Below, piece after piece: positions 1-64,000 of a stretch of DNA of 64,000 bases; within the stretch, counting starts at the first letter, position 1; every line of letters starts with the position of its first letter. The stretch is taken from contig NZ_JAQSDY010000032.1 in the NCBI RefSeq assembly GCF_029946145.1, positions 35,480 through 99,479 on the forward strand, read 5' to 3'. This DNA comes from Brevundimonas sp. Lineage in GTDB: Bacteria > Pseudomonadota > Alphaproteobacteria > Caulobacterales > Caulobacteraceae. Both the position numbers and the translations under genes were made by a program. The notes under the pieces are model-generated. The model searched no databases. It was not told the origin of the DNA and saw nothing but the letters and a program-made list of their open reading frames with translations.

Positions 1-386
1 ACGAAGGCCCGGATGCCGTGGACCACGCCCATGACATGGATATTGTGGCCCCACTCCCAGTCCTTGAGCGCCAAGGTCCAGATGGGCTCCCGGAAATCGC
101 CCAGGCCGACGCCTGCGTTGTTGAACAACAGGTGGACCGCTCCGTGACGCGCGTAGACCTGATCAGCCAGGGCCTCGACCGAGTCCTGCTTCATCACGTC
201 GGCCACGACACCGACGATGTCGCCTCCCTCGGCGCCCAGGGCGGCCACGGTCGCTTCCAGGGCTTCGGCGTTGATGTCGCTGAGCACCACCTTGGCGCCG
301 CGCTCGACGAGAGCCTCGCCCAAGGCGCGCCCCACGCCGCTGGCGCCGCCCGTGACGACGGCGACCTTTCCCGTCAGATCACGCAT
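1..386 (-). CDS. Short-chain dehydrogenase/reductase, partial (runs off the window start)
   Basis: Reverse complement from ATG at 386 reads MRDLTGKVAVVTGGASGVGRALGEALVERGAKVVLSDINAEAL...FNNAGVG; Rossmann TGGxxGxG and NNAG motifs. Start overlaps the stop of the next gene (ATGCGTGA). Not in the ORF track because it is truncated. Confidence 0.9.
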   Translation of the reverse strand, partial: MRDLTGKVAVVTGGASGVGRALGEALVERGAKVVLSDINAEALEATVAALGAEGGDIVGVVADVMKQDSVEALADQVYARHGAVHLLFNNAGVGLGDFREPIWTLALKDWEWGHNIHVMGVVHGIRAF

Positions 387-1215
387 CCTGAAGCACCGCC
401 TCCGAAGCGAGCGCGATCTCGACGCCGCCGGTCGGGTTGTCGTCGTAGCGGCCGAACCAGAAGGGCTGCAGCCATTCGCCCGGCACCTTTTCCAGGATTT
501 CGCCACCGGTGATGCTGCGGCCTTCGGAGTATTCCATCTTCAGCAGTTTGCGCACCGGCACGTCGACCAGCGGATCGGAAGCGGACTCGCGCAGGGTGAC
601 CACGCCGCCGTCGACGACATGGTGCAGGTCCCAGTCGCGGGCCCAGTTCAACTGGGTCAGGAAGACGTCGCCGTCGAAGCCGAAGCCGTTGTCGATGCCC
701 GGCATCGCCTTGTAGCAGAACAGGTTCTCGGTGAATTTCTTGGCGCCCAGGCTCTCGCCGATCCTGCCTTCCAGCTCGACGAAGGCGACGCCGTTGCGGG
801 TGCAGGTGACGTGCAGGCGGTCGCCGTCATTGGTGAATTTGACGTCGGCCAGCTTCTTGGGCTCGCCGAAACGCTCACGGCCGCTGATGACGACGAATTC
901 GCCGCCCATGGGCATGGCGAGGACGTACCAGCCGGTCCTGCCCTTGTAGGTGGCCTCGACGCCGACTGTCATGGCCGCCGACACCACGACGTTGTCGGGC
1001 GTCGGACGCATTTCGACATGGGAGAACTGGATCAGAATCCTGGAGGCGCTGGTCGGCGCCAGCGGCTTGGGCAGCAGGGCCGCCACGATCTCCGGATCGG
1101 TCTCATAGAAGGCGCGCAGCGTCTGCACGGTGTTCTTCAACCCGCCGCCGGAGGCGCGAGCCTCCATCGCAGCCTTCAATTTGGTCACGTCCTGCACGTA
1201 GCGAAGCTTGGCCAA
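379..1215 (-). CDS. Acetoacetate decarboxylase family protein
   Basis: 278 aa; contains GRERFGEPKKLADV, resembling the ADC-family GRExxGxPKK active-site region. Confidence 0.8.
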   Translation of the reverse strand: MAKLRYVQDVTKLKAAMEARASGGGLKNTVQTLRAFYETDPEIVAALLPKPLAPTSASRILIQFSHVEMRPTPDNVVVSAAMTVGVEATYKGRTGWYVLAMPMGGEFVVISGRERFGEPKKLADVKFTNDGDRLHVTCTRNGVAFVELEGRIGESLGAKKFTENLFCYKAMPGIDNGFGFDGDVFLTQLNWARDWDLHHVVDGGVVTLRESASDPLVDVPVRKLLKMEYSEGRSITGGEILEKVPGEWLQPFWFGRYDDNPTGGVEIALASEAVLQDA

Positions 1216-1289
1216 CGTCGTTTCTCCCGGTCGTTTTTTGAGGGTCTGGAGGGGGAGCGGACGTCGAGGCGCCCGATCCCCGCTCGGTG

Positions 1290-2492
1290 TCAGGCGGCGG
1301 CCTTTATAAAGCTGGCCTTCTGCGGGCCGATGCGCGCCGCGATGGCGTTCAGCGCCTTCTCATCCAGGTCGTAGACATCCAGCGCATTGCCCGCGAACAT
1401 CCTGGAGATGTCGGCTTCGGGCAGGCCACCCAGGCTGGCGATCATCTTGGGCAGGGTGTGGGGCCAGGTGCCCTCGGGGTGCGGATAGTCGGTGCCCCAC
1501 AGAACCCGGTCGATGCCGATGTTATAGTAGGACTCGGTGGTCTCTTCGTCCGGCAGGGCCGAGCAGCCGACCCAGATATTGCGCTTGAAATAGTCGCTCG
1601 GCTTCATCGACAGGTTCGAGCGGTGATCGCCCAGCTTGCCGCTGGTGTGCTTGACCGAGGCGCGGACGTCCATCAGCTCGAGCATCCACGGGAACCAGAA
1701 CTCGCCGCCGGCCTCGGTGAAGGTGACCTTCAGGTTCGGGAACTGCTCGAACACGCCGCCGAAGATCAGGGCCGACATCGGCCGGGTCAGGAAGAAGGCG
1801 TATTCCGACAGGTAGATGCCGATCCAGCCAGGCAGCGAAGTGTCATAGGCCGGCGCCGCGCCCGAGTGAAAGTTGACGGGCATGTTGTACTCTTGGAGCA
1901 TCGCCCACATCCGGTGGTATTTCGGATGGTTGTAGAAATCGAAGCCCTCCATCAGGGTGGGCAGGACCACGCCTTTGAGCCCGTTCTCCTTGGCCCAGCG
2001 GATCTCCTTGAGGTTCTGCTCCATGTCGTAGAAGGCCGGGATGATGGCCAGGCCGATGCGGCGCACGGGGTCCATCTGACAGAACTCGGCCATCCAGCGA
2101 TTATGGGCGCGAGCCCCCGCCCACTGCAGGTGCGCGTCCTTGAGAACCGGCCTCAGACCGATGTCGGCGCCGAACGGCGGGGCGTTCCTCTCGGTGATAC
2201 CGTCCGGATACAGAACCTCGGCGGCGACCCCGTCTTCGTCCAGGATGCGGCTGCGGATCGAGGAATCCCAAGCGCCCTCCATGCCCTCGCCGGCGGCGGC
2301 GCGCCATTTGTTGTTGAAGTCGTCAAGCAGGAAATTCTTCTCATGTTGCTCACGCGCCGCGATTTCCTTGGCGATGCGTTCATCGAATTCTTCGCGGTAC
2401 TGTGAATCCAGATACTCCCGATACTTTTCAGGTGGCAATCCGGCATGACCATCGGACGAAATTACAAGATATCGATCCACAGAACACTCCAA
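1290..2492 (-). CDS. Amidohydrolase family 2 (TIM-barrel metal-dependent hydrolase)
   Basis: 400 aa; N-terminal VISSDGHAG, central NFHSG, C-terminal LWGTDYPHPEGTWP typical of amidohydrolase_2. Confidence 0.85.
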   Translation of the reverse strand: MECSVDRYLVISSDGHAGLPPEKYREYLDSQYREEFDERIAKEIAAREQHEKNFLLDDFNNKWRAAAGEGMEGAWDSSIRSRILDEDGVAAEVLYPDGITERNAPPFGADIGLRPVLKDAHLQWAGARAHNRWMAEFCQMDPVRRIGLAIIPAFYDMEQNLKEIRWAKENGLKGVVLPTLMEGFDFYNHPKYHRMWAMLQEYNMPVNFHSGAAPAYDTSLPGWIGIYLSEYAFFLTRPMSALIFGGVFEQFPNLKVTFTEAGGEFWFPWMLELMDVRASVKHTSGKLGDHRSNLSMKPSDYFKRNIWVGCSALPDEETTESYYNIGIDRVLWGTDYPHPEGTWPHTLPKMIASLGGLPEADISRMFAGNALDVYDLDEKALNAIAARIGPQKASFIKAAA

Positions 2493-2610
2493 CGTTTCAT
2501 TGGCGGATACGAACTGACCTGCTCGTCAGCCAATTCTTAAATCGTCATGGAACGATTATTACCCGCCACTCGTCGACAACAAGCGCGTGGACGCAGACGG
2601 TTTATCCGCA

Positions 2611-4014
2611 TCAGGAAACAATCGGCGGGCAGGCCAGACCGGGTTTGCCGCGCCGCAGCGAGGCGTTTTTCCAGGCATAGCGCGCGAGCCCGGCCATGAC
2701 GGCGCAGTTCAGGATGAAGGGCGCCGCAGGTGCGAACTCGTAGAGCAGCACTCCGATGACCGGCGTGACGACGATGGCCGCGCCTGAGACGCTGGAAACC
2801 ATACCCGCCACGCCGCCCTGCTGATCCTCGCGCGCGGCCAGGGAGGCGCCCGCCATAAAGCCCGGGCGACAGAAGCCGAAGCCGAGGGTCAGCACCACAT
2901 AGCCGAGCGTCAGAAGCCAGAAGTCGTGCGCGAAGACGGTGATCAGGTTGCCTGCCAGCGCCAGGAGGGCGCCGGACCGCAACAGTTGGCGCGGTGACAA
3001 CTTCAATAGGGGGATCAGCACCCACTGGCCGACAAGACCGGCAACCGCTCCGGCCGCCATGGCGATGCCGATATAGGCTTGGGATTGGGCCAGCGGCAGC
3101 GCCATCGAATCCATGATGACGAAGCCCAACGTATAGACATTGATGGCTTGGGCGCATCCCGACAGCAGGCCGTACAGTAGATACGGCGCGACGTTCCGGT
3201 CGCTCCACAGCCTGGGCGAAGTCCCGGATCCCTGCCCGTCCCTGGACACGTCCTGCGCCGACCTCATCAGCACCGGCGGCCGGTCGCGCGGGATCACCAC
3301 CGCAACCGCGACCAGAATGCCCCCGGCGATCAGGGCGAAGATGGTCATTGGACCGGCCAGCCCCAGAAAGCCGAACACCAGCAGCGGCGACACGGCCGGT
3401 CCGATGATCGTGCCCATGCCCAGCGCTCCGGCCAGGGCGGACATGGCCGCCGTCCGGTCCTTCTCTGATGTCCGGTCTGCCACATAGGCCTGGCTGGAAG
3501 ACGCCGTCGCCGACCCGAGTAGGCCGAAAATTCCACGAATGACGGCGAAGGCCGCGAACACCGCCAGCGGGGTCAGGAGCGCCTGCAATCCGGCCCACAC
3601 CACCAAGGCGCAGCCGAGCATCGAGAATACAAAGCCGCCCAACCCCAGCATCATCATCGGCTTGCGGCCGCGCACGTCCGAGACCTTTGCCCAATGCGGC
3701 GCGCTGAGGGCCCACAACAGGGCCGACAACGAGAAGATCGCCGCCACCAGATGGTCGGATATGCCGATGGCGCGGCCGATGGCGGGCATGACCGAGATCA
3801 GGCCGGTGTTGCCCACGGCCATGGCCATCGACACCACGAAGATGAGTACAAACACACCGCGGGAAATGGAGGTCTCGGTCGTCCCCGATACGATCCGGCT
3901 GTTGCGTATTCTCTGCAGCAATCTGGCTCCCCCCGGCCGGATCGCGCTGAGACGCGCCGCCTGATGGATGTCTGGGGCGGACAGCGCCGCCATCGTCGAA
4001 AAAATAGAGCGCAC
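2611..4014 (-). CDS. MFS transporter
   Basis: 467 aa, multiple hydrophobic helices, KVSDVRGRKPMMMLG resembles the MFS loop 2-3 motif. Confidence 0.85.
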   Translation of the reverse strand: MRSIFSTMAALSAPDIHQAARLSAIRPGGARLLQRIRNSRIVSGTTETSISRGVFVLIFVVSMAMAVGNTGLISVMPAIGRAIGISDHLVAAIFSLSALLWALSAPHWAKVSDVRGRKPMMMLGLGGFVFSMLGCALVVWAGLQALLTPLAVFAAFAVIRGIFGLLGSATASSSQAYVADRTSEKDRTAAMSALAGALGMGTIIGPAVSPLLVFGFLGLAGPMTIFALIAGGILVAVAVVIPRDRPPVLMRSAQDVSRDGQGSGTSPRLWSDRNVAPYLLYGLLSGCAQAINVYTLGFVIMDSMALPLAQSQAYIGIAMAAGAVAGLVGQWVLIPLLKLSPRQLLRSGALLALAGNLITVFAHDFWLLTLGYVVLTLGFGFCRPGFMAGASLAAREDQQGGVAGMVSSVSGAAIVVTPVIGVLLYEFAPAAPFILNCAVMAGLARYAWKNASLRRGKPGLACPPIVS

Positions 4015-4197
4015 CCGCGTCCAACCGATAAGGCGTCGGACACGCCCAGAGTGTTTCGTCAGCAGCCCTATTGCCGATCACGCGGCATTGTCTCCGGAGG
4101 CAAACAATCCGTTCCTTCGAGGCCCCTTCACCCTCCCCGGTCCGTCTCATAGCGTCGTGACAGGAACCAATCTTCCCTGCTTACGGAGTTTGACCGC

Positions 4198-5070
4198 GTG
4201 CTCGACAAACGGCTGGATCTGGATGGCTTCGTCGCCGGCCTGCGCGACGGAATGACGATCGGAATCGGCGGCTGGGCCACGCGTCGCAAACCCATGGCCC
4301 TCGTGCACGCCATCGCGCGTTCCGACCTAAAGGACCTGACCATTGTCAGTTACGGCGGTCCGGACGTCGGCACCCTGGTGGCGTCAGGGAAGGTGAAGAA
4401 GCTGATCTTCGGCTTTGTGTCCCTGGATCACTTCCCTCTGGACCCGCATTTCCGCGCCGCCCGTCAGGCGGGCGCCCTGGAGATTCTGGAACTGGACGAG
4501 GGTCTGCTGCACTGGGGCCTGCGCGCAGCGGCGATGCGCCTGCCTTTCCTGCCAGCCCGCTTCGGCATGGCCACCGATATCCCCTCGCAAGGACTGAAGA
4601 CGGTTCAGTCCCCCTACGCCGACGGCGAGACCTTGCTGGCCATGCCTGCGATCAGGCTGGACGCAGCGATCATGCACGTGCATCGCGCGGACCAGGCGGG
4701 CAATACGTTGATCTTCAGCCCTGACCCCTTCTTCGACGATCTGATGGCGCGCGCCGCCGACACGGTCTTCGTTTCAGCCGAACAGGTGGTCGGGACCGAG
4801 GGCCTTGACCTGCCCGCCAACTCGCGCTTCCACCCTTTCGAACGTAGCGTCGTCACCGGGGTCATCGAGGCGCCGCTGGGCGCCCACCCGACCGGCGCCA
4901 CGCCCGATTACGGGATCGATATGGCCCATCTGAAAACCTACGTCGGGGCGACTTCACCGGAAGGCTGGGACGCCTATCGCGCCCGCTTCATCGATGTAAC
5001 GCCCGACGCCTACCTCGCGGCAGTCGGCGGGGCAGCCTACGTCCGCGCGCTGCCCGCGCCGGTCTATTGA
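4198..5070 (+). CDS. ipdA: CoA-transferase family alpha subunit, IpdA-like (steroid ring C opening, COCHEA-CoA hydrolase)
   Basis: GTG start; LRDGMTIGIGGWATRRKPMA...DLTIVSYGGPDVG...FGFVSLD resembles mycobacterial IpdA (Rv3551); adjacent to ipdB. Confidence 0.88.
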   Translation: MLDKRLDLDGFVAGLRDGMTIGIGGWATRRKPMALVHAIARSDLKDLTIVSYGGPDVGTLVASGKVKKLIFGFVSLDHFPLDPHFRAARQAGALEILELDEGLLHWGLRAAAMRLPFLPARFGMATDIPSQGLKTVQSPYADGETLLAMPAIRLDAAIMHVHRADQAGNTLIFSPDPFFDDLMARAADTVFVSAEQVVGTEGLDLPANSRFHPFERSVVTGVIEAPLGAHPTGATPDYGIDMAHLKTYVGATSPEGWDAYRARFIDVTPDAYLAAVGGAAYVRALPAPVY

Positions 5071-5080
5071 GGTCCGCCGA

Positions 5081-5896
5081 ATGACCCAGACACCCTATAC
5101 CTTGGCCGAACTGTGCATCGCCGCCGCCGCCGACGCCTGGCGCGATGACGGCGAGGTGCTGGCGACCGGCATCACCCTCATGCCGCGTCTGGCCGCGGGC
5201 CTGGCCAAGCTGACCGTCAATCCGGCCCTGATGCTGACCGACGGCGAGAATCATTTCGTTTCGGAACCCGTGCCTGTCGGTCCGCGAAACGGCTACGTCC
5301 CGAAGGTCGAGGGCTGGATGCCTTTCGCCCGCACCTTCGACAATCTGTGGGGCGGCAAGCGTCACGCCATGGTCGTTCCGACCCAGATCGACCGCTTCGG
5401 CCAGACCAACATCTCGGTCATTGGCGACCATGCCAGGCCCAAGGCCGCGCTCTTGGGCGCACGGGGCTATCCCGGCAATTCGATCAGCCACCCGAACAGC
5501 TATTTCGTGCCGACCCACAACCAGCGCGCCTTCGTCAGCGGAGAAGTCGATTTCGTCTGCGGCGCTGGATACAACCCCGCCCGCTGGCCCGACGGCAAGA
5601 AGCCCGGCGGTCTCGATCTGCGCATGGTCGTCACCAACCTCGCCGTGCTGGACTTCAACGGCGCCGAAAAGGCCATGCGGGTGCGCTCGCTGCACCCCGG
5701 CGTCACTTTCCAGGAGGTCCAGGACAACACCGGCTTCGTCCTGGCCCGGCCGGACGGCATCCCCGAAACCGCCCCCCCGACCGCTGAGCAGTTGTCCATC
5801 ATCCGCGACCGGCTGGACCCACACAATCTGCGCGCCACCCTGTTCAGGGACGACCCGGCCGGCGATCGACGGCTGCAACGTTCGGACGCGGCCTGA
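5081..5896 (+). CDS. ipdB: CoA-transferase family beta subunit, IpdB-like
   Basis: EGWMPFARTFDNLWGGKRHAMVVPTQIDRFGQTNIS...GARGYPGNSISHPNSYFV...LHPGVTFQEVQ resembles IpdB (Rv3552). Confidence 0.88.
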   Translation: MTQTPYTLAELCIAAAADAWRDDGEVLATGITLMPRLAAGLAKLTVNPALMLTDGENHFVSEPVPVGPRNGYVPKVEGWMPFARTFDNLWGGKRHAMVVPTQIDRFGQTNISVIGDHARPKAALLGARGYPGNSISHPNSYFVPTHNQRAFVSGEVDFVCGAGYNPARWPDGKKPGGLDLRMVVTNLAVLDFNGAEKAMRVRSLHPGVTFQEVQDNTGFVLARPDGIPETAPPTAEQLSIIRDRLDPHNLRATLFRDDPAGDRRLQRSDAA

Positions 5897-5898
5897 AC

Positions 5899-6792
5899 AT
5901 GAGCGATCTGGTCCCACCAAAAGACGTCGAGATCGTCTACGAAACCGCGGTTCCGGTCGCCTATGCGGTCGATGGGCCGGTCGCCTGGATCACCATGGAC
6001 CGCACGGCGTTTCACAACGCCCAGAACTCGCAGATGACCTATGCGCTGGACGACGCCTTCCGTCGCGCCGTCGATGACGATGGCGTCAAGGTGATCGTCC
6101 TGCGCGGGGCGGGGAAGCATTTCTCCGCCGGGCACGACATCGGCACCCCCGGCCGCGACCTGCACAGGAGCTTCGAACGCAGGCATCTCGTCTATGATCA
6201 CGTCAACAAACCGGGGGCCGAACTCCTCTACGCCCGCGAGCACGAGGTTTATCTGGGGATGTGCCGCCGCTGGCGCGAGATCCCCAAGCCGACCATCGCC
6301 ATGGTCCAGGGCGCCTGTATCGCGGGCGGCCTGATGCTGGCGTGGGTCTGCGACCTGATCATCGCCTCCGACGACGCCTATTTCCAGGACCCTGTCGTGC
6401 GGATGGGGATCCCGGGCGTGGAGTATTTCGCCCACGCCTTCGAAATGCACCCGCGTATCGCCAAGGAGTTCCTGTTCCTGGGGGAGCGGATGCCAGCCGC
6501 CCGCGCCTATGAGCTGGGCATGGTCAACCGCGTGGTCGCCCGCGACCAGCTGGAGGATCAGACTCGCGCCGTCGCCGAAAAAATCGCCGCGATGCCGCGT
6601 CTCGGCCTGTCCCTGACCAAGCAGGCGGTGAATCACGTCGAGGACCTGCGCGGCAAGCGAACGGCGATGGACGCCGTCTTCCACATGCACCACTTCGCCC
6701 ACGCCCAGAACGATCTGGTCAGCGGCAACAGCCTGGGCGGCCTCGACGGCAAGGCCATGGCGGCCGGCAACAAGCGCGCGGACGAGGGCTGA
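5899..6792 (+). CDS. Enoyl-CoA hydratase/isomerase (crotonase superfamily)
   Basis: 297 aa; GAGKHFSAGHDIG, VQGACIAGGLMLAWVCDLIIAS crotonase motifs. Confidence 0.88.
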   Translation: MSDLVPPKDVEIVYETAVPVAYAVDGPVAWITMDRTAFHNAQNSQMTYALDDAFRRAVDDDGVKVIVLRGAGKHFSAGHDIGTPGRDLHRSFERRHLVYDHVNKPGAELLYAREHEVYLGMCRRWREIPKPTIAMVQGACIAGGLMLAWVCDLIIASDDAYFQDPVVRMGIPGVEYFAHAFEMHPRIAKEFLFLGERMPAARAYELGMVNRVVARDQLEDQTRAVAEKIAAMPRLGLSLTKQAVNHVEDLRGKRTAMDAVFHMHHFAHAQNDLVSGNSLGGLDGKAMAAGNKRADEG

Positions 6793-6794
6793 CC

Positions 6795-7874
6795 ATGGCC
6801 GACGCCCTCTCCACTGAACTGACCGCCCGACTGGGCTGTCGCTATCCCATCATCCAGACCGCCATGGGATGGATCGCCACCCCCGAACTGGTCGCCGCCA
6901 CCAGCGAGGCCGGCGCCTTCGGCTTCCTCGGCGCAGCGGTGATGCGCCCGGCCGAACTGCGTCAAGCCATCGCCCGGCTGAAGGGGCTGACCAGCAAGCC
7001 GTTCGGCGTGAATTTCCACATGTTCCAGCCGGGCGCGGAAGAAATCGTCGAGATCATCCTGGCCGAGCGCGCCCAAGTCCGCGCCGTCAGCTTCGGGCGC
7101 GGCCCCGACAAGGCGGTCATCGCCCGCTTTCGCGACGCGGGCATCGTCTGCATCCCCACCGTCGGCGCGCTGAAACATGCCCTCAAGATGGTCGAACTGG
7201 GCTGCGACATGATCACGGTCCAGGGCGGGGAAGGCGGCGGCCACACCGGCTCGGTCGCCACCACCGTCCTGCTGCCACAGATACTGGACTCGGTGAGGAC
7301 GCCCGTCGTGGCGGCGGGCGGCTTCAGCGACGGGCGCGGACTGGCCGCCGCCCTGGCCTATGGCGCTGCCGGCATCGCCATGGGCACCCGCTTCTTGATG
7401 ACGGCCGAAAGCCCCGTCCCCGACGCGACCAAGGCCCACTATCTGAAGGCCGGTCCCGACGACATCCTCGTCTCCACCAAGGTCGACGGCCTCCCCCAAC
7501 GGATGATCCGGAATCGGCGTCTGGCCCGGATCGAGAGCGCCGGTCCCCTCTCCATGTGGCTGCGCGCATTCGAAAGCGCCCTGATGATGAAGCGGGCGAC
7601 CGACGCCTCGACGTCCGAGCTTCTGGCCGCCGCGCGCGCCATGACCAGCCACGGCGGCCTGACCCTGGCCCAGGCCATGATGGCCGCCAGCGCCCCCATG
7701 CTGATCCAGCGCGCGGTCGTCGAAGGCCAGCCCGACGATGGGCTGATGGCCACCGGCCAGGTGGCGGCCCGCCTCGGCGACCTGCCGCCCTGCCGCGACC
7801 TGATCGAACAGATTGTCACCCAGGCCCGCGCGCGGCTGGAGGCTGTGTCCAGCCCGCTCGCGACCGCGGCCTGA
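6795..7874 (+). CDS. ipdC: Nitronate monooxygenase-family flavoprotein, IpdC-like
   Basis: 359 aa; YPIIQTAMGWIATPELVAATSEAGAFGFLG and GGEGGGHTGS motifs; sits in an ipdAB/echA20 cluster as in mycobacteria. Confidence 0.82.
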   Translation: MADALSTELTARLGCRYPIIQTAMGWIATPELVAATSEAGAFGFLGAAVMRPAELRQAIARLKGLTSKPFGVNFHMFQPGAEEIVEIILAERAQVRAVSFGRGPDKAVIARFRDAGIVCIPTVGALKHALKMVELGCDMITVQGGEGGGHTGSVATTVLLPQILDSVRTPVVAAGGFSDGRGLAAALAYGAAGIAMGTRFLMTAESPVPDATKAHYLKAGPDDILVSTKVDGLPQRMIRNRRLARIESAGPLSMWLRAFESALMMKRATDASTSELLAAARAMTSHGGLTLAQAMMAASAPMLIQRAVVEGQPDDGLMATGQVAARLGDLPPCRDLIEQIVTQARARLEAVSSPLATAA

Positions 7875-7887
7875 CAGGGAACCCCCA

Positions 7888-8637
7888 ATGCCCCTCCGCA
7901 CCGACATCAACGACCGCATCGGCGAGATCATCCTCGACCACCCCCCGGTCAACGCTCTGGACTCCGCACTGTGGAACGCCCTCCCGGGGCTCATCACCGA
8001 GGTCGGTTCGCGCGAGGACGTGCGCTGCGTCCTGATCCGCGCCGAGGGGCGCGGCTTCTGTGGCGGCGTCGACATCAAGGAGATGCAGGCCCATCCCGAA
8101 CGGATCGTGGCCCTCAACCGGGGCAACTACCTGACCTTCAAAGCCGTGCGCGATTGTCCGGTCCCGGTGGTGGTCGCCGCCCACGGCTTCGTCATCGGCG
8201 GCGGCATCGGCATCTGCGGCGCGGCCGATACGGTCATCGCCTCTGACGACTGCTATTTTTCCCTGCCCGAGATCGACCGGGGCGCCATGGGCGGCGCGTC
8301 GCACCTGTCGCGAATGCTGCCCCTGCCCGTCGTGCGCGCCGCCTTCTTCACCGGCGGCAAGATCACGGCCCAGGACGCCTGGCGCCTCGGCGGGGTCCAG
8401 AAGCTGGTCCCGCGTGATCAGTTGTATGCCGAAGCGCGCGCCTTCGCCGGCATCATCGCCTCCAAGAGCCGCACGGCCGTGATCCTCGCCAAACAGGCGC
8501 TGAACGGGCTGGAGCCGCGCGACGTCGACCACGGCTACCGCTTCGAACAGGGCTTCACCCTGGAAATGTACATGCACCCGGACAGCCAGGCGTCGCGCGA
8601 CGCCTTCGTCCATCAGAACCAGACCGCCAAATTCTGA
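7888..8637 (+). CDS. echA20: Enoyl-CoA hydratase family, EchA20-like (steroid D-ring opening)
   Basis: ATG at 7888; LIRAEGRGFCGGVDIKEMQ...GGGIGICGAADTVIASDD...YRFEQGFTLE matches recalled EchA20 (Rv3550) motifs. Confidence 0.85.
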   Translation: MPLRTDINDRIGEIILDHPPVNALDSALWNALPGLITEVGSREDVRCVLIRAEGRGFCGGVDIKEMQAHPERIVALNRGNYLTFKAVRDCPVPVVVAAHGFVIGGGIGICGAADTVIASDDCYFSLPEIDRGAMGGASHLSRMLPLPVVRAAFFTGGKITAQDAWRLGGVQKLVPRDQLYAEARAFAGIIASKSRTAVILAKQALNGLEPRDVDHGYRFEQGFTLEMYMHPDSQASRDAFVHQNQTAKF

Positions 8638-8647
8638 AGGTCAACCA

Positions 8648-9808
8648 GTGAACCTGAGTTTTACCCCTGAGCAGACGGCCTTTCGGCACGAGGTACGCGC
8701 CTGGATGGCCGCCCATGTGCCCGCCGACCCTCTGCCCTCCTTCGACACCGCCGAGGGCTTCGCCGCCCACCGCGAATGGGAGCGCACACTGAGCCAGGGC
8801 AACTTCGGCATGGTCACATGGCCCAAGGCCTATGGGGGGCGGGCGCTGGACCTGGTCCAGTGGCTGATCTTCGAGGAAGAATACTACCGCGCCGGCGCGC
8901 CCGGTCGGGTCAATCAGAACGGCATCTTCCTGCTGGGCCCGACGTTGATGGAGTTCGGCACGGTCGAGCAGAAGGCGCGTTTCCTGCCCGCCATGGCCGC
9001 CGGCGATGAAATCTGGGCCCAAGCCTGGTCGGAGCCCCAGGCAGGCAGCGATCTGGCCGCCGTCGCCGCCACCGCCGTCCTGGACGGCGATGACTATGTG
9101 TTGAACGGCCACAAGATCTGGTCGTCGCGCGCCGTCTTCGCCGACTGGGCTTTCGTCCTGGTCCGTACAGAGGCGGGCTCACAGCGCCACAAGGGCCTGT
9201 CCCTCCTGCTGATGGATCTGAAGACCCCCGGCGTCCTCGTCCGGCCCATCCCGCAGATCAACGGCGAGGCCGGTTTCGCCGAAATCTTCCTGGAGAACGC
9301 CCGCGTGCCTGCCGCCAACCGTCTGGGCGACGAGGGACAAGGCTGGCACGTCTGCATGGCCACCGCCGGCTTCGAGCGCGGACTGATGCTGCGCAGCCCG
9401 GCCCGCTATCAGCAGGCCGCGCGCCGTCTGGCCGCTCTCTATGTTCGCCACCGGGACGAGGTCGATCCGGCGCTGGGCCGCGACGTGGCCCAGGCCTGGA
9501 TGGACGCCGAGGCCTATGCCCTGTCGATCTATTCGACAGCCTGTCGCCTGTCGGCTGGCGGGTCGATCGGGGCCGAGGCCAGCTGCAACAAGATCTTCTG
9601 GTCCGAGATGGACATCGCCTTGCACCAGACTGCGCTGGCGGTCCTGGGGCCGCGCGCCGAACTGCTGGCGAACGGGCCCGACGCCGGGGACGTGGGTGAC
9701 TGGCTGGGCGGGTATCTGTTCTCGCTGGCCGGGCCAATCTACGCCGGATCCAATGAGATCCAGCGCAATATTGTCGCCGAGCGCCTGCTCGGACTACCGA
9801 GGGGCTGA
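8648..9808 (+). CDS. fadE31: Acyl-CoA dehydrogenase, FadE31-like
   Basis: GTG start; NAKIWSSRAVF-type segment (NGHKIWSSRAVFADW), GLMLRSPARY, GPIYAGSNEIQRNIVAERLLGLPR resemble FadE31 (Rv3562). Confidence 0.83.
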   Translation: MNLSFTPEQTAFRHEVRAWMAAHVPADPLPSFDTAEGFAAHREWERTLSQGNFGMVTWPKAYGGRALDLVQWLIFEEEYYRAGAPGRVNQNGIFLLGPTLMEFGTVEQKARFLPAMAAGDEIWAQAWSEPQAGSDLAAVAATAVLDGDDYVLNGHKIWSSRAVFADWAFVLVRTEAGSQRHKGLSLLLMDLKTPGVLVRPIPQINGEAGFAEIFLENARVPAANRLGDEGQGWHVCMATAGFERGLMLRSPARYQQAARRLAALYVRHRDEVDPALGRDVAQAWMDAEAYALSIYSTACRLSAGGSIGAEASCNKIFWSEMDIALHQTALAVLGPRAELLANGPDAGDVGDWLGGYLFSLAGPIYAGSNEIQRNIVAERLLGLPRG

Positions 9809-9810
9809 TC

Positions 9811-10887
9811 GTGGATTTCGCCTTCTCCGACGAACAACAGGCCTTCGCCGAGGTCGTCCGCAACCTGCTGCGGGCCGAATGCACCGCCGCGCACCTGCGC
9901 CGACTGATCGACAGCGGTGCGGCCCGCGACGGCGACCGCTGGCGCCAGGTCCTCGATCTGGGCCTGACCGGCCTCATGGTCCCCGATGCCAAGGGCGGCC
10001 TCGGTCTGGATGAGACCGACTTCGTCCTGATCGCCCAAGCCTGCGGCCACGCCGCCCTGCCCGAGCCGCTCGTCGAACAGACGGGCGTGGTCCTGCCGCT
10101 ATTGGCCGCCATCGATCATCCGCGCGCTTGCGCATGGCTGGACAGGACGCTGACGGGCGAGGTGACCGTGGCTCTGAGCCACCCGTCGAACCCATTCGTA
10201 GCCGACGCCGACACGGCCGCCGCCCTGCTTCTGGTTCACGACGGCGCCCTGCATCTGGTCGAGTCCCCGGTCGTCGAGCTGATCGCCCAGCCCGGCATCG
10301 ACCCTTTCCGCCGCCTGTCGCACGTCATCTGGACGCCATCGACGCACACGCTGGTCGCGGATTCCCGGACGGCGGCCCCATTGCTGGCCACGGCTCTTGA
10401 GCGCGGCGCCATCTTCGCCGCCGCCCAGTCCATTGGACTTGCGGAGCGCAGCGTCGAACTGGCCGTCGATTATGCGAAGGAACGCATCCAGTTCGGCAAG
10501 CCCATCGGCGTCAATCAGGCGGTGAAGCATCTGCTGGCCACGGCCCAGGTGAAGATCGAATTCGCCCGACCCGTCGTCTTCGCCGCCGCCGCCGAGCGGG
10601 CTGCCGACAACGCCCTGTCGCGCGCCCGCGCCTCGCACGCCAAGCTGGCCGCCGCCGAGGCCGCGTCGCTGGCCGCCCGCACCGCCATCCAGGTGCACGG
10701 GGCCATGGGCTATTCGTGGGAAGTGGACGTCCACTTCCTGCTGAAACGCGCCCTCGCCCTCTCCGGCGTCTGGGGCGACGAAAGCTTCCACCGCGCCCGC
10801 GTCAGGGCCCACGCCATCTCAGCTGCCGACATCGACCACAGCTTCGCCTGGACCGCCCTGAAGGAAGTCGCCGCCGATGCCGCATGA
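9811..10887 (+). CDS. Acyl-CoA dehydrogenase, FadE32/FadE33-like
   Basis: 358 aa; MDFAFSDEQQAF N-terminus, YAKERIQFGKPIGVNQAVKH, AIQVHGAMGYSWEVDVHFLLKRA. Confidence 0.85.
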   Translation: MDFAFSDEQQAFAEVVRNLLRAECTAAHLRRLIDSGAARDGDRWRQVLDLGLTGLMVPDAKGGLGLDETDFVLIAQACGHAALPEPLVEQTGVVLPLLAAIDHPRACAWLDRTLTGEVTVALSHPSNPFVADADTAAALLLVHDGALHLVESPVVELIAQPGIDPFRRLSHVIWTPSTHTLVADSRTAAPLLATALERGAIFAAAQSIGLAERSVELAVDYAKERIQFGKPIGVNQAVKHLLATAQVKIEFARPVVFAAAAERAADNALSRARASHAKLAAAEAASLAARTAIQVHGAMGYSWEVDVHFLLKRALALSGVWGDESFHRARVRAHAISAADIDHSFAWTALKEVAADAA

Positions 10888-12028
10888 GGCCTATATCATC
10901 GACGCCGTCCGCACCCCTGTCGGGCGCAAGAAGGGCGGCCTGGCCCACGTCCATTCCGCCGACCTGGGCGCCCACGTCCTGTCGGCCCTGATGGCCCGCG
11001 TTGGCGTCGATCCCGCCGCCGTCGAGGACGTGGTGTTCGGCTGCTGCGACACCTTGGGGTCTCAGGCCGGCGACGTCGCCCGAACCTGCTGGCTGGCCGC
11101 GGGCCTGCCCGAACATGTGCCCGGCGTGACCATCGACCGCCAGTGCGGCTCGGCTCAGCAGGCCGTGCATTTCGCGACCCAGGGCGTAATGAGCGGGACG
11201 CAGGATCTGGTCGTCGCCGGCGGGGTCCAGAACATGAACGCCATCCCGATCTCGGCCGCCATGCTGGCCGGTCAGGCCTATGGTTTCGCCGACCCTTTCC
11301 GTGGTTCGAACGGTTGGTTGAAGCGATACGGCGATCAGGAGGTCAGCCAGTTCCGCTCGGCCGAAATGATCGCCGACAGGTGGGAAATCAGCCGCACCGA
11401 GATGGAGCAGTTCGCACTGGAAAGCCATCAGCGCGCGCTGGACGCCGCCGCGGCGGGGCGCTTCGACAACGAGATCATCCCGCTGGAAGACGTCACGCGC
11501 GACGAGACCCCGCGTCAGACCTCGCTGGAGAAGATGGCGACCCTGGCGCCGCTGATCCCCGACGGCCGCATCACCGCCGCCGTGGCCAGCCAGACCGCCG
11601 ACGCCGCCGCCGCTCTGCTGCTCGCCTCTCCCAGGGCCGTGAAGGATCACGGGCTCACGCCGCGGGCCCGCGTCCACCACATCTCCGTGCGCGCCGACGA
11701 TCCGATCTGGATGCTGACCGCGCCGATCTCGGCCACCCGCCATGCCCTCGAAAAGACGGGCTTGAGGATTGAGGACGTCGATCTGTTCGAATGCAACGAA
11801 GCCTTCGCATCGGTCGCCATGGCCTGGATGAAGGAGCTCGGCGTTCCCCGCGACCGGGTCAACGTCAACGGCGGGGCCATCGCCCTGGGCCACCCACTGG
11901 GGGCGACCGGGGCGCGCATCATGACCACCCTGCTCAACGAGCTTGAGCGCCGGGGCGGCCGATACGCCCTGCAGACCATGTGCGAAGGCGGCGGTCAGGC
12001 CAATGTCACCATCATCGAGCGGCTGTGA
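10877..12028 (+). CDS. fadA6: Thiolase, FadA6-like
   Basis: DRQCGSAQQ, GGVQNMNAIPIS, NGGAIALGHPLGATGAR, LQTMCEGGGQANVTIIERL; near-colinear with recalled FadA6 (Rv3556c). Confidence 0.9.
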   Translation: MPHEAYIIDAVRTPVGRKKGGLAHVHSADLGAHVLSALMARVGVDPAAVEDVVFGCCDTLGSQAGDVARTCWLAAGLPEHVPGVTIDRQCGSAQQAVHFATQGVMSGTQDLVVAGGVQNMNAIPISAAMLAGQAYGFADPFRGSNGWLKRYGDQEVSQFRSAEMIADRWEISRTEMEQFALESHQRALDAAAAGRFDNEIIPLEDVTRDETPRQTSLEKMATLAPLIPDGRITAAVASQTADAAAALLLASPRAVKDHGLTPRARVHHISVRADDPIWMLTAPISATRHALEKTGLRIEDVDLFECNEAFASVAMAWMKELGVPRDRVNVNGGAIALGHPLGATGARIMTTLLNELERRGGRYALQTMCEGGGQANVTIIERL

Positions 12029-12039
12029 GGGAAGCGTCC

Positions 12040-12951
12040 ATGTTCGGTATCTGTGAAGGCCGGGTGGTCATCGTCACGGGCGCAGGTCGGGGGTTGGGCC
12101 GCGCCTATGCCCTTGCCTTGGCGGCCGAGGGAGCCAGGGTCATGGTCAATGATCTGGACGTCGGCGCGCACGGCGAGGCCGGTCAGACCACCGGCGCGGC
12201 CCAGGCGGTAGTCGATCAGATCGTCGCGGCTGGCGGCGAGGCCATCGCCAACAGCGACGACGTTACTGAGGTCGAAGCGGGCCAGCGCATGGTCCGGACG
12301 GCGCTCGACGCCTTCGGCGACCTGCACGCCGTGGTCAACAACGCCGGCTTTGTCCGCGACCGGATGTTCGTCTCTTGCACGCCCGACGAATGGGACGCCG
12401 TACTGCGCGTCCACCTGCGCGGCCATTTCTGCCTCAGCCGCGCCGCCGTCGACTACTGGCGGGCCAAGCAGAAACAGGGGCATGACCCCGACGCCCGCAT
12501 CATCAACACCTCGTCCGGCGCGGGCCTTCAGGGCTCGATCGGCCAGAGCGCCTATTCGGCGGCCAAGGGGGGCATCGCCAGCCTGACCCTGGTCCAGGCC
12601 GCGGAGTTGGGCCGTTACGGCATCACCGCCAACGCCTTGGCCCCGGCGGCGCGGACCCGGATGACCGAGACCGCCTTCGCCGACGCCATGCAGGCGCCTG
12701 AGGACGGATTCGACGCCAACGACCCCGCCAATGTCGCCCCCACCGTGGTCTGGCTGGCCAGCGCGGATTCGGCCGGAGTGACGGGACAGGTGTTCGAGCT
12801 GCAGGGCGGGCGGATCATGCTGTCCGAAGGCTGGCGCAACGGCCCCGCCATAGACCAGGGACGCCGCTGGGATCCGTCAGAGGTCGGCCCGGTGGTCAGC
12901 GAGCTGCTGGCCCGGCGCACCCCGCCACAACCCGTCTATGGCGCCGGCTGA
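12040..12951 (+). CDS. SDR, Rv3548c-like steroid-cluster dehydrogenase
   Basis: ATG 12040; CEGRVVIVTGAGRGLGRAYALA, NTSSGAGLQGSIGQSAYSAAKGG, LSEGWRNGPAIDQGRRWDPSEVGPVV similar to Rv3548c. Confidence 0.87.
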   Translation: MFGICEGRVVIVTGAGRGLGRAYALALAAEGARVMVNDLDVGAHGEAGQTTGAAQAVVDQIVAAGGEAIANSDDVTEVEAGQRMVRTALDAFGDLHAVVNNAGFVRDRMFVSCTPDEWDAVLRVHLRGHFCLSRAAVDYWRAKQKQGHDPDARIINTSSGAGLQGSIGQSAYSAAKGGIASLTLVQAAELGRYGITANALAPAARTRMTETAFADAMQAPEDGFDANDPANVAPTVVWLASADSAGVTGQVFELQGGRIMLSEGWRNGPAIDQGRRWDPSEVGPVVSELLARRTPPQPVYGAG

Positions 12952-12961
12952 GGGCGGGCGC

Positions 12962-14122
12962 ATGAACATCACCCTTACCGACGAACAACAGGCCATCGCC
13001 GAAAGCGCCCGGGCGTTTCTGGACGAACACGGCAGTTCCGCGCGCCTGCGCGCCGCCATCGAATCCGCCGACGGCTGGGATCCCGAACAGTGGCGCGCCA
13101 TGGCCCAGGAGATGGGTTGGCTGGGCGTCGCTGCGCCCGAGAGGTTCGGCGGCAGCGACCTCGGCCTGGTCGAACTGGCCATCCTGCATGAAGAGGTCGG
13201 CCGCACTCTGACGGCGGCCCCGCTGTTTCCGACCCTCGGCCTGGCTTTGCCCGCCCTCATGTCGGCGGGCTGCGAGGCGCGACAGGCGGAGTTCCTGCCC
13301 CGCCTGATCGAGGGCGGGATCCGCGCCGCCGTCTGTCTGACCGGCGCCACCGGTGCGCCCGTCCCGTCCGACGTCGCGATCCGTCTGGAGCCGGACAGCG
13401 ACGGCTGGCGGCTGAACGGAACCGCCGAATACGTGCTGATGGGCCACGCCGCCAACCTGCTGATCGTCATCGCGCGTACGGCTGGCACGACGGGCTGGGA
13501 CGGTCTCAGCCTGCTCGCTGTCGCCGCCGACACGCCGGGGATCAGCATCGAGCGCCTGACCAGTCTCGATCTGACCCGGCCGTTCAGCCGCGTGCACTTC
13601 CATCAGGCCCGCGTCGGAGACGACTCCCTCTTGGGCGCGCCCGGGACGGCCGCCGCCGCCGTGCGCCGGATGCTGGCGGTCGGAACCGTGATGCTGGCCG
13701 CCGAACAGTTGGGCGGGGCCGAGCGGGCGCTGGAAATCAGCACCGAATACGCCAAACAGCGCGTTCAGTTCGGCCGGGTCATCGGCTCGTTCCAGGCCAT
13801 CAAGCACAAGCTGGCCGACATGATGCTGGCCGTCGAATCCGCCCGCTCGGCCCTCTACTACGCCGTGCGCCTGCTGGACGTGCCCGACGCGATGGCCGAG
13901 GCGGCCGCCACCGCCGGAGCCTGCTGTTCCGAAGCCTTCCTGCAATGCGCGGGGGACACCATCCAGATCCATGGCGGCATCGGCTTCACCTGGGAGCACG
14001 ACGCCCATCTCTATTTCAAGCGCGCCCGCGCCAGCGCCGCCCTGCTGGGCGGCCCGTCCCATCACTATGAATCCGTCGCCAGCCTGATCGGTCTGGACGA
14101 GGCTCCAGAAACCAGCGCATGA
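12962..14122 (+). CDS. Acyl-CoA dehydrogenase, FadE32/FadE33-like
   Basis: ATG 12962; MNITLTDEQQAIAESARAF, YAKQRVQFGRVIGSFQAIKHKLADM, IQIHGGIGFTWEHDAHLYFKRA. Confidence 0.86.
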   Translation: MNITLTDEQQAIAESARAFLDEHGSSARLRAAIESADGWDPEQWRAMAQEMGWLGVAAPERFGGSDLGLVELAILHEEVGRTLTAAPLFPTLGLALPALMSAGCEARQAEFLPRLIEGGIRAAVCLTGATGAPVPSDVAIRLEPDSDGWRLNGTAEYVLMGHAANLLIVIARTAGTTGWDGLSLLAVAADTPGISIERLTSLDLTRPFSRVHFHQARVGDDSLLGAPGTAAAAVRRMLAVGTVMLAAEQLGGAERALEISTEYAKQRVQFGRVIGSFQAIKHKLADMMLAVESARSALYYAVRLLDVPDAMAEAAATAGACCSEAFLQCAGDTIQIHGGIGFTWEHDAHLYFKRARASAALLGGPSHHYESVASLIGLDEAPETSA

Positions 14123-14898
14123 CCCCTCCTCCGCCCTATCCGGTCGCCCGCAACCTGTTGCAGGGCAAGACGGCCGTCATCACCGCCGCCGCCGGCACCG
14201 GCATCGGCTTTTCCGTTGCCAGGCGCTTCGCCGAGGAAGGCGCGAGCCTGCTGATCAGCGATCTGCATGAGCGCCGCCTGAACGAGGCCGCCGACGCGAT
14301 CGAGGCCGCTGTCGGACGACGCCCGGCGACCCAGCTCTGCAACGTCACCATCGAGGCGGAGGTCCAGGCCCTCGCCGCCCGTTCGGTCGCGGAACTCGGC
14401 CGCGTCGACGTTCTGGTCAACAATGCCGGTCTAGGCGGCTCGGCCGCCGTGGTCGACATGGCCGACGACGAGTGGGGACGCGTCCTCGACGTGACCCTGA
14501 CCAGCGTCTTCCGCATGAGCCGCGCCTTCCTGCCGATCATGTACGCGCAAGGCTCGGGGGCCGTGATCAACAACGCCTCGGTCCTGGGCTGGCGGGCGCA
14601 GAAGCTTCAGGCCCACTATGCCGCCGCCAAGGCCGGCGTCATGGCCTTTACCCGCTGTTCGGCGCTGGAAGCGGCCGACCACGGCGTCCGCGTCAACGCC
14701 GTCGCCCCCTCCATCGCCATGCACGCCTTCCTGGCGAAGGTGACGACGCCGGAACTGCTCGAGACCCTCGCCGCGCAGGAGGCGTTCGGCCGCCCGGCGG
14801 AAGTTTGGGAAGTGGCCAACGCCATCCTGTTCCTGGCCTCGGACCTGTCCTCCTACATGACCGGCGAAGTGCTGTCGGTCTCCAGCCAGCGGGCCTGA
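14119..14898 (+). CDS. ipdF: SDR, IpdF-like (HIP pathway dehydrogenase)
   Basis: GKTAVITAAAGTGIGFSVARRF, NNAGLGGSAAVVDMADDEWGRVLDVTLTSVFR, NNASVLGWRAQKLQAHYAAAKAGVMAFTRCSALEA, SSYMTGEVLSVSSQRA; very similar to recalled IpdF (Rv3559c). Confidence 0.9.
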   Translation: MTPPPPYPVARNLLQGKTAVITAAAGTGIGFSVARRFAEEGASLLISDLHERRLNEAADAIEAAVGRRPATQLCNVTIEAEVQALAARSVAELGRVDVLVNNAGLGGSAAVVDMADDEWGRVLDVTLTSVFRMSRAFLPIMYAQGSGAVINNASVLGWRAQKLQAHYAAAKAGVMAFTRCSALEAADHGVRVNAVAPSIAMHAFLAKVTTPELLETLAAQEAFGRPAEVWEVANAILFLASDLSSYMTGEVLSVSSQRA

Positions 14899-14901
14899 TA
14901 C

Positions 14902-15357
14902 ATGGTCGTGTTCGAGACGGCGAACGAACTGCTGGGCCGGGTCGACGCGCCGCTGGGCGTGAGCGACTGGGTGCGGATTGATCAGGACCGGATCGACGGC
15001 TTCGCTCAGGTCACCGGCGACGACCAGTGGATCCACGTCGATCCGGAACGCGCCAGGACGGGCCCGTTCGGCGCGACGATCGCCCACGGCTATCTGACGG
15101 TCTCCCTGGCCAACCTCTTCCTTCCCCAGATCATCGAGGTGCGGGGCATTTCGATGGGGGTGAACGTGGGTTGCGACAACATCCGCTTCCTCGCCCCCGT
15201 CCGGGTCGGATCGCGCCTGCGCGGTTCGGGTCTGCTGCTCCGCGCCGAAGAGGCCAAGGGGGGGTCTGTTCAGGCGACGGTCCGCATCACCGTCGAGATC
15301 GAAGGCGAGGCCAGGCCGGCCTGCGTTCTCGACGCCATCAGTCGCTACTATCCGTAA
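14902..15357 (+). CDS. MaoC-like (R)-hydratase (hot-dog fold)
   Basis: 151 aa; FAQVTGDDQWIHVDPERARTGPFGATIAHGYLTVSL is the MaoC hydratase motif. Confidence 0.92.
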   Translation: MVVFETANELLGRVDAPLGVSDWVRIDQDRIDGFAQVTGDDQWIHVDPERARTGPFGATIAHGYLTVSLANLFLPQIIEVRGISMGVNVGCDNIRFLAPVRVGSRLRGSGLLLRAEEAKGGSVQATVRITVEIEGEARPACVLDAISRYYP

Positions 15358-15366
15358 AGAGATTTC

Positions 15367-16569
15367 ATGCGCCAAGCCGTCATCGTCAGCGCCGCCCGCA
15401 CCCCGATCGCCAAGGCCTATCGCGGCGCCTTTAACGACACCGAAGCCACGGCCCTGTCCGGCCATGTCGTAGCCGAGGCCGTGAGGCGGGCGGGCCTGGA
15501 CCCCGCCAGCATCGAGGACGTCATCGTCGGCTGCGCCGCCCAGCAGGGCACCCAGGGCTACAACATCGGCCGCCTGACCGCCGCCGCGGCCGGCTTTCCC
15601 GACAGCGTCGCGGGCATGGCCCTGGACCGGATGTGCGCCTCGGGCCTGATGGCCATCGCCACGGCCTCGAAACAGATCAGCGACGACGGCATGGAGGTCG
15701 TTGTCGCGGGGGGGGTCGAATCGATCACCCTGACCCAGAACAAGCACAAGAACGCCTATCGCGCCCGCAACGAGAGCGTCATCGCCCGTTCGCCGCGCAT
15801 GTATCTGCCGATGATCGAGACGGCCGAGATCGTCGCCGACCGCTACGGGATCAGTCGCGAGGCGCAGGACCGGTATGGTTTCGAGAGCCACCAGCGCACT
15901 GCGGCCGCCCAGGCCGCCGGTCGCTTCGCCGCCGAACTGGCGCCGCTGACGACGCGCAAACAGGTGGTCGACAAGGCCACTGGCGCGATCAGCCATGAGA
16001 CGGTCACCCTCACCGCCGACGAGGGCCCGCGCGCCTCGACCACGCTCGAGGACCTGGCCCGGCTGGAGCCGGTCTTCAAGGATGGCGAGATCATCAAACA
16101 GGGCCGCCACATCACGGCAGGAAACGCCTCGCAGCTGTCCGACGGCGCCGCCGCGGTGGTCCTGATGGAGGCCGCCGCCGCCGCCCGCGCCGGCCTGACG
16201 CCCCTCGGCGCCTGTCTGGGCATGAGCGTCGCGGGCTGCGGTCCCGACGAAATGGGCATCGGCCCTGTCTTCGCCGTGCCCCGGCTTCTGGCCCGCCATG
16301 GGCTCAAGGTGTCTGACATCGACCTGTGGGAGTTGAACGAGGCCTTTGCCTGCCAGGCGGTCTATTGTCGCGACACCTTGGGAATCGATCCGGACCTGTT
16401 CAATGTCGACGGCGGGGCCATCGCGGTAGGCCATCCGTTCGGCATGACCGGTGTGCGCACCGCCGCTCACGCGTTGTTTGAAGGCAAGCGTCGCGGCGTC
16501 AAACGCGCCGTGGTGACCATGTGCGTCGGGGGCGGCATGGGCGCCGCCGCCCTGTTCGAGGTGTATTGA
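15367..16569 (+). CDS. Acetyl-CoA C-acyltransferase (thiolase)
   Basis: 400 aa; [50 protein letters not shown]. Confidence 0.93.
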
Positions 16570-16892
16570 TGGCCCAGATCTTCGTGACCCAGCAGAACGG
16601 GGAGTCGCTGACGTTGGAGGCCCAGCCCGGCCGCCGCCTGATGGAAGTGCTGCGCGACGGAGGAACCACGGTCGAGGGCACCTGCGGCGGCGCCTGCTCG
16701 TGCGGCAGCTGCCATGTCTATGTCGAGGAGGCCTGGCTGGCCGAGCTGACCGAGCCGAAGGACGAAGAGCGCGAGATGATCGAGGCCATCGGCGAGGTGA
16801 TCGAGGTCCGTCCCAACTCTCGCCTCGCCTGCCAGATCCAGATGAGCGACGCCCTGGACGGCCTGGCCCTGACCATCGCCGAAGCCATATAG
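16569..16892 (+). CDS. 2Fe-2S ferredoxin, adrenodoxin type
   Basis: ATG 16569 overlaps thiolase stop (TGATG); CGGACSCGSCHVYV plus later RLACQI cysteine. Confidence 0.9.
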   Translation: MAQIFVTQQNGESLTLEAQPGRRLMEVLRDGGTTVEGTCGGACSCGSCHVYVEEAWLAELTEPKDEEREMIEAIGEVIEVRPNSRLACQIQMSDALDGLALTIAEAI

Positions 16893-16901
16893 GGGGCTGG
16901 A

Positions 16902-18083
16902 ATGAGCCGTAATTTCGCACCCGAACACGAGGGTTTCCGCCAACAGGTCGCGACCTGGCTGGATGACCAGCTGTCCGGTCCCTTCGCTCCCCTCCGCGGG
17001 CTGAACAATCACGTCGACGCCATTCCGGAACGCCGGGCGTGGGAAGCGGCGCTGGGCAAGGCGCGCTATGGCTGCATCGGCTGGCCCGAGGCCTGGGGCG
17101 GTCGCGACGCCAGCATCGCCGAACAGGTCATCTTCGCCGAGGAATACGCCCGCGCCAAAGCCCCCTCGCGCATCGGTCACATCGGCATCGAACTGGCTGG
17201 TCCGACCATACTGCTGCACGGCACGGAAAAGCAGAAGAAGCAGTTCCTGCCCGGCATCGCCTCTGGCGCCGACATCTGGTGCCAGGGCTATTCGGAGCCG
17301 AACGCCGGGTCCGACCTGTCGAATGTGCGCACGACCGCTTGGCTGAAGAACGGCCGTTGGATCATCAACGGCCAGAAGGTCTGGACATCGATGGCGCAGT
17401 TCTCGGACTGGGTCTTCGTCATCTGCCGCGCCGATTCCGGCACGCGCGGCGCCAGCGGCCTCGCCTATCTTCTGGTGCCCATGGATCAACCGGGCGTCAC
17501 CATCCGGCCCATCCGCCAGATGACCGGCGAGGCCGAGTTCAATGAGGTCTTCTTCGACAACGCTGAAACAGCCGCCGAGAACATTGTCGGCCAGCCGGGC
17601 GAAGGCTGGAAGGTCGCCATGGCCACCCTCGCCTTCGAGCGCGGCGTCTCGACTCTCGGCCAGCAGATGCATTTCCGCAACGACCTGGATGAGTTGGTCG
17701 CGCTGGCGAAGGCCAACGGCGCGGCGCGCTCGCCCCTGATCCGCCAGCGATTGGCCAAGGCCCATGTCGGCCTGACCGTCATGCGCGCCAGCGCCCTGCG
17801 GATGCTGGCCAACAAGGACCCGCAGACGCCGACTTCCGGCGCCTATACCTACAAGCTCTACTGGGCCAACTGGCGTCGCTCGCTGGGCGAGCTGGCTATG
17901 GATGTTCAGGGTCTGCCCGGTCAGGTCGGGGAAGGTGAAGCCGATTTCAGTGCCTTGACCAAGATGCATCTGATGTCGCGCGCCGAGACCATCTACGCCG
18001 GCACCAACCAGATCCAGCGCAACATCATAGCCGAGCGCAGCCTCGGCCTGCCCCGTGAAGCCCGCGGCGCCGAGCGCGGCTGA
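16902..18083 (+). CDS. fadE30: Acyl-CoA dehydrogenase, FadE30-like
   Basis: GYSEPNAGSDLSNVRTTA, NGQKVWTSMAQFSDW, FERGVSTLGQQMHF, AETIYAGTNQIQRNIIAERSLGLPRE resemble FadE30 (Rv3560c). Confidence 0.87.
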   Translation: MSRNFAPEHEGFRQQVATWLDDQLSGPFAPLRGLNNHVDAIPERRAWEAALGKARYGCIGWPEAWGGRDASIAEQVIFAEEYARAKAPSRIGHIGIELAGPTILLHGTEKQKKQFLPGIASGADIWCQGYSEPNAGSDLSNVRTTAWLKNGRWIINGQKVWTSMAQFSDWVFVICRADSGTRGASGLAYLLVPMDQPGVTIRPIRQMTGEAEFNEVFFDNAETAAENIVGQPGEGWKVAMATLAFERGVSTLGQQMHFRNDLDELVALAKANGAARSPLIRQRLAKAHVGLTVMRASALRMLANKDPQTPTSGAYTYKLYWANWRRSLGELAMDVQGLPGQVGEGEADFSALTKMHLMSRAETIYAGTNQIQRNIIAERSLGLPREARGAERG

Positions 18084-18099
18084 CCGAGCCCGCGGAAAT

Positions 18100-18145
18100 C
18101 TTCCCCTTCACCATCCGGGCCTCCGCCGGGATGGTGAAGGGGAAG
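18100..18145. terminator. Perfect ~17 bp stem hairpin between convergent fadE30 and the SDR gene; probable bidirectional terminator
   Basis: CTTCCCCTTCACCATCC gggcctccgccg GGATGGTGAAGGGGAAG; no clear U-tract. Confidence 0.55.
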
Positions 18146-18202
18146 GAGCGCCCGGCCGCGGAACAACTACGGCGAGGGCCGGTCCTGGACCCGCCCGGAG
18201 CC

Positions 18203-18970
18203 TCAGACCAGATCGAGGAAGGAGGGTCGCTCTCCGCCGCCGTCGACGGCCAGCCGCGCGCCGCTGACGTAGGACGCCAGCGGCGACGCGAAAAAGAGGA
18301 CGGCGTTGGCGATGTCACGCCCGGCGCCCATCCGCTTCAGCGGCAAAGCCTCAGCGATCGCGCCATGACCCGCGCCGTAATGATCCGTGGCGCCTTCGGT
18401 GGCGATCAGGCCGACGATGATGGCATTGACTCTAATCTTCGGCCCCCACTCCATCGCCAGGCTTTGGGTCAGGTTGATCAGCCCCGCCTTGGCCGCCCCA
18501 TAGATCGCCGTGCCCGGCGAAGGCCTGACGCCCGCGACGCTGCATATGTTGACGATGCTCCCGCCGTTCGGCTGCGCCTGCATATGCCGCCAGGCAGCCT
18601 GCGAGACGTGCAGGGGCGCCATCAGGTTCAGGGCCACGATCGCGTCGCTGAAGCGCGGCGAGGCCGTAGAGGCGGCGGCGGCAGGGGAGCCGCCGGCGTT
18701 GTTGACCACGATATCGAGCCGGCCATGGCGCTCGACCACGCCGTCGACCATGGTCCGCACCTGATCTGCGGCCCGCACGTCGCAAGCCGTGAACTCGGCC
18801 GTCCGGCTGTCATGTGAAGGCAGGGTCTCCGGTTGGTTGCGGCCGCAAACCACCACGCGGCATCCGGCCTCGAGCAGCGCCTGGGCTATGGCCTTGCCGA
18901 TTCCCTTGGCGCCGCCCGTCACAAGGGCGACCTGGCCCGACAGATCGACCGTGACCGCGCCCTCACCCAT
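18203..18970 (-). CDS. SDR family oxidoreductase (Rv3549c-like position)
   Basis: ATG at 18970 (MGEGAVTVDLSGQVALVTGGAKGIGKAIAQALLEAG); YGAAKAG, NNAGG; start overlaps the fadD3-like stop by 8 bp. Confidence 0.88.
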   Translation of the reverse strand: MGEGAVTVDLSGQVALVTGGAKGIGKAIAQALLEAGCRVVVCGRNQPETLPSHDSRTAEFTACDVRAADQVRTMVDGVVERHGRLDIVVNNAGGSPAAAASTASPRFSDAIVALNLMAPLHVSQAAWRHMQAQPNGGSIVNICSVAGVRPSPGTAIYGAAKAGLINLTQSLAMEWGPKIRVNAIIVGLIATEGATDHYGAGHGAIAEALPLKRMGAGRDIANAVLFFASPLASYVSGARLAVDGGGERPSFLDLV

Positions 18971-20513
18971 GGCGCGCGCCTTCATTCCCGGCCATGGCGG
19001 CCAGCAGGAATTTCTGCACCTTGCCCGCAGCATTGACGGGCAGAGCCTCGACGAGCTCAAAGGCGCGCGGCGCCTTGTAGTTGGCCATGTTGGCGCGGCA
19101 CCATTGGCAGATCTCCTCCGCAGTGGCCTCGGCCCCGGCGCGCAGGACGATAAAGGCCTTGCCGATCTCGCCCAGACGCTCGTCCGGCGTCCCGATGACC
19201 GCCACCTGGGCGATAGCCGGATGAGCCGACAGGATGCGCTCGATCTCGGCCGGATAGCAGTTGAAGCCGCCACTTATGTACATGTCCTTCATCCGGTCCG
19301 TGACCCGCAGATAGCCGTCGGCGTCGAAACAGCCGATGTCGCCGGTGTGCAGCCATCCTTGAGCGTCCACCGCCTCGGCCGTCGCCTCCGGGTCTTCGAA
19401 ATAGCCGGCCATGACGTTGAATCCGCGCACCCAGATCTCACCCTCCCGTCCGGGCGCTACCGACTCTCCGAGGCGATTGACGCACTTCACCTCGACGCCC
19501 GGGATCGGCCTGCCGCAGCTGGTGGCGATGCGTTCCACGCCATCGCCCATCTGGCTCATCGTCACCATGCCCGAACTTTCGGTCAGACCATAGGCGGTCA
19601 GGACGTTGCGGATGCCCAGTTCGTCCTGCATCCGCTTGACCAGCGACGGCGCCACCGACGCGGCTCCGGTCACGGCGACCCGGATCGACGACAGGGTCAC
19701 GCCGGTCTTGGCGCTGCTGGTCAGCAACTGCTGGAAGATGGTCGGCGGCCCCGGCAGGACGGTGATGCCCTCGCCCTCGACCAGGTCGACGACGCGCGCC
19801 GGATCGAAGGTCGCCATCGGATAGGCCGTCGCCCCCTTCAGCAGGCAGGCCAACCAGCCGGCCTTGTAGCCGAAGGTATGGAAAAACGGATTGACGATCA
19901 GATAGCGGTCGCCTTCGGTCAGACCGGCGCAATGGGCCCAGCAGGTGAAGGCCTGCACGCTCTGGGCGTGGCCGCTGACCACGCCCTTGGGATGGCCTGT
20001 CGTGCCCGAGGTGAACAGAATGTCGGCGGGGTCATCGCCGCCGACGGCCAGCATGGCGGCGCGGGCGCGGTCCAGGCACCGCCCCGTCGCGGCGAAGGCG
20101 TTCCAGTCGCCGTCCAGCGTCAGGACTCGCTCCAGATGGGGCAGGTCCAGGCCATCCAGCAGAGTGCGATAATCCTGGCCCAGGAAATCGCCGACCGTCA
20201 GCAGAATGCGGGCCCGGGTCTTGTTGAGGATGTATTGCGCCTCAAGCCCCTTCATCCGCGTGTTCATGGTCACGACCACCCCGCCGGCCGACTGGACCGA
20301 CAGACAGGCGACGATCCATTCCGCACTGTTCGGCGCCCAGATCGCCGCGCGGTCACCGGGGGTCAGGCCCGCCTCGATCAGGGCCGCCGCGCCGTGCAGA
20401 ACGCGCTGCTCCAGCTGGGCGAAGGTCAGCCGTTCGCGGTCGACTATGGCCAGGGCGTCCCCGAACCTGGCGGCGGCGTCGATCACCGCCTGCGGCAGGG
20501 TCGAGACGCTCAT
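18963..20513 (-). CDS. fadD3: Acyl-CoA synthetase, FadD3-like (HIP-CoA ligase)
   Basis: DILFTSGTTGHPKGVVSGHAQS AMP-binding motif; INPFFHTFGYKAGWLACLLKGAT-type segment; DRMKDMYISGGFNCYPAEIER; resembles FadD3 (Rv3561). Confidence 0.87.
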   Translation of the reverse strand: MSVSTLPQAVIDAAARFGDALAIVDRERLTFAQLEQRVLHGAAALIEAGLTPGDRAAIWAPNSAEWIVACLSVQSAGGVVVTMNTRMKGLEAQYILNKTRARILLTVGDFLGQDYRTLLDGLDLPHLERVLTLDGDWNAFAATGRCLDRARAAMLAVGGDDPADILFTSGTTGHPKGVVSGHAQSVQAFTCWAHCAGLTEGDRYLIVNPFFHTFGYKAGWLACLLKGATAYPMATFDPARVVDLVEGEGITVLPGPPTIFQQLLTSSAKTGVTLSSIRVAVTGAASVAPSLVKRMQDELGIRNVLTAYGLTESSGMVTMSQMGDGVERIATSCGRPIPGVEVKCVNRLGESVAPGREGEIWVRGFNVMAGYFEDPEATAEAVDAQGWLHTGDIGCFDADGYLRVTDRMKDMYISGGFNCYPAEIERILSAHPAIAQVAVIGTPDERLGEIGKAFIVLRAGAEATAEEICQWCRANMANYKAPRAFELVEALPVNAAGKVQKFLLAAMAGNEGARHG

Positions 20514-21913
20514 GTCTTCTTCTTCTCGTGCCACTCGCCCATCTCGATCATGGCGGCGCGATAGGGCTTGCGCGCCAGGACGAACATCAGCGCCACCGCG
20601 GGTCCGATGATCGCCGGCAGGATGGCCAGAGAATAGCGCAGGGCGCCGTCGTCGTGGAAGACGAACTGGGTCATGGCGGCGATGACGCTGGAGCCCAGGG
20701 CGGTGCCGACCAGGGTGACACACAGCAACATCAGGGCGGTCATCTGGCCGCGCAGACGGCTGGGCGTGATGTCCTGAAGCGAGGCAAGGGCGACGCTGTT
20801 GGTGCCTTGGCCGATGAAGGTGGCGATACCCATCAGCAGCAGGGCGCCGCCCGCCGTCGGCATCAGCGGGCCGACGACCAGGGGCGCGACCTTCACCAGG
20901 GTGACCCAGGTCATGATGTTGAGGTTGGCCGCCGGGTGGCCGCGACGCATGAAAAAGCCCGAGAACCAGCCGCCGGTCAGATTGCCCAGTCCGCCGCAGA
21001 CGATCATCAGGATGCCGAAGGAATAGCCCGCCTCGGTGGCGGTCATCCCATAGGTGCGGATCAGGAAGGTCGGGTACCAGATGGCCGTACCGATCGCGAG
21101 CATCCCCAACAGGGACACCGACCCGATCAGCGACGAATAGACCTTCCAGCGGTGCGCCAGGAAGCCGCCGGTTTCACGCAGGGTCATTCGCTGGACGCCG
21201 ATCACCGCCGTGGGCGACGCATGTCGCTGGGGCTCGCGGATCAGGGCCACCAGGACCGCGACCAGCAGTCCCGGCAGGCCGACGATGAAGAACACCATCT
21301 GCCAGGGCTGCACCAGGCCGATGACCGGCAGGATGACCGCGCCGTAGGCCTTGGCCGCCTGCAGGACATAGGCGCCGATGACCAGAGCCAGACCGCCGCC
21401 GACAGGGTAGCCAAGGGCGAAGACGCTGATCGCGAAGGCGCGGCGCCTGGGCTCGAAATAATCGCTGATCAGGGAATAGGCCGTCGGACCCAGGGTCGAT
21501 TCACCGATGCCGACGGCGACCCGCGCGGCGAACAGGTGGCCGAAGCTCCGCGACAGACCACTGGCCGCCGTGGCCAGACACCAGAGGACGATGCCGCCCG
21601 CCAGAAGCTTGCCGCGATTGCGACCGTTGTCGACGATGCGCCCGATGGGCACGGCCGCCACGGCGACCAGAACCACAGTGGCGAAACCCTGCAGCAGGCT
21701 GATCTGGAAGTCGTCCAGCTTCAGGTCCTGACGGACGTCCGCGACCATCAAGGTCATGACCTTGGCGTCGATCGCCGCGATCGTATAGCAGACGAAAAGA
21801 AGGATAACGACCATCCACGAATAGACGACCGAGGGCGGCTTCTGGACCATCGTCGCCGGCTCATCTTCAGGAAGCACACGAATTACTGGCGCATCATCTA
21901 GGACGGTCATCAA
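20510..21913 (-). CDS. MFS transporter
   Basis: 467 aa polytopic; PIGRIVDNGRNRGKLLAGG, ISDYFEPRRRAFAISVF; ATGA overlap with fadD3-like start. Confidence 0.87.
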   Translation of the reverse strand: MMTVLDDAPVIRVLPEDEPATMVQKPPSVVYSWMVVILLFVCYTIAAIDAKVMTLMVADVRQDLKLDDFQISLLQGFATVVLVAVAAVPIGRIVDNGRNRGKLLAGGIVLWCLATAASGLSRSFGHLFAARVAVGIGESTLGPTAYSLISDYFEPRRRAFAISVFALGYPVGGGLALVIGAYVLQAAKAYGAVILPVIGLVQPWQMVFFIVGLPGLLVAVLVALIREPQRHASPTAVIGVQRMTLRETGGFLAHRWKVYSSLIGSVSLLGMLAIGTAIWYPTFLIRTYGMTATEAGYSFGILMIVCGGLGNLTGGWFSGFFMRRGHPAANLNIMTWVTLVKVAPLVVGPLMPTAGGALLLMGIATFIGQGTNSVALASLQDITPSRLRGQMTALMLLCVTLVGTALGSSVIAAMTQFVFHDDGALRYSLAILPAIIGPAVALMFVLARKPYRAAMIEMGEWHEKKKT

Positions 21914-22034
21914 TGATCTTTCTCAAGGATGAAAATGGCGGCGGAGGTGATCCGTCGAATTGACTGAATACAATGATGATTTCGGGGCAGGTCCGCCCGA
22001 ACAACAGCTTTGCTTCCCACGACATACATCCGGC

Positions 22035-22730
22035 TCATCTTTCGATCTGGCCCAGATTGGCGTGCAGCACCGCCCCGTTGAGCGCCGGGCTGTCGGCGCA
22101 AAAGCGCGCGATCTCCGCGATCTCCTCGGGTTCCAGCAACCGGCCGGCGGTGATCATGGCCGTGATCGAGCCCACCGCGTCGCCGACGTGGGCGCGCAGC
22201 ATTGCCGTGTCGGTGAAGCCGGGGCAGATGCAGGCCGTATGGACGCCACTGCCCGCCAGATCCTGACAGGTCGCACGCATCAGGCCGATCATGCCGTGCT
22301 TGCTGGTGACGTAGGAGGCGGCGCCGGGCGCCGCCTTTTCCGCCAGGGTCGAGCCGACATAGAGGATGGAGGAGCCCGACCCCATCACCGGAATCAGCTC
22401 GTGGTTCAGCGCCTGGGGCGCCGCCAGATTGGCGCTGAGAACCGCCTGAAGATCGCGCGCCGTCAGGCTGCTTACCGTGTCGCGTCGATGCACGGCGGCG
22501 TTATGGATCAGGACGGTCCGATCCCAGCTCACCGCACGCTCGGTCAGTACGACCGCCGCTCTCTCTACCGAAGCCAGTTCGGTAATGTCGACCGCCAGAT
22601 GTTCGACTCCCGGCGCCGTTGGTGCGGATCGCGACAGGCTGACGACCTCATAGCCCGACCGCTGGAACAGGCGCGCGGTCGCCAGGCCGATCCCGCGGCT
22701 GCCGCCCGTCACCACCACGCCGCGCCTCAT
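22035..22730 (-). CDS. SDR family oxidoreductase, coupled to the PTPS-like gene
   Basis: MRRGVVVTGGSRGIGLATARLF, HNAAVH, SYVTSKHGMIGLMRA; ATG at 22730 overlaps the upstream stop (ATGA). Confidence 0.86.
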   Translation of the reverse strand: MRRGVVVTGGSRGIGLATARLFQRSGYEVVSLSRSAPTAPGVEHLAVDITELASVERAAVVLTERAVSWDRTVLIHNAAVHRRDTVSSLTARDLQAVLSANLAAPQALNHELIPVMGSGSSILYVGSTLAEKAAPGAASYVTSKHGMIGLMRATCQDLAGSGVHTACICPGFTDTAMLRAHVGDAVGSITAMITAGRLLEPEEIAEIARFCADSPALNGAVLHANLGQIER

Positions 22731-23278
22731 GCGCCGACGTCCCGCCAGCGGCACTGGGCTGACTGGCCCGGACCAGACGAGACCTCCAGCGCGATCTCGG
22801 TTACGCCCCAGCGCGCCGACCAGGCCTCCTGCCCCACCAGCCGGTTCAGCAGGTAGGCGGCCAGTTCCTCGACCGTCGTATTGCGAATGGGCAGCAGCCG
22901 GACATCGCCCGCCGGCAGACGGAATTCATCCTCGCCGAAGACGATCACCAGGCTTCGGCCGAGGGTGCTGATGGTCAGGGACGGCACCAGCGTGGGGATC
23001 AGGACATACTCGTCCAGCTCTTGGCACAGCGCCCGAAGAGCTCGCTTTATGATGTTATAATCTAACGTCATCCCGTTGTTTTCGACACGGGTGGTGATGA
23101 CGGCCGCGACATTGAAATTATGGCCGTGCAGGCGTTCTCGCGCGCCGTCGGCGAACAGCGTGAAATGTCCGGCGGAGAATTTGATGTCCTCCTTGTCGAT
23201 CCGGATCGAGCACTGCTGGACCGGAACCGGCGCGAGCTCGGGCGAGCGCCTTTCCGATGCCGTCACCATCCCCATCAT
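22727..23278 (-). CDS. PTPS/QueD (COG0720)-superfamily protein with non-canonical active-site residues
   Basis: IKFSAGHFTLF, ERLHGHNFNVAAVI, GMTLDYNIIKRAL, NTTVEELAAYLLNRL are superfamily hallmarks; Cys of CxxxHGH is Arg, LDH is LDE. Confidence 0.8.
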   Translation of the reverse strand: MMGMVTASERRSPELAPVPVQQCSIRIDKEDIKFSAGHFTLFADGARERLHGHNFNVAAVITTRVENNGMTLDYNIIKRALRALCQELDEYVLIPTLVPSLTISTLGRSLVIVFGEDEFRLPAGDVRLLPIRNTTVEELAAYLLNRLVGQEAWSARWGVTEIALEVSSGPGQSAQCRWRDVGA

Positions 23279-23318
23279 AACGCCTGTCTACTTCGGTGGA
23301 GGAAAGGGTGGCAGGCGT

Positions 23319-24320
23319 CTATTCGGCCGCGACGCGCGCGGCGGGGTCGCCGTCAAACTCGTAGAACTGTTCGAAATACTCGCGGAAACGCAGGACCGGC
23401 CCGTCGCCGTCGCAGAGCAGCGGGCGGGCGCGGTGCACCTTGTGATGCCAGATCGGAATATCGCCCTCGACGCCCGACTGGCCGATGATGCCGGCGATTG
23501 AGCGGCGGATCATCTCGTTCTCGGGCGCGCCCTCGGGGAATTTCGGGTGGCGGAACTCGAAACGCAGCTCGACCTTGTCGTGCTCGACCGGCGTGGCCAG
23601 CACCTGAAGCAGCAGGTCCGCCATGCCCTTGAAGCGTGTCGACTTCTGACCCGCGCCGGTCTGAAGCGTTCGCACCTCGGTATCCAGGGTGCGGACCGTG
23701 CCGTCCGGCAGATCCATGGTGCGCTGGCCAGCCGCCAGGCTCCGGCGGACATGGCCCTCATAGTGGCTCTCGCCCTCGGGGACGGCGTCCATCTTGTGCA
23801 CGTACTTGAAGTGGGCCAGGTCGACGCCGTTCTCGGCGATCTCCTGCGGGTTGCTGTCAAAGGTCCACTGATAGCGGATGGGCGCGCCCCAATCGGGCGA
23901 CGTCACCTCGTCCAGCACCTCCACCTCGAACATCGGGGCCGCGCCTTGCGGATGATACCACGCCCAGACCACGCCGTTGGTTTCGGTGATCGCAAAGGTC
24001 TTCAGGCAGCCGGGCTTGCGCGCCGCCGGCGGAATGATGCGCGCATAGGGGATATCCTTGCAGGCGCCGGAAAGGTCGAAAGCCCAGGAGTGGAAGGGGC
24101 AGCGAAGGGTCTCGCCCTCGACAAACCCGCCATGGCCGATATGGGCGCCCAGGTGCGGGCAATAGGCCTCGGCCAGGCCGGCGGCGCCCCCTTCGGTTCG
24201 ATACAGAACCAGGTCCTCGCCGAAATAGCGGACCGGCTTGACGTCGCCCGGCTCCAGCTCGTCCGAATAGGAGACAAAGAACCAACCGAAGGGAATCGGC
24301 ATGGGGAATCGATCGACCAT
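23319..24320 (-). CDS. Rieske 2Fe-2S oxygenase (KshA / DAF-36-like steroid oxygenase group)
   Basis: CPHLGAHIGHGGFVEGETLRCPFHSWAFD Rieske CxH-x16-CxxH; ENGVDLAHFKYVHKM mononuclear iron region. Confidence 0.85.
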   Translation of the reverse strand: MVDRFPMPIPFGWFFVSYSDELEPGDVKPVRYFGEDLVLYRTEGGAAGLAEAYCPHLGAHIGHGGFVEGETLRCPFHSWAFDLSGACKDIPYARIIPPAARKPGCLKTFAITETNGVVWAWYHPQGAAPMFEVEVLDEVTSPDWGAPIRYQWTFDSNPQEIAENGVDLAHFKYVHKMDAVPEGESHYEGHVRRSLAAGQRTMDLPDGTVRTLDTEVRTLQTGAGQKSTRFKGMADLLLQVLATPVEHDKVELRFEFRHPKFPEGAPENEMIRRSIAGIIGQSGVEGDIPIWHHKVHRARPLLCDGDGPVLRFREYFEQFYEFDGDPAARVAAE

Positions 24321-24488
24321 GGGTTTTCCTCGCAAAGCGCCGGTTTGCCCGACGTCTAAAATTGAACCATAGAAGCCCCTGCCCGCCCTGGGCGGAGATG
24401 ACTGAGCCCGCACGTTATCAAGATCAGACGCAGCGATAAGGCGTCGTGGTTACACTGAGCGTTCGCGCGAGCGGACAATGGCCCCGGC

Positions 24489-25499
24489 TTATCGGTCGAC
24501 CTCGGCGACATGCGTCTGCTCGGCGGGCCCGCCGGCGAGGAATACGTCCAACTCGGCCAGCGAGGTCTGCATCCACGGGCGCAGTTGGGTCCGGGCGAAG
24601 CGGCTGGACAGGAAATCCAGCAGCAGCCTCAGCGTCGCCGGCACCGGGGTTCCGGGCGCGAAAATGGCCCACGCTTCGCGATCGTAATAGCTCCACTCGT
24701 CCTCGACGGCGACCAGGGCTCCCGACGCCAATTCGCTGCGCACGAAGGCGATCGGCAACTGGGCGATGCCGAGGCCGCGGACGGCCGCCACGCGCAGCGC
24801 CGCGCCCTTGTTGCTCTTCCAGCGACCGCTGACCCGGACCTTTTCCGCACCGTCGCTGGAGTTGAACCACCAGTGTCCGCTCAAGTCGGACAGACAGGCA
24901 TGGTTCTTCAGGTCCGCGATCCCCTTGGGCACGCCACGCTCGGCCAGATAGGCGGGCGAGGCGCACAGGCAGAAGGACAGATATCCGATGCGGGCGGCCC
25001 TCAGGCTGGAGTCGATCAGGTCGCCATAGCGGATGGCGACATCGAAATCCTCGCCGATCAGATCGACCTCGCGCGAACCCGCATGAATCTCGATCCCCAC
25101 GCCCGTATACTGGCATGCGAAGTCGGCGATGACGGCCGAAATGAAGTTAACGTCGAAAGTGTCGTTCAGCGACACTTTCAGCTTGCCCGTGGGCGTCTGC
25201 TGCATCTGGGCCGCTTCATGGCTGGCCACGGCGAGCGAGCGGCGCATCTCCCGGCATGAGGCGTAGAATCGCTCGCCTATGGCTGTCATCGAGACCTGAC
25301 GCGTTGTGCGTTTCAGCAGCTGAACGCCCAGACGGGTCTCCAGCTCACTGATCCGCTTGCTGACGAAGGATTTCGAGGCGCCCAATTGGTCGGCGGCGGC
25401 GGTGAAACTCCCCGTCTCCACCACCGAAATATATTCTTCGATACCGTCCCAGACAGAAATCACAGCCTCTCCCGACGCCTTAACCGCCCTTCGCCTCAC
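24489..25499 (-). CDS. LysR-family transcriptional regulator
   Basis: IEEYISVVETGSFTAAADQLGASKSFVSKRISELETRLGVQLLKRTTRQVSMTAIGERFY HTH; true start may be slightly internal. Confidence 0.92.
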   Translation of the reverse strand: MRRRAVKASGEAVISVWDGIEEYISVVETGSFTAAADQLGASKSFVSKRISELETRLGVQLLKRTTRQVSMTAIGERFYASCREMRRSLAVASHEAAQMQQTPTGKLKVSLNDTFDVNFISAVIADFACQYTGVGIEIHAGSREVDLIGEDFDVAIRYGDLIDSSLRAARIGYLSFCLCASPAYLAERGVPKGIADLKNHACLSDLSGHWWFNSSDGAEKVRVSGRWKSNKGAALRVAAVRGLGIAQLPIAFVRSELASGALVAVEDEWSYYDREAWAIFAPGTPVPATLRLLLDFLSSRFARTQLRPWMQTSLAELDVFLAGGPAEQTHVAEVDR

Positions 25500-25689
25500 G
25501 CCCCTACGCGATACGACCCGTTCGGACTCACAGCCTACAGGTCCGCCCGCTCAAGACAATTGTTCGCATGACGAAACGATCCTGAAATCCGGACATTGCA
25601 TTCCCACGCCTTTGCCTCCCGGTACTGCCGCGGGCGGTGTTCCATGCCAGCGGACTCCTCCTGCGAGGTCTCGCTGGCCGTGACCACCG

Positions 25690-25783
25690 GCTGACACGCC
25701 GGTGGCCTGGCGGCGCGCCTTCCCCGGCGATTGAGCGTCACGATCGCCGCGCCGTCGGGATTCTCGATCTGAACAAGAGACAT
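25690..25783 (-). pseudogene. N-terminal remnant of an enoyl-CoA hydratase gene
   Basis: ATG at 25783: MSLVQIENPDGAAIVTLNR, a typical ECH N-terminus, then similarity is lost. Confidence 0.55.
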
Positions 25784-25992
25784 GATATCGGCCTGCGGAC
25801 ACGGGAACGCCTGCCCGGAGAAAGCAGTTAAGGTGTCAAAATGCCCCTCGGACAATGGTGAAGGTGCGACGAACCTAGCGGAAAAAGCACTGTTTACGCA
25901 GACGAGGCTTTCTGAAGAGGTCGCGCGCTTCCCATGCCTTGACCTCCGGCGACCGCACCCGAAGCTGAACGCCACACTGAAAGAGACGCCCG

Positions 25993-26280
25993 ATGAGCAA
26001 GCCGGTCACAGGGATTACCGACGCCTTGCGTGCTCGGGCGGGCGATCGCGGTCGCCGCCGTGGCGCGTGGTGACGCCGTGGCCGCCATCGACTTCACGCC
26101 TGGGGAGCGCGCGGACAGCGATGACTGGATGGGGTTGGGCAACGTCGACCTGACCGACCCGGCGGCGGCCCAGACCGCCGTAAACGCGGTGGTTGAGCGT
26201 TTCGGCCGGATTGACAGCCTGCTTAATGCGGTCGGCGGCTTCGTCTGGCAGACGGCGGACGGCCCTCTGGAGAACTGGGA
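25993..26280 (+). pseudogene. Frameshifted, truncated SDR gene
   Basis: MSKPVTGITDALR (frame 1) then frameshift to VLGRAIAVAAVARGDAVAAIDF...[34 protein letters not shown]; ends abruptly at about ENWDP. Confidence 0.7.
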
Positions 26281-26282
26281 CC

Positions 26283-26470
26283 CTGCCGCAGGACAAGGCG
26301 TCCGTCGTCGAACAGCTTCGCTCGCAAGGCCGGGTCGTCGCGATGGCGGGGGATGGGGTCAATGACGCGCCGGCCCTCGCGGCCGCCGATGTCGGAGTCG
26401 CCATGGGGGCGGGCTCGGACGTCGCCATGAAAGCGCGGGCGTGACCCTGCTGGGCGGTGCCAGAGGTCGC
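26283..26470 (+). pseudogene. Fragment of a heavy-metal P-type ATPase (CopA-like hinge region), frameshifted
   Basis: [49 protein letters not shown] then frameshift to [25 protein letters not shown] is the P-type ATPase hinge signature. Confidence 0.75.
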
Positions 26471-26490
26471 CCCCGCATGCCCGCCGCCCC

Positions 26491-28053
26491 TCACTCCCAC
26501 TCGATGGTGCCGGGCGGCTTTGAGGTGACATCGTAGACGACGCGGTTGACCCCCCTCACCTCGTTGACGATGCGGGTCGCGGTCTTGCCCAGCACGTCCC
26601 ACGGGAATTCGAAAAAGTCCGCCGTCATGCCGTCGGTCGAGGTGACGGCGCGCAGGGCCAGAACCTTCTCATAGGTGCGGGCGTCGCCCATGACGCCGAC
26701 AGTCTTCACCGGCAGCAGGACAGCGAAGGCCTGCCAGATCTGGTCGTAAAGCCCGGCCTTGCGGATCTCCTCCAGATAGATGGCGTCGGCCTGTTGCAGG
26801 GTCTCGACCGCCTCCGGCGTGATCTCGCCGGGGATGCGGATGGCCAGGCCGGGTCCGGGGAACGGGTGACGCCCCACGAAGGCGTCGGTCAGGCCCAGCT
26901 CGCGGCCCAGCGCCCGCACCTCGTCCTTGAACAGTTCGCGCAGCGGCTCGACCAGCTTCAGCTTCATGAAGTCCGGCAGGCCGCCGACATTGTGGTGGCT
27001 CTTGATCACCGCCGACGGACCGCCCGAGGCGGAAACGCTTTCGATGACGTCGGGATAGAGGGTGCCCTGGGCGAGGAACTCGGCGCCCTCGATCCGATGC
27101 GCCTCGCGGTCGAAGATCTCGATGAACACCCGGCCGATGATCTTGCGCTTGGTCTCGGGATCCGAGACCCCGGCCAGTTCTCCAAGAAATTCCTTCGACG
27201 CATCAACGTGGACCAGCGGAATGTTGTAGTGCTCCCGGAACAAGGTCGTGACCTGTTCGGCCTCGTCCTTGCGCAGCAGGCCGGTGTCCACGAACACGCA
27301 GGTCAGCTGGTCGCCGATGGCTTCATGAATCAGAACCGCCGCGACCGAGGAGTCGACCCCGCCGGACAGGCCGCAGATCACCTTCGCGTCGCCGACCTGT
27401 TCCCGGATCTGCGCGATCTTCTCGTCGCGGTAGGCGGCCATGGTCCAGTCGCCCTTCAGCCCGGCGATGCCGAACAGGAAATTGCGATAGATCTCGGTCC
27501 CGCGCGGGGTGTGGTGAACCTCGGGGTGGAACTGGACGCCATAGATCCGGCGCGTCTCGTCGGCGATGGCGGCGAACGGCGCGCCGGCCGAGGTGGCGAT
27601 GACCCGGAAGCCTTCCGGGATGGCGGTGACCCGGTCGCCGTGGCTCATCCACACCGGCTCGCGATGGTCGACGGCGCCGATGCCCGCGAACAGCGGCGTC
27701 TCGTCGGCGATGACGATCTCGGCGCGGCCGAACTCGCGGTGATGCCCGCCCTCGACCTTGCCGCCCAGCACATCGCACAGCAGCTGCTGGCCGTAGCAGA
27801 TGGCCAGCATCGGCAGGCCGAGGTCGAACAGCTTGCGGCCGATGCGCGGGCTGTCCGGCTCCAGCACGCTGGCCGGGCCGCCCGACAGGATGATGGCCTG
27901 CGGCTTCATCTCATCGACCACCGCCTCGGCCTTGTCGAACGGATGGATCTCGCAATAGACGTTGGCCTCGCGCAGGCGCCGCGCGATCAGCTGCGTCACC
28001 TGGCTGCCGAAATCGACGATCAGGACCTTCTGGTGAACAGCGGGGGCGGTCAT
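26491..28053 (-). CDS. guaA: GMP synthase (glutamine-hydrolysing)
   Basis: [45 protein letters not shown]-terminal [10 protein letters not shown]. Confidence 0.98.
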
Positions 28054-28697
28054 GCGAACTCCGTGGCGGCAGGCGTGAAATGGTCATGCAACAGGTCAAC
28101 GGCCTCGGCCAGCCGGAGGTCGATCTCGGCCAGGGCGTCGGTCCAGTGTTCGAGGGCGGACAGGTCGGTGCGGCCGTCCGAGACGCCGCGCAGGCCGATC
28201 ACGGGCAGGCCGAAACGGGCGGCGGCGCGGACCACGGCGAAGGTCTCCATATCGACCATGTCGGCATCGACGGCGTCATAGGCGGCGCCCGAAACGACGC
28301 TGGCCCCGGTGGCGAGCCGGGCCGTCGGCAGGGCGGCCGGCCCCGCGGCCAGCGGCAGGACGGCGGGCAGGCGCGGATACGGCGTCTCCCCTTTCGGAAA
28401 GCCCAGCACGCTGGCGTCCATGTCGCGGTAGCTGACCTCGATGACCCGGTAGACGCGGGCGTGGTCGAGGCTGCGCGAGCCCGCGGAGCCCAGCGAGACG
28501 ACCATGTCCGGCAGGGCGCCTTCGGCCCTCAGGCTCTCGAGCGCATGGGCCACGCCCACGGCGGCCTCGACGGGACCGACGCCGGTGATCAGGGGCCGGA
28601 TGCGCGCGCGCAGCGCCGGGCCGTATTCGGGCGCGGCGGCCATGACGCAGAGGGCGGTCTTCGGACCGAAGCTGGAAAGGATCCAGTCCCTGCTCAC
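28050..28697 (-). CDS. MTA/SAH nucleosidase-like phosphorylase-superfamily protein
   Basis: [54 protein letters not shown]. Confidence 0.82.
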
Positions 28698-30154
28698 GCC
28701 CGCCGCTCATAGAGGGCCGCGAAGAAGCCGTCGGTGCCTGTCGAGGCGGGCGACAGGCGGATGCGTCCGCCCTTCGCCTTGTCGCCGAGACCCGTGCGGG
28801 CGGCGTCGGACAGGGTCTTCGCCGCCAGCAGATCGGTCGCGGGCACGGGCCGGAAGCCGGGATGGGCCGCCTCGAAGGCGTCGGCGACGGCTTCGTTCTC
28901 CCGCGTCAGGATCGAGCAGGTGACATAGGCCAGCCGGCCGCCGGGTTTCACCAGCTGGGCGGCCTGGGCGAGGATGCGCAACTGCAGGGCGTGCAGGCGC
29001 TCGACTTCGTCGGCCTTCAGACGCCATGCGTCCTCCGGCCGGCGGCGCCAGGCGCCGGAGCCGCTGCAGGGGGCGTCGACGAAGACCAGGTCGGCCTTGC
29101 CGTTGAATTCCTCCACCCCGCCGCCGTTCGGGCCCAGCAGGCGCAGATCGGCGGCGACGCCGGCGCGCTCAAGCCGCGGACGGATGTTGTCGAGTCGCTT
29201 CTGCACCACATCGCAGGCGATCAATCCCCTTCCCTTCTCCCCTTGCGGGAGAAGGTGGCCCGCGGAGCGGGTCGGATGAGGGGTCTCACCGCCGTCTGCC
29301 GGGCTGTCGGACGACACTGGGGACCAACTGCGTGACCCCTCATCCGTCGGCCTTCGGCCGCCACCTTCTCCCGCAAGGGGAGAAGGGGACATCATCTGCG
29401 CCAGCGCCAGGGTCTTGCCGCCGCCCCCTGCGCAATAGTCGACGACGATGCTGTCGGGCGTGAAGCTCAGGCCCGATCCGGCCAGCCAGGTCACGATCTG
29501 GCTGCCTTCGTCCTGGATCTCGACCTCGCCGGCGTTGAAGGCCTTCAGGCCCTGCACATTCGGCGCGGGCTCGGACGGCAGGCGCAGGCCGACCGCCGAC
29601 CACGGCGTCGGCCTGGGCGTCAGGCCCCCGGCGGTCAGTTCGGCGCGGGCGGCCTCGACGGTGGTGCGGGCGGTGTTGACGCGCAGGTCGACGGGCGCGC
29701 GAGCCATCAGGGCGACGGCCTCCTCGCTCCAGCGGTCGCCGAAGGTCGTCTTCAGGTCCTCGGCCACGAACTCGGGCAGGCCGGCGGCGGCCCAGTCGGG
29801 CAGATCGCCCTCCCCGGCCTCGATGCGGGCGCGTTCCTGTTTGGACAGCGGACGCGGGCCGTAGCCGTCGCCCGCGTGCAGGGCCTCGATCTCTTCCAGC
29901 GTCAGGCCGTCCAGGAAGGCCAGCGAGCCGATCACCAGCGCCCGCCCATCCTCGCGCCCGCCCATGGCGCGGACCAGCCGGCCGCGCGAGCGCAGCACCT
30001 CATAGACCCGCTCGGCGACGGCGCGGCGGTCCTTGGACCCCGCATAGCGGTTGGCGGCGCCCCAGGCCTTGAGCACGACATCGGCGGGCGCGCGGCCCTG
30101 GGCGATGCTGTCGAGGACGGAGGCGGCGGAGGCCAGGCGGGCTGCTGGGGTCAA
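28694..30154 (-). CDS. rsmB: 16S rRNA m5C967 methyltransferase, RsmB-like, carrying an in-frame repeat insertion
   Basis: NVQGLKAFNAGEVEIQDEGSQIV, VVDYCAGGGGKTLALAQMM, VFVDAPCSGSGAWRRRPEDAW, GRLAYVTCSIL motifs. Confidence 0.88.
   Translation of the reverse strand: MTPAARLASAASVLDSIAQGRAPADVVLKAWGAANRYAGSKDRRAVAERVYEVLRSRGRLVRAMGGREDGRALVIGSLAFLDGLTLEEIEALHAGDGYGPRPLSKQERARIEAGEGDLPDWAAAGLPEFVAEDLKTTFGDRWSEEAVALMARAPVDLRVNTARTTVEAARAELTAGGLTPRPTPWSAVGLRLPSEPAPNVQGLKAFNAGEVEIQDEGSQIVTWLAGSGLSFTPDSIVVDYCAGGGGKTLALAQMMSPSPLAGEGGGRRPTDEGSRSWSPVSSDSPADGGETPHPTRSAGHLLPQGEKGRGLIACDVVQKRLDNIRPRLERAGVAADLRLLGPNGGGVEEFNGKADLVFVDAPCSGSGAWRRRPEDAWRLKADEVERLHALQLRILAQAAQLVKPGGRLAYVTCSILTRENEAVADAFEAAHPGFRPVPATDLLAAKTLSDAARTGLGDKAKGGRIRLSPASTGTDGFFAALYERRA
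29232..29388. repeat. Long inverted repeat (two ~54 bp arms, ~50 bp spacer), REP/BIME-like, inside the rsmB-like CDS
   Basis: Left CCCTTCTCCCCTTGCGGGAGAAGGTGGC...GGATGAGGGGTC; right is its inverted copy GACCCCTCATCC...GCCACCTTCTCCCGCAAGGGGAGAAGGG. Confidence 0.9.
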
Positions 30155-30163
30155 TTCAGGCTT

Positions 30164-32172
<2,009 letters not shown>

Positions 32173-32174
32173 CT

Positions 32175-32720
32175 ATGGTCCGCACGCTCATCAGCACCGC
32201 CCGCCGCCTCGCGCTCAAGATCGCGAGCTATGGCGTGATGCACCTGGTGGTCGCCATCCTGGTGGCCTTCGCCATCACGCGTGACTGGCGGCTGGCGCTG
32301 GCCGTGGGCGTGGTCGAGCCCTTCTTCCAGACCATCGCCTATTCGATCCACGACCGCGTCTGGCACCGGATCGAGCGGCGCAGGATGCTGTCAGGGCTGG
32401 AGGAGGCCTCGGAAGCCTTCACAGCCCGGCTGGAGATCATGGACCCGTATGAACAGACGCGCGCCCACGGCCACCATGGCCACAGCCACGCCCTGCCCCG
32501 CTCGTTCAAACAGGTCGCGCTCAAGACCGTCACCTATGGCGTGATGCATTTCGTTGTCGCCGTGGCGGTGGCCTTCGCCCTGACCCGCGACTGGAAGATC
32601 TCGCTGGCCATCGGCATCATCGAGCCCCTGGTGCAGACGGTCTTCTTCACCGCCCACGACCGCATCTGGACCCGGATCGAGGCGCGGAAGGCGGCGCGGG
32701 CTTCGGCCCTGACGGCCTGA
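32175..32720 (+). CDS. Membrane protein with two tandem DUF2061 units
   Basis: LKIASYGVMHLVVAILVAFAITRDWRLALAVGVVEPFFQTIAYSIHDRVW and LKTVTYGVMHFVVAVAVAFALTRDWKISLAIGIIEPLVQTVFFTAHDRIW; linker HGHHGHSH. Confidence 0.88.
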   Translation: MVRTLISTARRLALKIASYGVMHLVVAILVAFAITRDWRLALAVGVVEPFFQTIAYSIHDRVWHRIERRRMLSGLEEASEAFTARLEIMDPYEQTRAHGHHGHSHALPRSFKQVALKTVTYGVMHFVVAVAVAFALTRDWKISLAIGIIEPLVQTVFFTAHDRIWTRIEARKAARASALTA

Positions 32721-32836
32721 GCCAACGACTATCTGTCCACAGCGCCCCCTCAATCTCCTTCTGATTGTGCATGATCAGAAACACTACTTATGATAGGCAA
32801 CCCGGGTCCCGATGGGGGACTTGAAGGAGGTTGTTC

Positions 32837-33109
32837 ATGTACCCGCCAATCATCCGTTCGACTGCCGTACAGGCGAGCAAGGCTGCTGTCCTCGCAATCG
32901 CGCTCGCCGTCGGCTTCGGCGCCGCCCCGGTCGCCGCCTATCCTGCCTATTCCATCGAGATCGAGTACTTCTCGGACGCCACCTTCAATGACCCGGTCGG
33001 CGGACGCGGGATCACCTGTGGCGGCAATCAATGGCGTTGGGGGGAACAGACGGAGTTCGCCCGTTCCTATTCGGAATCCTGCGATCGGCCGGAACCGGTT
33101 CAGTTCTGA
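32837..33109 (+). CDS. Small secreted protein, DUF6289-like
   Basis: SD AAGGAGG 32824-32830, ATG 32837; signal peptide to AVAAYPAY, then YFSDATFNDPVGGRGITCGGNQWRWGEQTEFARSYSESC. Confidence 0.7.
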   Translation: MYPPIIRSTAVQASKAAVLAIALAVGFGAAPVAAYPAYSIEIEYFSDATFNDPVGGRGITCGGNQWRWGEQTEFARSYSESCDRPEPVQF

Positions 33110-33152
33110 GGCGTCGGGAAGGGTTGGATTTCCGGATCCAACCCTGACCCCC

Positions 33153-33899
33153 TCATTCTCCCGAACGTCCCGCCTGCCCTGATCCCGGCGGCTTTCGGTT
33201 CATCGCCACCAGGAAGACCTCGGCGCTGTCCTTCCGGCTCGACGCCGGCTTGACGTATTTGACCGTCTCGAACTCGGCGCGCAGCCGGGCCAGCACGCCG
33301 CCGGCGTCGCCGCCCTGGAAATTCTTCGACACGAAATGGCCGCCCGGCTTCAGCGTGCGGATGGCGAAGTCGGCGGCGATCTCGATCAGGGCGATGATCT
33401 TCAGGTGGTCGGTCTGACGGTGGCCGACGGTGTTGTGGGCCATGTCGGACAGGACCAGATCGGGCGGCCCGCCCAGCAGGTCGATCATCTGCTGATCCAC
33501 GCCCGGATGGGTGAAATCGGCCTGGATCATGATGGCGCCGGGCACCGGCTCGACCGGCAGCAGATCGACGCCGACCACCGAGATCGCGCCGCGCTTGCCC
33601 GCCACCTGGGCCCAGCCGCCGGGCGCGGCGCCCAGGTCGATGACCCGGCTGCCGTGTCTGATCAGGTGAAAACGGTCGTCGATCTCCAGCAGTTTGAAGG
33701 CCGCGCGGCTGCGCCAGCCCTCGGCGCGGGCGCGCTCGGACCATTTGTCGGACAGCTGGCGTTTGATCCATTGCTGGCTGGACATCGACTTGGTGTCCGC
33801 CGTCTTCATCTTGGTGCCCATGCCGCGGCCGGCGGCGGTCCCGCCCGAGGGCGGGCGCACCATGCGGCGTCGTTCTACGGGCTTTTCTTCGTCGCTCAT
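33153..33899 (-). CDS. rlmE: 23S rRNA 2'-O-ribose U2552 methyltransferase (FtsJ/RrmJ)
   Basis: SRAAFKLLEIDDRFHLIRHGSRVIDLGAAPGGWAQVA; DLVLSDMAHNTVGHRQTDH; FVSKNFQGG. Confidence 0.95.
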   Translation of the reverse strand: MSDEEKPVERRRMVRPPSGGTAAGRGMGTKMKTADTKSMSSQQWIKRQLSDKWSERARAEGWRSRAAFKLLEIDDRFHLIRHGSRVIDLGAAPGGWAQVAGKRGAISVVGVDLLPVEPVPGAIMIQADFTHPGVDQQMIDLLGGPPDLVLSDMAHNTVGHRQTDHLKIIALIEIAADFAIRTLKPGGHFVSKNFQGGDAGGVLARLRAEFETVKYVKPASSRKDSAEVFLVAMNRKPPGSGQAGRSGE

Positions 33900-33968
33900 C
33901 GCATCCACATAGCCCCGGAGGGGTTTGCGGGCTATGCACCCGCGACAATTCACAAAGGAGCGCGCCCG

Positions 33969-34433
33969 ATGGCCGACGAAACCCTGACCTTCACCCTGGA
34001 CACCGGCGACGGCGTCGACCGCGACGTCGTGATCAAGCTGCGCCCCGACCTGGCCCCGGGCCACGTCGCCCGCATCACCGAACTGGCGAAGGAAGGCTTC
34101 TACGACGGCGTGGTCTTCCACCGCGTCATTCCGGGCTTCATGGCCCAGGGCGGCGACCCGACCGGCACCGGCACCTCGGGCTCGAAGAAGCCGAACCTGA
34201 AGGCCGAGTTCTCGAAACAGCGTCACGCCCGCGGCGTCTGCTCCATGGCCCGCACCTCGGATCCCAACAGCGCCAACAGCCAGTTCTTCATCTGCCTGGA
34301 TGACGCCTCCTTCCTCGACGGCCAGTACACCGTCTGGGGCGAGGTCATCGAGGGCATGGACAATGTCGACGCCCTGCCCAAGGGCGAGCCGCCCCGCTCG
34401 CCGGGCAAGATCGTCAAGGCGACGGTCAGCTAA
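33969..34433 (+). CDS. Peptidyl-prolyl cis-trans isomerase, cyclophilin type
   Basis: ATG 33969; FYDGVVFHRVIPGFMAQGGDPTGTGTSG; MARTSDPNSANSQFFICLDD. Confidence 0.96.
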   Translation: MADETLTFTLDTGDGVDRDVVIKLRPDLAPGHVARITELAKEGFYDGVVFHRVIPGFMAQGGDPTGTGTSGSKKPNLKAEFSKQRHARGVCSMARTSDPNSANSQFFICLDDASFLDGQYTVWGEVIEGMDNVDALPKGEPPRSPGKIVKATVS

Positions 34434-34440
34434 AATCACG

Positions 34441-34470
34441 GGGCCGCTTCGCAAGAAGCGGCCCTTTCTT
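34441..34470 (+). terminator. Rho-independent terminator downstream of the PPIase gene
   Basis: GGGCCGCTTC-GCAA-GAAGCGGCCC followed by TTTCTT. Confidence 0.85.
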
Positions 34471-34492
34471 CATGGCGACGGATCGCGGTCGG

Positions 34493-36007
34493 TCAGCCCT
34501 GCGACCGGGCCAGAGCGTCGTCGTGGGCCGGCATGGCGGCGGCCGCCCGCCGGATGGCTTCGCGCAGCCCCGCCAGCCCCGGGATCAGCCGCGCGTCCGG
34601 GGCCTTGTCCGCCAGCGGATGGTGACGTTCAGGCGTCACCCCCTGCCCCAGCAGGACCGCGACCCAGCTGGGGTGCATGAACAGGCCCTCGCGGTCCAGC
34701 CGCACCGCGCCCCGGCTCCTGAACAGCTCGATCTTCTCCGCCAGGCTGTCAGGCGGCGCCATCGTGCGCACGTGGTCCCACAGCGGGGAATCGTCCCGCC
34801 GGGTGGCGTGGTAGTGCAGGATGATGAAGTCGCGGACGCGTTCCGCCTCCATGTCCATCGTCCGGTTGAATTCCCCACTGTCGACCGGATCGAACATCCG
34901 GTCCGGCCACAACTCTATCAGCGTCGTGATGGCCTTCTGGATCAGATAGATGCTGGTGGACTCCAGCGGTTCGATGAACCCCGCTGACAGGCCGACGGCG
35001 ACGCAGTTGCCGATCCAGTTGCGCGTTCGTTGGCCGGCCTTGAAGCGTAGGTGGTTCGGCTCGGCCAGCATATCGCCTTCCAGCCGCCCGATCAGCGCCG
35101 CGGCGGCCGTCTCGCGGTCCATGACCTCGCTGGAGTAGACATAGCCGTTGCCGACCCGGTGTTGCAGTGGGATGCGGAACTGCCACCCGCCCTTGAGCGC
35201 GGTCGCGCGGGTATAGGGCGTCCCCGCCCGGCTCAGGGCGCAGGGGATGGCCACGGCGCTGTCGCAGGGCAGCCAGTGCGACCAGTCCGCAAAGCCGGAG
35301 CGCAGGGTCTGTTCGATCAGCAGACCACGGAACCCCGAGCAGTCGATGAACAGGTCGCCCTCGATGGTCTCGCCGCGCTCCAGGGTCACGGAGCGGATCA
35401 GACCCCGCTCGTCCTGATCGACCTTCACCACCCTGCCCTCGACCCGCGTCACGCCGGCGGCTTCGGCCCGGCCGCGCAGGAAGGCGGCGTAGAGCCCCGC
35501 GTCCATCTGGTAGCCGTAGGTGAAGCTCGAACCCAGCGCGCCCGGCTCGCTGGCCGGATGCGTGAATCGCTCTTTGCGGGCCATCACCGCCGGCAGCGAA
35601 TAGTCGTCGATCGAGCCGACATCCGCGGTGCGCGACGCCTTCAGCCAGTAGTGGTGGAACGGCGCCTCCTCATTGCCGGCTCCGTGGACGCCGAACGGAT
35701 GGAAATAGGTTTCGCCTTCCGCACCCCAGTTCTCGAAGCGGATGCCGAGCTTGAAGGTCGCCCCGGTCGCCCGCATGAAATCCGCCTCGGTCACCTCGAT
35801 GCTGGCGTTGAAGGCCCGGAAGTGAGGCAGGGTCGATTCGCCCACCCCGACCGTCCCGATTTCGGCGGACTCGACCAGCGTGACCTTCAACCGGCCCGGA
35901 TCGACCAGCCGGTTGATCGCTGAAGCCGCCATCCAACCGGCCGTGCCGCCGCCAATGATCACGACCGAGCGGATGCGCCGGTCGCCGGTCGGGTCTGCGG
36001 TCGACAT
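34493..36007 (-). CDS. Flavin-dependent tryptophan-halogenase-family protein
   Basis: VVIIGGGTAGWMAA; GATFKLGIRFENW with the conserved Lys; GWQFRIPLQHRVGNGYVYSS (variant WxWxIP); GFIEPLESTSIYLIQ. Confidence 0.9.
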   Translation of the reverse strand: MSTADPTGDRRIRSVVIIGGGTAGWMAASAINRLVDPGRLKVTLVESAEIGTVGVGESTLPHFRAFNASIEVTEADFMRATGATFKLGIRFENWGAEGETYFHPFGVHGAGNEEAPFHHYWLKASRTADVGSIDDYSLPAVMARKERFTHPASEPGALGSSFTYGYQMDAGLYAAFLRGRAEAAGVTRVEGRVVKVDQDERGLIRSVTLERGETIEGDLFIDCSGFRGLLIEQTLRSGFADWSHWLPCDSAVAIPCALSRAGTPYTRATALKGGWQFRIPLQHRVGNGYVYSSEVMDRETAAAALIGRLEGDMLAEPNHLRFKAGQRTRNWIGNCVAVGLSAGFIEPLESTSIYLIQKAITTLIELWPDRMFDPVDSGEFNRTMDMEAERVRDFIILHYHATRRDDSPLWDHVRTMAPPDSLAEKIELFRSRGAVRLDREGLFMHPSWVAVLLGQGVTPERHHPLADKAPDARLIPGLAGLREAIRRAAAAMPAHDDALARSQG

Positions 36008-36061
36008 GTCGATTTCCTCGTCCCGCCATTCGGGGGACAGACCTGTACGGCCGTGAGTGGG

Positions 36062-37210
36062 CTACTCGATCTCGACCACCTCGACCCGGGCGCCGTTCAG
36101 CACCAGGGCGATCTCGCCGCGCTTGAGCTTCAGCGCGTCCTCGCCGAACAGCTGGCGACGCCAGCCCTTCAGCGCGTCGACGTCGGCCTCGTCGTCCAGG
36201 GCGATCTTCTCGAGATCGGCGACATTGGCCAGCAGCTTGGTCGCCACCCCGGCGTTGTCGCTCTTGGCCTTCAGCAGGACCTTCAACAGCTCGACCACCG
36301 ACGGCGGAGCCGGCTGGTTGTGGGCGGGGCGCTCCAGCTTGGGCGCATGGGCTTCCGGGTCCTCCAGAACGCGCTTCAGTTCGGCGGACAGTTCGAGGCC
36401 GAGGCGCGAGGCGCCGAAGCCCTTGGGCACGGACCGCAGGCGGTTGAAGGCGTCGGCATCCGTCGGACCCTGGGCCGCGATCTCGTCGATGGCCTCGTCC
36501 TTGAGGATGCGCCCGCGCGGCTGGTCGCGTTCCTGGGCCGTGCGCTCGCGCCAGACGGCGGTGGCGACGAAGGCCGAAAGATATTTCGCCGACCATTTCT
36601 TGGGCTTCAGCCGCTTCCAGGCTTTTTCCGGATCGGTGTCATAGAGGGCGGGATCGGTCAGATCCTCCATCTCGGCCATGACCCAGTCCAGACGGCCTTC
36701 CTTCTGCAGCCGGTCGCGCAGCTTGGGATACAGGGCCGCAAGGTGGGTCACGTCGCCCAGCGCATAGACCAGCTGGGCCTCCGACAGCGGACGGCGGGCC
36801 CAGTCGGTGAAGCGGCTGCCCTTGTCGACTTCCTGACGCAGCATCTGGCGGACCAGGGCCTCATACGAGACCTGATCGCCGAAGCCGGCGGCCATGGCCG
36901 CCACCTGGGTGTCGAACATCGGCCTGGGCATGGCGCCCAGCTTGACGAAGATTTCCGTGTCCTGACGGGCGGCGTGGAAGACCTTGATGATCTTCGGATC
37001 GCGCAGCAGGTCGAGGAAGGGCTCCAGGTCCAGACCCTCGGCCATCGGGTCGATGATGGCGGCGTCCGTGGCCGACGCGGCCTGGATCAGGCAGAGGCGC
37101 GGCCAATAGGTCGTCTCCCGCATGAACTCGGTGTCGACGGTGATGAAGGGCTGGTCGGCCAAGCGTTCGCAGAATGCGCGAAGCGCCTCGGTGGTGGTGA
37201 TCGGCGTCAT
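36062..37210 (-). CDS. rnd: Ribonuclease D
   Basis: FITVDTEFMRETTYWPRLCLIQAA; VFHAARQDTEIF; ALGDVTHLAALYPKL. Confidence 0.96.
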   Translation of the reverse strand: MTPITTTEALRAFCERLADQPFITVDTEFMRETTYWPRLCLIQAASATDAAIIDPMAEGLDLEPFLDLLRDPKIIKVFHAARQDTEIFVKLGAMPRPMFDTQVAAMAAGFGDQVSYEALVRQMLRQEVDKGSRFTDWARRPLSEAQLVYALGDVTHLAALYPKLRDRLQKEGRLDWVMAEMEDLTDPALYDTDPEKAWKRLKPKKWSAKYLSAFVATAVWRERTAQERDQPRGRILKDEAIDEIAAQGPTDADAFNRLRSVPKGFGASRLGLELSAELKRVLEDPEAHAPKLERPAHNQPAPPSVVELLKVLLKAKSDNAGVATKLLANVADLEKIALDDEADVDALKGWRRQLFGEDALKLKRGEIALVLNGARVEVVEIE

Positions 37211-37290
37211 TCGGATGCTATAGCCCCGCGCAATATGGTTGTGGCAAGAGCCGCCGCAGAAAACCTCCCACTGATTCAGGCCCGTGACCC

Positions 37291-38340
37291 ATGAGCGACA
37301 CCTCCGATTCCCGGAATGACGGCCTCAGGAACGGTCTGACCTATGCGGACGCGGGCGTCGACATCGACGCCGGCGAGATGCTGGTGGACGCCATCAAGCC
37401 TCTGGCGAAGTCGACGCGCCGGCCCGGCGCCGAGGCGTCGCTGGGGGGATTCGGGGCTCTGTTCGACCTCAAGGCCGCCGGATTCGAGGACCCGCTGATC
37501 GTCGCCACCACCGACGGCGTCGGCACCAAGCTGAAGATCGCCATCGAAACCGGCCGCCATGACGGCGTCGGCATCGACCTGGTGGCCATGTGCGTCAACG
37601 ACCTGCTGGCCCAGGGCGCGGAGCCGCTGCTGTTCCTCGACTACTACGCCACCGGCAGGCTCGAGATCGACGCCGCCAAACGCGTCGTCGCCGGAATCGC
37701 CGAGGGCTGCCGTCAGGCCGGCTGCGCCCTGGTGGGCGGCGAAACCGCCGAAATGCCCGGCATGTACCAGGGCGGTGACTACGATCTCGCCGGCTTCTCG
37801 CTCGGCGCGGTCGAGCGCGGGCACGCCCTGCCGTACCTGGACCGCCAACAGGCGGGCGACCTCATCATCGGCCTCGCCTCCTCGGGTCCCCATTCGAACG
37901 GCTATTCGCTGATCCGCAAGGTGATCGAGAAGTCCGGCCTGTCCTGGGGCGACGACGCCCCCTTCGCCAAGGACCGCACCCTGGCCCAGGCGCTGATGGA
38001 GCCGACCCGCATCTATGTGAAGCCGGTGCTGCCGCTGATGAAGGCCGGACTGGTCAAGGGCGCGGCCCACATCACGGGCGGCGGCCTGATCGAGAACCCG
38101 CCCCGCTGCATCGCCGAGGGCCTGCAGGCCGGCTTCGACTGGGCCGCCTGGCCCATGCCGCACGTATTCCAGTGGCTGGGCGAGGTCGGGGGCATCTCGG
38201 ATCACGAGCTGCGTCGCACCTTCAACTGCGGCATCGGCTTCATCCTGATCGTCGCCCCCGAGAATGCCGAGCCCGTGCTGGAGGCCCTGCTCAACGCCGG
38301 CGAGGTCGCCTTCGTCTGCGGGCAGCTGGAAGACGTCTAG
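37291..38340 (+). CDS. purM: Phosphoribosylformylglycinamidine cyclo-ligase
   Basis: [53 protein letters not shown]. Confidence 0.98.
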
Positions 38341-38801
38341 CCCGCGTCCAGACTGCTCCAGGTCACCCGGACCACCGTCGCCCGTCCCTCGTTCTGGCGC
38401 ACCGAAACCGTCACCCCGCCGCGGGTCCAGATCGGCCGGTTGGCCGGCTGATCAGCCTCGGGCGCGAAGCCCTGTTCGCGCAGGACCGGCTGGACCGAGG
38501 TCCGGACCCCGTCCAGACCGCCGCGACGCGCCTGGATGACGCACACCCTGTTGAGATTGCCGTCGTCGGCGCTGCCCGTCGTCGTCAGCCGCAGCAGATA
38601 AGCCTGGTCCTCGCTCTGGAAATTCAGCGTGTCCTCGTCCGCGGCGGGGGCGGAGACGAGTCCCAGCACCTCCAGCGCGGTCGCGTCCCGGGCCTCGCCC
38701 GTCACATAGGGCAGGCAGACGTCGGTCAGGATGCTGCGCGTCATGTCGGGCGGCGGCGCGGGCGAAGCTGCGAGCGCGGCCGCGAGAACAAGAGCGAGCA
38801 T
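38337..38801 (-). CDS. Hypothetical secreted protein
   Basis: ATG 38801 ([44 protein letters not shown]) with a signal peptide; stop overlaps the purM stop. Confidence 0.7.
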
Positions 38802-38926
38802 CAGGAAATCTCCGAGCGTCCGGCCACTGTTTCCGAGCCATGCGATCCGCGCAAGCGGCGCAGCGCCGTTGACCCGGAAGGACCCGCCCGGCAAGGTCCC
38901 CGCCTTCCCACCAAGCGAGGTCGCCG

Positions 38927-40306
38927 ATGCGTGTGTTTTCTGTCGCCCTGACCGGACTGACGCTGATTTTCGCATCGGGCGCGGCGGCCCAGGCCCCGGT
39001 GCAGGAACAGGCGCTGCTGCATCAACTGGCGGATGACATCCAGCCGGAACGGATGCGCGCCGACATTCAGGCCCTGGTCGGCTTCGGCACCCGCCACACC
39101 ATGTCCGAAACGCGGTCCGAAACGCGCGGCATCGGCGCGGCGCGGCGCTGGGCGCAAACACAGTTCGAGGCGATCAGCCGCGACTGCAATGGCTGCCTGA
39201 CCATCGTCACCCCCTCGGACACCATCACCGGGCCCCGCGTGCCCACTCCGACCGAGGTGGTCGACATCGTCGCCATCCAGCGCGGAACCGGCGACCCCAG
39301 CCGCGTCATCATCATCTCGGGCCATATCGATTCGCGCGTCACCGACGTGATGAACTTCACCGCCGACGCTCCCGGGGCCAATGACGACGCGTCGGGCGTC
39401 GCCGCGGTGCTGGAGGCCGCGCGGGTGCTGTCGAAGCATCGCTTCGACGCGACCCTGGTGTTCGCCGCCCTGTCCGGCGAGGAACAGGGTCTGCTGGGCG
39501 GCAAGATCCTGGCTGACTACGCCCAGGCCCAGGGCTGGCGCGTCGAGGCCAATCTGAACAACGACATCGTCGGCAATTCCGAGGGCCAGTCAGGCGTGCG
39601 CGACACCACGCGCGTCCGCGTCTTTTCCGAGGGCACGAAAACCGTCGAGACCGAGGCCCAGGAGGAGCGCCGGCGCTACAACGGCGGAGAGGTCGACTCT
39701 TCCTCGCGCAATCTCGCCCGCTTCGTCGACGGAATGGCCGACCGCTATCTGGCCAATTTCGACGTCGATCTCATCTACCGGACGGACCGCTACGGCCGCG
39801 GCGGCGACCAGGTCGAGATGCTGCGTCATGGCTTCCCCGCCGTGCGCATCTCCGAGGGCGCCGAGAACTACGACCGCCAGCATCAGGACCTGCGCATCGA
39901 GAACGGCGTCGAATACGGCGACACCATCGAGGGTGTCGACTTCGCCTATCTGGGTCAGGTGGCGCGGCTGAACATCGTCTCGATGGCGGCCCTGGCCAAC
40001 GCCCCGGCGAGTCCACTGGGGGTGACCATCGAAGGGGCGGTCAAGCCCGACACCACGATCAAATGGCAGGCGGTGCCCGGCGCGGCGGGCTATCGCGTCT
40101 GGTGGCGGTCCACCACCGCCCCGCAATGGACCCACAGCCGCTGGGCCGGAAACGCAACCGAACTGGTCCTGCGCAACATCGTCATCGACGACTTCTTCTT
40201 CGGCGTCTCGGCCGTGTCGGAGGACGGCTACGAAAGCCCCGTCGTCTTCCCGGGTCCGGCGGGCTCGTTCGTTTCGGTCGGCGACCCGGCCGCGCCGGCG
40301 CGCTGA
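38927..40306 (+). CDS. Secreted M28 family metallopeptidase
   Basis: Signal peptide; SGHIDSRVTDVMNFTADAPGANDDASGVAAVLEAARVL; FAALSGEEQGLLGG; NNDIVGN. Confidence 0.92.
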   Translation: MRVFSVALTGLTLIFASGAAAQAPVQEQALLHQLADDIQPERMRADIQALVGFGTRHTMSETRSETRGIGAARRWAQTQFEAISRDCNGCLTIVTPSDTITGPRVPTPTEVVDIVAIQRGTGDPSRVIIISGHIDSRVTDVMNFTADAPGANDDASGVAAVLEAARVLSKHRFDATLVFAALSGEEQGLLGGKILADYAQAQGWRVEANLNNDIVGNSEGQSGVRDTTRVRVFSEGTKTVETEAQEERRRYNGGEVDSSSRNLARFVDGMADRYLANFDVDLIYRTDRYGRGGDQVEMLRHGFPAVRISEGAENYDRQHQDLRIENGVEYGDTIEGVDFAYLGQVARLNIVSMAALANAPASPLGVTIEGAVKPDTTIKWQAVPGAAGYRVWWRSTTAPQWTHSRWAGNATELVLRNIVIDDFFFGVSAVSEDGYESPVVFPGPAGSFVSVGDPAAPAR

Positions 40307-40902
40307 TGCCCGGAGTTCCGCCGGTCCGCGTGGCCGTCCTGATCTCGGGCGCGGGCTCCAACATGGCCGCGCTGATCGATGAGGGACAGCAGGCGGGCGC
40401 ACCCTTCGAGGTCGTACTGGTCCTGTCCAACAAGCCCGACGCCGGCGGACTGGCGATCGCCCAGGGCAAGGGCGTGGCGACGTTTGAGATTGACCACCGG
40501 CCGTTCGGCACGGACCGCGAGGCGCACGAACGCGCCCTCGACGCCGCCCTGACCGCCCACGATGTCCAGGTGATCGCGCTGGCGGGCTATATGCGGTTGC
40601 TGACCCCCTGGCTGGTGGGCCGCTGGGCCGGGCGGATGCTGAACATCCACCCCAGCCTGCTCCCGAAATACCCCGGCCTCGACACCCACGCCCGCGCCAT
40701 CACCGCTGGCGACGCCGAGGCGGGCTGTTCGGTGCATGTCGTGACCGAGGGTGTCGACGAGGGGCCGGTGCTGGGCCAGAGCGCCGTGCCGGTGCTGGCA
40801 GACGACACGCCGGCATCCCTGGCCCAGCGCGTGCTGGCGGCGGAGCACGCCCTCTATCCCCGGGCGCTGGCCGACTTCTGCCGCCAGATTAGAAGTTTGT
40901 AA
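40306..40902 (+). CDS. purN: Phosphoribosylglycinamide formyltransferase
   Basis: VAVLISGAGSNMAALID; AGYMRLLTPWLV; RMLNIHPSLLPKYPGLDTHARAI; start overlaps peptidase stop (TGATG). Confidence 0.97.
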   Translation: MPGVPPVRVAVLISGAGSNMAALIDEGQQAGAPFEVVLVLSNKPDAGGLAIAQGKGVATFEIDHRPFGTDREAHERALDAALTAHDVQVIALAGYMRLLTPWLVGRWAGRMLNIHPSLLPKYPGLDTHARAITAGDAEAGCSVHVVTEGVDEGPVLGQSAVPVLADDTPASLAQRVLAAEHALYPRALADFCRQIRSL

Positions 40903-40972
40903 TATGCCGTCTTTCCCGGCGACAGAGACGGCGGCCTGAGTCAGGTTGCCGCCAATTTCAACGGGGGCTTTC

Positions 40973-43036
40973 ATGCTCAGACTTCGACTCCTGGCCTGCG
41001 CCGCCGGCGCCGCGCTTACTCTTGCTGCGGGCTTCGCCCAGGCCCAGACCGCCCCGCCGATCGTCGAAATCCCCTCGGCGACCCAGGCCCGGATCGGCGA
41101 GTTCGGCTTCGACATCGGCGGCATGGACACCTCCATTCGCCCCGGCGCGGACTTCAACCGCTACGCCAACGGCACCTATCTGAAGAACACGCCGATCCCC
41201 GCCGACCGCACCTCGTACGGCGCCTTCCACATGCTGCACGACCGGTCGCAGGAGAATCTGCGCACCCTCATCGAGGAAAGCGCCGCCAATCCGACCACCA
41301 GCCCCGACGCCGCCCGCATCGGCGCCTTCTACGGCAGCTTCATGGACGAGGCGGCGGTCGAGCGTCTGGGCGCCTCGCCGCTGCAGGCCGACCTGGCCGA
41401 GGTCCGCGCCGCCGACACGCGCGAGGAGATCGCCGCCCTGATGGGCCGCACCCAGGGCGGCTTCGGCTCCAGCCTGTTCGGGGCCCAGATCTTCGAGGAC
41501 CTGAAGGATCCCAAGACGATCACCGTCTACATCGGCCAGGGCGGCATCGGCATGCCCGATCGCGACTATTATCTGGAAGACAGCTTCGCGACCCAGAAGA
41601 CGGCTTATCAGGCCTATGTCGCCAAGGCCCTCGAACTGGCCGGCTGGCCCGATCACGAGCAGGCGGCCACCGACATCGTCGCCTTCGAGACCCGGATCGC
41701 CGAACAGCACTGGACCCAGGTCCAGAACCGCCAGATCGACAAGATCTACAATCCCGCCACCGTCGCCGAACTGACCGCCGCCGCCCCCGGCTTCGACTGG
41801 TCGGCCTGGGCCCGGGGCGCAGGGATCGGCCATGTCCCCGTGCTGATCGCCGCCAACAACACCGCCTTCCCCGGCATGGCGCGCGTGTTCGCCGAGACCC
41901 CGGTCGAGACCCTGCAATCGTGGCAGGCCTTCCACGTCATCGACCAGGCCTCGCCCTGGCTGTCGAGCGCCTTCGTCGAAAACAATTTCAACTTCTACGG
42001 CAAGACCCTGGGCGGCCAGCCCGAGAACCGTCCCCGCTGGAAGCGCGGCGTGGAAAAGGTGGACGCCTCGCTCGGCGAGGTGCTGGGCCGCGAGTTCGTG
42101 GCGCGTCACTTCCCCGCCGAATCCAAGGCGCAGATGGAGGCCCTGGTCGCCAACCTGCGCCGCGCCATGACCGCCCGGATCGAGGGCCTCGACTGGATGA
42201 GCGCCGAGACGAAGCAGCAGGCGCTCTACAAGATGAGCCGCTTCGGGGTGAAGATCGGCTATCCCGACGAATGGCGCGAGTATGACGGTCTGCGGCTCGA
42301 GCCGGGCGATCTGTACGGCAACGTCGAACGGTCGGCGGCCTTCGAATGGGCCTTCAACCTCAACAAGCTGGGCAAGCCGGTGAACCCGCTTGAGTGGGGC
42401 ATGACCCCGCAGACGGTGAACGCCTATTACAATCCGGTCCGCAACGAGATCGTCTTCCCGGCCGCCATCCTGCAGGCGCCCTTCTTCGATCCCAACGCCG
42501 ATCCGGCGGTCAACTACGGCGGCATCGGCGCGGTCATCGGCCACGAGATCACCCACGGCTTCGACGACCAGGGCCGCAAGACCGACGGCGACGGCGTGCT
42601 GCGCGACTGGTGGACCCCCGAGGACGCCGCCAGGTTCGAGGCCCGCGCCGCCGTTCTGGGCGCGCAATACTCGGCCCTGACCCCGCTGGAAGGGGCCAGC
42701 GTCAACGGCGATCTGACCATGGGAGAGAACATCGCCGACCTGGGCGGCCTGCTGCTGGCGCTCGATGCCTACCGCATGTCGCTGAACGGGGCGGAAGCGC
42801 CGGTCATCAACGGCCTGACCGGTGATCAGCGGGTCTTCCTCGGCTGGGCCCAGGTCTGGCGCAACAACATCCGCGACGAGGCCCTGCGTCAGCAGGTCAC
42901 TGTCGATCCGCACGCCCCGGCCCAGTACCGGGCCGCCGTGCCGCCGCGCAACATCGACGCCTGGTATGCGGCGTTCGGGGTCCAGCCGGGCGACGAACAA
43001 TACCTCGCCCCCGAGGCCCGCGCCCGCATCTGGTAG
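40973..43036 (+). CDS. M13 family metallopeptidase (neprilysin-like), secreted
   Basis: Signal peptide; VIGHEITHGFDDQGRKTDGDG (HExxH), NPVRNEIVFPAAILQAPFF, GENIADLGG. Confidence 0.96.
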   Translation: MLRLRLLACAAGAALTLAAGFAQAQTAPPIVEIPSATQARIGEFGFDIGGMDTSIRPGADFNRYANGTYLKNTPIPADRTSYGAFHMLHDRSQENLRTLIEESAANPTTSPDAARIGAFYGSFMDEAAVERLGASPLQADLAEVRAADTREEIAALMGRTQGGFGSSLFGAQIFEDLKDPKTITVYIGQGGIGMPDRDYYLEDSFATQKTAYQAYVAKALELAGWPDHEQAATDIVAFETRIAEQHWTQVQNRQIDKIYNPATVAELTAAAPGFDWSAWARGAGIGHVPVLIAANNTAFPGMARVFAETPVETLQSWQAFHVIDQASPWLSSAFVENNFNFYGKTLGGQPENRPRWKRGVEKVDASLGEVLGREFVARHFPAESKAQMEALVANLRRAMTARIEGLDWMSAETKQQALYKMSRFGVKIGYPDEWREYDGLRLEPGDLYGNVERSAAFEWAFNLNKLGKPVNPLEWGMTPQTVNAYYNPVRNEIVFPAAILQAPFFDPNADPAVNYGGIGAVIGHEITHGFDDQGRKTDGDGVLRDWWTPEDAARFEARAAVLGAQYSALTPLEGASVNGDLTMGENIADLGGLLLALDAYRMSLNGAEAPVINGLTGDQRVFLGWAQVWRNNIRDEALRQQVTVDPHAPAQYRAAVPPRNIDAWYAAFGVQPGDEQYLAPEARARIW

Positions 43037-43187
43037 GCGTATCCGGACACGATGGCGGCCCCGGCGAGTGATCGCCGGGGCCGTTTTCGTTTGCGACGGC
43101 TCGTGGTCCGGGCGGCGGCGTCCGTCGAAGACACTTGAGGTTTTGCCTCGCTCATGTGATGCTTCAGATACCACCAAAGAGGTTCTG

Positions 43188-43457
43188 ATGATCACCGGCC
43201 CCCAGATTCGCGCCGCTCGCGCCCTGCTCGGGATCGACCAGCGTGAGCTGGCCCGCCTGTCCGGCCTGTCGACCCAGACCATCCAGCGGATGGAGGCCTG
43301 CGAAGGCTCGGTACGGGCCGTGGTCGACAGCCTCGAGAAGGTGATGACGGCCGTCTCCGGCGCGGGCGTCGAACTGATCGTCGAGGGCGCCCCGAGCCAG
43401 GGCGTCGGCTGCGGCGTCCGGCTGGTCGGCAGAAAGACGGCGGCGCGCGATGGCTGA
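43188..43457 (+). CDS. XRE-type helix-turn-helix protein
   Basis: ITGPQIRAARALLGIDQRELARLSGLSTQTIQRMEACEGSVR; ATG 43188. Confidence 0.85.
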   Translation: MITGPQIRAARALLGIDQRELARLSGLSTQTIQRMEACEGSVRAVVDSLEKVMTAVSGAGVELIVEGAPSQGVGCGVRLVGRKTAARDG

Positions 43458-45195
43458 CTGGAAGCTGTTCCTGCCCAAGTCGGTCACCGTCCTGAGCCAG
43501 GGATACGGCCTGCCGGACTTCCGCGCGGATTCCATCGCCGGACTGACCGTGGCCGTGGTCGCCCTGCCCCTCGCCATGGCCCTGGCCATCGCCTCGGGCG
43601 CGGCCCCCGAGGTCGGCCTGATCACCGCCGTGGTGGCGGGCCTGCTGATCTCGGCCCTCGGCGGCAGCCGGTTCCAGATTGGCGGTCCCACCGGGGCCTT
43701 CGTGGTGATTGTCTACGGCGTCATCGCCCAGTACGGCTACGACGGCCTTCTGATGGCCACCCTCATGGCTGGCGGCATCCTGATAGCGGCCGGCCTGGCC
43801 CGGGTCGGCACCCTGATCAAATACATCCCCGATCCGGTCACCACCGGATTCACCAGCGGCATCGCCGTCATCATCATGGCGAGCCAGATCAAGGACATCC
43901 TCGGTCTCGAGGCCGCCAACGTCCCCGCCGAACTGATCCCCAAGCTCGAGGCGCTGTGGGCGGTGCGCGACACCCTGAGCCTGCCCGCCCTCGGCCTGTC
44001 GGCCGCCTGCGTCGCCGCCATTCTGCTGCTGCGCCGCCACGCGCCCCGTCTCCCGGGCTTCCTCATCGTCACGGTTCTGGCCGCCGGCCTCGTCGCAGTC
44101 ACCCAGTTGCCGGTCGAGACCATCGGCTCGCGCTTCGGCGAGATGAACGCCCGCCTGCCGACGCCCAGCCTCGACTTCTGGCGCTGGGACAACGCCATGG
44201 CCCTGCTGCCCAGCGCCCTGACCATCGCCCTGCTGGCGGGGGTCGAGTCCCTGCTGTCGGCCGTGGTCGGCGACCAGATGACCGGCCGGCGTCACCGGTC
44301 CAACGTCGAACTCGTGGCCCAGGGCGTGGCCAATGTCGCCTCGGCGGCGGTCGGCGGCCTGCCGGCGACGGGGGCTATCGCCCGGACGGCGACCAACATC
44401 CGCTCGGGGGCCCGCTCGCCCGTGGCCGGCATGCTGCACGCGGTCTTCCTGCTGCTCTTCATGCTGCTGCTGTCGCCGATGATGAAGCTGGTCCCCATGG
44501 CGGCGCTGGCGGCCATTCTCGTGGTGGTCGCGCTGAACATGGCCGAGGCGCACCGCTTCCGCCTGATCCTGCGCACCTCGCACGGGGATCGCGCCGTGCT
44601 GCTGGCCACCTTCGGCCTGACGGTGCTGGTCGATCTGACCGTCGCCATCGAGGTCGGCATGGTGCTGGCGGCCTTCGTCTTCATGCACCGGATGGCCGGA
44701 CTGGCCTCGATCGAGGGCCGTCCCCCGATCATCGAGGGCGATGCGGAGGACCTTCATTCGGAGGCCGGCGGGCGCTACGCACCCAACCATGGCCTGCCCG
44801 ACGACATCGGCGTGCTGACCTTCCGGGGGCCGCTGTTCTTCGGCAGCGCGGGCGTGGTCAAGGACGCGCTGGACCGGATCGGCGCGCGAAAACGCATCTA
44901 TATCCTGCGGCTCGAGGAGGTTCCCCTGATCGATCCGACCGGCGCCTTCGCCTTCGGCGACCTGCTGAAGCGGCTGCTGGACGAAGGGGACGAGGTGCTG
45001 GTGGTCGGGGCCGGCCATGGCGTTCTGCGCGGCCTGCTGCAGACCACCCCCAAGGCCGTCCTGAAGCGGGTCCGTTTCGTCCGCACCTTCGAGGCCGCGC
45101 GCCGGCGTGTCCTCAACGGATCGCGGGGCCCGGACAGCGAAACGGCCGGCCCTCCGTCAGGAGAACCGGCCGCCAGTCAGGCTACGGCGGGGTGA
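43450..45195 (+). CDS. SulP family anion transporter with STAS domain
   Basis: DSIAGLTVAVVALPLAMALAIASGAAPEVGL; GPTGAFVVI; C-terminal STAS LRLEEVPLIDPTGAFAF. Confidence 0.95.
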   Translation: MADWKLFLPKSVTVLSQGYGLPDFRADSIAGLTVAVVALPLAMALAIASGAAPEVGLITAVVAGLLISALGGSRFQIGGPTGAFVVIVYGVIAQYGYDGLLMATLMAGGILIAAGLARVGTLIKYIPDPVTTGFTSGIAVIIMASQIKDILGLEAANVPAELIPKLEALWAVRDTLSLPALGLSAACVAAILLLRRHAPRLPGFLIVTVLAAGLVAVTQLPVETIGSRFGEMNARLPTPSLDFWRWDNAMALLPSALTIALLAGVESLLSAVVGDQMTGRRHRSNVELVAQGVANVASAAVGGLPATGAIARTATNIRSGARSPVAGMLHAVFLLLFMLLLSPMMKLVPMAALAAILVVVALNMAEAHRFRLILRTSHGDRAVLLATFGLTVLVDLTVAIEVGMVLAAFVFMHRMAGLASIEGRPPIIEGDAEDLHSEAGGRYAPNHGLPDDIGVLTFRGPLFFGSAGVVKDALDRIGARKRIYILRLEEVPLIDPTGAFAFGDLLKRLLDEGDEVLVVGAGHGVLRGLLQTTPKAVLKRVRFVRTFEAARRRVLNGSRGPDSETAGPPSGEPAASQATAG

Positions 45196-45201
45196 CCTGG
45201 T

Positions 45202-45621
45202 TCAGCCGACGATCTGGTCGTCGGTGAAGAACTGGGCGATCTCGATGCCGGCGTTCTCGATCGAGTCCGAACCGTGGACCGAGTTCTCGCCGATCGACAG
45301 GGCGAATTGTTTGCGGATCGTGCCGTCGGCGGCGTCCTTCGGGTTGGTGGCGCCCATGACTTCGCGGTAGGCGGCGACGGCGTTCGGGCCTTCCAGCACC
45401 TGCACCACGACCGGCTCGGCGGTCATCTGGCCGACCAGCTCGCCATAGAACGGGCGTTCGGCGTGGACTTCGTAGAATTTCTTCGCTTGCGCTTCGGTCA
45501 GCTTGACGCGGCGCTGGGCCACGATGCGCAGTCCGGCGGCCTCGATCACGGCGTTGATCGCGCCCGTCAGGTTGCGGCGCGTGGCGTCGGGCTTGATGAT
45601 CGAGAAGGTGCGTTCGGTCAT
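45202..45621 (-). CDS. ndk: Nucleoside diphosphate kinase
   Basis: [53 protein letters not shown]. Confidence 0.98.
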
Positions 45622-45765
45622 GGAGGTGACTTCTTGTTGGGAGATTGAGGGTCGCGGGCTTATAGCGGCGCCCTCCCCGGTTTCCAACCGCCACACAATT
45701 TTGCCTCTTTCGCGCGCCGCAAGGCGGTTCGATGCGTCAGCGGCCGCCCGAGATCACGACCGACC

Positions 45766-47652
45766 ATGCTCCAGATCACCGACCTGACCTTCAACGCCTG
45801 GGGCCGCAAATTCCTCGAGGACGCCTCCGTCTCCCTGCCGCCCGGCGCCAAGGTCGGGCTGGTCGGCCGCAACGGCATCGGCAAGTCGACCCTGTTCAAG
45901 CTGATCCTCGGCGAACTGGCGGCCGGCGGCGACGAGATCAGCCTGCCGAAGACGGCCCGCATCGGCTCGGTCGACCAGGAACACCCGGCCACGCCCGTCA
46001 GCGTGCTGGAGACCATCCTCGAGGCCGATGAGGAGCGCCACACCCTGCTCGGCCGTCTCGAGACCGCCGAGCCGGAGGAGATGGGCGAGATCTGGACCCG
46101 GCTGATCGAGATCGACGCCGACGCCGCCCCCGCCCGCGCCGCCGAAATCCTCGTCGGCCTCGGCTTCGACCAGGAAAACCAGCAGCGGCCGATGTCCGAG
46201 TTCTCCGGCGGCTGGCGCATGCGCGTGGCCCTGGCCGCCGCCCTGTTCGCCGAGCCGGACATGCTGCTGCTCGACGAACCGACCAACTACCTCGACCTCG
46301 AAGGCGCCCTGTGGCTTGAGGCCCGCCTCAAGAAATACCCGCACACGGCCCTGATCATCTCCCACGACCGCGAGATGCTGAACGAGGTCTGCACCCACAT
46401 CCTGCACCTCGCGAACCGCACGCTTGAGCTCTACACCGGCAACTACGACCAGTTCGAAAAGGCCCGCGCCGAAAAGGCCCGGCTGCAGATGTCGGCCAAG
46501 GCCAAGCAGGACGCCGAACGCGCCCACCTCCAGGCCTTCGTCGATCGCTTCAAGGCCAAGGCCTCCAAGGCCGCCCAGGCCCAGTCGCGCATGAAGCGGC
46601 TGGCCAAGATGCAGCCGGTGGCCACGACCATCGAGGAGCGCGTCGCGCCCTTCATCCTGCCGTCCCCGCCGCGTCCGCTGGCCCCGCCGCTGATCCGGCT
46701 GGAGCGCGCCAATGTCGGCTATGAGCCGGGCAAGCCGATCCTGCGCAATCTCAACCTGCGCATGGACCTGGACGACCGCATCGGCCTGCTGGGCGTCAAC
46801 GGCGCCGGCAAGTCGACCTTCGCCAAGATGATCGCCGGGGCCCTGAACGTGTCCGAGGGCGAACTGCATCGCGACCGCAAGATGAGGGTCGGCTGGTTCC
46901 ACCAGCACCAGATCGAGGCCATGGACCCGACGGACACGCCGCTGGAGATCATCCGCCGCGCCATGCCCGACGCCCCCGAGAGCGCCCGCCGGTCAAAGCT
47001 GGCGCAATGGGGCCTCGGCTATGAGAAGCAGGAAACCACCGTCGCCAGCCTGTCCGGCGGCGAGCGCGCCCGCCTGCTGCTCAACCAGGTGGCCATGGAT
47101 GCGCCCCACATCCTGATCCTCGACGAACCGACCAACCACCTCGACATCGACAGCCGCCGGGCCCTGCTCGACGCCCTGAACGACTATTCCGGCGCCGTCA
47201 TCCTGATCACCCACGACCGCTCGCTGATGGAGATGGTCGCCGACCGCCTGTGGCTGGCCGCCGAAGGCACGGTCAAGCCGTGGGACGGCGACATGGATGA
47301 CTATGCGAAATACGTCCTCGACCGCGCGAAGATGGCCGCGGTCAAGCCGAGCCAGGTCAAGGAAGAGGCCGCTGTCGCGGCGCCTGCCCAGAACAACAAG
47401 GGCAAGAAGAACGAAAAGAAATCAGGCCCTTCTCCTTCGACCCTGCGCCATGCGGTGAAGAAGGCTGAAGAGCGGATGGCTCAGTTGACCGCCGAGATCG
47501 CCCGCATCGACGACGACATGGCCAACGCCTCGGTCAGCAATCCCAAGGCCCTCGAAGGCCTGACCCGCGCCCGCGCCAAAACCCAGGCCGACCTCGACGC
47601 CGCCGAAGCCGCCTGGGTCGCCGCCGAAGAAGCCCTGGCCGAGGTCAGCTGA
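45766..47652 (+). CDS. ABC-F family ATPase
   Basis: Two Walker A (GRNGIGKST, GVNGAGKST) and two signature motifs (FSGGWRMRVALA, LSGGERARLLL), no TM domain. Confidence 0.95.
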   Translation: MLQITDLTFNAWGRKFLEDASVSLPPGAKVGLVGRNGIGKSTLFKLILGELAAGGDEISLPKTARIGSVDQEHPATPVSVLETILEADEERHTLLGRLETAEPEEMGEIWTRLIEIDADAAPARAAEILVGLGFDQENQQRPMSEFSGGWRMRVALAAALFAEPDMLLLDEPTNYLDLEGALWLEARLKKYPHTALIISHDREMLNEVCTHILHLANRTLELYTGNYDQFEKARAEKARLQMSAKAKQDAERAHLQAFVDRFKAKASKAAQAQSRMKRLAKMQPVATTIEERVAPFILPSPPRPLAPPLIRLERANVGYEPGKPILRNLNLRMDLDDRIGLLGVNGAGKSTFAKMIAGALNVSEGELHRDRKMRVGWFHQHQIEAMDPTDTPLEIIRRAMPDAPESARRSKLAQWGLGYEKQETTVASLSGGERARLLLNQVAMDAPHILILDEPTNHLDIDSRRALLDALNDYSGAVILITHDRSLMEMVADRLWLAAEGTVKPWDGDMDDYAKYVLDRAKMAAVKPSQVKEEAAVAAPAQNNKGKKNEKKSGPSPSTLRHAVKKAEERMAQLTAEIARIDDDMANASVSNPKALEGLTRARAKTQADLDAAEAAWVAAEEALAEVS

Positions 47653-47713
47653 ACTTACCGTCTCCTCCTCATCAGATCGGAAGTGGTGCGGTTTCGAAGG
47701 ACAGCCTCCCTTC

Positions 47714-47862
47714 CTGTCGTCATCCCGGGGCGCGCAGCGACCCCGGGACCCAGCGGCGCGCGAGAGCGCGAAGCTGTCGCGGACACAACTGACCGCCCCA
47801 GCGTGCGTGAACAGATCGCCTTCGGCGCCGCTGGGTCCCGGCCTTCGCCGGGATGACGACAG
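47714..47862. repeat. Inverted-repeat REP-like element (GTCATCCCGGG...CCGGGATGACG)
   Basis: CTGTCGTCATCCCGG at left, CCGGGATGACGACAG at right, plus inner GGGACCCAGCGGCG / CGCCGCTGGGTCCC. Confidence 0.85.
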
Positions 47863-47943
47863 GAGATGGGCGAGGAATAAACTTCCAGCCAGACAGGTTT
47901 GCTTGGCCAACTTGCTGATCTGGCACGAGATCATGCGACAGGC

Positions 47944-48340
47944 AGCGTCATTTCGTAGCCGCAGGAAACACCCGTGCGATACTCCCCCTGTCCCGTCGCA
48001 AGGGAGGCGCAAAGGCCTTGCGATCTTTGGCGGCGGGATGTGGAGAAGCGGGGGCCCGGTTCCGGTTCGTCTTCGTCATCCCGGACTTGATCCGGGAGCA
48101 GGACGAGCGACGCCCGGGGTCTGATAACCAAACGGACGTCAGGGACGAGGGGGATACTCGTCCGGTCCGGGGACCGTGTCGCAAGCACGGCCCGCCCGCC
48201 GGAGGCGCTGCGGTAAGGCGATAAAACCGCCACCCGACGCAAGCTTCCGACCAATCTCCGCGCGGAGCGTCTGTCTTTCGTCGAAACGGTATTCAACCTT
48301 CTTTTCCGGGCGAAGGCCCGGCGCTCCGCACGCCTCCCGC
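47944..48340 (+). repeat. Copy 1 of a ~400 bp dispersed repeat (inverted copy at 61901-62300)
   Basis: By eye identical to the reverse complement of copy 2 over about 285 bp (48004-48291), divergent at the edges. Confidence 0.92.
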
Positions 48341-48494
48341 TCGACCTGTCGCGCCTTCGCGGCAGGGCGAGACCGCATGACCTCGTCATCCCCGGACAAC
48401 GAGCCCGCATGGGCGAGGCCGATCCGGGGACGGCGCGAGGCGATCGCCCCTGCCCTTCTTGCCGGCCCCGGAAAGGGCCATACTCGCGAATCCC

Positions 48495-50342
<1,848 letters not shown>

Positions 50343-50460
50343 GCGCGCCTCCACCCCATCGGCATTCATCGGCTGACCTCGGCCCGGCTCCGTTGTCCGG
50401 CCCCGGCGCCCCCCGGCAGGATCGCTCCGCTGCAACCCCGTGGCGCGAGGTCGATGAACA

Positions 50461-51000
50461 ATGAGAAAATCCGAATCGATGACGAGAATCCTGACGTTCG
50501 TGGTCATCACCTGTTCGCTGGCGTTCCTGGCCCTGGGCATCATGGCGATGGCCCCGACGAGAGCCGCGCCTGCCGCCGCCGCCGAGGTCGATTTCCCCAC
50601 GGGGTACCGCCGCTGGACCCAGGTCAGGACCCAGGTGGTCGGACCCGCAAGCCGATTTTTCGACAATTTCGGCGGCATCTACACGATCTATGCCAACGAC
50701 CTGGCGATGCAGGGCTACGAAACCGGGGTCTATCCCGATGGATCGATACTCGTTCAGGACACGCGGGAAGGCCCGATGACGGACCTGGGTGTCAGCGCTG
50801 GAGCCCAGAAGCGGGTGGACGTCATGATCAGGGATCACGCCGCCTTCCCCACGACCGACGGCTGGGGCTACGCCACTTTCATGGGCCCGGGTAACCGGAC
50901 CGTCCGGCGCTTCGCCCAGACCGAGGCCGCCACGCGGTGCCACGCCTGCCACACCCGCAGTCGGGCCAAGGACTTCGTATTCTCCCGCTACGAGGAATAG
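50461..51000 (+). CDS. Cytochrome P460 family protein
   Basis: N-terminal membrane anchor; FPTGYRRWTQVRTQVVGP; C-terminal CHACH heme-binding motif. Confidence 0.88.
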   Translation: MRKSESMTRILTFVVITCSLAFLALGIMAMAPTRAAPAAAAEVDFPTGYRRWTQVRTQVVGPASRFFDNFGGIYTIYANDLAMQGYETGVYPDGSILVQDTREGPMTDLGVSAGAQKRVDVMIRDHAAFPTTDGWGYATFMGPGNRTVRRFAQTEAATRCHACHTRSRAKDFVFSRYEE

Positions 51001-51013
51001 GCGTTCCGGGAGA

Positions 51014-51589
51014 TCATTTCGCGGGTGGCGGGACCCTGAGGAAAAGGATGCGCGCGGCTCCATAGTCCCGCGCGTCCAGCCACTCATAGCCGGGCGTGTC
51101 GATCTCGGGTTCGTCGGAGCCGCGTTCGAAAACAACCACCGCTCCGGGCTTCAGCCAGCCGCCTTCCAGCAGCCGGGCCAGAGTCTGTTCGCCCATCCCC
51201 TTGCGATAGGGCGGATCGAGGAAGGCCAGGTCGAAGGCCTCGCCGTCAGAGCCAGGGCGAATGCCCAGATCGGTCGCGCTGCGCCGGTGTACGCGGGTGC
51301 GGCCCATCAGGCGCCAGGCGTCCGCATTCTCGCGAATGGCGCCCCGGGCGTCCTCGTCGGTCTCGACGAACAGGGCGAAGGCCGCGCCGCGGCTGATGGC
51401 CTCGAAGCCGAGGGCCCCCGAGCCGGCGTACAGGTCCATCACCCGCATCCCCTCCAGCGGCTCGGCCCAGGCGGCGTGTTCCAGCACGTTGAAGATCGCC
51501 TGACGCGCGCGATCGGAGGTCGGGCGCGTGCCCTCCCCCTCCGGCGCGGTAATGGAACGCCCCTTCAGACTGCCTGCGACGATCCGCAC
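51014..51589 (-). CDS. rsmD: 16S rRNA m2G966 methyltransferase
   Basis: MRIVAGSLKGRSITAPEGEGTRPTSDRARQAIFNVLEH; VMDLYAGSGALGFEAISRGA; FLDPPY. Confidence 0.96.
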   Translation of the reverse strand: MRIVAGSLKGRSITAPEGEGTRPTSDRARQAIFNVLEHAAWAEPLEGMRVMDLYAGSGALGFEAISRGAAFALFVETDEDARGAIRENADAWRLMGRTRVHRRSATDLGIRPGSDGEAFDLAFLDPPYRKGMGEQTLARLLEGGWLKPGAVVVFERGSDEPEIDTPGYEWLDARDYGAARILFLRVPPPAK

Positions 51590-51592
51590 GGA

Positions 51593-53053
51593 TCAACCCC
51601 TGGAGCGGGGACCGCGCGGGCTGCCGCGCCCGCCGGCGGGGCCTGCGCCGGGACGCGAACCGCCGGGTTTCGAGAATCCGCCGGGCCGATCACCGGTCTT
51701 GCCCGCAAAGGGCGGCTTGGCGCCCGGCTTGCGGTCGAACGGGCGTTTCTCACCCGACTTCTCGTCGCTGCGCGCCGTCGGACGGGCGCCTGTGCGGGCG
51801 TCGCCGCGGGGACGATCGATGAACTGATCCTCACGGGGCTTGAAGACGCGCTTGGGCCGTTCGCCCGCGGCTTCTGCGCCCTCGGGCCGGGCGCGCGGGG
51901 TGAAGGATTTTTTCGGATGCTCGAACCGCTGAGCCGTCTTGGCCCAGCCCGCCTTTTTCGGCGGACGTGCGGCGCGTTCGGTGGCGGCGTCAGCGGCCGC
52001 CCCGGCCGCGCGGGTGCGGCTGGGCTTGCGCGAGGGATCCGACATGGCCGAACCCGAGGCGCCCTTGACGATCGGGGCCGAGGTGCGACGGCCGGGGATC
52101 GGCGCCGGGGTGGCGACCGTATTGCCTTGGGGCAGGTTCTCGGGGCGGATGTGTTCGGCCAGCATCTCGCGGATCACGCGGGGACCCACCTCCTCGACCG
52201 AACCGGTCGGCAGGGTGCCCAGCTGGAAGGGTCCGTAAGCCAGGCGGATCAACCGGTTCACGGTCAGGCCGAGGTGTTCGAGAACCTTGCGGACCTCGCG
52301 ATTCTTGCCCTCGGTGATCGAGACGCTGATCCACAGGTTGGCGGGGGCGTTCCCCTCGCTCTCCTTGGCCTTGTCCAGCGTCGCCTCGATCGGGCCGTAG
52401 CGGATGCCGTCGACGGTGACGCCGTCCTTGAGCGAATCCAGCTGCAGCTGGCTGACCCGGCCGCGGGCCCGGGCCCGATACTGGCGCACCAGCTCGGTCG
52501 TCGGCAGTTCGAGAGCACGACTCAGCTCGCCGTCATTGGTCAGCAGCAGCAAGCCCTCGGTATTCAGGTCCAGACGTCCGACCGAAATCACGCGCGGCAA
52601 GCCGCTGGGCAGGGCGTCGAACACCGTCGGACGGCCCTGCGGGTCATTGTGCGATGTCATCAGGCCTGCGGGCTTGTTGTAGCGCCAGACGCGGGTGGCC
52701 TGGGCCGAGCCAATCGGCTTGCCGTCGACGGTGATGACGTCGTCACGCGTCACCAGAACGGCGGGCGTGTCGAGGATCTTGCCGTTGACGGCCACCTTGC
52801 CCAGACCGATCAGCCGCTCGACCTCCCGGCGCGAGGCGATGCCGGCGCGGGCCATGGCCTTGGCGATGCGTTCGCTGCGCTTGGGAGCCTCGTCAGCCTT
52901 GGGACCGGGTTTGCCGTCCTTGGAGAAGGGCTTGCCGCCGGGCTTGGGCGGACCCTTTCCGGGGCCCTTGGCGAAGGATTTGCGGGGGCCGTCGCGGCTG
53001 TCGTCTTGACGCGGGCGCGGCTTCTTGTCGTTGTCTCGGGGATGGCTGGCCAT
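51593..53053 (-). CDS. rluB: Pseudouridine synthase RluB/RsuA-like with long basic/disordered tails
   Basis: ERIAKAMARAGIASRREVERLI S4 domain; VGRLDLNTEGLLLLTNDG; EGKNREVRKVLEHLGL; ATG 53053. Confidence 0.92.
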   Translation of the reverse strand: MASHPRDNDKKPRPRQDDSRDGPRKSFAKGPGKGPPKPGGKPFSKDGKPGPKADEAPKRSERIAKAMARAGIASRREVERLIGLGKVAVNGKILDTPAVLVTRDDVITVDGKPIGSAQATRVWRYNKPAGLMTSHNDPQGRPTVFDALPSGLPRVISVGRLDLNTEGLLLLTNDGELSRALELPTTELVRQYRARARGRVSQLQLDSLKDGVTVDGIRYGPIEATLDKAKESEGNAPANLWISVSITEGKNREVRKVLEHLGLTVNRLIRLAYGPFQLGTLPTGSVEEVGPRVIREMLAEHIRPENLPQGNTVATPAPIPGRRTSAPIVKGASGSAMSDPSRKPSRTRAAGAAADAATERAARPPKKAGWAKTAQRFEHPKKSFTPRARPEGAEAAGERPKRVFKPREDQFIDRPRGDARTGARPTARSDEKSGEKRPFDRKPGAKPPFAGKTGDRPGGFSKPGGSRPGAGPAGGRGSPRGPRSRG

Positions 53054-53527
53054 GATGAGCGGTTCATGCACATGGCCTTGGCGTGTGCGCAAGCGGCGGC
53101 GGACGCGGGAGAGACTCCCGTGGGCTGCGTGATCGTCGATGAAACCACTGGCGAAGTGGTCGCCGAGGGCCGAAACAGCCCGATAGGCGCACACGATCCG
53201 ACGGCCCACGCCGAGATCGCGGCGATGCGGGCGGCCGGGGCGAAGCTGGGAAATTATCGTCTGACGGGCCTGACCCTCTATGTGACGCTGGAACCCTGCG
53301 CCATGTGCGCCGGGGCCATCAGCCACGCGCGTATCGGCCGGGTCGTCTGGGGCGCCGACGACCCCAAGGGCGGCGCGGTGGCGCATGGCCCCCGCTTCTT
53401 CGAACAGCCGACCTGTCACTGGAAACCCGCCATCAAGGGCGGGGTGCTGGCATCCGAGGGTGGCGACCTCTTACGGAGTTTTTTCCGCGCCCGGCGCAAA
53501 GGAACGGCAGCGCCCGACGTACGTTAG
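53042..53527 (+). CDS. tadA: tRNA adenosine(34) deaminase
   Basis: ATG 53042 MAGHDERFMHMALACAQAAADAGETPVGCVIVD; HAEIAAMRAA; LEPCAMCAGAISHARI. Confidence 0.93.
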   Translation: MAGHDERFMHMALACAQAAADAGETPVGCVIVDETTGEVVAEGRNSPIGAHDPTAHAEIAAMRAAGAKLGNYRLTGLTLYVTLEPCAMCAGAISHARIGRVVWGADDPKGGAVAHGPRFFEQPTCHWKPAIKGGVLASEGGDLLRSFFRARRKGTAAPDVR

Positions 53528-53568
53528 TCCGCCCGTGGGGCCACGGCTCCGCTTGTTCGAAAGTCTGC

Positions 53569-53970
53569 ATGAAGCTCCTGGTCCTCGCCACCGCCTGTAT
53601 CGCCCTGGCCGCCTGCGGTCAGAAGCCGAAGGATGCGCCGACCGACGGGGATTCAGTGCGCGAGCGGGCGCAGGAGGCCCAGACAGCGCGCCGCCGCACG
53701 GGCGCCGAAGCGCAGGACCGAGCCCTGAACCGCGTCATTCGGACCGTCTATCTCTGCAACAACAGCGAGCGCCTGTCGGTCGATTTCGACAATCCTCGCC
53801 AGATGGCGACGGTCCGCAACTCCAGCGGCGAGGCGGTCGATCTGTTCCAGGAGCGGGCCGAGGACGGCATCTGGTATCGCGCGTCCGGCTACGAACTGCG
53901 CGGCAGGGGCGTGATGGCGACCTGGACGTCGGAAGGCCGCGACCCCACTGACTGCCGGGCGGTCGACTGA
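53569..53970 (+). CDS. Lipoprotein, MliC-like (membrane-bound lysozyme inhibitor) domain
   Basis: Lipobox ALAAC; VYLCNNSERLSVDFDNPRQMATVRNSSGEAVDLFQ...YELRGRGVMATWTSEG. Confidence 0.68.
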   Translation: MKLLVLATACIALAACGQKPKDAPTDGDSVRERAQEAQTARRRTGAEAQDRALNRVIRTVYLCNNSERLSVDFDNPRQMATVRNSSGEAVDLFQERAEDGIWYRASGYELRGRGVMATWTSEGRDPTDCRAVD

Positions 53971-53974
53971 CGGC

Positions 53975-54436
53975 TCAGAGCCGCTTGGAATAAATCAGAA
54001 ATTCCGAACGTTTCGCTACAGCGTCGTACAGAAGCATGGCTGTACGATTGGTCTCGTGAGTTTGCCAGTACACGCGGCCCGCCCCGGCCGCCTTCGCGTC
54101 CTCGTACACCCGTTCAATCAGCGCCCGGCCGACGCCCTTGCCCCGCGCCGCGTCGGCGGTGAACAGGTCCTGCATGTAGCAGGTCGGGCCAATCGCGGTG
54201 GTGCTGCGATGATACAGATAGTGGGCCAGACCCAGCAGCTCATCTCCGTGCTGGGCGACCAGGGCCTGCACAGGCTCGGCGGGATCCATGAAACGGGCCC
54301 AGGTCGTTTGCGTGACTTCCCCGGGCAGCGCGGAGACGCCCGTCCGACCGTAGAAGGCATTGTAGCCCTCCCATAGGGGCAGCCAGCGAACGTGGTCTCC
54401 GGCTTCAAGCGGGCGAATGATCAGACCGCCCATCAC
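53975..54436 (-). CDS. GNAT family N-acetyltransferase
   Basis: MQDLFTADAARGKGVGRALIERVYEDAKAAGAGRVYWQTHETNRTAMLLYD. Confidence 0.92.
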   Translation of the reverse strand: MMGGLIIRPLEAGDHVRWLPLWEGYNAFYGRTGVSALPGEVTQTTWARFMDPAEPVQALVAQHGDELLGLAHYLYHRSTTAIGPTCYMQDLFTADAARGKGVGRALIERVYEDAKAAGAGRVYWQTHETNRTAMLLYDAVAKRSEFLIYSKRL

Positions 54437-55047
54437 GAGCGCACCACGTCAAATGCCGCCAGCCGGGTATCCAGCCGCTCCCGCACGTCGGGCCAGTCCT
54501 CGTCCAGGATAGCGAACTGGGCGGTGTCGCGGATGCGGCCCTTCCAGGTGATCTTGTGCTTGCGCAGCAGGCCCTCGTCGCGCGCGCCCAGCTTGCGGAT
54601 GGCGGCCTGGCTGGCGGGGTTGACGGCGTCGGTGATGATCTCCACCCGCACGGCGCCCGCGTCGAAGGCGTGGCCCAGCAGCAGGCGCTTGCAGGACGGA
54701 TTGACGGGACCGCCCCGCGCATCCGGCCGGTAGAATGTCGAGCCGATCTCGCAACGCCGGTAGTCCGGCTTGATCTCATAGAGGCTGGTCGTACCGATGA
54801 CAGCGCCGTCGGAGGCGCGGCGGACGGCCCAGGCGATCCGGGTCCCCTGCTCCATCGTGGCGAGCGCCGAGCGCCACCAGCCGTCGAAATGCGGACCGTA
54901 GGCGGCGCCCACCATGATGTCCCAGGACGGGGCGTCGCAGTCCAGCGCCGCGCGGACTTCGGCCTCCAGGGCCGGCGTAAACGGATCAAGCCGGACGAGC
55001 CGGTTTTCGAGCGGAACAACCGCCAGCGTCATGCGGGCCATGCTCAC
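54433..55047 (-). CDS. GNAT family N-acetyltransferase (RimJ/RimL type)
   Basis: [71 protein letters not shown]. Confidence 0.93.
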
Positions 55048-56150
55048 GCGGCGCCCTCTGCCTTCAGGAAAGCGGTCACGACGGGCCGGTCGACGGCCCT
55101 GTCGACAAAGGCGTCACCGATGGCGCGGGCGAGGATCAGCGTCAGCCGTCCGCCCTCGGCCTTCTTGTCCCCGGCCATGCGGGCCAGCAGGCGGTCGGCG
55201 CTGAAGGCGCCGGCGTGCTCCAGCCGCGTGGGCAGGCCGGCGGCGGCGATGACGGTCTCGACCCGCTCCGCCTCGGCGGCGGCGCACAGGCCCCGGGCGG
55301 CGGAGAAGCGGAAGGCCAGGGCACAACCGAGAGCAACCGCCTCACCGTGGGTCAGGGCGTCCTCGTCAAAGCCCAGTTCGGCCTCAATGGCGTGGCCGAA
55401 GGTGTGGCCGAGGTTCAGCAGGGCGCGGCGGCCCGCTTCCTTCTCGTCCTCGCCGACGATGGCGCTCTTGATCTCGACCGAATGGACGACCGCGCGGGTC
55501 AGGGCGGCAGGATCGCCCTTGGCGCCGACGGCCCCGTCGCCCGCCAGCCAGTCGAAGAAAGCGGTGTCGCAGATCAGGCCGTGCTTCAACACCTCGGCCC
55601 AGCCAGAGCGCAGCTGGCGCTCCGGCAAGGTGGCCAGCAGGTCGATGTCGACCACCACCATGCGGGGCTGGTGAAAGGCGCCGACCAGGTTCTTGCCGCG
55701 CGGGGTGTCGATGGCCGTCTTGCCGCCGACCGAGGAATCGACCTGGGCCAGCAGCGTCGTCGGCACCTGGACGACGTCGATGCCGCGCATGTAGAGGGCC
55801 GCCGCCAGTCCGGCCAGATCGCCCACCACGCCACCGCCCAGGGCGATGATCAGGTCGCGCCGGTCCAGCCCGAAGGCGAGCAACCGGTCGATCACCCGCT
55901 CCAGCTCGGCGAACGACTTGGAGTTCTCGCCTGGCGGTATGGTCAGCAGCCGACCCCGAACCCCCGCGGCCTGCAAGGACGCCAGGGCGGCGGGGCCGTG
56001 CAGCCCCGCTACCGTCTCGTCGGTGATGATCACGGTGCGGCCCCGGACCAGCGGCGCGACGCGGACGCCCAGTTCGGCCAGCAGGCCGCGACCGATGACC
56101 ACGTCATAGGGTTCGAAACGCGCGCCGCGGACCGACAGGGTCGTGGTCAT
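55044..56150 (-). CDS. aroB: 3-dehydroquinate synthase
   Basis: [60 protein letters not shown]. Confidence 0.98.
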
Positions 56151-56749
56151 GCCGCGGTCTCCGCCCAGTAAGCGTCCAGCGCCCGCACGATCGCTTCAAC
56201 CGCCTCGGCGTGGGCCCCGGTGGCGACGTCGACCGTGACGTCGGCCAGGCCGTAGAACGGATAGCGGACCTCGGCCATGGCGGTCAGGGCCTGCAGCGGA
56301 TCCCGGCCACGCAGCAGGGGGCGGGTGTCGCGGCGCTGCACCCGTTCGGCGACGGTCTTCAGGTCGGCGCGCATCCAGACGGTGACGGCCCGCGCCTTGA
56401 GCGCGGCGCGGGTGTCCTCGTTCAGGATCGCCCCGCCGCCGGTCGCCAGCACCATGCGTGGGCCCTCAAGGAGCCGCTTCATCACGCGGGCCTCCCCGGC
56501 GCGAAACTCGGCCTCTCCCAGGCTGGCGAAGATGTCCGACACGGTCATGCCAGCCGCGGCTTCGATCTCCACATCCCCGTCGGCGAACGGCAGACCGAGG
56601 CGTTTGGCCAGACGCCGTCCGACGGTCGATTTGCCCACGCCCATCAGCCCGACCAGGGCTATGGTGCGTTCATGGACGGGAATCGTCAGGGCATGGCTCA
56701 CGCGCGGCCTCGCGGGCGGCTGGACGACGGACGGGGCGCGGACAGGCAC
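56147..56749 (-). CDS. aroK: Shikimate kinase
   Basis: [48 protein letters not shown]; start possibly internal. Confidence 0.95.
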
Positions 56750-56805
56750 GGCATGACAACCTCATCCTCTACACCAAGCGCCGCCGTCGGGAAGCGCCAC
56801 GACGC

Positions 56806-57705
56806 ATGAGCACGCCGCAGATCGAAGCCTTTCTGGAGATGATGGCCGTCGAGCGGGACGCCTCGCCCCATACCCTGTCGGCCTATGGCCGCGACCTGGC
56901 CGACGCCGAGGGGAGCGTCGATGGCGGGCTGATGCGCGGGGACGAGGCGGGGCTGGAAGCCTGGTACGCCGGGCTCGCGCTACAGGGCCTGTCGCCGGCG
57001 ACGCAGGCGCGGCGACGGTCGGCCGTGCGACAGTTCTACCGGTTCGCCCTGGGGGAAGGCTGGCGCGCCGACGACCCCTCGCGGCGGCTGGACGCTCCGA
57101 AACAGGGCCGCAGTTTGCCGCGGACCCTGTCGGGCGAGGAAATCGGGCGACTGCTGACCGCCGCGTCCGCTCATGACGGCGCCGCGGGCCTGCGAATGGT
57201 GGCGCTGGTGGAGCTGGCCTATGCGTCCGGGCTTCGAGTGTCCGAACTGCTGGGCCTGCGGCTGGAGGCGGTGCGCCGCGACCCGGCGTGGCTGATCGTC
57301 CGCGGCAAGGGCGGCAAGGAGCGGCTGGCGCCGCTCAACGCGCCGGCGCGGGAGGCGCTCAAGGCCTGGCTGGTCGCACGGGACGCCGCCCGGCCGGAAA
57401 AGACGCCGGACAGTCCGTGGTTGTTCCCGTCGTCGGCGGCCAGGGGTCACCTGACCCCCCGCCGCTTCGCCCAACTTCTGGATCAGGCAGCCGTGGACGC
57501 GGGGATCGACCCTGCCCGGGTCAGCCCGCATGTCCTGCGCCACGCCTTCGCCACCCATCTGCTGGACGGCGGAGCCGACCTGCGGGTGGTGCAGACCCTG
57601 CTGGGCCATGCCGACATCGCCACGACCCAGATCTACACTCACGTCGCCACCGACCGGCTGGCGCAGGTGGTCAAAAGCAAACACCCTCTTGCGCGGGATG
57701 ACTGA
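56806..57705 (+). CDS. xerD: Tyrosine recombinase XerD
   Basis: ATG 56806; SPHTLSAYGRDLADAEG; ELAYASGLRVSELLGL; HVLRHAFATHLLDGGADLRVVQTLLGHADIATTQIYTHVA. Confidence 0.94.
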   Translation: MSTPQIEAFLEMMAVERDASPHTLSAYGRDLADAEGSVDGGLMRGDEAGLEAWYAGLALQGLSPATQARRRSAVRQFYRFALGEGWRADDPSRRLDAPKQGRSLPRTLSGEEIGRLLTAASAHDGAAGLRMVALVELAYASGLRVSELLGLRLEAVRRDPAWLIVRGKGGKERLAPLNAPAREALKAWLVARDAARPEKTPDSPWLFPSSAARGHLTPRRFAQLLDQAAVDAGIDPARVSPHVLRHAFATHLLDGGADLRVVQTLLGHADIATTQIYTHVATDRLAQVVKSKHPLARDD

Positions 57706-57788
57706 ACCGTAGCTTGCTCCCCGGCGTTGACCTGACTAGGTTCCGCCGCCTTCCGATGCGCCACGGGCGCGCCTGTTCCGGACGCCTT

Positions 57789-58739
57789 ATGGCCGTGCAC
57801 TACCTCGAGTTCGAAAAACCGATCGCCGATCTGGAGGCGAAGATCGAGGAGCTGAATCTGCTCTCCTCGACCTCCGGCTCGTTCGACGCCGAGGTGGAAG
57901 GTCTGCGCCAGAAGGCCGAGCAGCTGCGCAAGAAGACCTATGCCAGCCTCGATCCGTGGATGAAGACCCAGGTCGCGCGGCACCCCCAACGGCCGCATTT
58001 CGTCGATTACGTCGAGGGCCTGTTCACAGACTTCGTCGAGCTGAAGGGCGACCGTCAGTTCGGGGATGATCAGGCCATCCTGGGCGGCCTCGCCCGCTTC
58101 CGGGGCGAGCCCGTCGTGCTGATGGGCCATGAGAAGGGCTATGACACCCAGACGCGGGTGGTCCACAATTTCGGCATGGCCCGGCCCGAGGGCTATCGCA
58201 AGGCGGTGCGGCTTATGGATCTGGCCGAACAGTATGGTCTGCCCGTCCTGACATTCGTCGACACGGCCGGCGCCTATCCCGGCCTGGGCGCCGAGGAGCG
58301 CGGCCAGGCCGAGGCCATCGCCCGTTCGACCGAACGTTGTCTGACGCTTGGCGTCCCCTCGATCGCGACCATCACCGGCGAGGGCGGCTCGGGCGGGGCC
58401 ATCGCCATCGCCGCGGCGGGCCGCGTGCTGATGCTGGAGCATTCGATCTATTCGGTGATCTCGCCGGAAGGCGCGGCGGGCATCCTGTGGCGCGACGGCG
58501 CCCGCGCCCGCGACGCGGCCATGGCCATGAAGATCACGGCCCCCGACCTGCTCGAGCTCAAGATCGTCGACCGGATCATTCCCGAGCCGATCGGCGGGGC
58601 CCATGCCGACCGCGAAGCGGCGATCGCGACGGTGGGCGACGTGCTGGCGGAGGAGCTGAAAGCCCTGTCCGGAATGACCCCCGAGCAGCTGCGCAAGGCG
58701 CGCGCGGACCGCTTTTACGCGATCGGTCGCGCAAGCTGA
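57789..58739 (+). CDS. accA: Acetyl-CoA carboxylase carboxyltransferase subunit alpha
   Basis: ATG 57789 MAVHYLEFEKPIADLEAKIEEL; GDRQFGDDQAILGGLARF; GEGGSGGAIAIAAAGRVLMLEHSIYSVISPEGAA. Confidence 0.98.
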   Translation: MAVHYLEFEKPIADLEAKIEELNLLSSTSGSFDAEVEGLRQKAEQLRKKTYASLDPWMKTQVARHPQRPHFVDYVEGLFTDFVELKGDRQFGDDQAILGGLARFRGEPVVLMGHEKGYDTQTRVVHNFGMARPEGYRKAVRLMDLAEQYGLPVLTFVDTAGAYPGLGAEERGQAEAIARSTERCLTLGVPSIATITGEGGSGGAIAIAAAGRVLMLEHSIYSVISPEGAAGILWRDGARARDAAMAMKITAPDLLELKIVDRIIPEPIGGAHADREAAIATVGDVLAEELKALSGMTPEQLRKARADRFYAIGRAS

Positions 58740-58812
58740 CGTTAACCACTCCTTCTACTCTGGCGTGCCATTCGACACGGTGGCGGGCGATTAGTACCGG
58801 GTCGCCAGTGGG

Positions 58813-59397
58813 ATGGTCACTATGGGCAGTGTCGGCGAGTCCCTTCGCGAAAGCGCGGTCATCAACCTGACCTCCGCCACGACGATGGTGGTCGATGATT
58901 CCCCGTTCGGGCTCGACCTGACGTGTCAGGCCCTCCGGGGCTTCGGCATCCGGACCAGCTACACCTGCCAAAGCGCCGCGGAGGCCATGGAGATCCTGGC
59001 CGACCAGCCCATCGACCTTCTGGTTGTGGATTGCGAAATGCCCAGCGTCGACGGTTACGAGCTGGTCCGCTGGCTGCGCCGCTCGGCCCAGACGAACGCC
59101 ATGGCGCCCGTCATCATGACCGCCGCCCACATGCGCCGCTCCAAGATCGCGGAAGCGCGAGATTGCGGCGCGAACTTCGTGGTCACAAAGCCGTTCAGCG
59201 CCTCGACCCTGCTTGAACGAATCGTCTGGGTGGCCCGTGATGTGCGTCCGTTCCTGGAGGTCGGAGACTATTTCGGCCCGGATCGCCGCTTCCGCGAAGG
59301 GCCCCCGCCCACAGAGGAACGGCGCGCCGCCGTTATCCGCAAGGCGGCTTTTGATGCAGAACAGGCCTCGCGGGCGGCCGCAAAAGACGACGCATAA
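58813..59397 (+). CDS. Single-domain response regulator (CheY-like receiver)
   Basis: MVVDDSPFGLDL, LLVVDCEMPSVDGYELVRWLR, VVTKPFSASTL. Confidence 0.92.
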   Translation: MVTMGSVGESLRESAVINLTSATTMVVDDSPFGLDLTCQALRGFGIRTSYTCQSAAEAMEILADQPIDLLVVDCEMPSVDGYELVRWLRRSAQTNAMAPVIMTAAHMRRSKIAEARDCGANFVVTKPFSASTLLERIVWVARDVRPFLEVGDYFGPDRRFREGPPPTEERRAAVIRKAAFDAEQASRAAAKDDA

Positions 59398-59871
59398 ATG
59401 GCAGTCATTACCCACGCCCGGACCCGGTCCAAACTCTCGAAAATGATCGACTCGCCCGGCGGCGTCAGTGTCGGCGTGGCCCTGGCCCAGGCTCGCGCCA
59501 ACATCGAATCGAAACGGGCCGAGGCGATGGCGGTCGTGGAGGTTCAGATCGCCGCCCTCGAAGCGGTGGTCCCACCCGCCAACCTCGAGGAACAGGGCTT
59601 TCGGCTGAACGAGGCCTATCGCGCGGCCAACGCCGTGATCGACGCGGCCAGTCCGTTCGAGCTGCTGGACCTGTGCAACGCCGCCAGCGGCCTGTGCGAC
59701 CTGATCGACGGCGCTCCGGCCAACCAGACCTTCGACTGGCGCATCGTCACCGTTCATGCCCGCTCGCTGCGCCTGCTGCAGACCCTGCCGGTAGAGGAAG
59801 CGGCGGCCCGGGCGACGGTCCTCGACAGCCTGAAGCTGGTGGCGGACCGAAAGCTGCCGCCCAAGGCCTGA
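59398..59871 (+). CDS. Hypothetical protein immediately downstream of the response regulator
   Basis: ATG directly abuts the RR stop codon (TAAATG); 157 aa, largely helical, no motif recognised. Confidence 0.8.
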   Translation: MAVITHARTRSKLSKMIDSPGGVSVGVALAQARANIESKRAEAMAVVEVQIAALEAVVPPANLEEQGFRLNEAYRAANAVIDAASPFELLDLCNAASGLCDLIDGAPANQTFDWRIVTVHARSLRLLQTLPVEEAAARATVLDSLKLVADRKLPPKA

Positions 59872-59875
59872 CACC

Positions 59876-61762
59876 TCAGGCCGGGGAACGGTCGGTCTTC
59901 GCGCCGCGGGTCTGTTTGCGCCACAGCGCCGCATATTCCCCGCCCTGACGCGCGACCAGTTCGTGATGCGCGCCGCGTTCGACGATGCGGCCGGCCTTGA
60001 GGACCAGGATCTGATCGGCGTCGGCGATGGTCGACAGGCGATGGGCCACGACCAGGGTGGTGCGGCCGGTCCGGGCCCGGCGAAGCGTCTTCTGGATGGC
60101 GGCCTCGGTGCGGCTGTCGAGCGCGCTGGTCGCCTCGTCGAGGATCAGGACGCACGGATCGGCCAGCAGGGCGCGGGCGATGCCGACACGCTGGCGTTCG
60201 CCGCCGGACAGTTTCAGGCCGCGCTCGCCGACCTTGGTGTCCATGCCATCCGGCAGTTCACGGATGAAGTTCGACAGCTCGGCCGCCTCGGCCGCCGCCC
60301 AGATGGCGGCTTCGTCAGCGTCGGGCCGGGCGAAGCCGATGTTGGTGCGGATGGTGTCGTTGAACAGGGCCACGTCCTGCGGGACCAGGGCGACGGCGGC
60401 GCGCAGGGATTCCTGCGTCGCCTGTCGCGCGTCCAGACCGTCAATCAGCACCCGCCCTTCCTGGGGATCAAGCAGGCGCAGGGCCAATTTGACGATTGTC
60501 GACTTGCCCGAGCCGGAGGGGCCGACCAGCGCCGTCGTGGTGCCAGGGGGCGCGAGGAAGCTGACGTCCTCCAGCCCGTTGGCGCGGGCGTCATGGCGGA
60601 AGCCGACGTGTTCGAAGGCCAGGGAGGCGCCCTTGGCGTCCACGGGACGCGGCAGGGGGATGGCGTCGGCGGCGTCGGCGACCTGGGGCGTCTGTCGCGT
60701 CACCTTCAGCATCTCCTCCATGTCGATGAAGGATTGGCGGACTTCCCGATAGGCGAAACCGAGGATGTTCAGCGGCGCATAGAGGGAGATCATGATCAGC
60801 ACCGCGGCCGTAACGTCGCCCGGCCCCATCCGGCCCGCCGCGGCCTCGAAGCCCGCCATCACGGCCATGATCCCGAGGCCGACGTTCATGATCACCGCCT
60901 GCATCACGTTCAGCAGGGCCAGGGAGCTGTTCGCCTTCAACGCGGCGCGCGTGTAGTCGCCCAGGGCGTTGTCATAGGTGCGCGCGGCCCGGGCCTCGGC
61001 TCCGAATGACTTGACGGTTTCGTAGTTCAACAGGGCGTCGACCGAGACGCCGGCGGCCTCGGTGTCGGCAGCGTTCATCTCGCGGCGGTGCTCCAGCCGC
61101 CAGTTGGAGAGGGCGAAGGTCGAGGCGGCGTAGACGGCGACCACGCCCACGGCCACGGCGCCGAAACGCCAGTCGTATTTGCCCGCCAGCACGCCCGCCG
61201 CCAGCACCAGCTCGACCCCGGTGGGGACCAGGTTGAAGGCCAGGATGCGCATCAGGAAATCGACCGAGCGCGCGCCCCGGTCCATGGTCCGCGACAACGA
61301 CCCCGAGCGCTTGGTCTGGTGGAAGTCCAGCGACAGGCTGAGCGCGTGGGCGAAGGTCTCGGTGGCGGCGGTGCGCTGGGCCGCCGAACGGACAGGGGCG
61401 AAGACGACGTCGGCGGCGTTGGGGGCTATGGCCGACAGCAGGCGCACGAAGGCCCAGCCGAGGGCGAAGGCGGCGAAGCCCATGCCGAAGGCGACGCCCG
61501 CCCCCTGCCCCGCCGCCAGGTGGTTCACCGCGGCGCCCAGCACCAGCGGAGCGAGGACGCCCAGCGCCTTGCCGCCCAAGGTCATGGCGATGGCCGCGAT
61601 CAGGCGGAGGCGAAGCTGCGGCGCATTGGAGCGGCCAACCAGCCGGACCAGATCGCCCAGCGCCTGCCAGGTCGGGGCCCCGTCCTTCGCGGGCGGAGGC
61701 GCCCCGGCCTGCGCCGCCTTCGCCACTGAATCGCCTCGCCGTCCGGACCGTTCACCGCGCAT
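59876..61762 (-). CDS. ABC transporter, fused permease/ATPase (Atm1/HMT exporter type)
   Basis: LVGPSGSGKSTIVKLALRLLDPQEGRVLIDG; LSGGERQRVGIARALLADPCVLILDEATSALDSRTE; TM domain upstream; start estimated (ORF extends into the repeat). Confidence 0.93.
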   Translation of the reverse strand: MRGERSGRRGDSVAKAAQAGAPPPAKDGAPTWQALGDLVRLVGRSNAPQLRLRLIAAIAMTLGGKALGVLAPLVLGAAVNHLAAGQGAGVAFGMGFAAFALGWAFVRLLSAIAPNAADVVFAPVRSAAQRTAATETFAHALSLSLDFHQTKRSGSLSRTMDRGARSVDFLMRILAFNLVPTGVELVLAAGVLAGKYDWRFGAVAVGVVAVYAASTFALSNWRLEHRREMNAADTEAAGVSVDALLNYETVKSFGAEARAARTYDNALGDYTRAALKANSSLALLNVMQAVIMNVGLGIMAVMAGFEAAAGRMGPGDVTAAVLIMISLYAPLNILGFAYREVRQSFIDMEEMLKVTRQTPQVADAADAIPLPRPVDAKGASLAFEHVGFRHDARANGLEDVSFLAPPGTTTALVGPSGSGKSTIVKLALRLLDPQEGRVLIDGLDARQATQESLRAAVALVPQDVALFNDTIRTNIGFARPDADEAAIWAAAEAAELSNFIRELPDGMDTKVGERGLKLSGGERQRVGIARALLADPCVLILDEATSALDSRTEAAIQKTLRRARTGRTTLVVAHRLSTIADADQILVLKAGRIVERGAHHELVARQGGEYAALWRKQTRGAKTDRSPA

Positions 61763-61900
61763 CGCCATGGACGGAGATATGGACCGCGCCGCACGCCGCG
61801 CAAAGGGCGCAGGCATCGGGGGGCCGATCGGATCGGGATCAGACGGCACGCGGGAGCCTCCGTGTGGACATGGGTGATCGCCGCTTCCGGAGAAGCGGTT

Positions 61901-62300
61901 GCGGGAGGCGTGCGGAGCGCCGGGCTTTCGCCCGGAAAAGAGAGTTGAGTAGTACCGTTTCGACGAAAGACAGACGCTCCGCGCGGAGATTGGTCGGAAG
62001 CTTGCGTCGGGTGGCGGTTTTATCGCCTTACCGCAGCGCCTCCGGCGGGCGGGCCGTGCTTGCGACACGGTCCCCGGACCGGACGAGTATCCCCCTCGTC
62101 CCTGACGTCCGTTTGGTTATCAGACCCCGGGCGTCGCTCGTCCTGCTCCCGGATCAAGTCCGGGATGACGAAGACGAACCGGAACCGGGCCCCCGCTTCT
62201 CCACATCCCGCCGCCAAAGATCGCAAGGCCTTTGCGCCTCCCCCGCGACGGGACGGGGAAGAGTCTCGCACGGGCTGTTCCTGCGGCTGCGAAATGACGC
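61901..62300 (-). repeat. Copy 2 of the ~400 bp dispersed repeat, inverted relative to 47944-48340
   Basis: Reverse complement matches copy 1, identical by eye over ~285 bp. Confidence 0.92.
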
Positions 62301-62384
62301 TGGTTGGTCGGATTAGGGAAGCGGGGTCAGCGGGTTAGCGATTCAAACCTGTATGGCTGGCGGCGGACTGTGCGCATGAAATCA

Positions 62385-62512
62385 CCGTGCATCCCCGCGG
62401 AGGCGGGGACCCAGGCTTTGGCATCACCGCCGGTGTCGGACTTAGGGTCGGTTCATTCAGACAGGGTCGTCGCAGCTCAAACCTGGATCCCCGCCTCCGC
62501 GGGGATGCACGG
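62385..62512. repeat. Inverted repeat pair, 30 bp arms (GTGCATCCCCGCGGAGGCGGGGA family)
   Basis: Left 62385-62414 CCGTGCATCCCCGCGGAGGCGGGGACCCAG; right 62483-62512 CTGGATCCCCGCCTCCGCGGGGATGCACGG. Confidence 0.9.
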
Positions 62513-62542
62513 CGGGGGGCCTTCCCGTCGTCACCCCTCGCG

Positions 62543-63751
62543 CTACCCGCCCCGGCCGCCGTGTTTCGCGTACTCCAGCCGCGCCACGGTGCGGTTGTGG
62601 ACCTCGTCCGGGCCGTCGGCGATGCGCAGGGTGCGGACCATGGCGTACATCTCGGCCAGCGGCGTGTCGGCCGAGACGCCGGCGCCGCCGAAGGCCTGGA
62701 TGGCGTCGTCGATGACCTGCAGCGCCATGCGCGGGGCGGCGACCTTGATCTGGGCGATCTCGGACTTGGCGTTTTTCGCGCCCGCCTCGTCCATCATCCA
62801 GGCGGCCTTGAGCACCAGCAGGCGGCACATCTCGATATTGGTGCGGGCCTCGCCGACGCGCTGTTCCCAGACCGAGTGCTCGGCCAGCGACTTGCGGAAC
62901 GCCGTGCGCGAAAGCAGGCGCTGGACCATCAGCTCGAGCGACCGTTCGGCGATGCCGATCACGCGCATGCAGTGATGGATGCGGCCGGGCCCGAGGCGCC
63001 CTTGCGCGATCTCGAAGCCGCGGCCCTCGCCGGCGATCAGGTTTTCGACCGGGACGCGGACGTTCTCGAGCACCACCTCGGCGTGGCCGATCGGCAGCTC
63101 GTCATAGCCGAACACCGACAGCATCCGCTCGACGCGGAAGCCGGGCGTGTCGACGGGGACGATGATCTGGGACTGCTGGGTGTGGACCGAGGCGTCGGGG
63201 TCGGTCTTGCCCATGACGATGGTCATGGCGACGTTGGGATGCGCCATGTTGGTCGACCACCATTTGCGGCCGTTGATGACATAGTGGTCGCCGTCGCGGA
63301 CGATGCGGGTCTGGATGTTGGTGGCGTCCGAGGAGGCGACCTCGGGCTCGGTCATCAGGAAGGCCGAGCGGATCTCGCCGGCCATCAGGGGCTCGAGCCA
63401 TTTCGCCTGCTGGGCCTCGTTCCCGTACATATGGAGCACTTCCATATTGCCGGTGTCGGGGGCGTTGCAGTTGAACACCTCGGCCGACCACAGGTGGCGG
63501 CCCATCAGCTCGGCCAGGGGCGCGTATTCGAGGTTGGTCAGGCCGGCGCCGTGGTCGCCGGGCAGGAACATGTTCCACAGCCCGGCTTCGCGCGCCTTCG
63601 CCTTCATCTCTTCCATGGCAGGGGGCTGTCGGGTGTGATCCTCGCGGACCTGGGCCCGGTACTCTTCCTCGCGCGGCAGGACGTGGTCGTCGAGGAAGCG
63701 CTTCACCCGCTCCTGCCAGTGAAGGGCCTTGTCGCTGTGCCGGAATTCCAT
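62543..63751 (-). CDS. Acyl-CoA dehydrogenase family protein
   Basis: ATG 63751 MEFRHSDKALHWQERVKRFLDDHV; FLMTEPEVASSDATNIQTRI; VINGRKWWSTNMAH; FGGAGVSADTPLAEMYAMVRTLRIADGPDEVHNRTVARLE. Confidence 0.95.
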   Translation of the reverse strand: MEFRHSDKALHWQERVKRFLDDHVLPREEEYRAQVREDHTRQPPAMEEMKAKAREAGLWNMFLPGDHGAGLTNLEYAPLAELMGRHLWSAEVFNCNAPDTGNMEVLHMYGNEAQQAKWLEPLMAGEIRSAFLMTEPEVASSDATNIQTRIVRDGDHYVINGRKWWSTNMAHPNVAMTIVMGKTDPDASVHTQQSQIIVPVDTPGFRVERMLSVFGYDELPIGHAEVVLENVRVPVENLIAGEGRGFEIAQGRLGPGRIHHCMRVIGIAERSLELMVQRLLSRTAFRKSLAEHSVWEQRVGEARTNIEMCRLLVLKAAWMMDEAGAKNAKSEIAQIKVAAPRMALQVIDDAIQAFGGAGVSADTPLAEMYAMVRTLRIADGPDEVHNRTVARLEYAKHGGRGG

Positions 63752-63768
63752 GGGAGGACCTGTCGGTT

Positions 63769-63955
63769 TCTCCCTCCCCCTCCGGGGGAGGGTGGTCGCG
63801 AAGCGACCGGGTGGGAGGGGCCGGGCGAGACGGACGCTGGCGTTTGTTTGCCGAGCCCTCCCCACCCCGTCGGCGCCGCGCGCCGACGACCCGCCCCCCG
63901 CGGGGGGGGGGGCTGGTGGGGGGGGGGGGGTGGTGGGCGGGGCGGGGGCGGACGA
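63769..63955. repeat. REP-like palindrome (CTCCCCCTCCGGGGGAGGG...) followed by G-homopolymer-rich tract
   Basis: CTCCCCCTCCGGGGGAGGGTGGTCGCGAAGCGACCGGGTGGGAGGG, then degenerate second arm and poly-G runs at 63901-63955. Confidence 0.6.
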
Positions 63956-64000
63956 CAGCTCGGGGATCGACATCGACGGGCTCGGCGAACTGCTGAACAG

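Follow-up and report, generated by a model that had tools for sequence, protein, structure and literature searches.

How far a PTPS-like protein can depart from the known active sites of its superfamily and still belong to a working enzyme is the question raised by one gene in the window, the whole 64,000-nucleotide stretch of Brevundimonas DNA analysed here. COG0720 exemplifies over-annotation, most of its members being labelled QueD or PTPS, and the original prediction set this one apart from both canonical QueD and simple PTPS-III. The open reading frame is uninterrupted, starts with ATG and encodes 183 amino acids. Its product matches PF01242 with 54.7 bits (cut-off 22.4), which places it in the PTPS superfamily (PF01242/COG0720), and scores 50.1 bits against the QueD equivalog TIGR03367, below the cut-off of 89.25. 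The intact zinc pattern, the Cys-to-Arg exchange with ExxHGH, the LDE in place of LDH and the C-terminal EVSSGPGQS on which that prediction was built are all present (FSAGHF, RERLHGHNF, ELDEYVLIP, EVSSGPGQS).

Motifs were counted in an alignment of 48 family members and compared with ten sister sequences. The zinc ligands His38, His51 and His53, Arg47, Glu48 of ExxHGH and Glu137 of the TxE motif are invariant (48/48). Position 90, occupied by the LDH His in canonical enzymes, is never His and mostly Glu, and the pterin-anchor position holds Glu in none of the 48 members, in contrast to 10/10 sister sequences and Plasmodium PTPS. Arg with ExxHGH had been put forward as unusual; as aligned, it is a known form and the exact arrangement of Plasmodium PTPS-III, which carries FRETLHGH and needs its Glu for making 6-hydroxymethyl-dihydropterin (PMC2229834). 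The real oddity of the Brevundimonas protein is thus the loss of the LDH His and, above all, of the pterin-anchor Glu. Its VSSGPGQ takes the place of VSESPSQ in Plasmodium PTPS, and the C-terminal strand shows no gap when the family profile is aligned to the Plasmodium one, Ser168 falling on the anchor Glu; we therefore regard the anchor as lost and not as displaced but still present, the outcome that would have spoken against the original prediction. In T-fold enzymes this Glu is the established pterin anchor (Glu133 in the rat enzyme, Glu110 in QueD). Glu165 was rejected as a displaced anchor, since its position is not conserved (Lys or other residues in the family) and the HMM alignments show no gap around it. 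A single MAFFT run, in which the short QueD C-terminus was shifted, put QueD Thr-Ser-Gly on Ser-Ser-Gly and was distrusted. Because the substitutions recur in alpha- and gammaproteobacterial homologues, and dN/dS among the three Brevundimonas copies is 0.13-0.15, indicating purifying selection, they reflect neither chance nor decay, and the protein is not a degenerate QueD. Collectively, the 48 sequences form a distinct, conserved PTPS (COG0720) subfamily in which the anchor Glu and the LDH His are gone and the three zinc His persist along with the Glu residues of ExxHGH and TxE.

Features of the PTPS-like gene and its surroundings; positions are those of the window, counts refer to the 48 aligned family members
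Feature	Position	Strand	Remarks
PTPS-superfamily protein, ExxHGH type, 183 aa, without LDH His and C-terminal pterin-anchor Glu	22727..23278	(-)	
Arg47 (Cys place of CxxxHGH) and Glu48 (ExxHGH, presumed general base) codons	23135..23140	(-)	48/48; align with RE of Plasmodium FRETLHGH
His51-Gly-His53 codons, zinc ligands	23120..23128	(-)	kept 48/48
His38 codon, third zinc ligand	23165-23167	(-)	kept 48/48
Asp89-Glu90 codons, replacing catalytic Asp-His of LDH	23009..23014	(-)	Asp 36/48; His at 90 in 0/48
Ser168 codon, replacing pterin-anchor Glu	22775..22777	(-)	Ser 44, Thr 2, Asn 1, Ala 1
Partner SDR, NADP-type motif, full Asn-Ser-Tyr-Lys tetrad	22035..22730	(-)	start inside PTPS stop codon (ATGA overlap)
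KshA-type Rieske oxygenase	23319..24335	(-)	40 bp upstream of PTPS; ORF open to 24413, start inferred from locus L007
LysR regulator, first gene of syntenic block	24489..25499	(-)	
MFS transporter	20510..21913	(-)	
FadD3-family acyl-CoA ligase	18963..20513	(-)	NF005801 705 bits (cut-off 657); start inferred, ORF open to 20723
Second operon SDR	18203..18970	(-)	NF005893 360 bits (cut-off 255); start inferred, ORF open to 19273
CoA-transferase alpha and beta, IpdA/IpdB-like	4198..5896	(+)	260 and 191 bits to 6co6/6con chains

In a maximum-likelihood tree the members, at least 48 sequences as a lower bound of clade size, form one clade (support 89/89), and QueD is split off at 100/99. The clade's neighbours in the tree are Plasmodium PTPS and the sister sequences linked to FolE2 or FolB, the order of the sisters being unsure, with some long branches. 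The best solved relatives are likewise the Plasmodium enzymes (2a0s, 1y13; E about 5e-20), with 150 residues aligned; the aligned stretch takes in a long insertion following LDH that is missing from QueD. An AF2 model of the protein (pLDDT 90.6, pTM 0.83) has its closest fold in Plasmodium PTPS (rmsd 1.4-1.8 Å, TM 0.81-0.92) and deviates from QueD by about 4.9 Å, overall values for QueD and human PTPS being about 4-6 Å. Sequence, predicted fold and tree all place the family beside the PTPS-III/Plasmodium-like lineage and far from QueD.

Its distribution is patchy. Of the 22 relatives returned by a contig-library scan, one belongs to Brevundimonas terrae; the others are gammaproteobacterial or labelled only Proteobacteria. 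Profile searches found the family in 27 of 369 Gammaproteobacteria (7%) at 165-265 bits, followed after a gap by ten sisters at 82-120 bits and by QueD at no more than 43 bits; among 399 genomes drawn across the phylum only the window's own carries it, and among 249 Caulobacteraceae it occurs in three, all Brevundimonas. The plasmids, phages and viral contigs searched yielded zero relatives. In the tree the Brevundimonas pair falls within gammaproteobacterial sequences, with poor support for its exact place, and the GC content of the gene (0.634) is below that of the window (0.681). Nesting, patchy spread and lower GC together suggest that the gene was gained horizontally, and the PTPS-like gene and its adjacent SDR gene probably came from a gammaproteobacterium. 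In the open literature searched, an earlier description of the subfamily or of the PTPS-SDR module was absent, and a prior sighting under another label is possible; the bacterial subfamily is thus apparently undescribed so far.

The gene had been placed inside a steroid operon, and this setting is plausible. FadD3 lies above its NCBIfam cut-off, and the Rieske protein matches PF19298 (104 bits) and the Rieske domain (70 bits) as well as KshA in the PDB. The CoA-transferase subunits, whose structural matches 6co6/6con we take to be IpdAB, sit in an adjoining plus-strand catabolic block (4198-18083), and the window also encodes thiolases and acyl-CoA dehydrogenases. On these gene assignments a steroid C/D-ring catabolic operon is likely, and three Brevundimonas share synteny over the block LysR-Rieske-PTPS-SDR-MFS-FadD3-SDR. 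Elsewhere in the window (34493-36007) a tryptophan halogenase-like protein was recognised by eye. As a defining role, the steroid setting did not hold up outside Brevundimonas, where the neighbouring genes differ and it is the adjacent SDR that recurs as partner. KshA-type genes are found in 14/23 loci-derived genomes, a set biased towards few lineages; despite this first figure, a general steroid role was rejected on an unbiased sample, in which strong KshA-type Rieske matches occur in 1/26 genomes with the PTPS-like gene and 1/26 controls, and many family-bearing genomes are without any KshA match. Since KshA-type genes are unassociated with the family outside Brevundimonas, the steroid operon is a local setting, one that was probably acquired.

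The family is genetically paired with one specific SDR. Most of the 22 PTPS loci carry the same SDR family beside or near the PTPS-like gene, with 45-54% identity to the window's SDR, and the tetrad N109/S135/Y148/K152 is invariant in 14/14 partner-type SDRs. In the unbiased sample this SDR is present in 12/26 genomes with the PTPS-like gene vs 1/29 without it (Fisher p 2.5e-4, uncorrected for relatedness). It is missing from about half of the sampled member genomes, and one genome (G469, locus L176), which has four KshA-type genes, carries a partner-type SDR without PTPS, adjoining genes of the acyl-CoA dehydrogenase, ligase and thiolase types; both observations weigh against the pterin-type reading favoured below. 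By similarity the partner SDR is equally near to sepiapterin/pteridine reductases and FabG-type SDRs and is not recognisably a sepiapterin reductase. Two loci hold a queuosine-precursor transporter (TIGR00697) between PTPS and SDR (L151 by profile, L154 by sight), and two contigs of one genome (L152, L179) seem to be the halves of such an arrangement split by a contig end.

Pterin- and folate-related genes recur around the family and its sisters. A pteridine reductase lies near the PTPS-like gene at L155 (364 bits, above cut-off) and, by sight, at L156 and L157; the neighbours of all three include a COG1565-type methyltransferase. FolD is found near PTPS at L009. Sister-group neighbours include FolE2 (L143), a FolB-type gene (L148) and a dihydropteroate-synthase-like protein (L144). 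FolK near L012 and L027 carries little weight, as it lies within a panB-folK-pcnB cluster, which is common in this class. The aromatic amino acid hydroxylase family is present in 16/34 member genomes vs 4/30 controls (p 0.006), a weak excess confounded by relatedness. Three genomes (G804, G708, G595; loci L171, L172, L174) encode a divergent hydroxylase-like protein of ~575 aa in an apparent homogentisate cluster, and a fourth (G432, L173) a similar protein of 565 aa; the type is absent from the 30 control genomes.

Member genomes also retain the conventional enzymes. FolB is present in 21/23, the window's included, the two without it perhaps being incomplete assemblies, and most have a separate QueD-type or tandem PTPS gene. 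The window's own genome has two other QueD-like genes beside queC, the latter recognised by eye; in these queC-queD pairs (L001 on contig C29, L002 on C26) the QueD-like proteins are without the CxxxHGH Cys (SRRIHGH, YRRIHGH) and keep LDH. The same genome holds three divergent PTPS-superfamily genes (L003, L004 and L006 on C14, C10 and C29) with CxxxHGY (SHCHLLHGY or SHCAMLHGY), which resemble the CxxxHGY 'PTPS-II-like' cluster (PMC5445326); those at L003 and L004 adjoin transposase-like ORFs. Six member genomes (G436, G444, G447, G449, G450, G451) encode proteins of about 280-307 aa with PTPS-family matches, in several of these genomes two in one protein (tandem PTPS), and in all but G444 a standard QueD match was not seen. 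Motifs, tree, FolB and the two additional QueD-like genes bear out the view that the protein fits neither canonical QueD nor simple PTPS-III.

What the enzyme does can be weighed against this background. The reading we tentatively favour, at somewhat less than an even chance, is a modified pterin-type reaction by the PTPS-like enzyme followed by reduction by the SDR. The protein would be an active zinc enzyme whose small-molecule substrate binds the zinc through its side chain, with Glu48 as the putative general base acting there; this substrate would most likely be a pterin or a similar heterocycle, bound in an altered manner. A carbonyl of the product would be reduced by the translationally coupled, NADPH-type SDR, as in 6-pyruvoyl-tetrahydropterin synthase/sepiapterin reductase. 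In Brevundimonas, the pair placed in the steroid C/D-ring operon might serve cofactor supply or a side reaction and not a general steroid step. The retained zinc site, Glu base and TxE motif point to an active PTPS-type enzyme and, together with the pterin/folate neighbours and the weak hydroxylase excess, lead us to favour a novel pterin-type reaction over a step in steroid degradation. The loss of the anchor residue in every member argues against an ordinary pterin substrate, and the SDR's equal resemblance to FabG-type enzymes also counts against this reading. A bolder proposal, which we consider possible and on the doubtful side, is a PTPS branch without anchor Glu and Asp-His that retains zinc and the Glu base and, with its own SDR, has a substrate beyond the known pterins, the two enzymes forming a module that moves between Gamma- and Alphaproteobacteria. 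The same lost anchor leads to the main rival, by which the substrate of enzyme and SDR would lie outside the pterins, for instance a fragment of the steroid rings or its CoA ester, or some other carbonyl compound of catabolism, and would be converted through zinc/Glu-driven enolisation or retro-aldol cleavage and subsequent reduction. The fixed operon of the three Brevundimonas, the window copy beside IpdAB-type genes, some gammaproteobacterial copies with enoyl-CoA hydratases and an amidohydrolase in the vicinity, and the unaccompanied SDR in the acyl-CoA cluster of G469 would fit such chemistry; the missing KshA association, the pterin-enzyme features retained in the active site and the pterin genes adjoining several members and sisters stand against it, and we regard it as clearly unlikely.

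Absence of two canonical catalytic and anchoring residues from every member would also suit a non-catalytic T-fold protein with a role in binding, sensing or scaffolding and a structural zinc, but the zinc ligands are invariant together with R47, E137 and the ExxHGH Glu that is catalytic in Plasmodium (PMC2229834), making this improbable. A diverged QueD or deazapurine (queuosine precursor) enzyme, to which the transporter might point, since two loci have it between PTPS and SDR and others next to PTPS, is distinctly improbable; we rejected a queuosine role on the missing Cys and LDH, the separate QueD-type genes and the distance from QueD in tree, fold and profile score. Very improbable is a PTPS-III bypass of FolB that tolerates the other substitutions: ExxHGH and the nearest structures agree with it, but FolB is present in nearly all member genomes, on which ground it was rejected, and the LDH His and anchor Glu, both found in Plasmodium, are lost. 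We retain the modified pterin-type reaction with SDR reduction as the preferred reading.

The subfamily is widespread and cleanly definable, matches the defining residues of none of the subfamilies checked and comes with a ready-made partner gene, offering a compact case for testing how pterin enzymes of the T-fold type may change substrate or chemistry. It also cautions that the motif alone is insufficient to class ExxHGH proteins as folate-bypass enzymes. CxxxHGH of QueD/PTPS-I is replaced by RERLHGH, with Arg at the Cys place in 48/48, and CxxxxxHGH, the PTPS-II motif (PMC5041015), is missing from the family motif alignment. ExxHGH of PTPS-III is found in 48/48, without the other marks of that class (replacement of FolB; Asp-His and anchor Glu). 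FGPAQ, the PTPS-IV signature (PMC5445326), is absent, such a gene standing separately at L143.

Compared with known systems, the Brevundimonas protein shares with Plasmodium PTPS (PTPS-III; 2a0s, 1y13, 3lze) the fold, RE-xx-HGH, the TxE-type Glu and the insert after LDH, and differs in Glu for the LDH His, Ser for the anchor Glu, the SDR partner and genomes that keep FolB. With QueD/PTPS-I (E. coli, 4ntk) it has in common the T-fold, three zinc His and the PT-x-E Glu, but it is without the Cys, LDH His and anchor Glu and belongs to a separate clade; no queC, queE or queF was recognised among the family's neighbours. PTPS-II with sepiapterin reductase likewise couples a PTPS-fold enzyme to an NADPH-type SDR, whereas here CxxxxxHGH is absent and the partner is not recognisable as sepiapterin reductase. 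Five sister loci (L141, L144, L145, L147, L150) lie beside dihydropteroate-synthase-like, DUF447-like, MfnB-like and amino-acid-kinase genes, apparently clusters for tetrahydromethanopterin/methanofuran synthesis; these tetrahydromethanopterin-type sister PTPS resemble the family in lineage, ExxHGH and the missing usual-order LDH dyad, but differ by CExxHGH and by a retained anchor Glu (VEEAD). The FolE2-linked sisters (L142, L143) match it in KERLHGH and WDE for LDH, and differ in keeping the anchor Glu (DESRGQ), the L143 PTPS lying directly behind FolE2.
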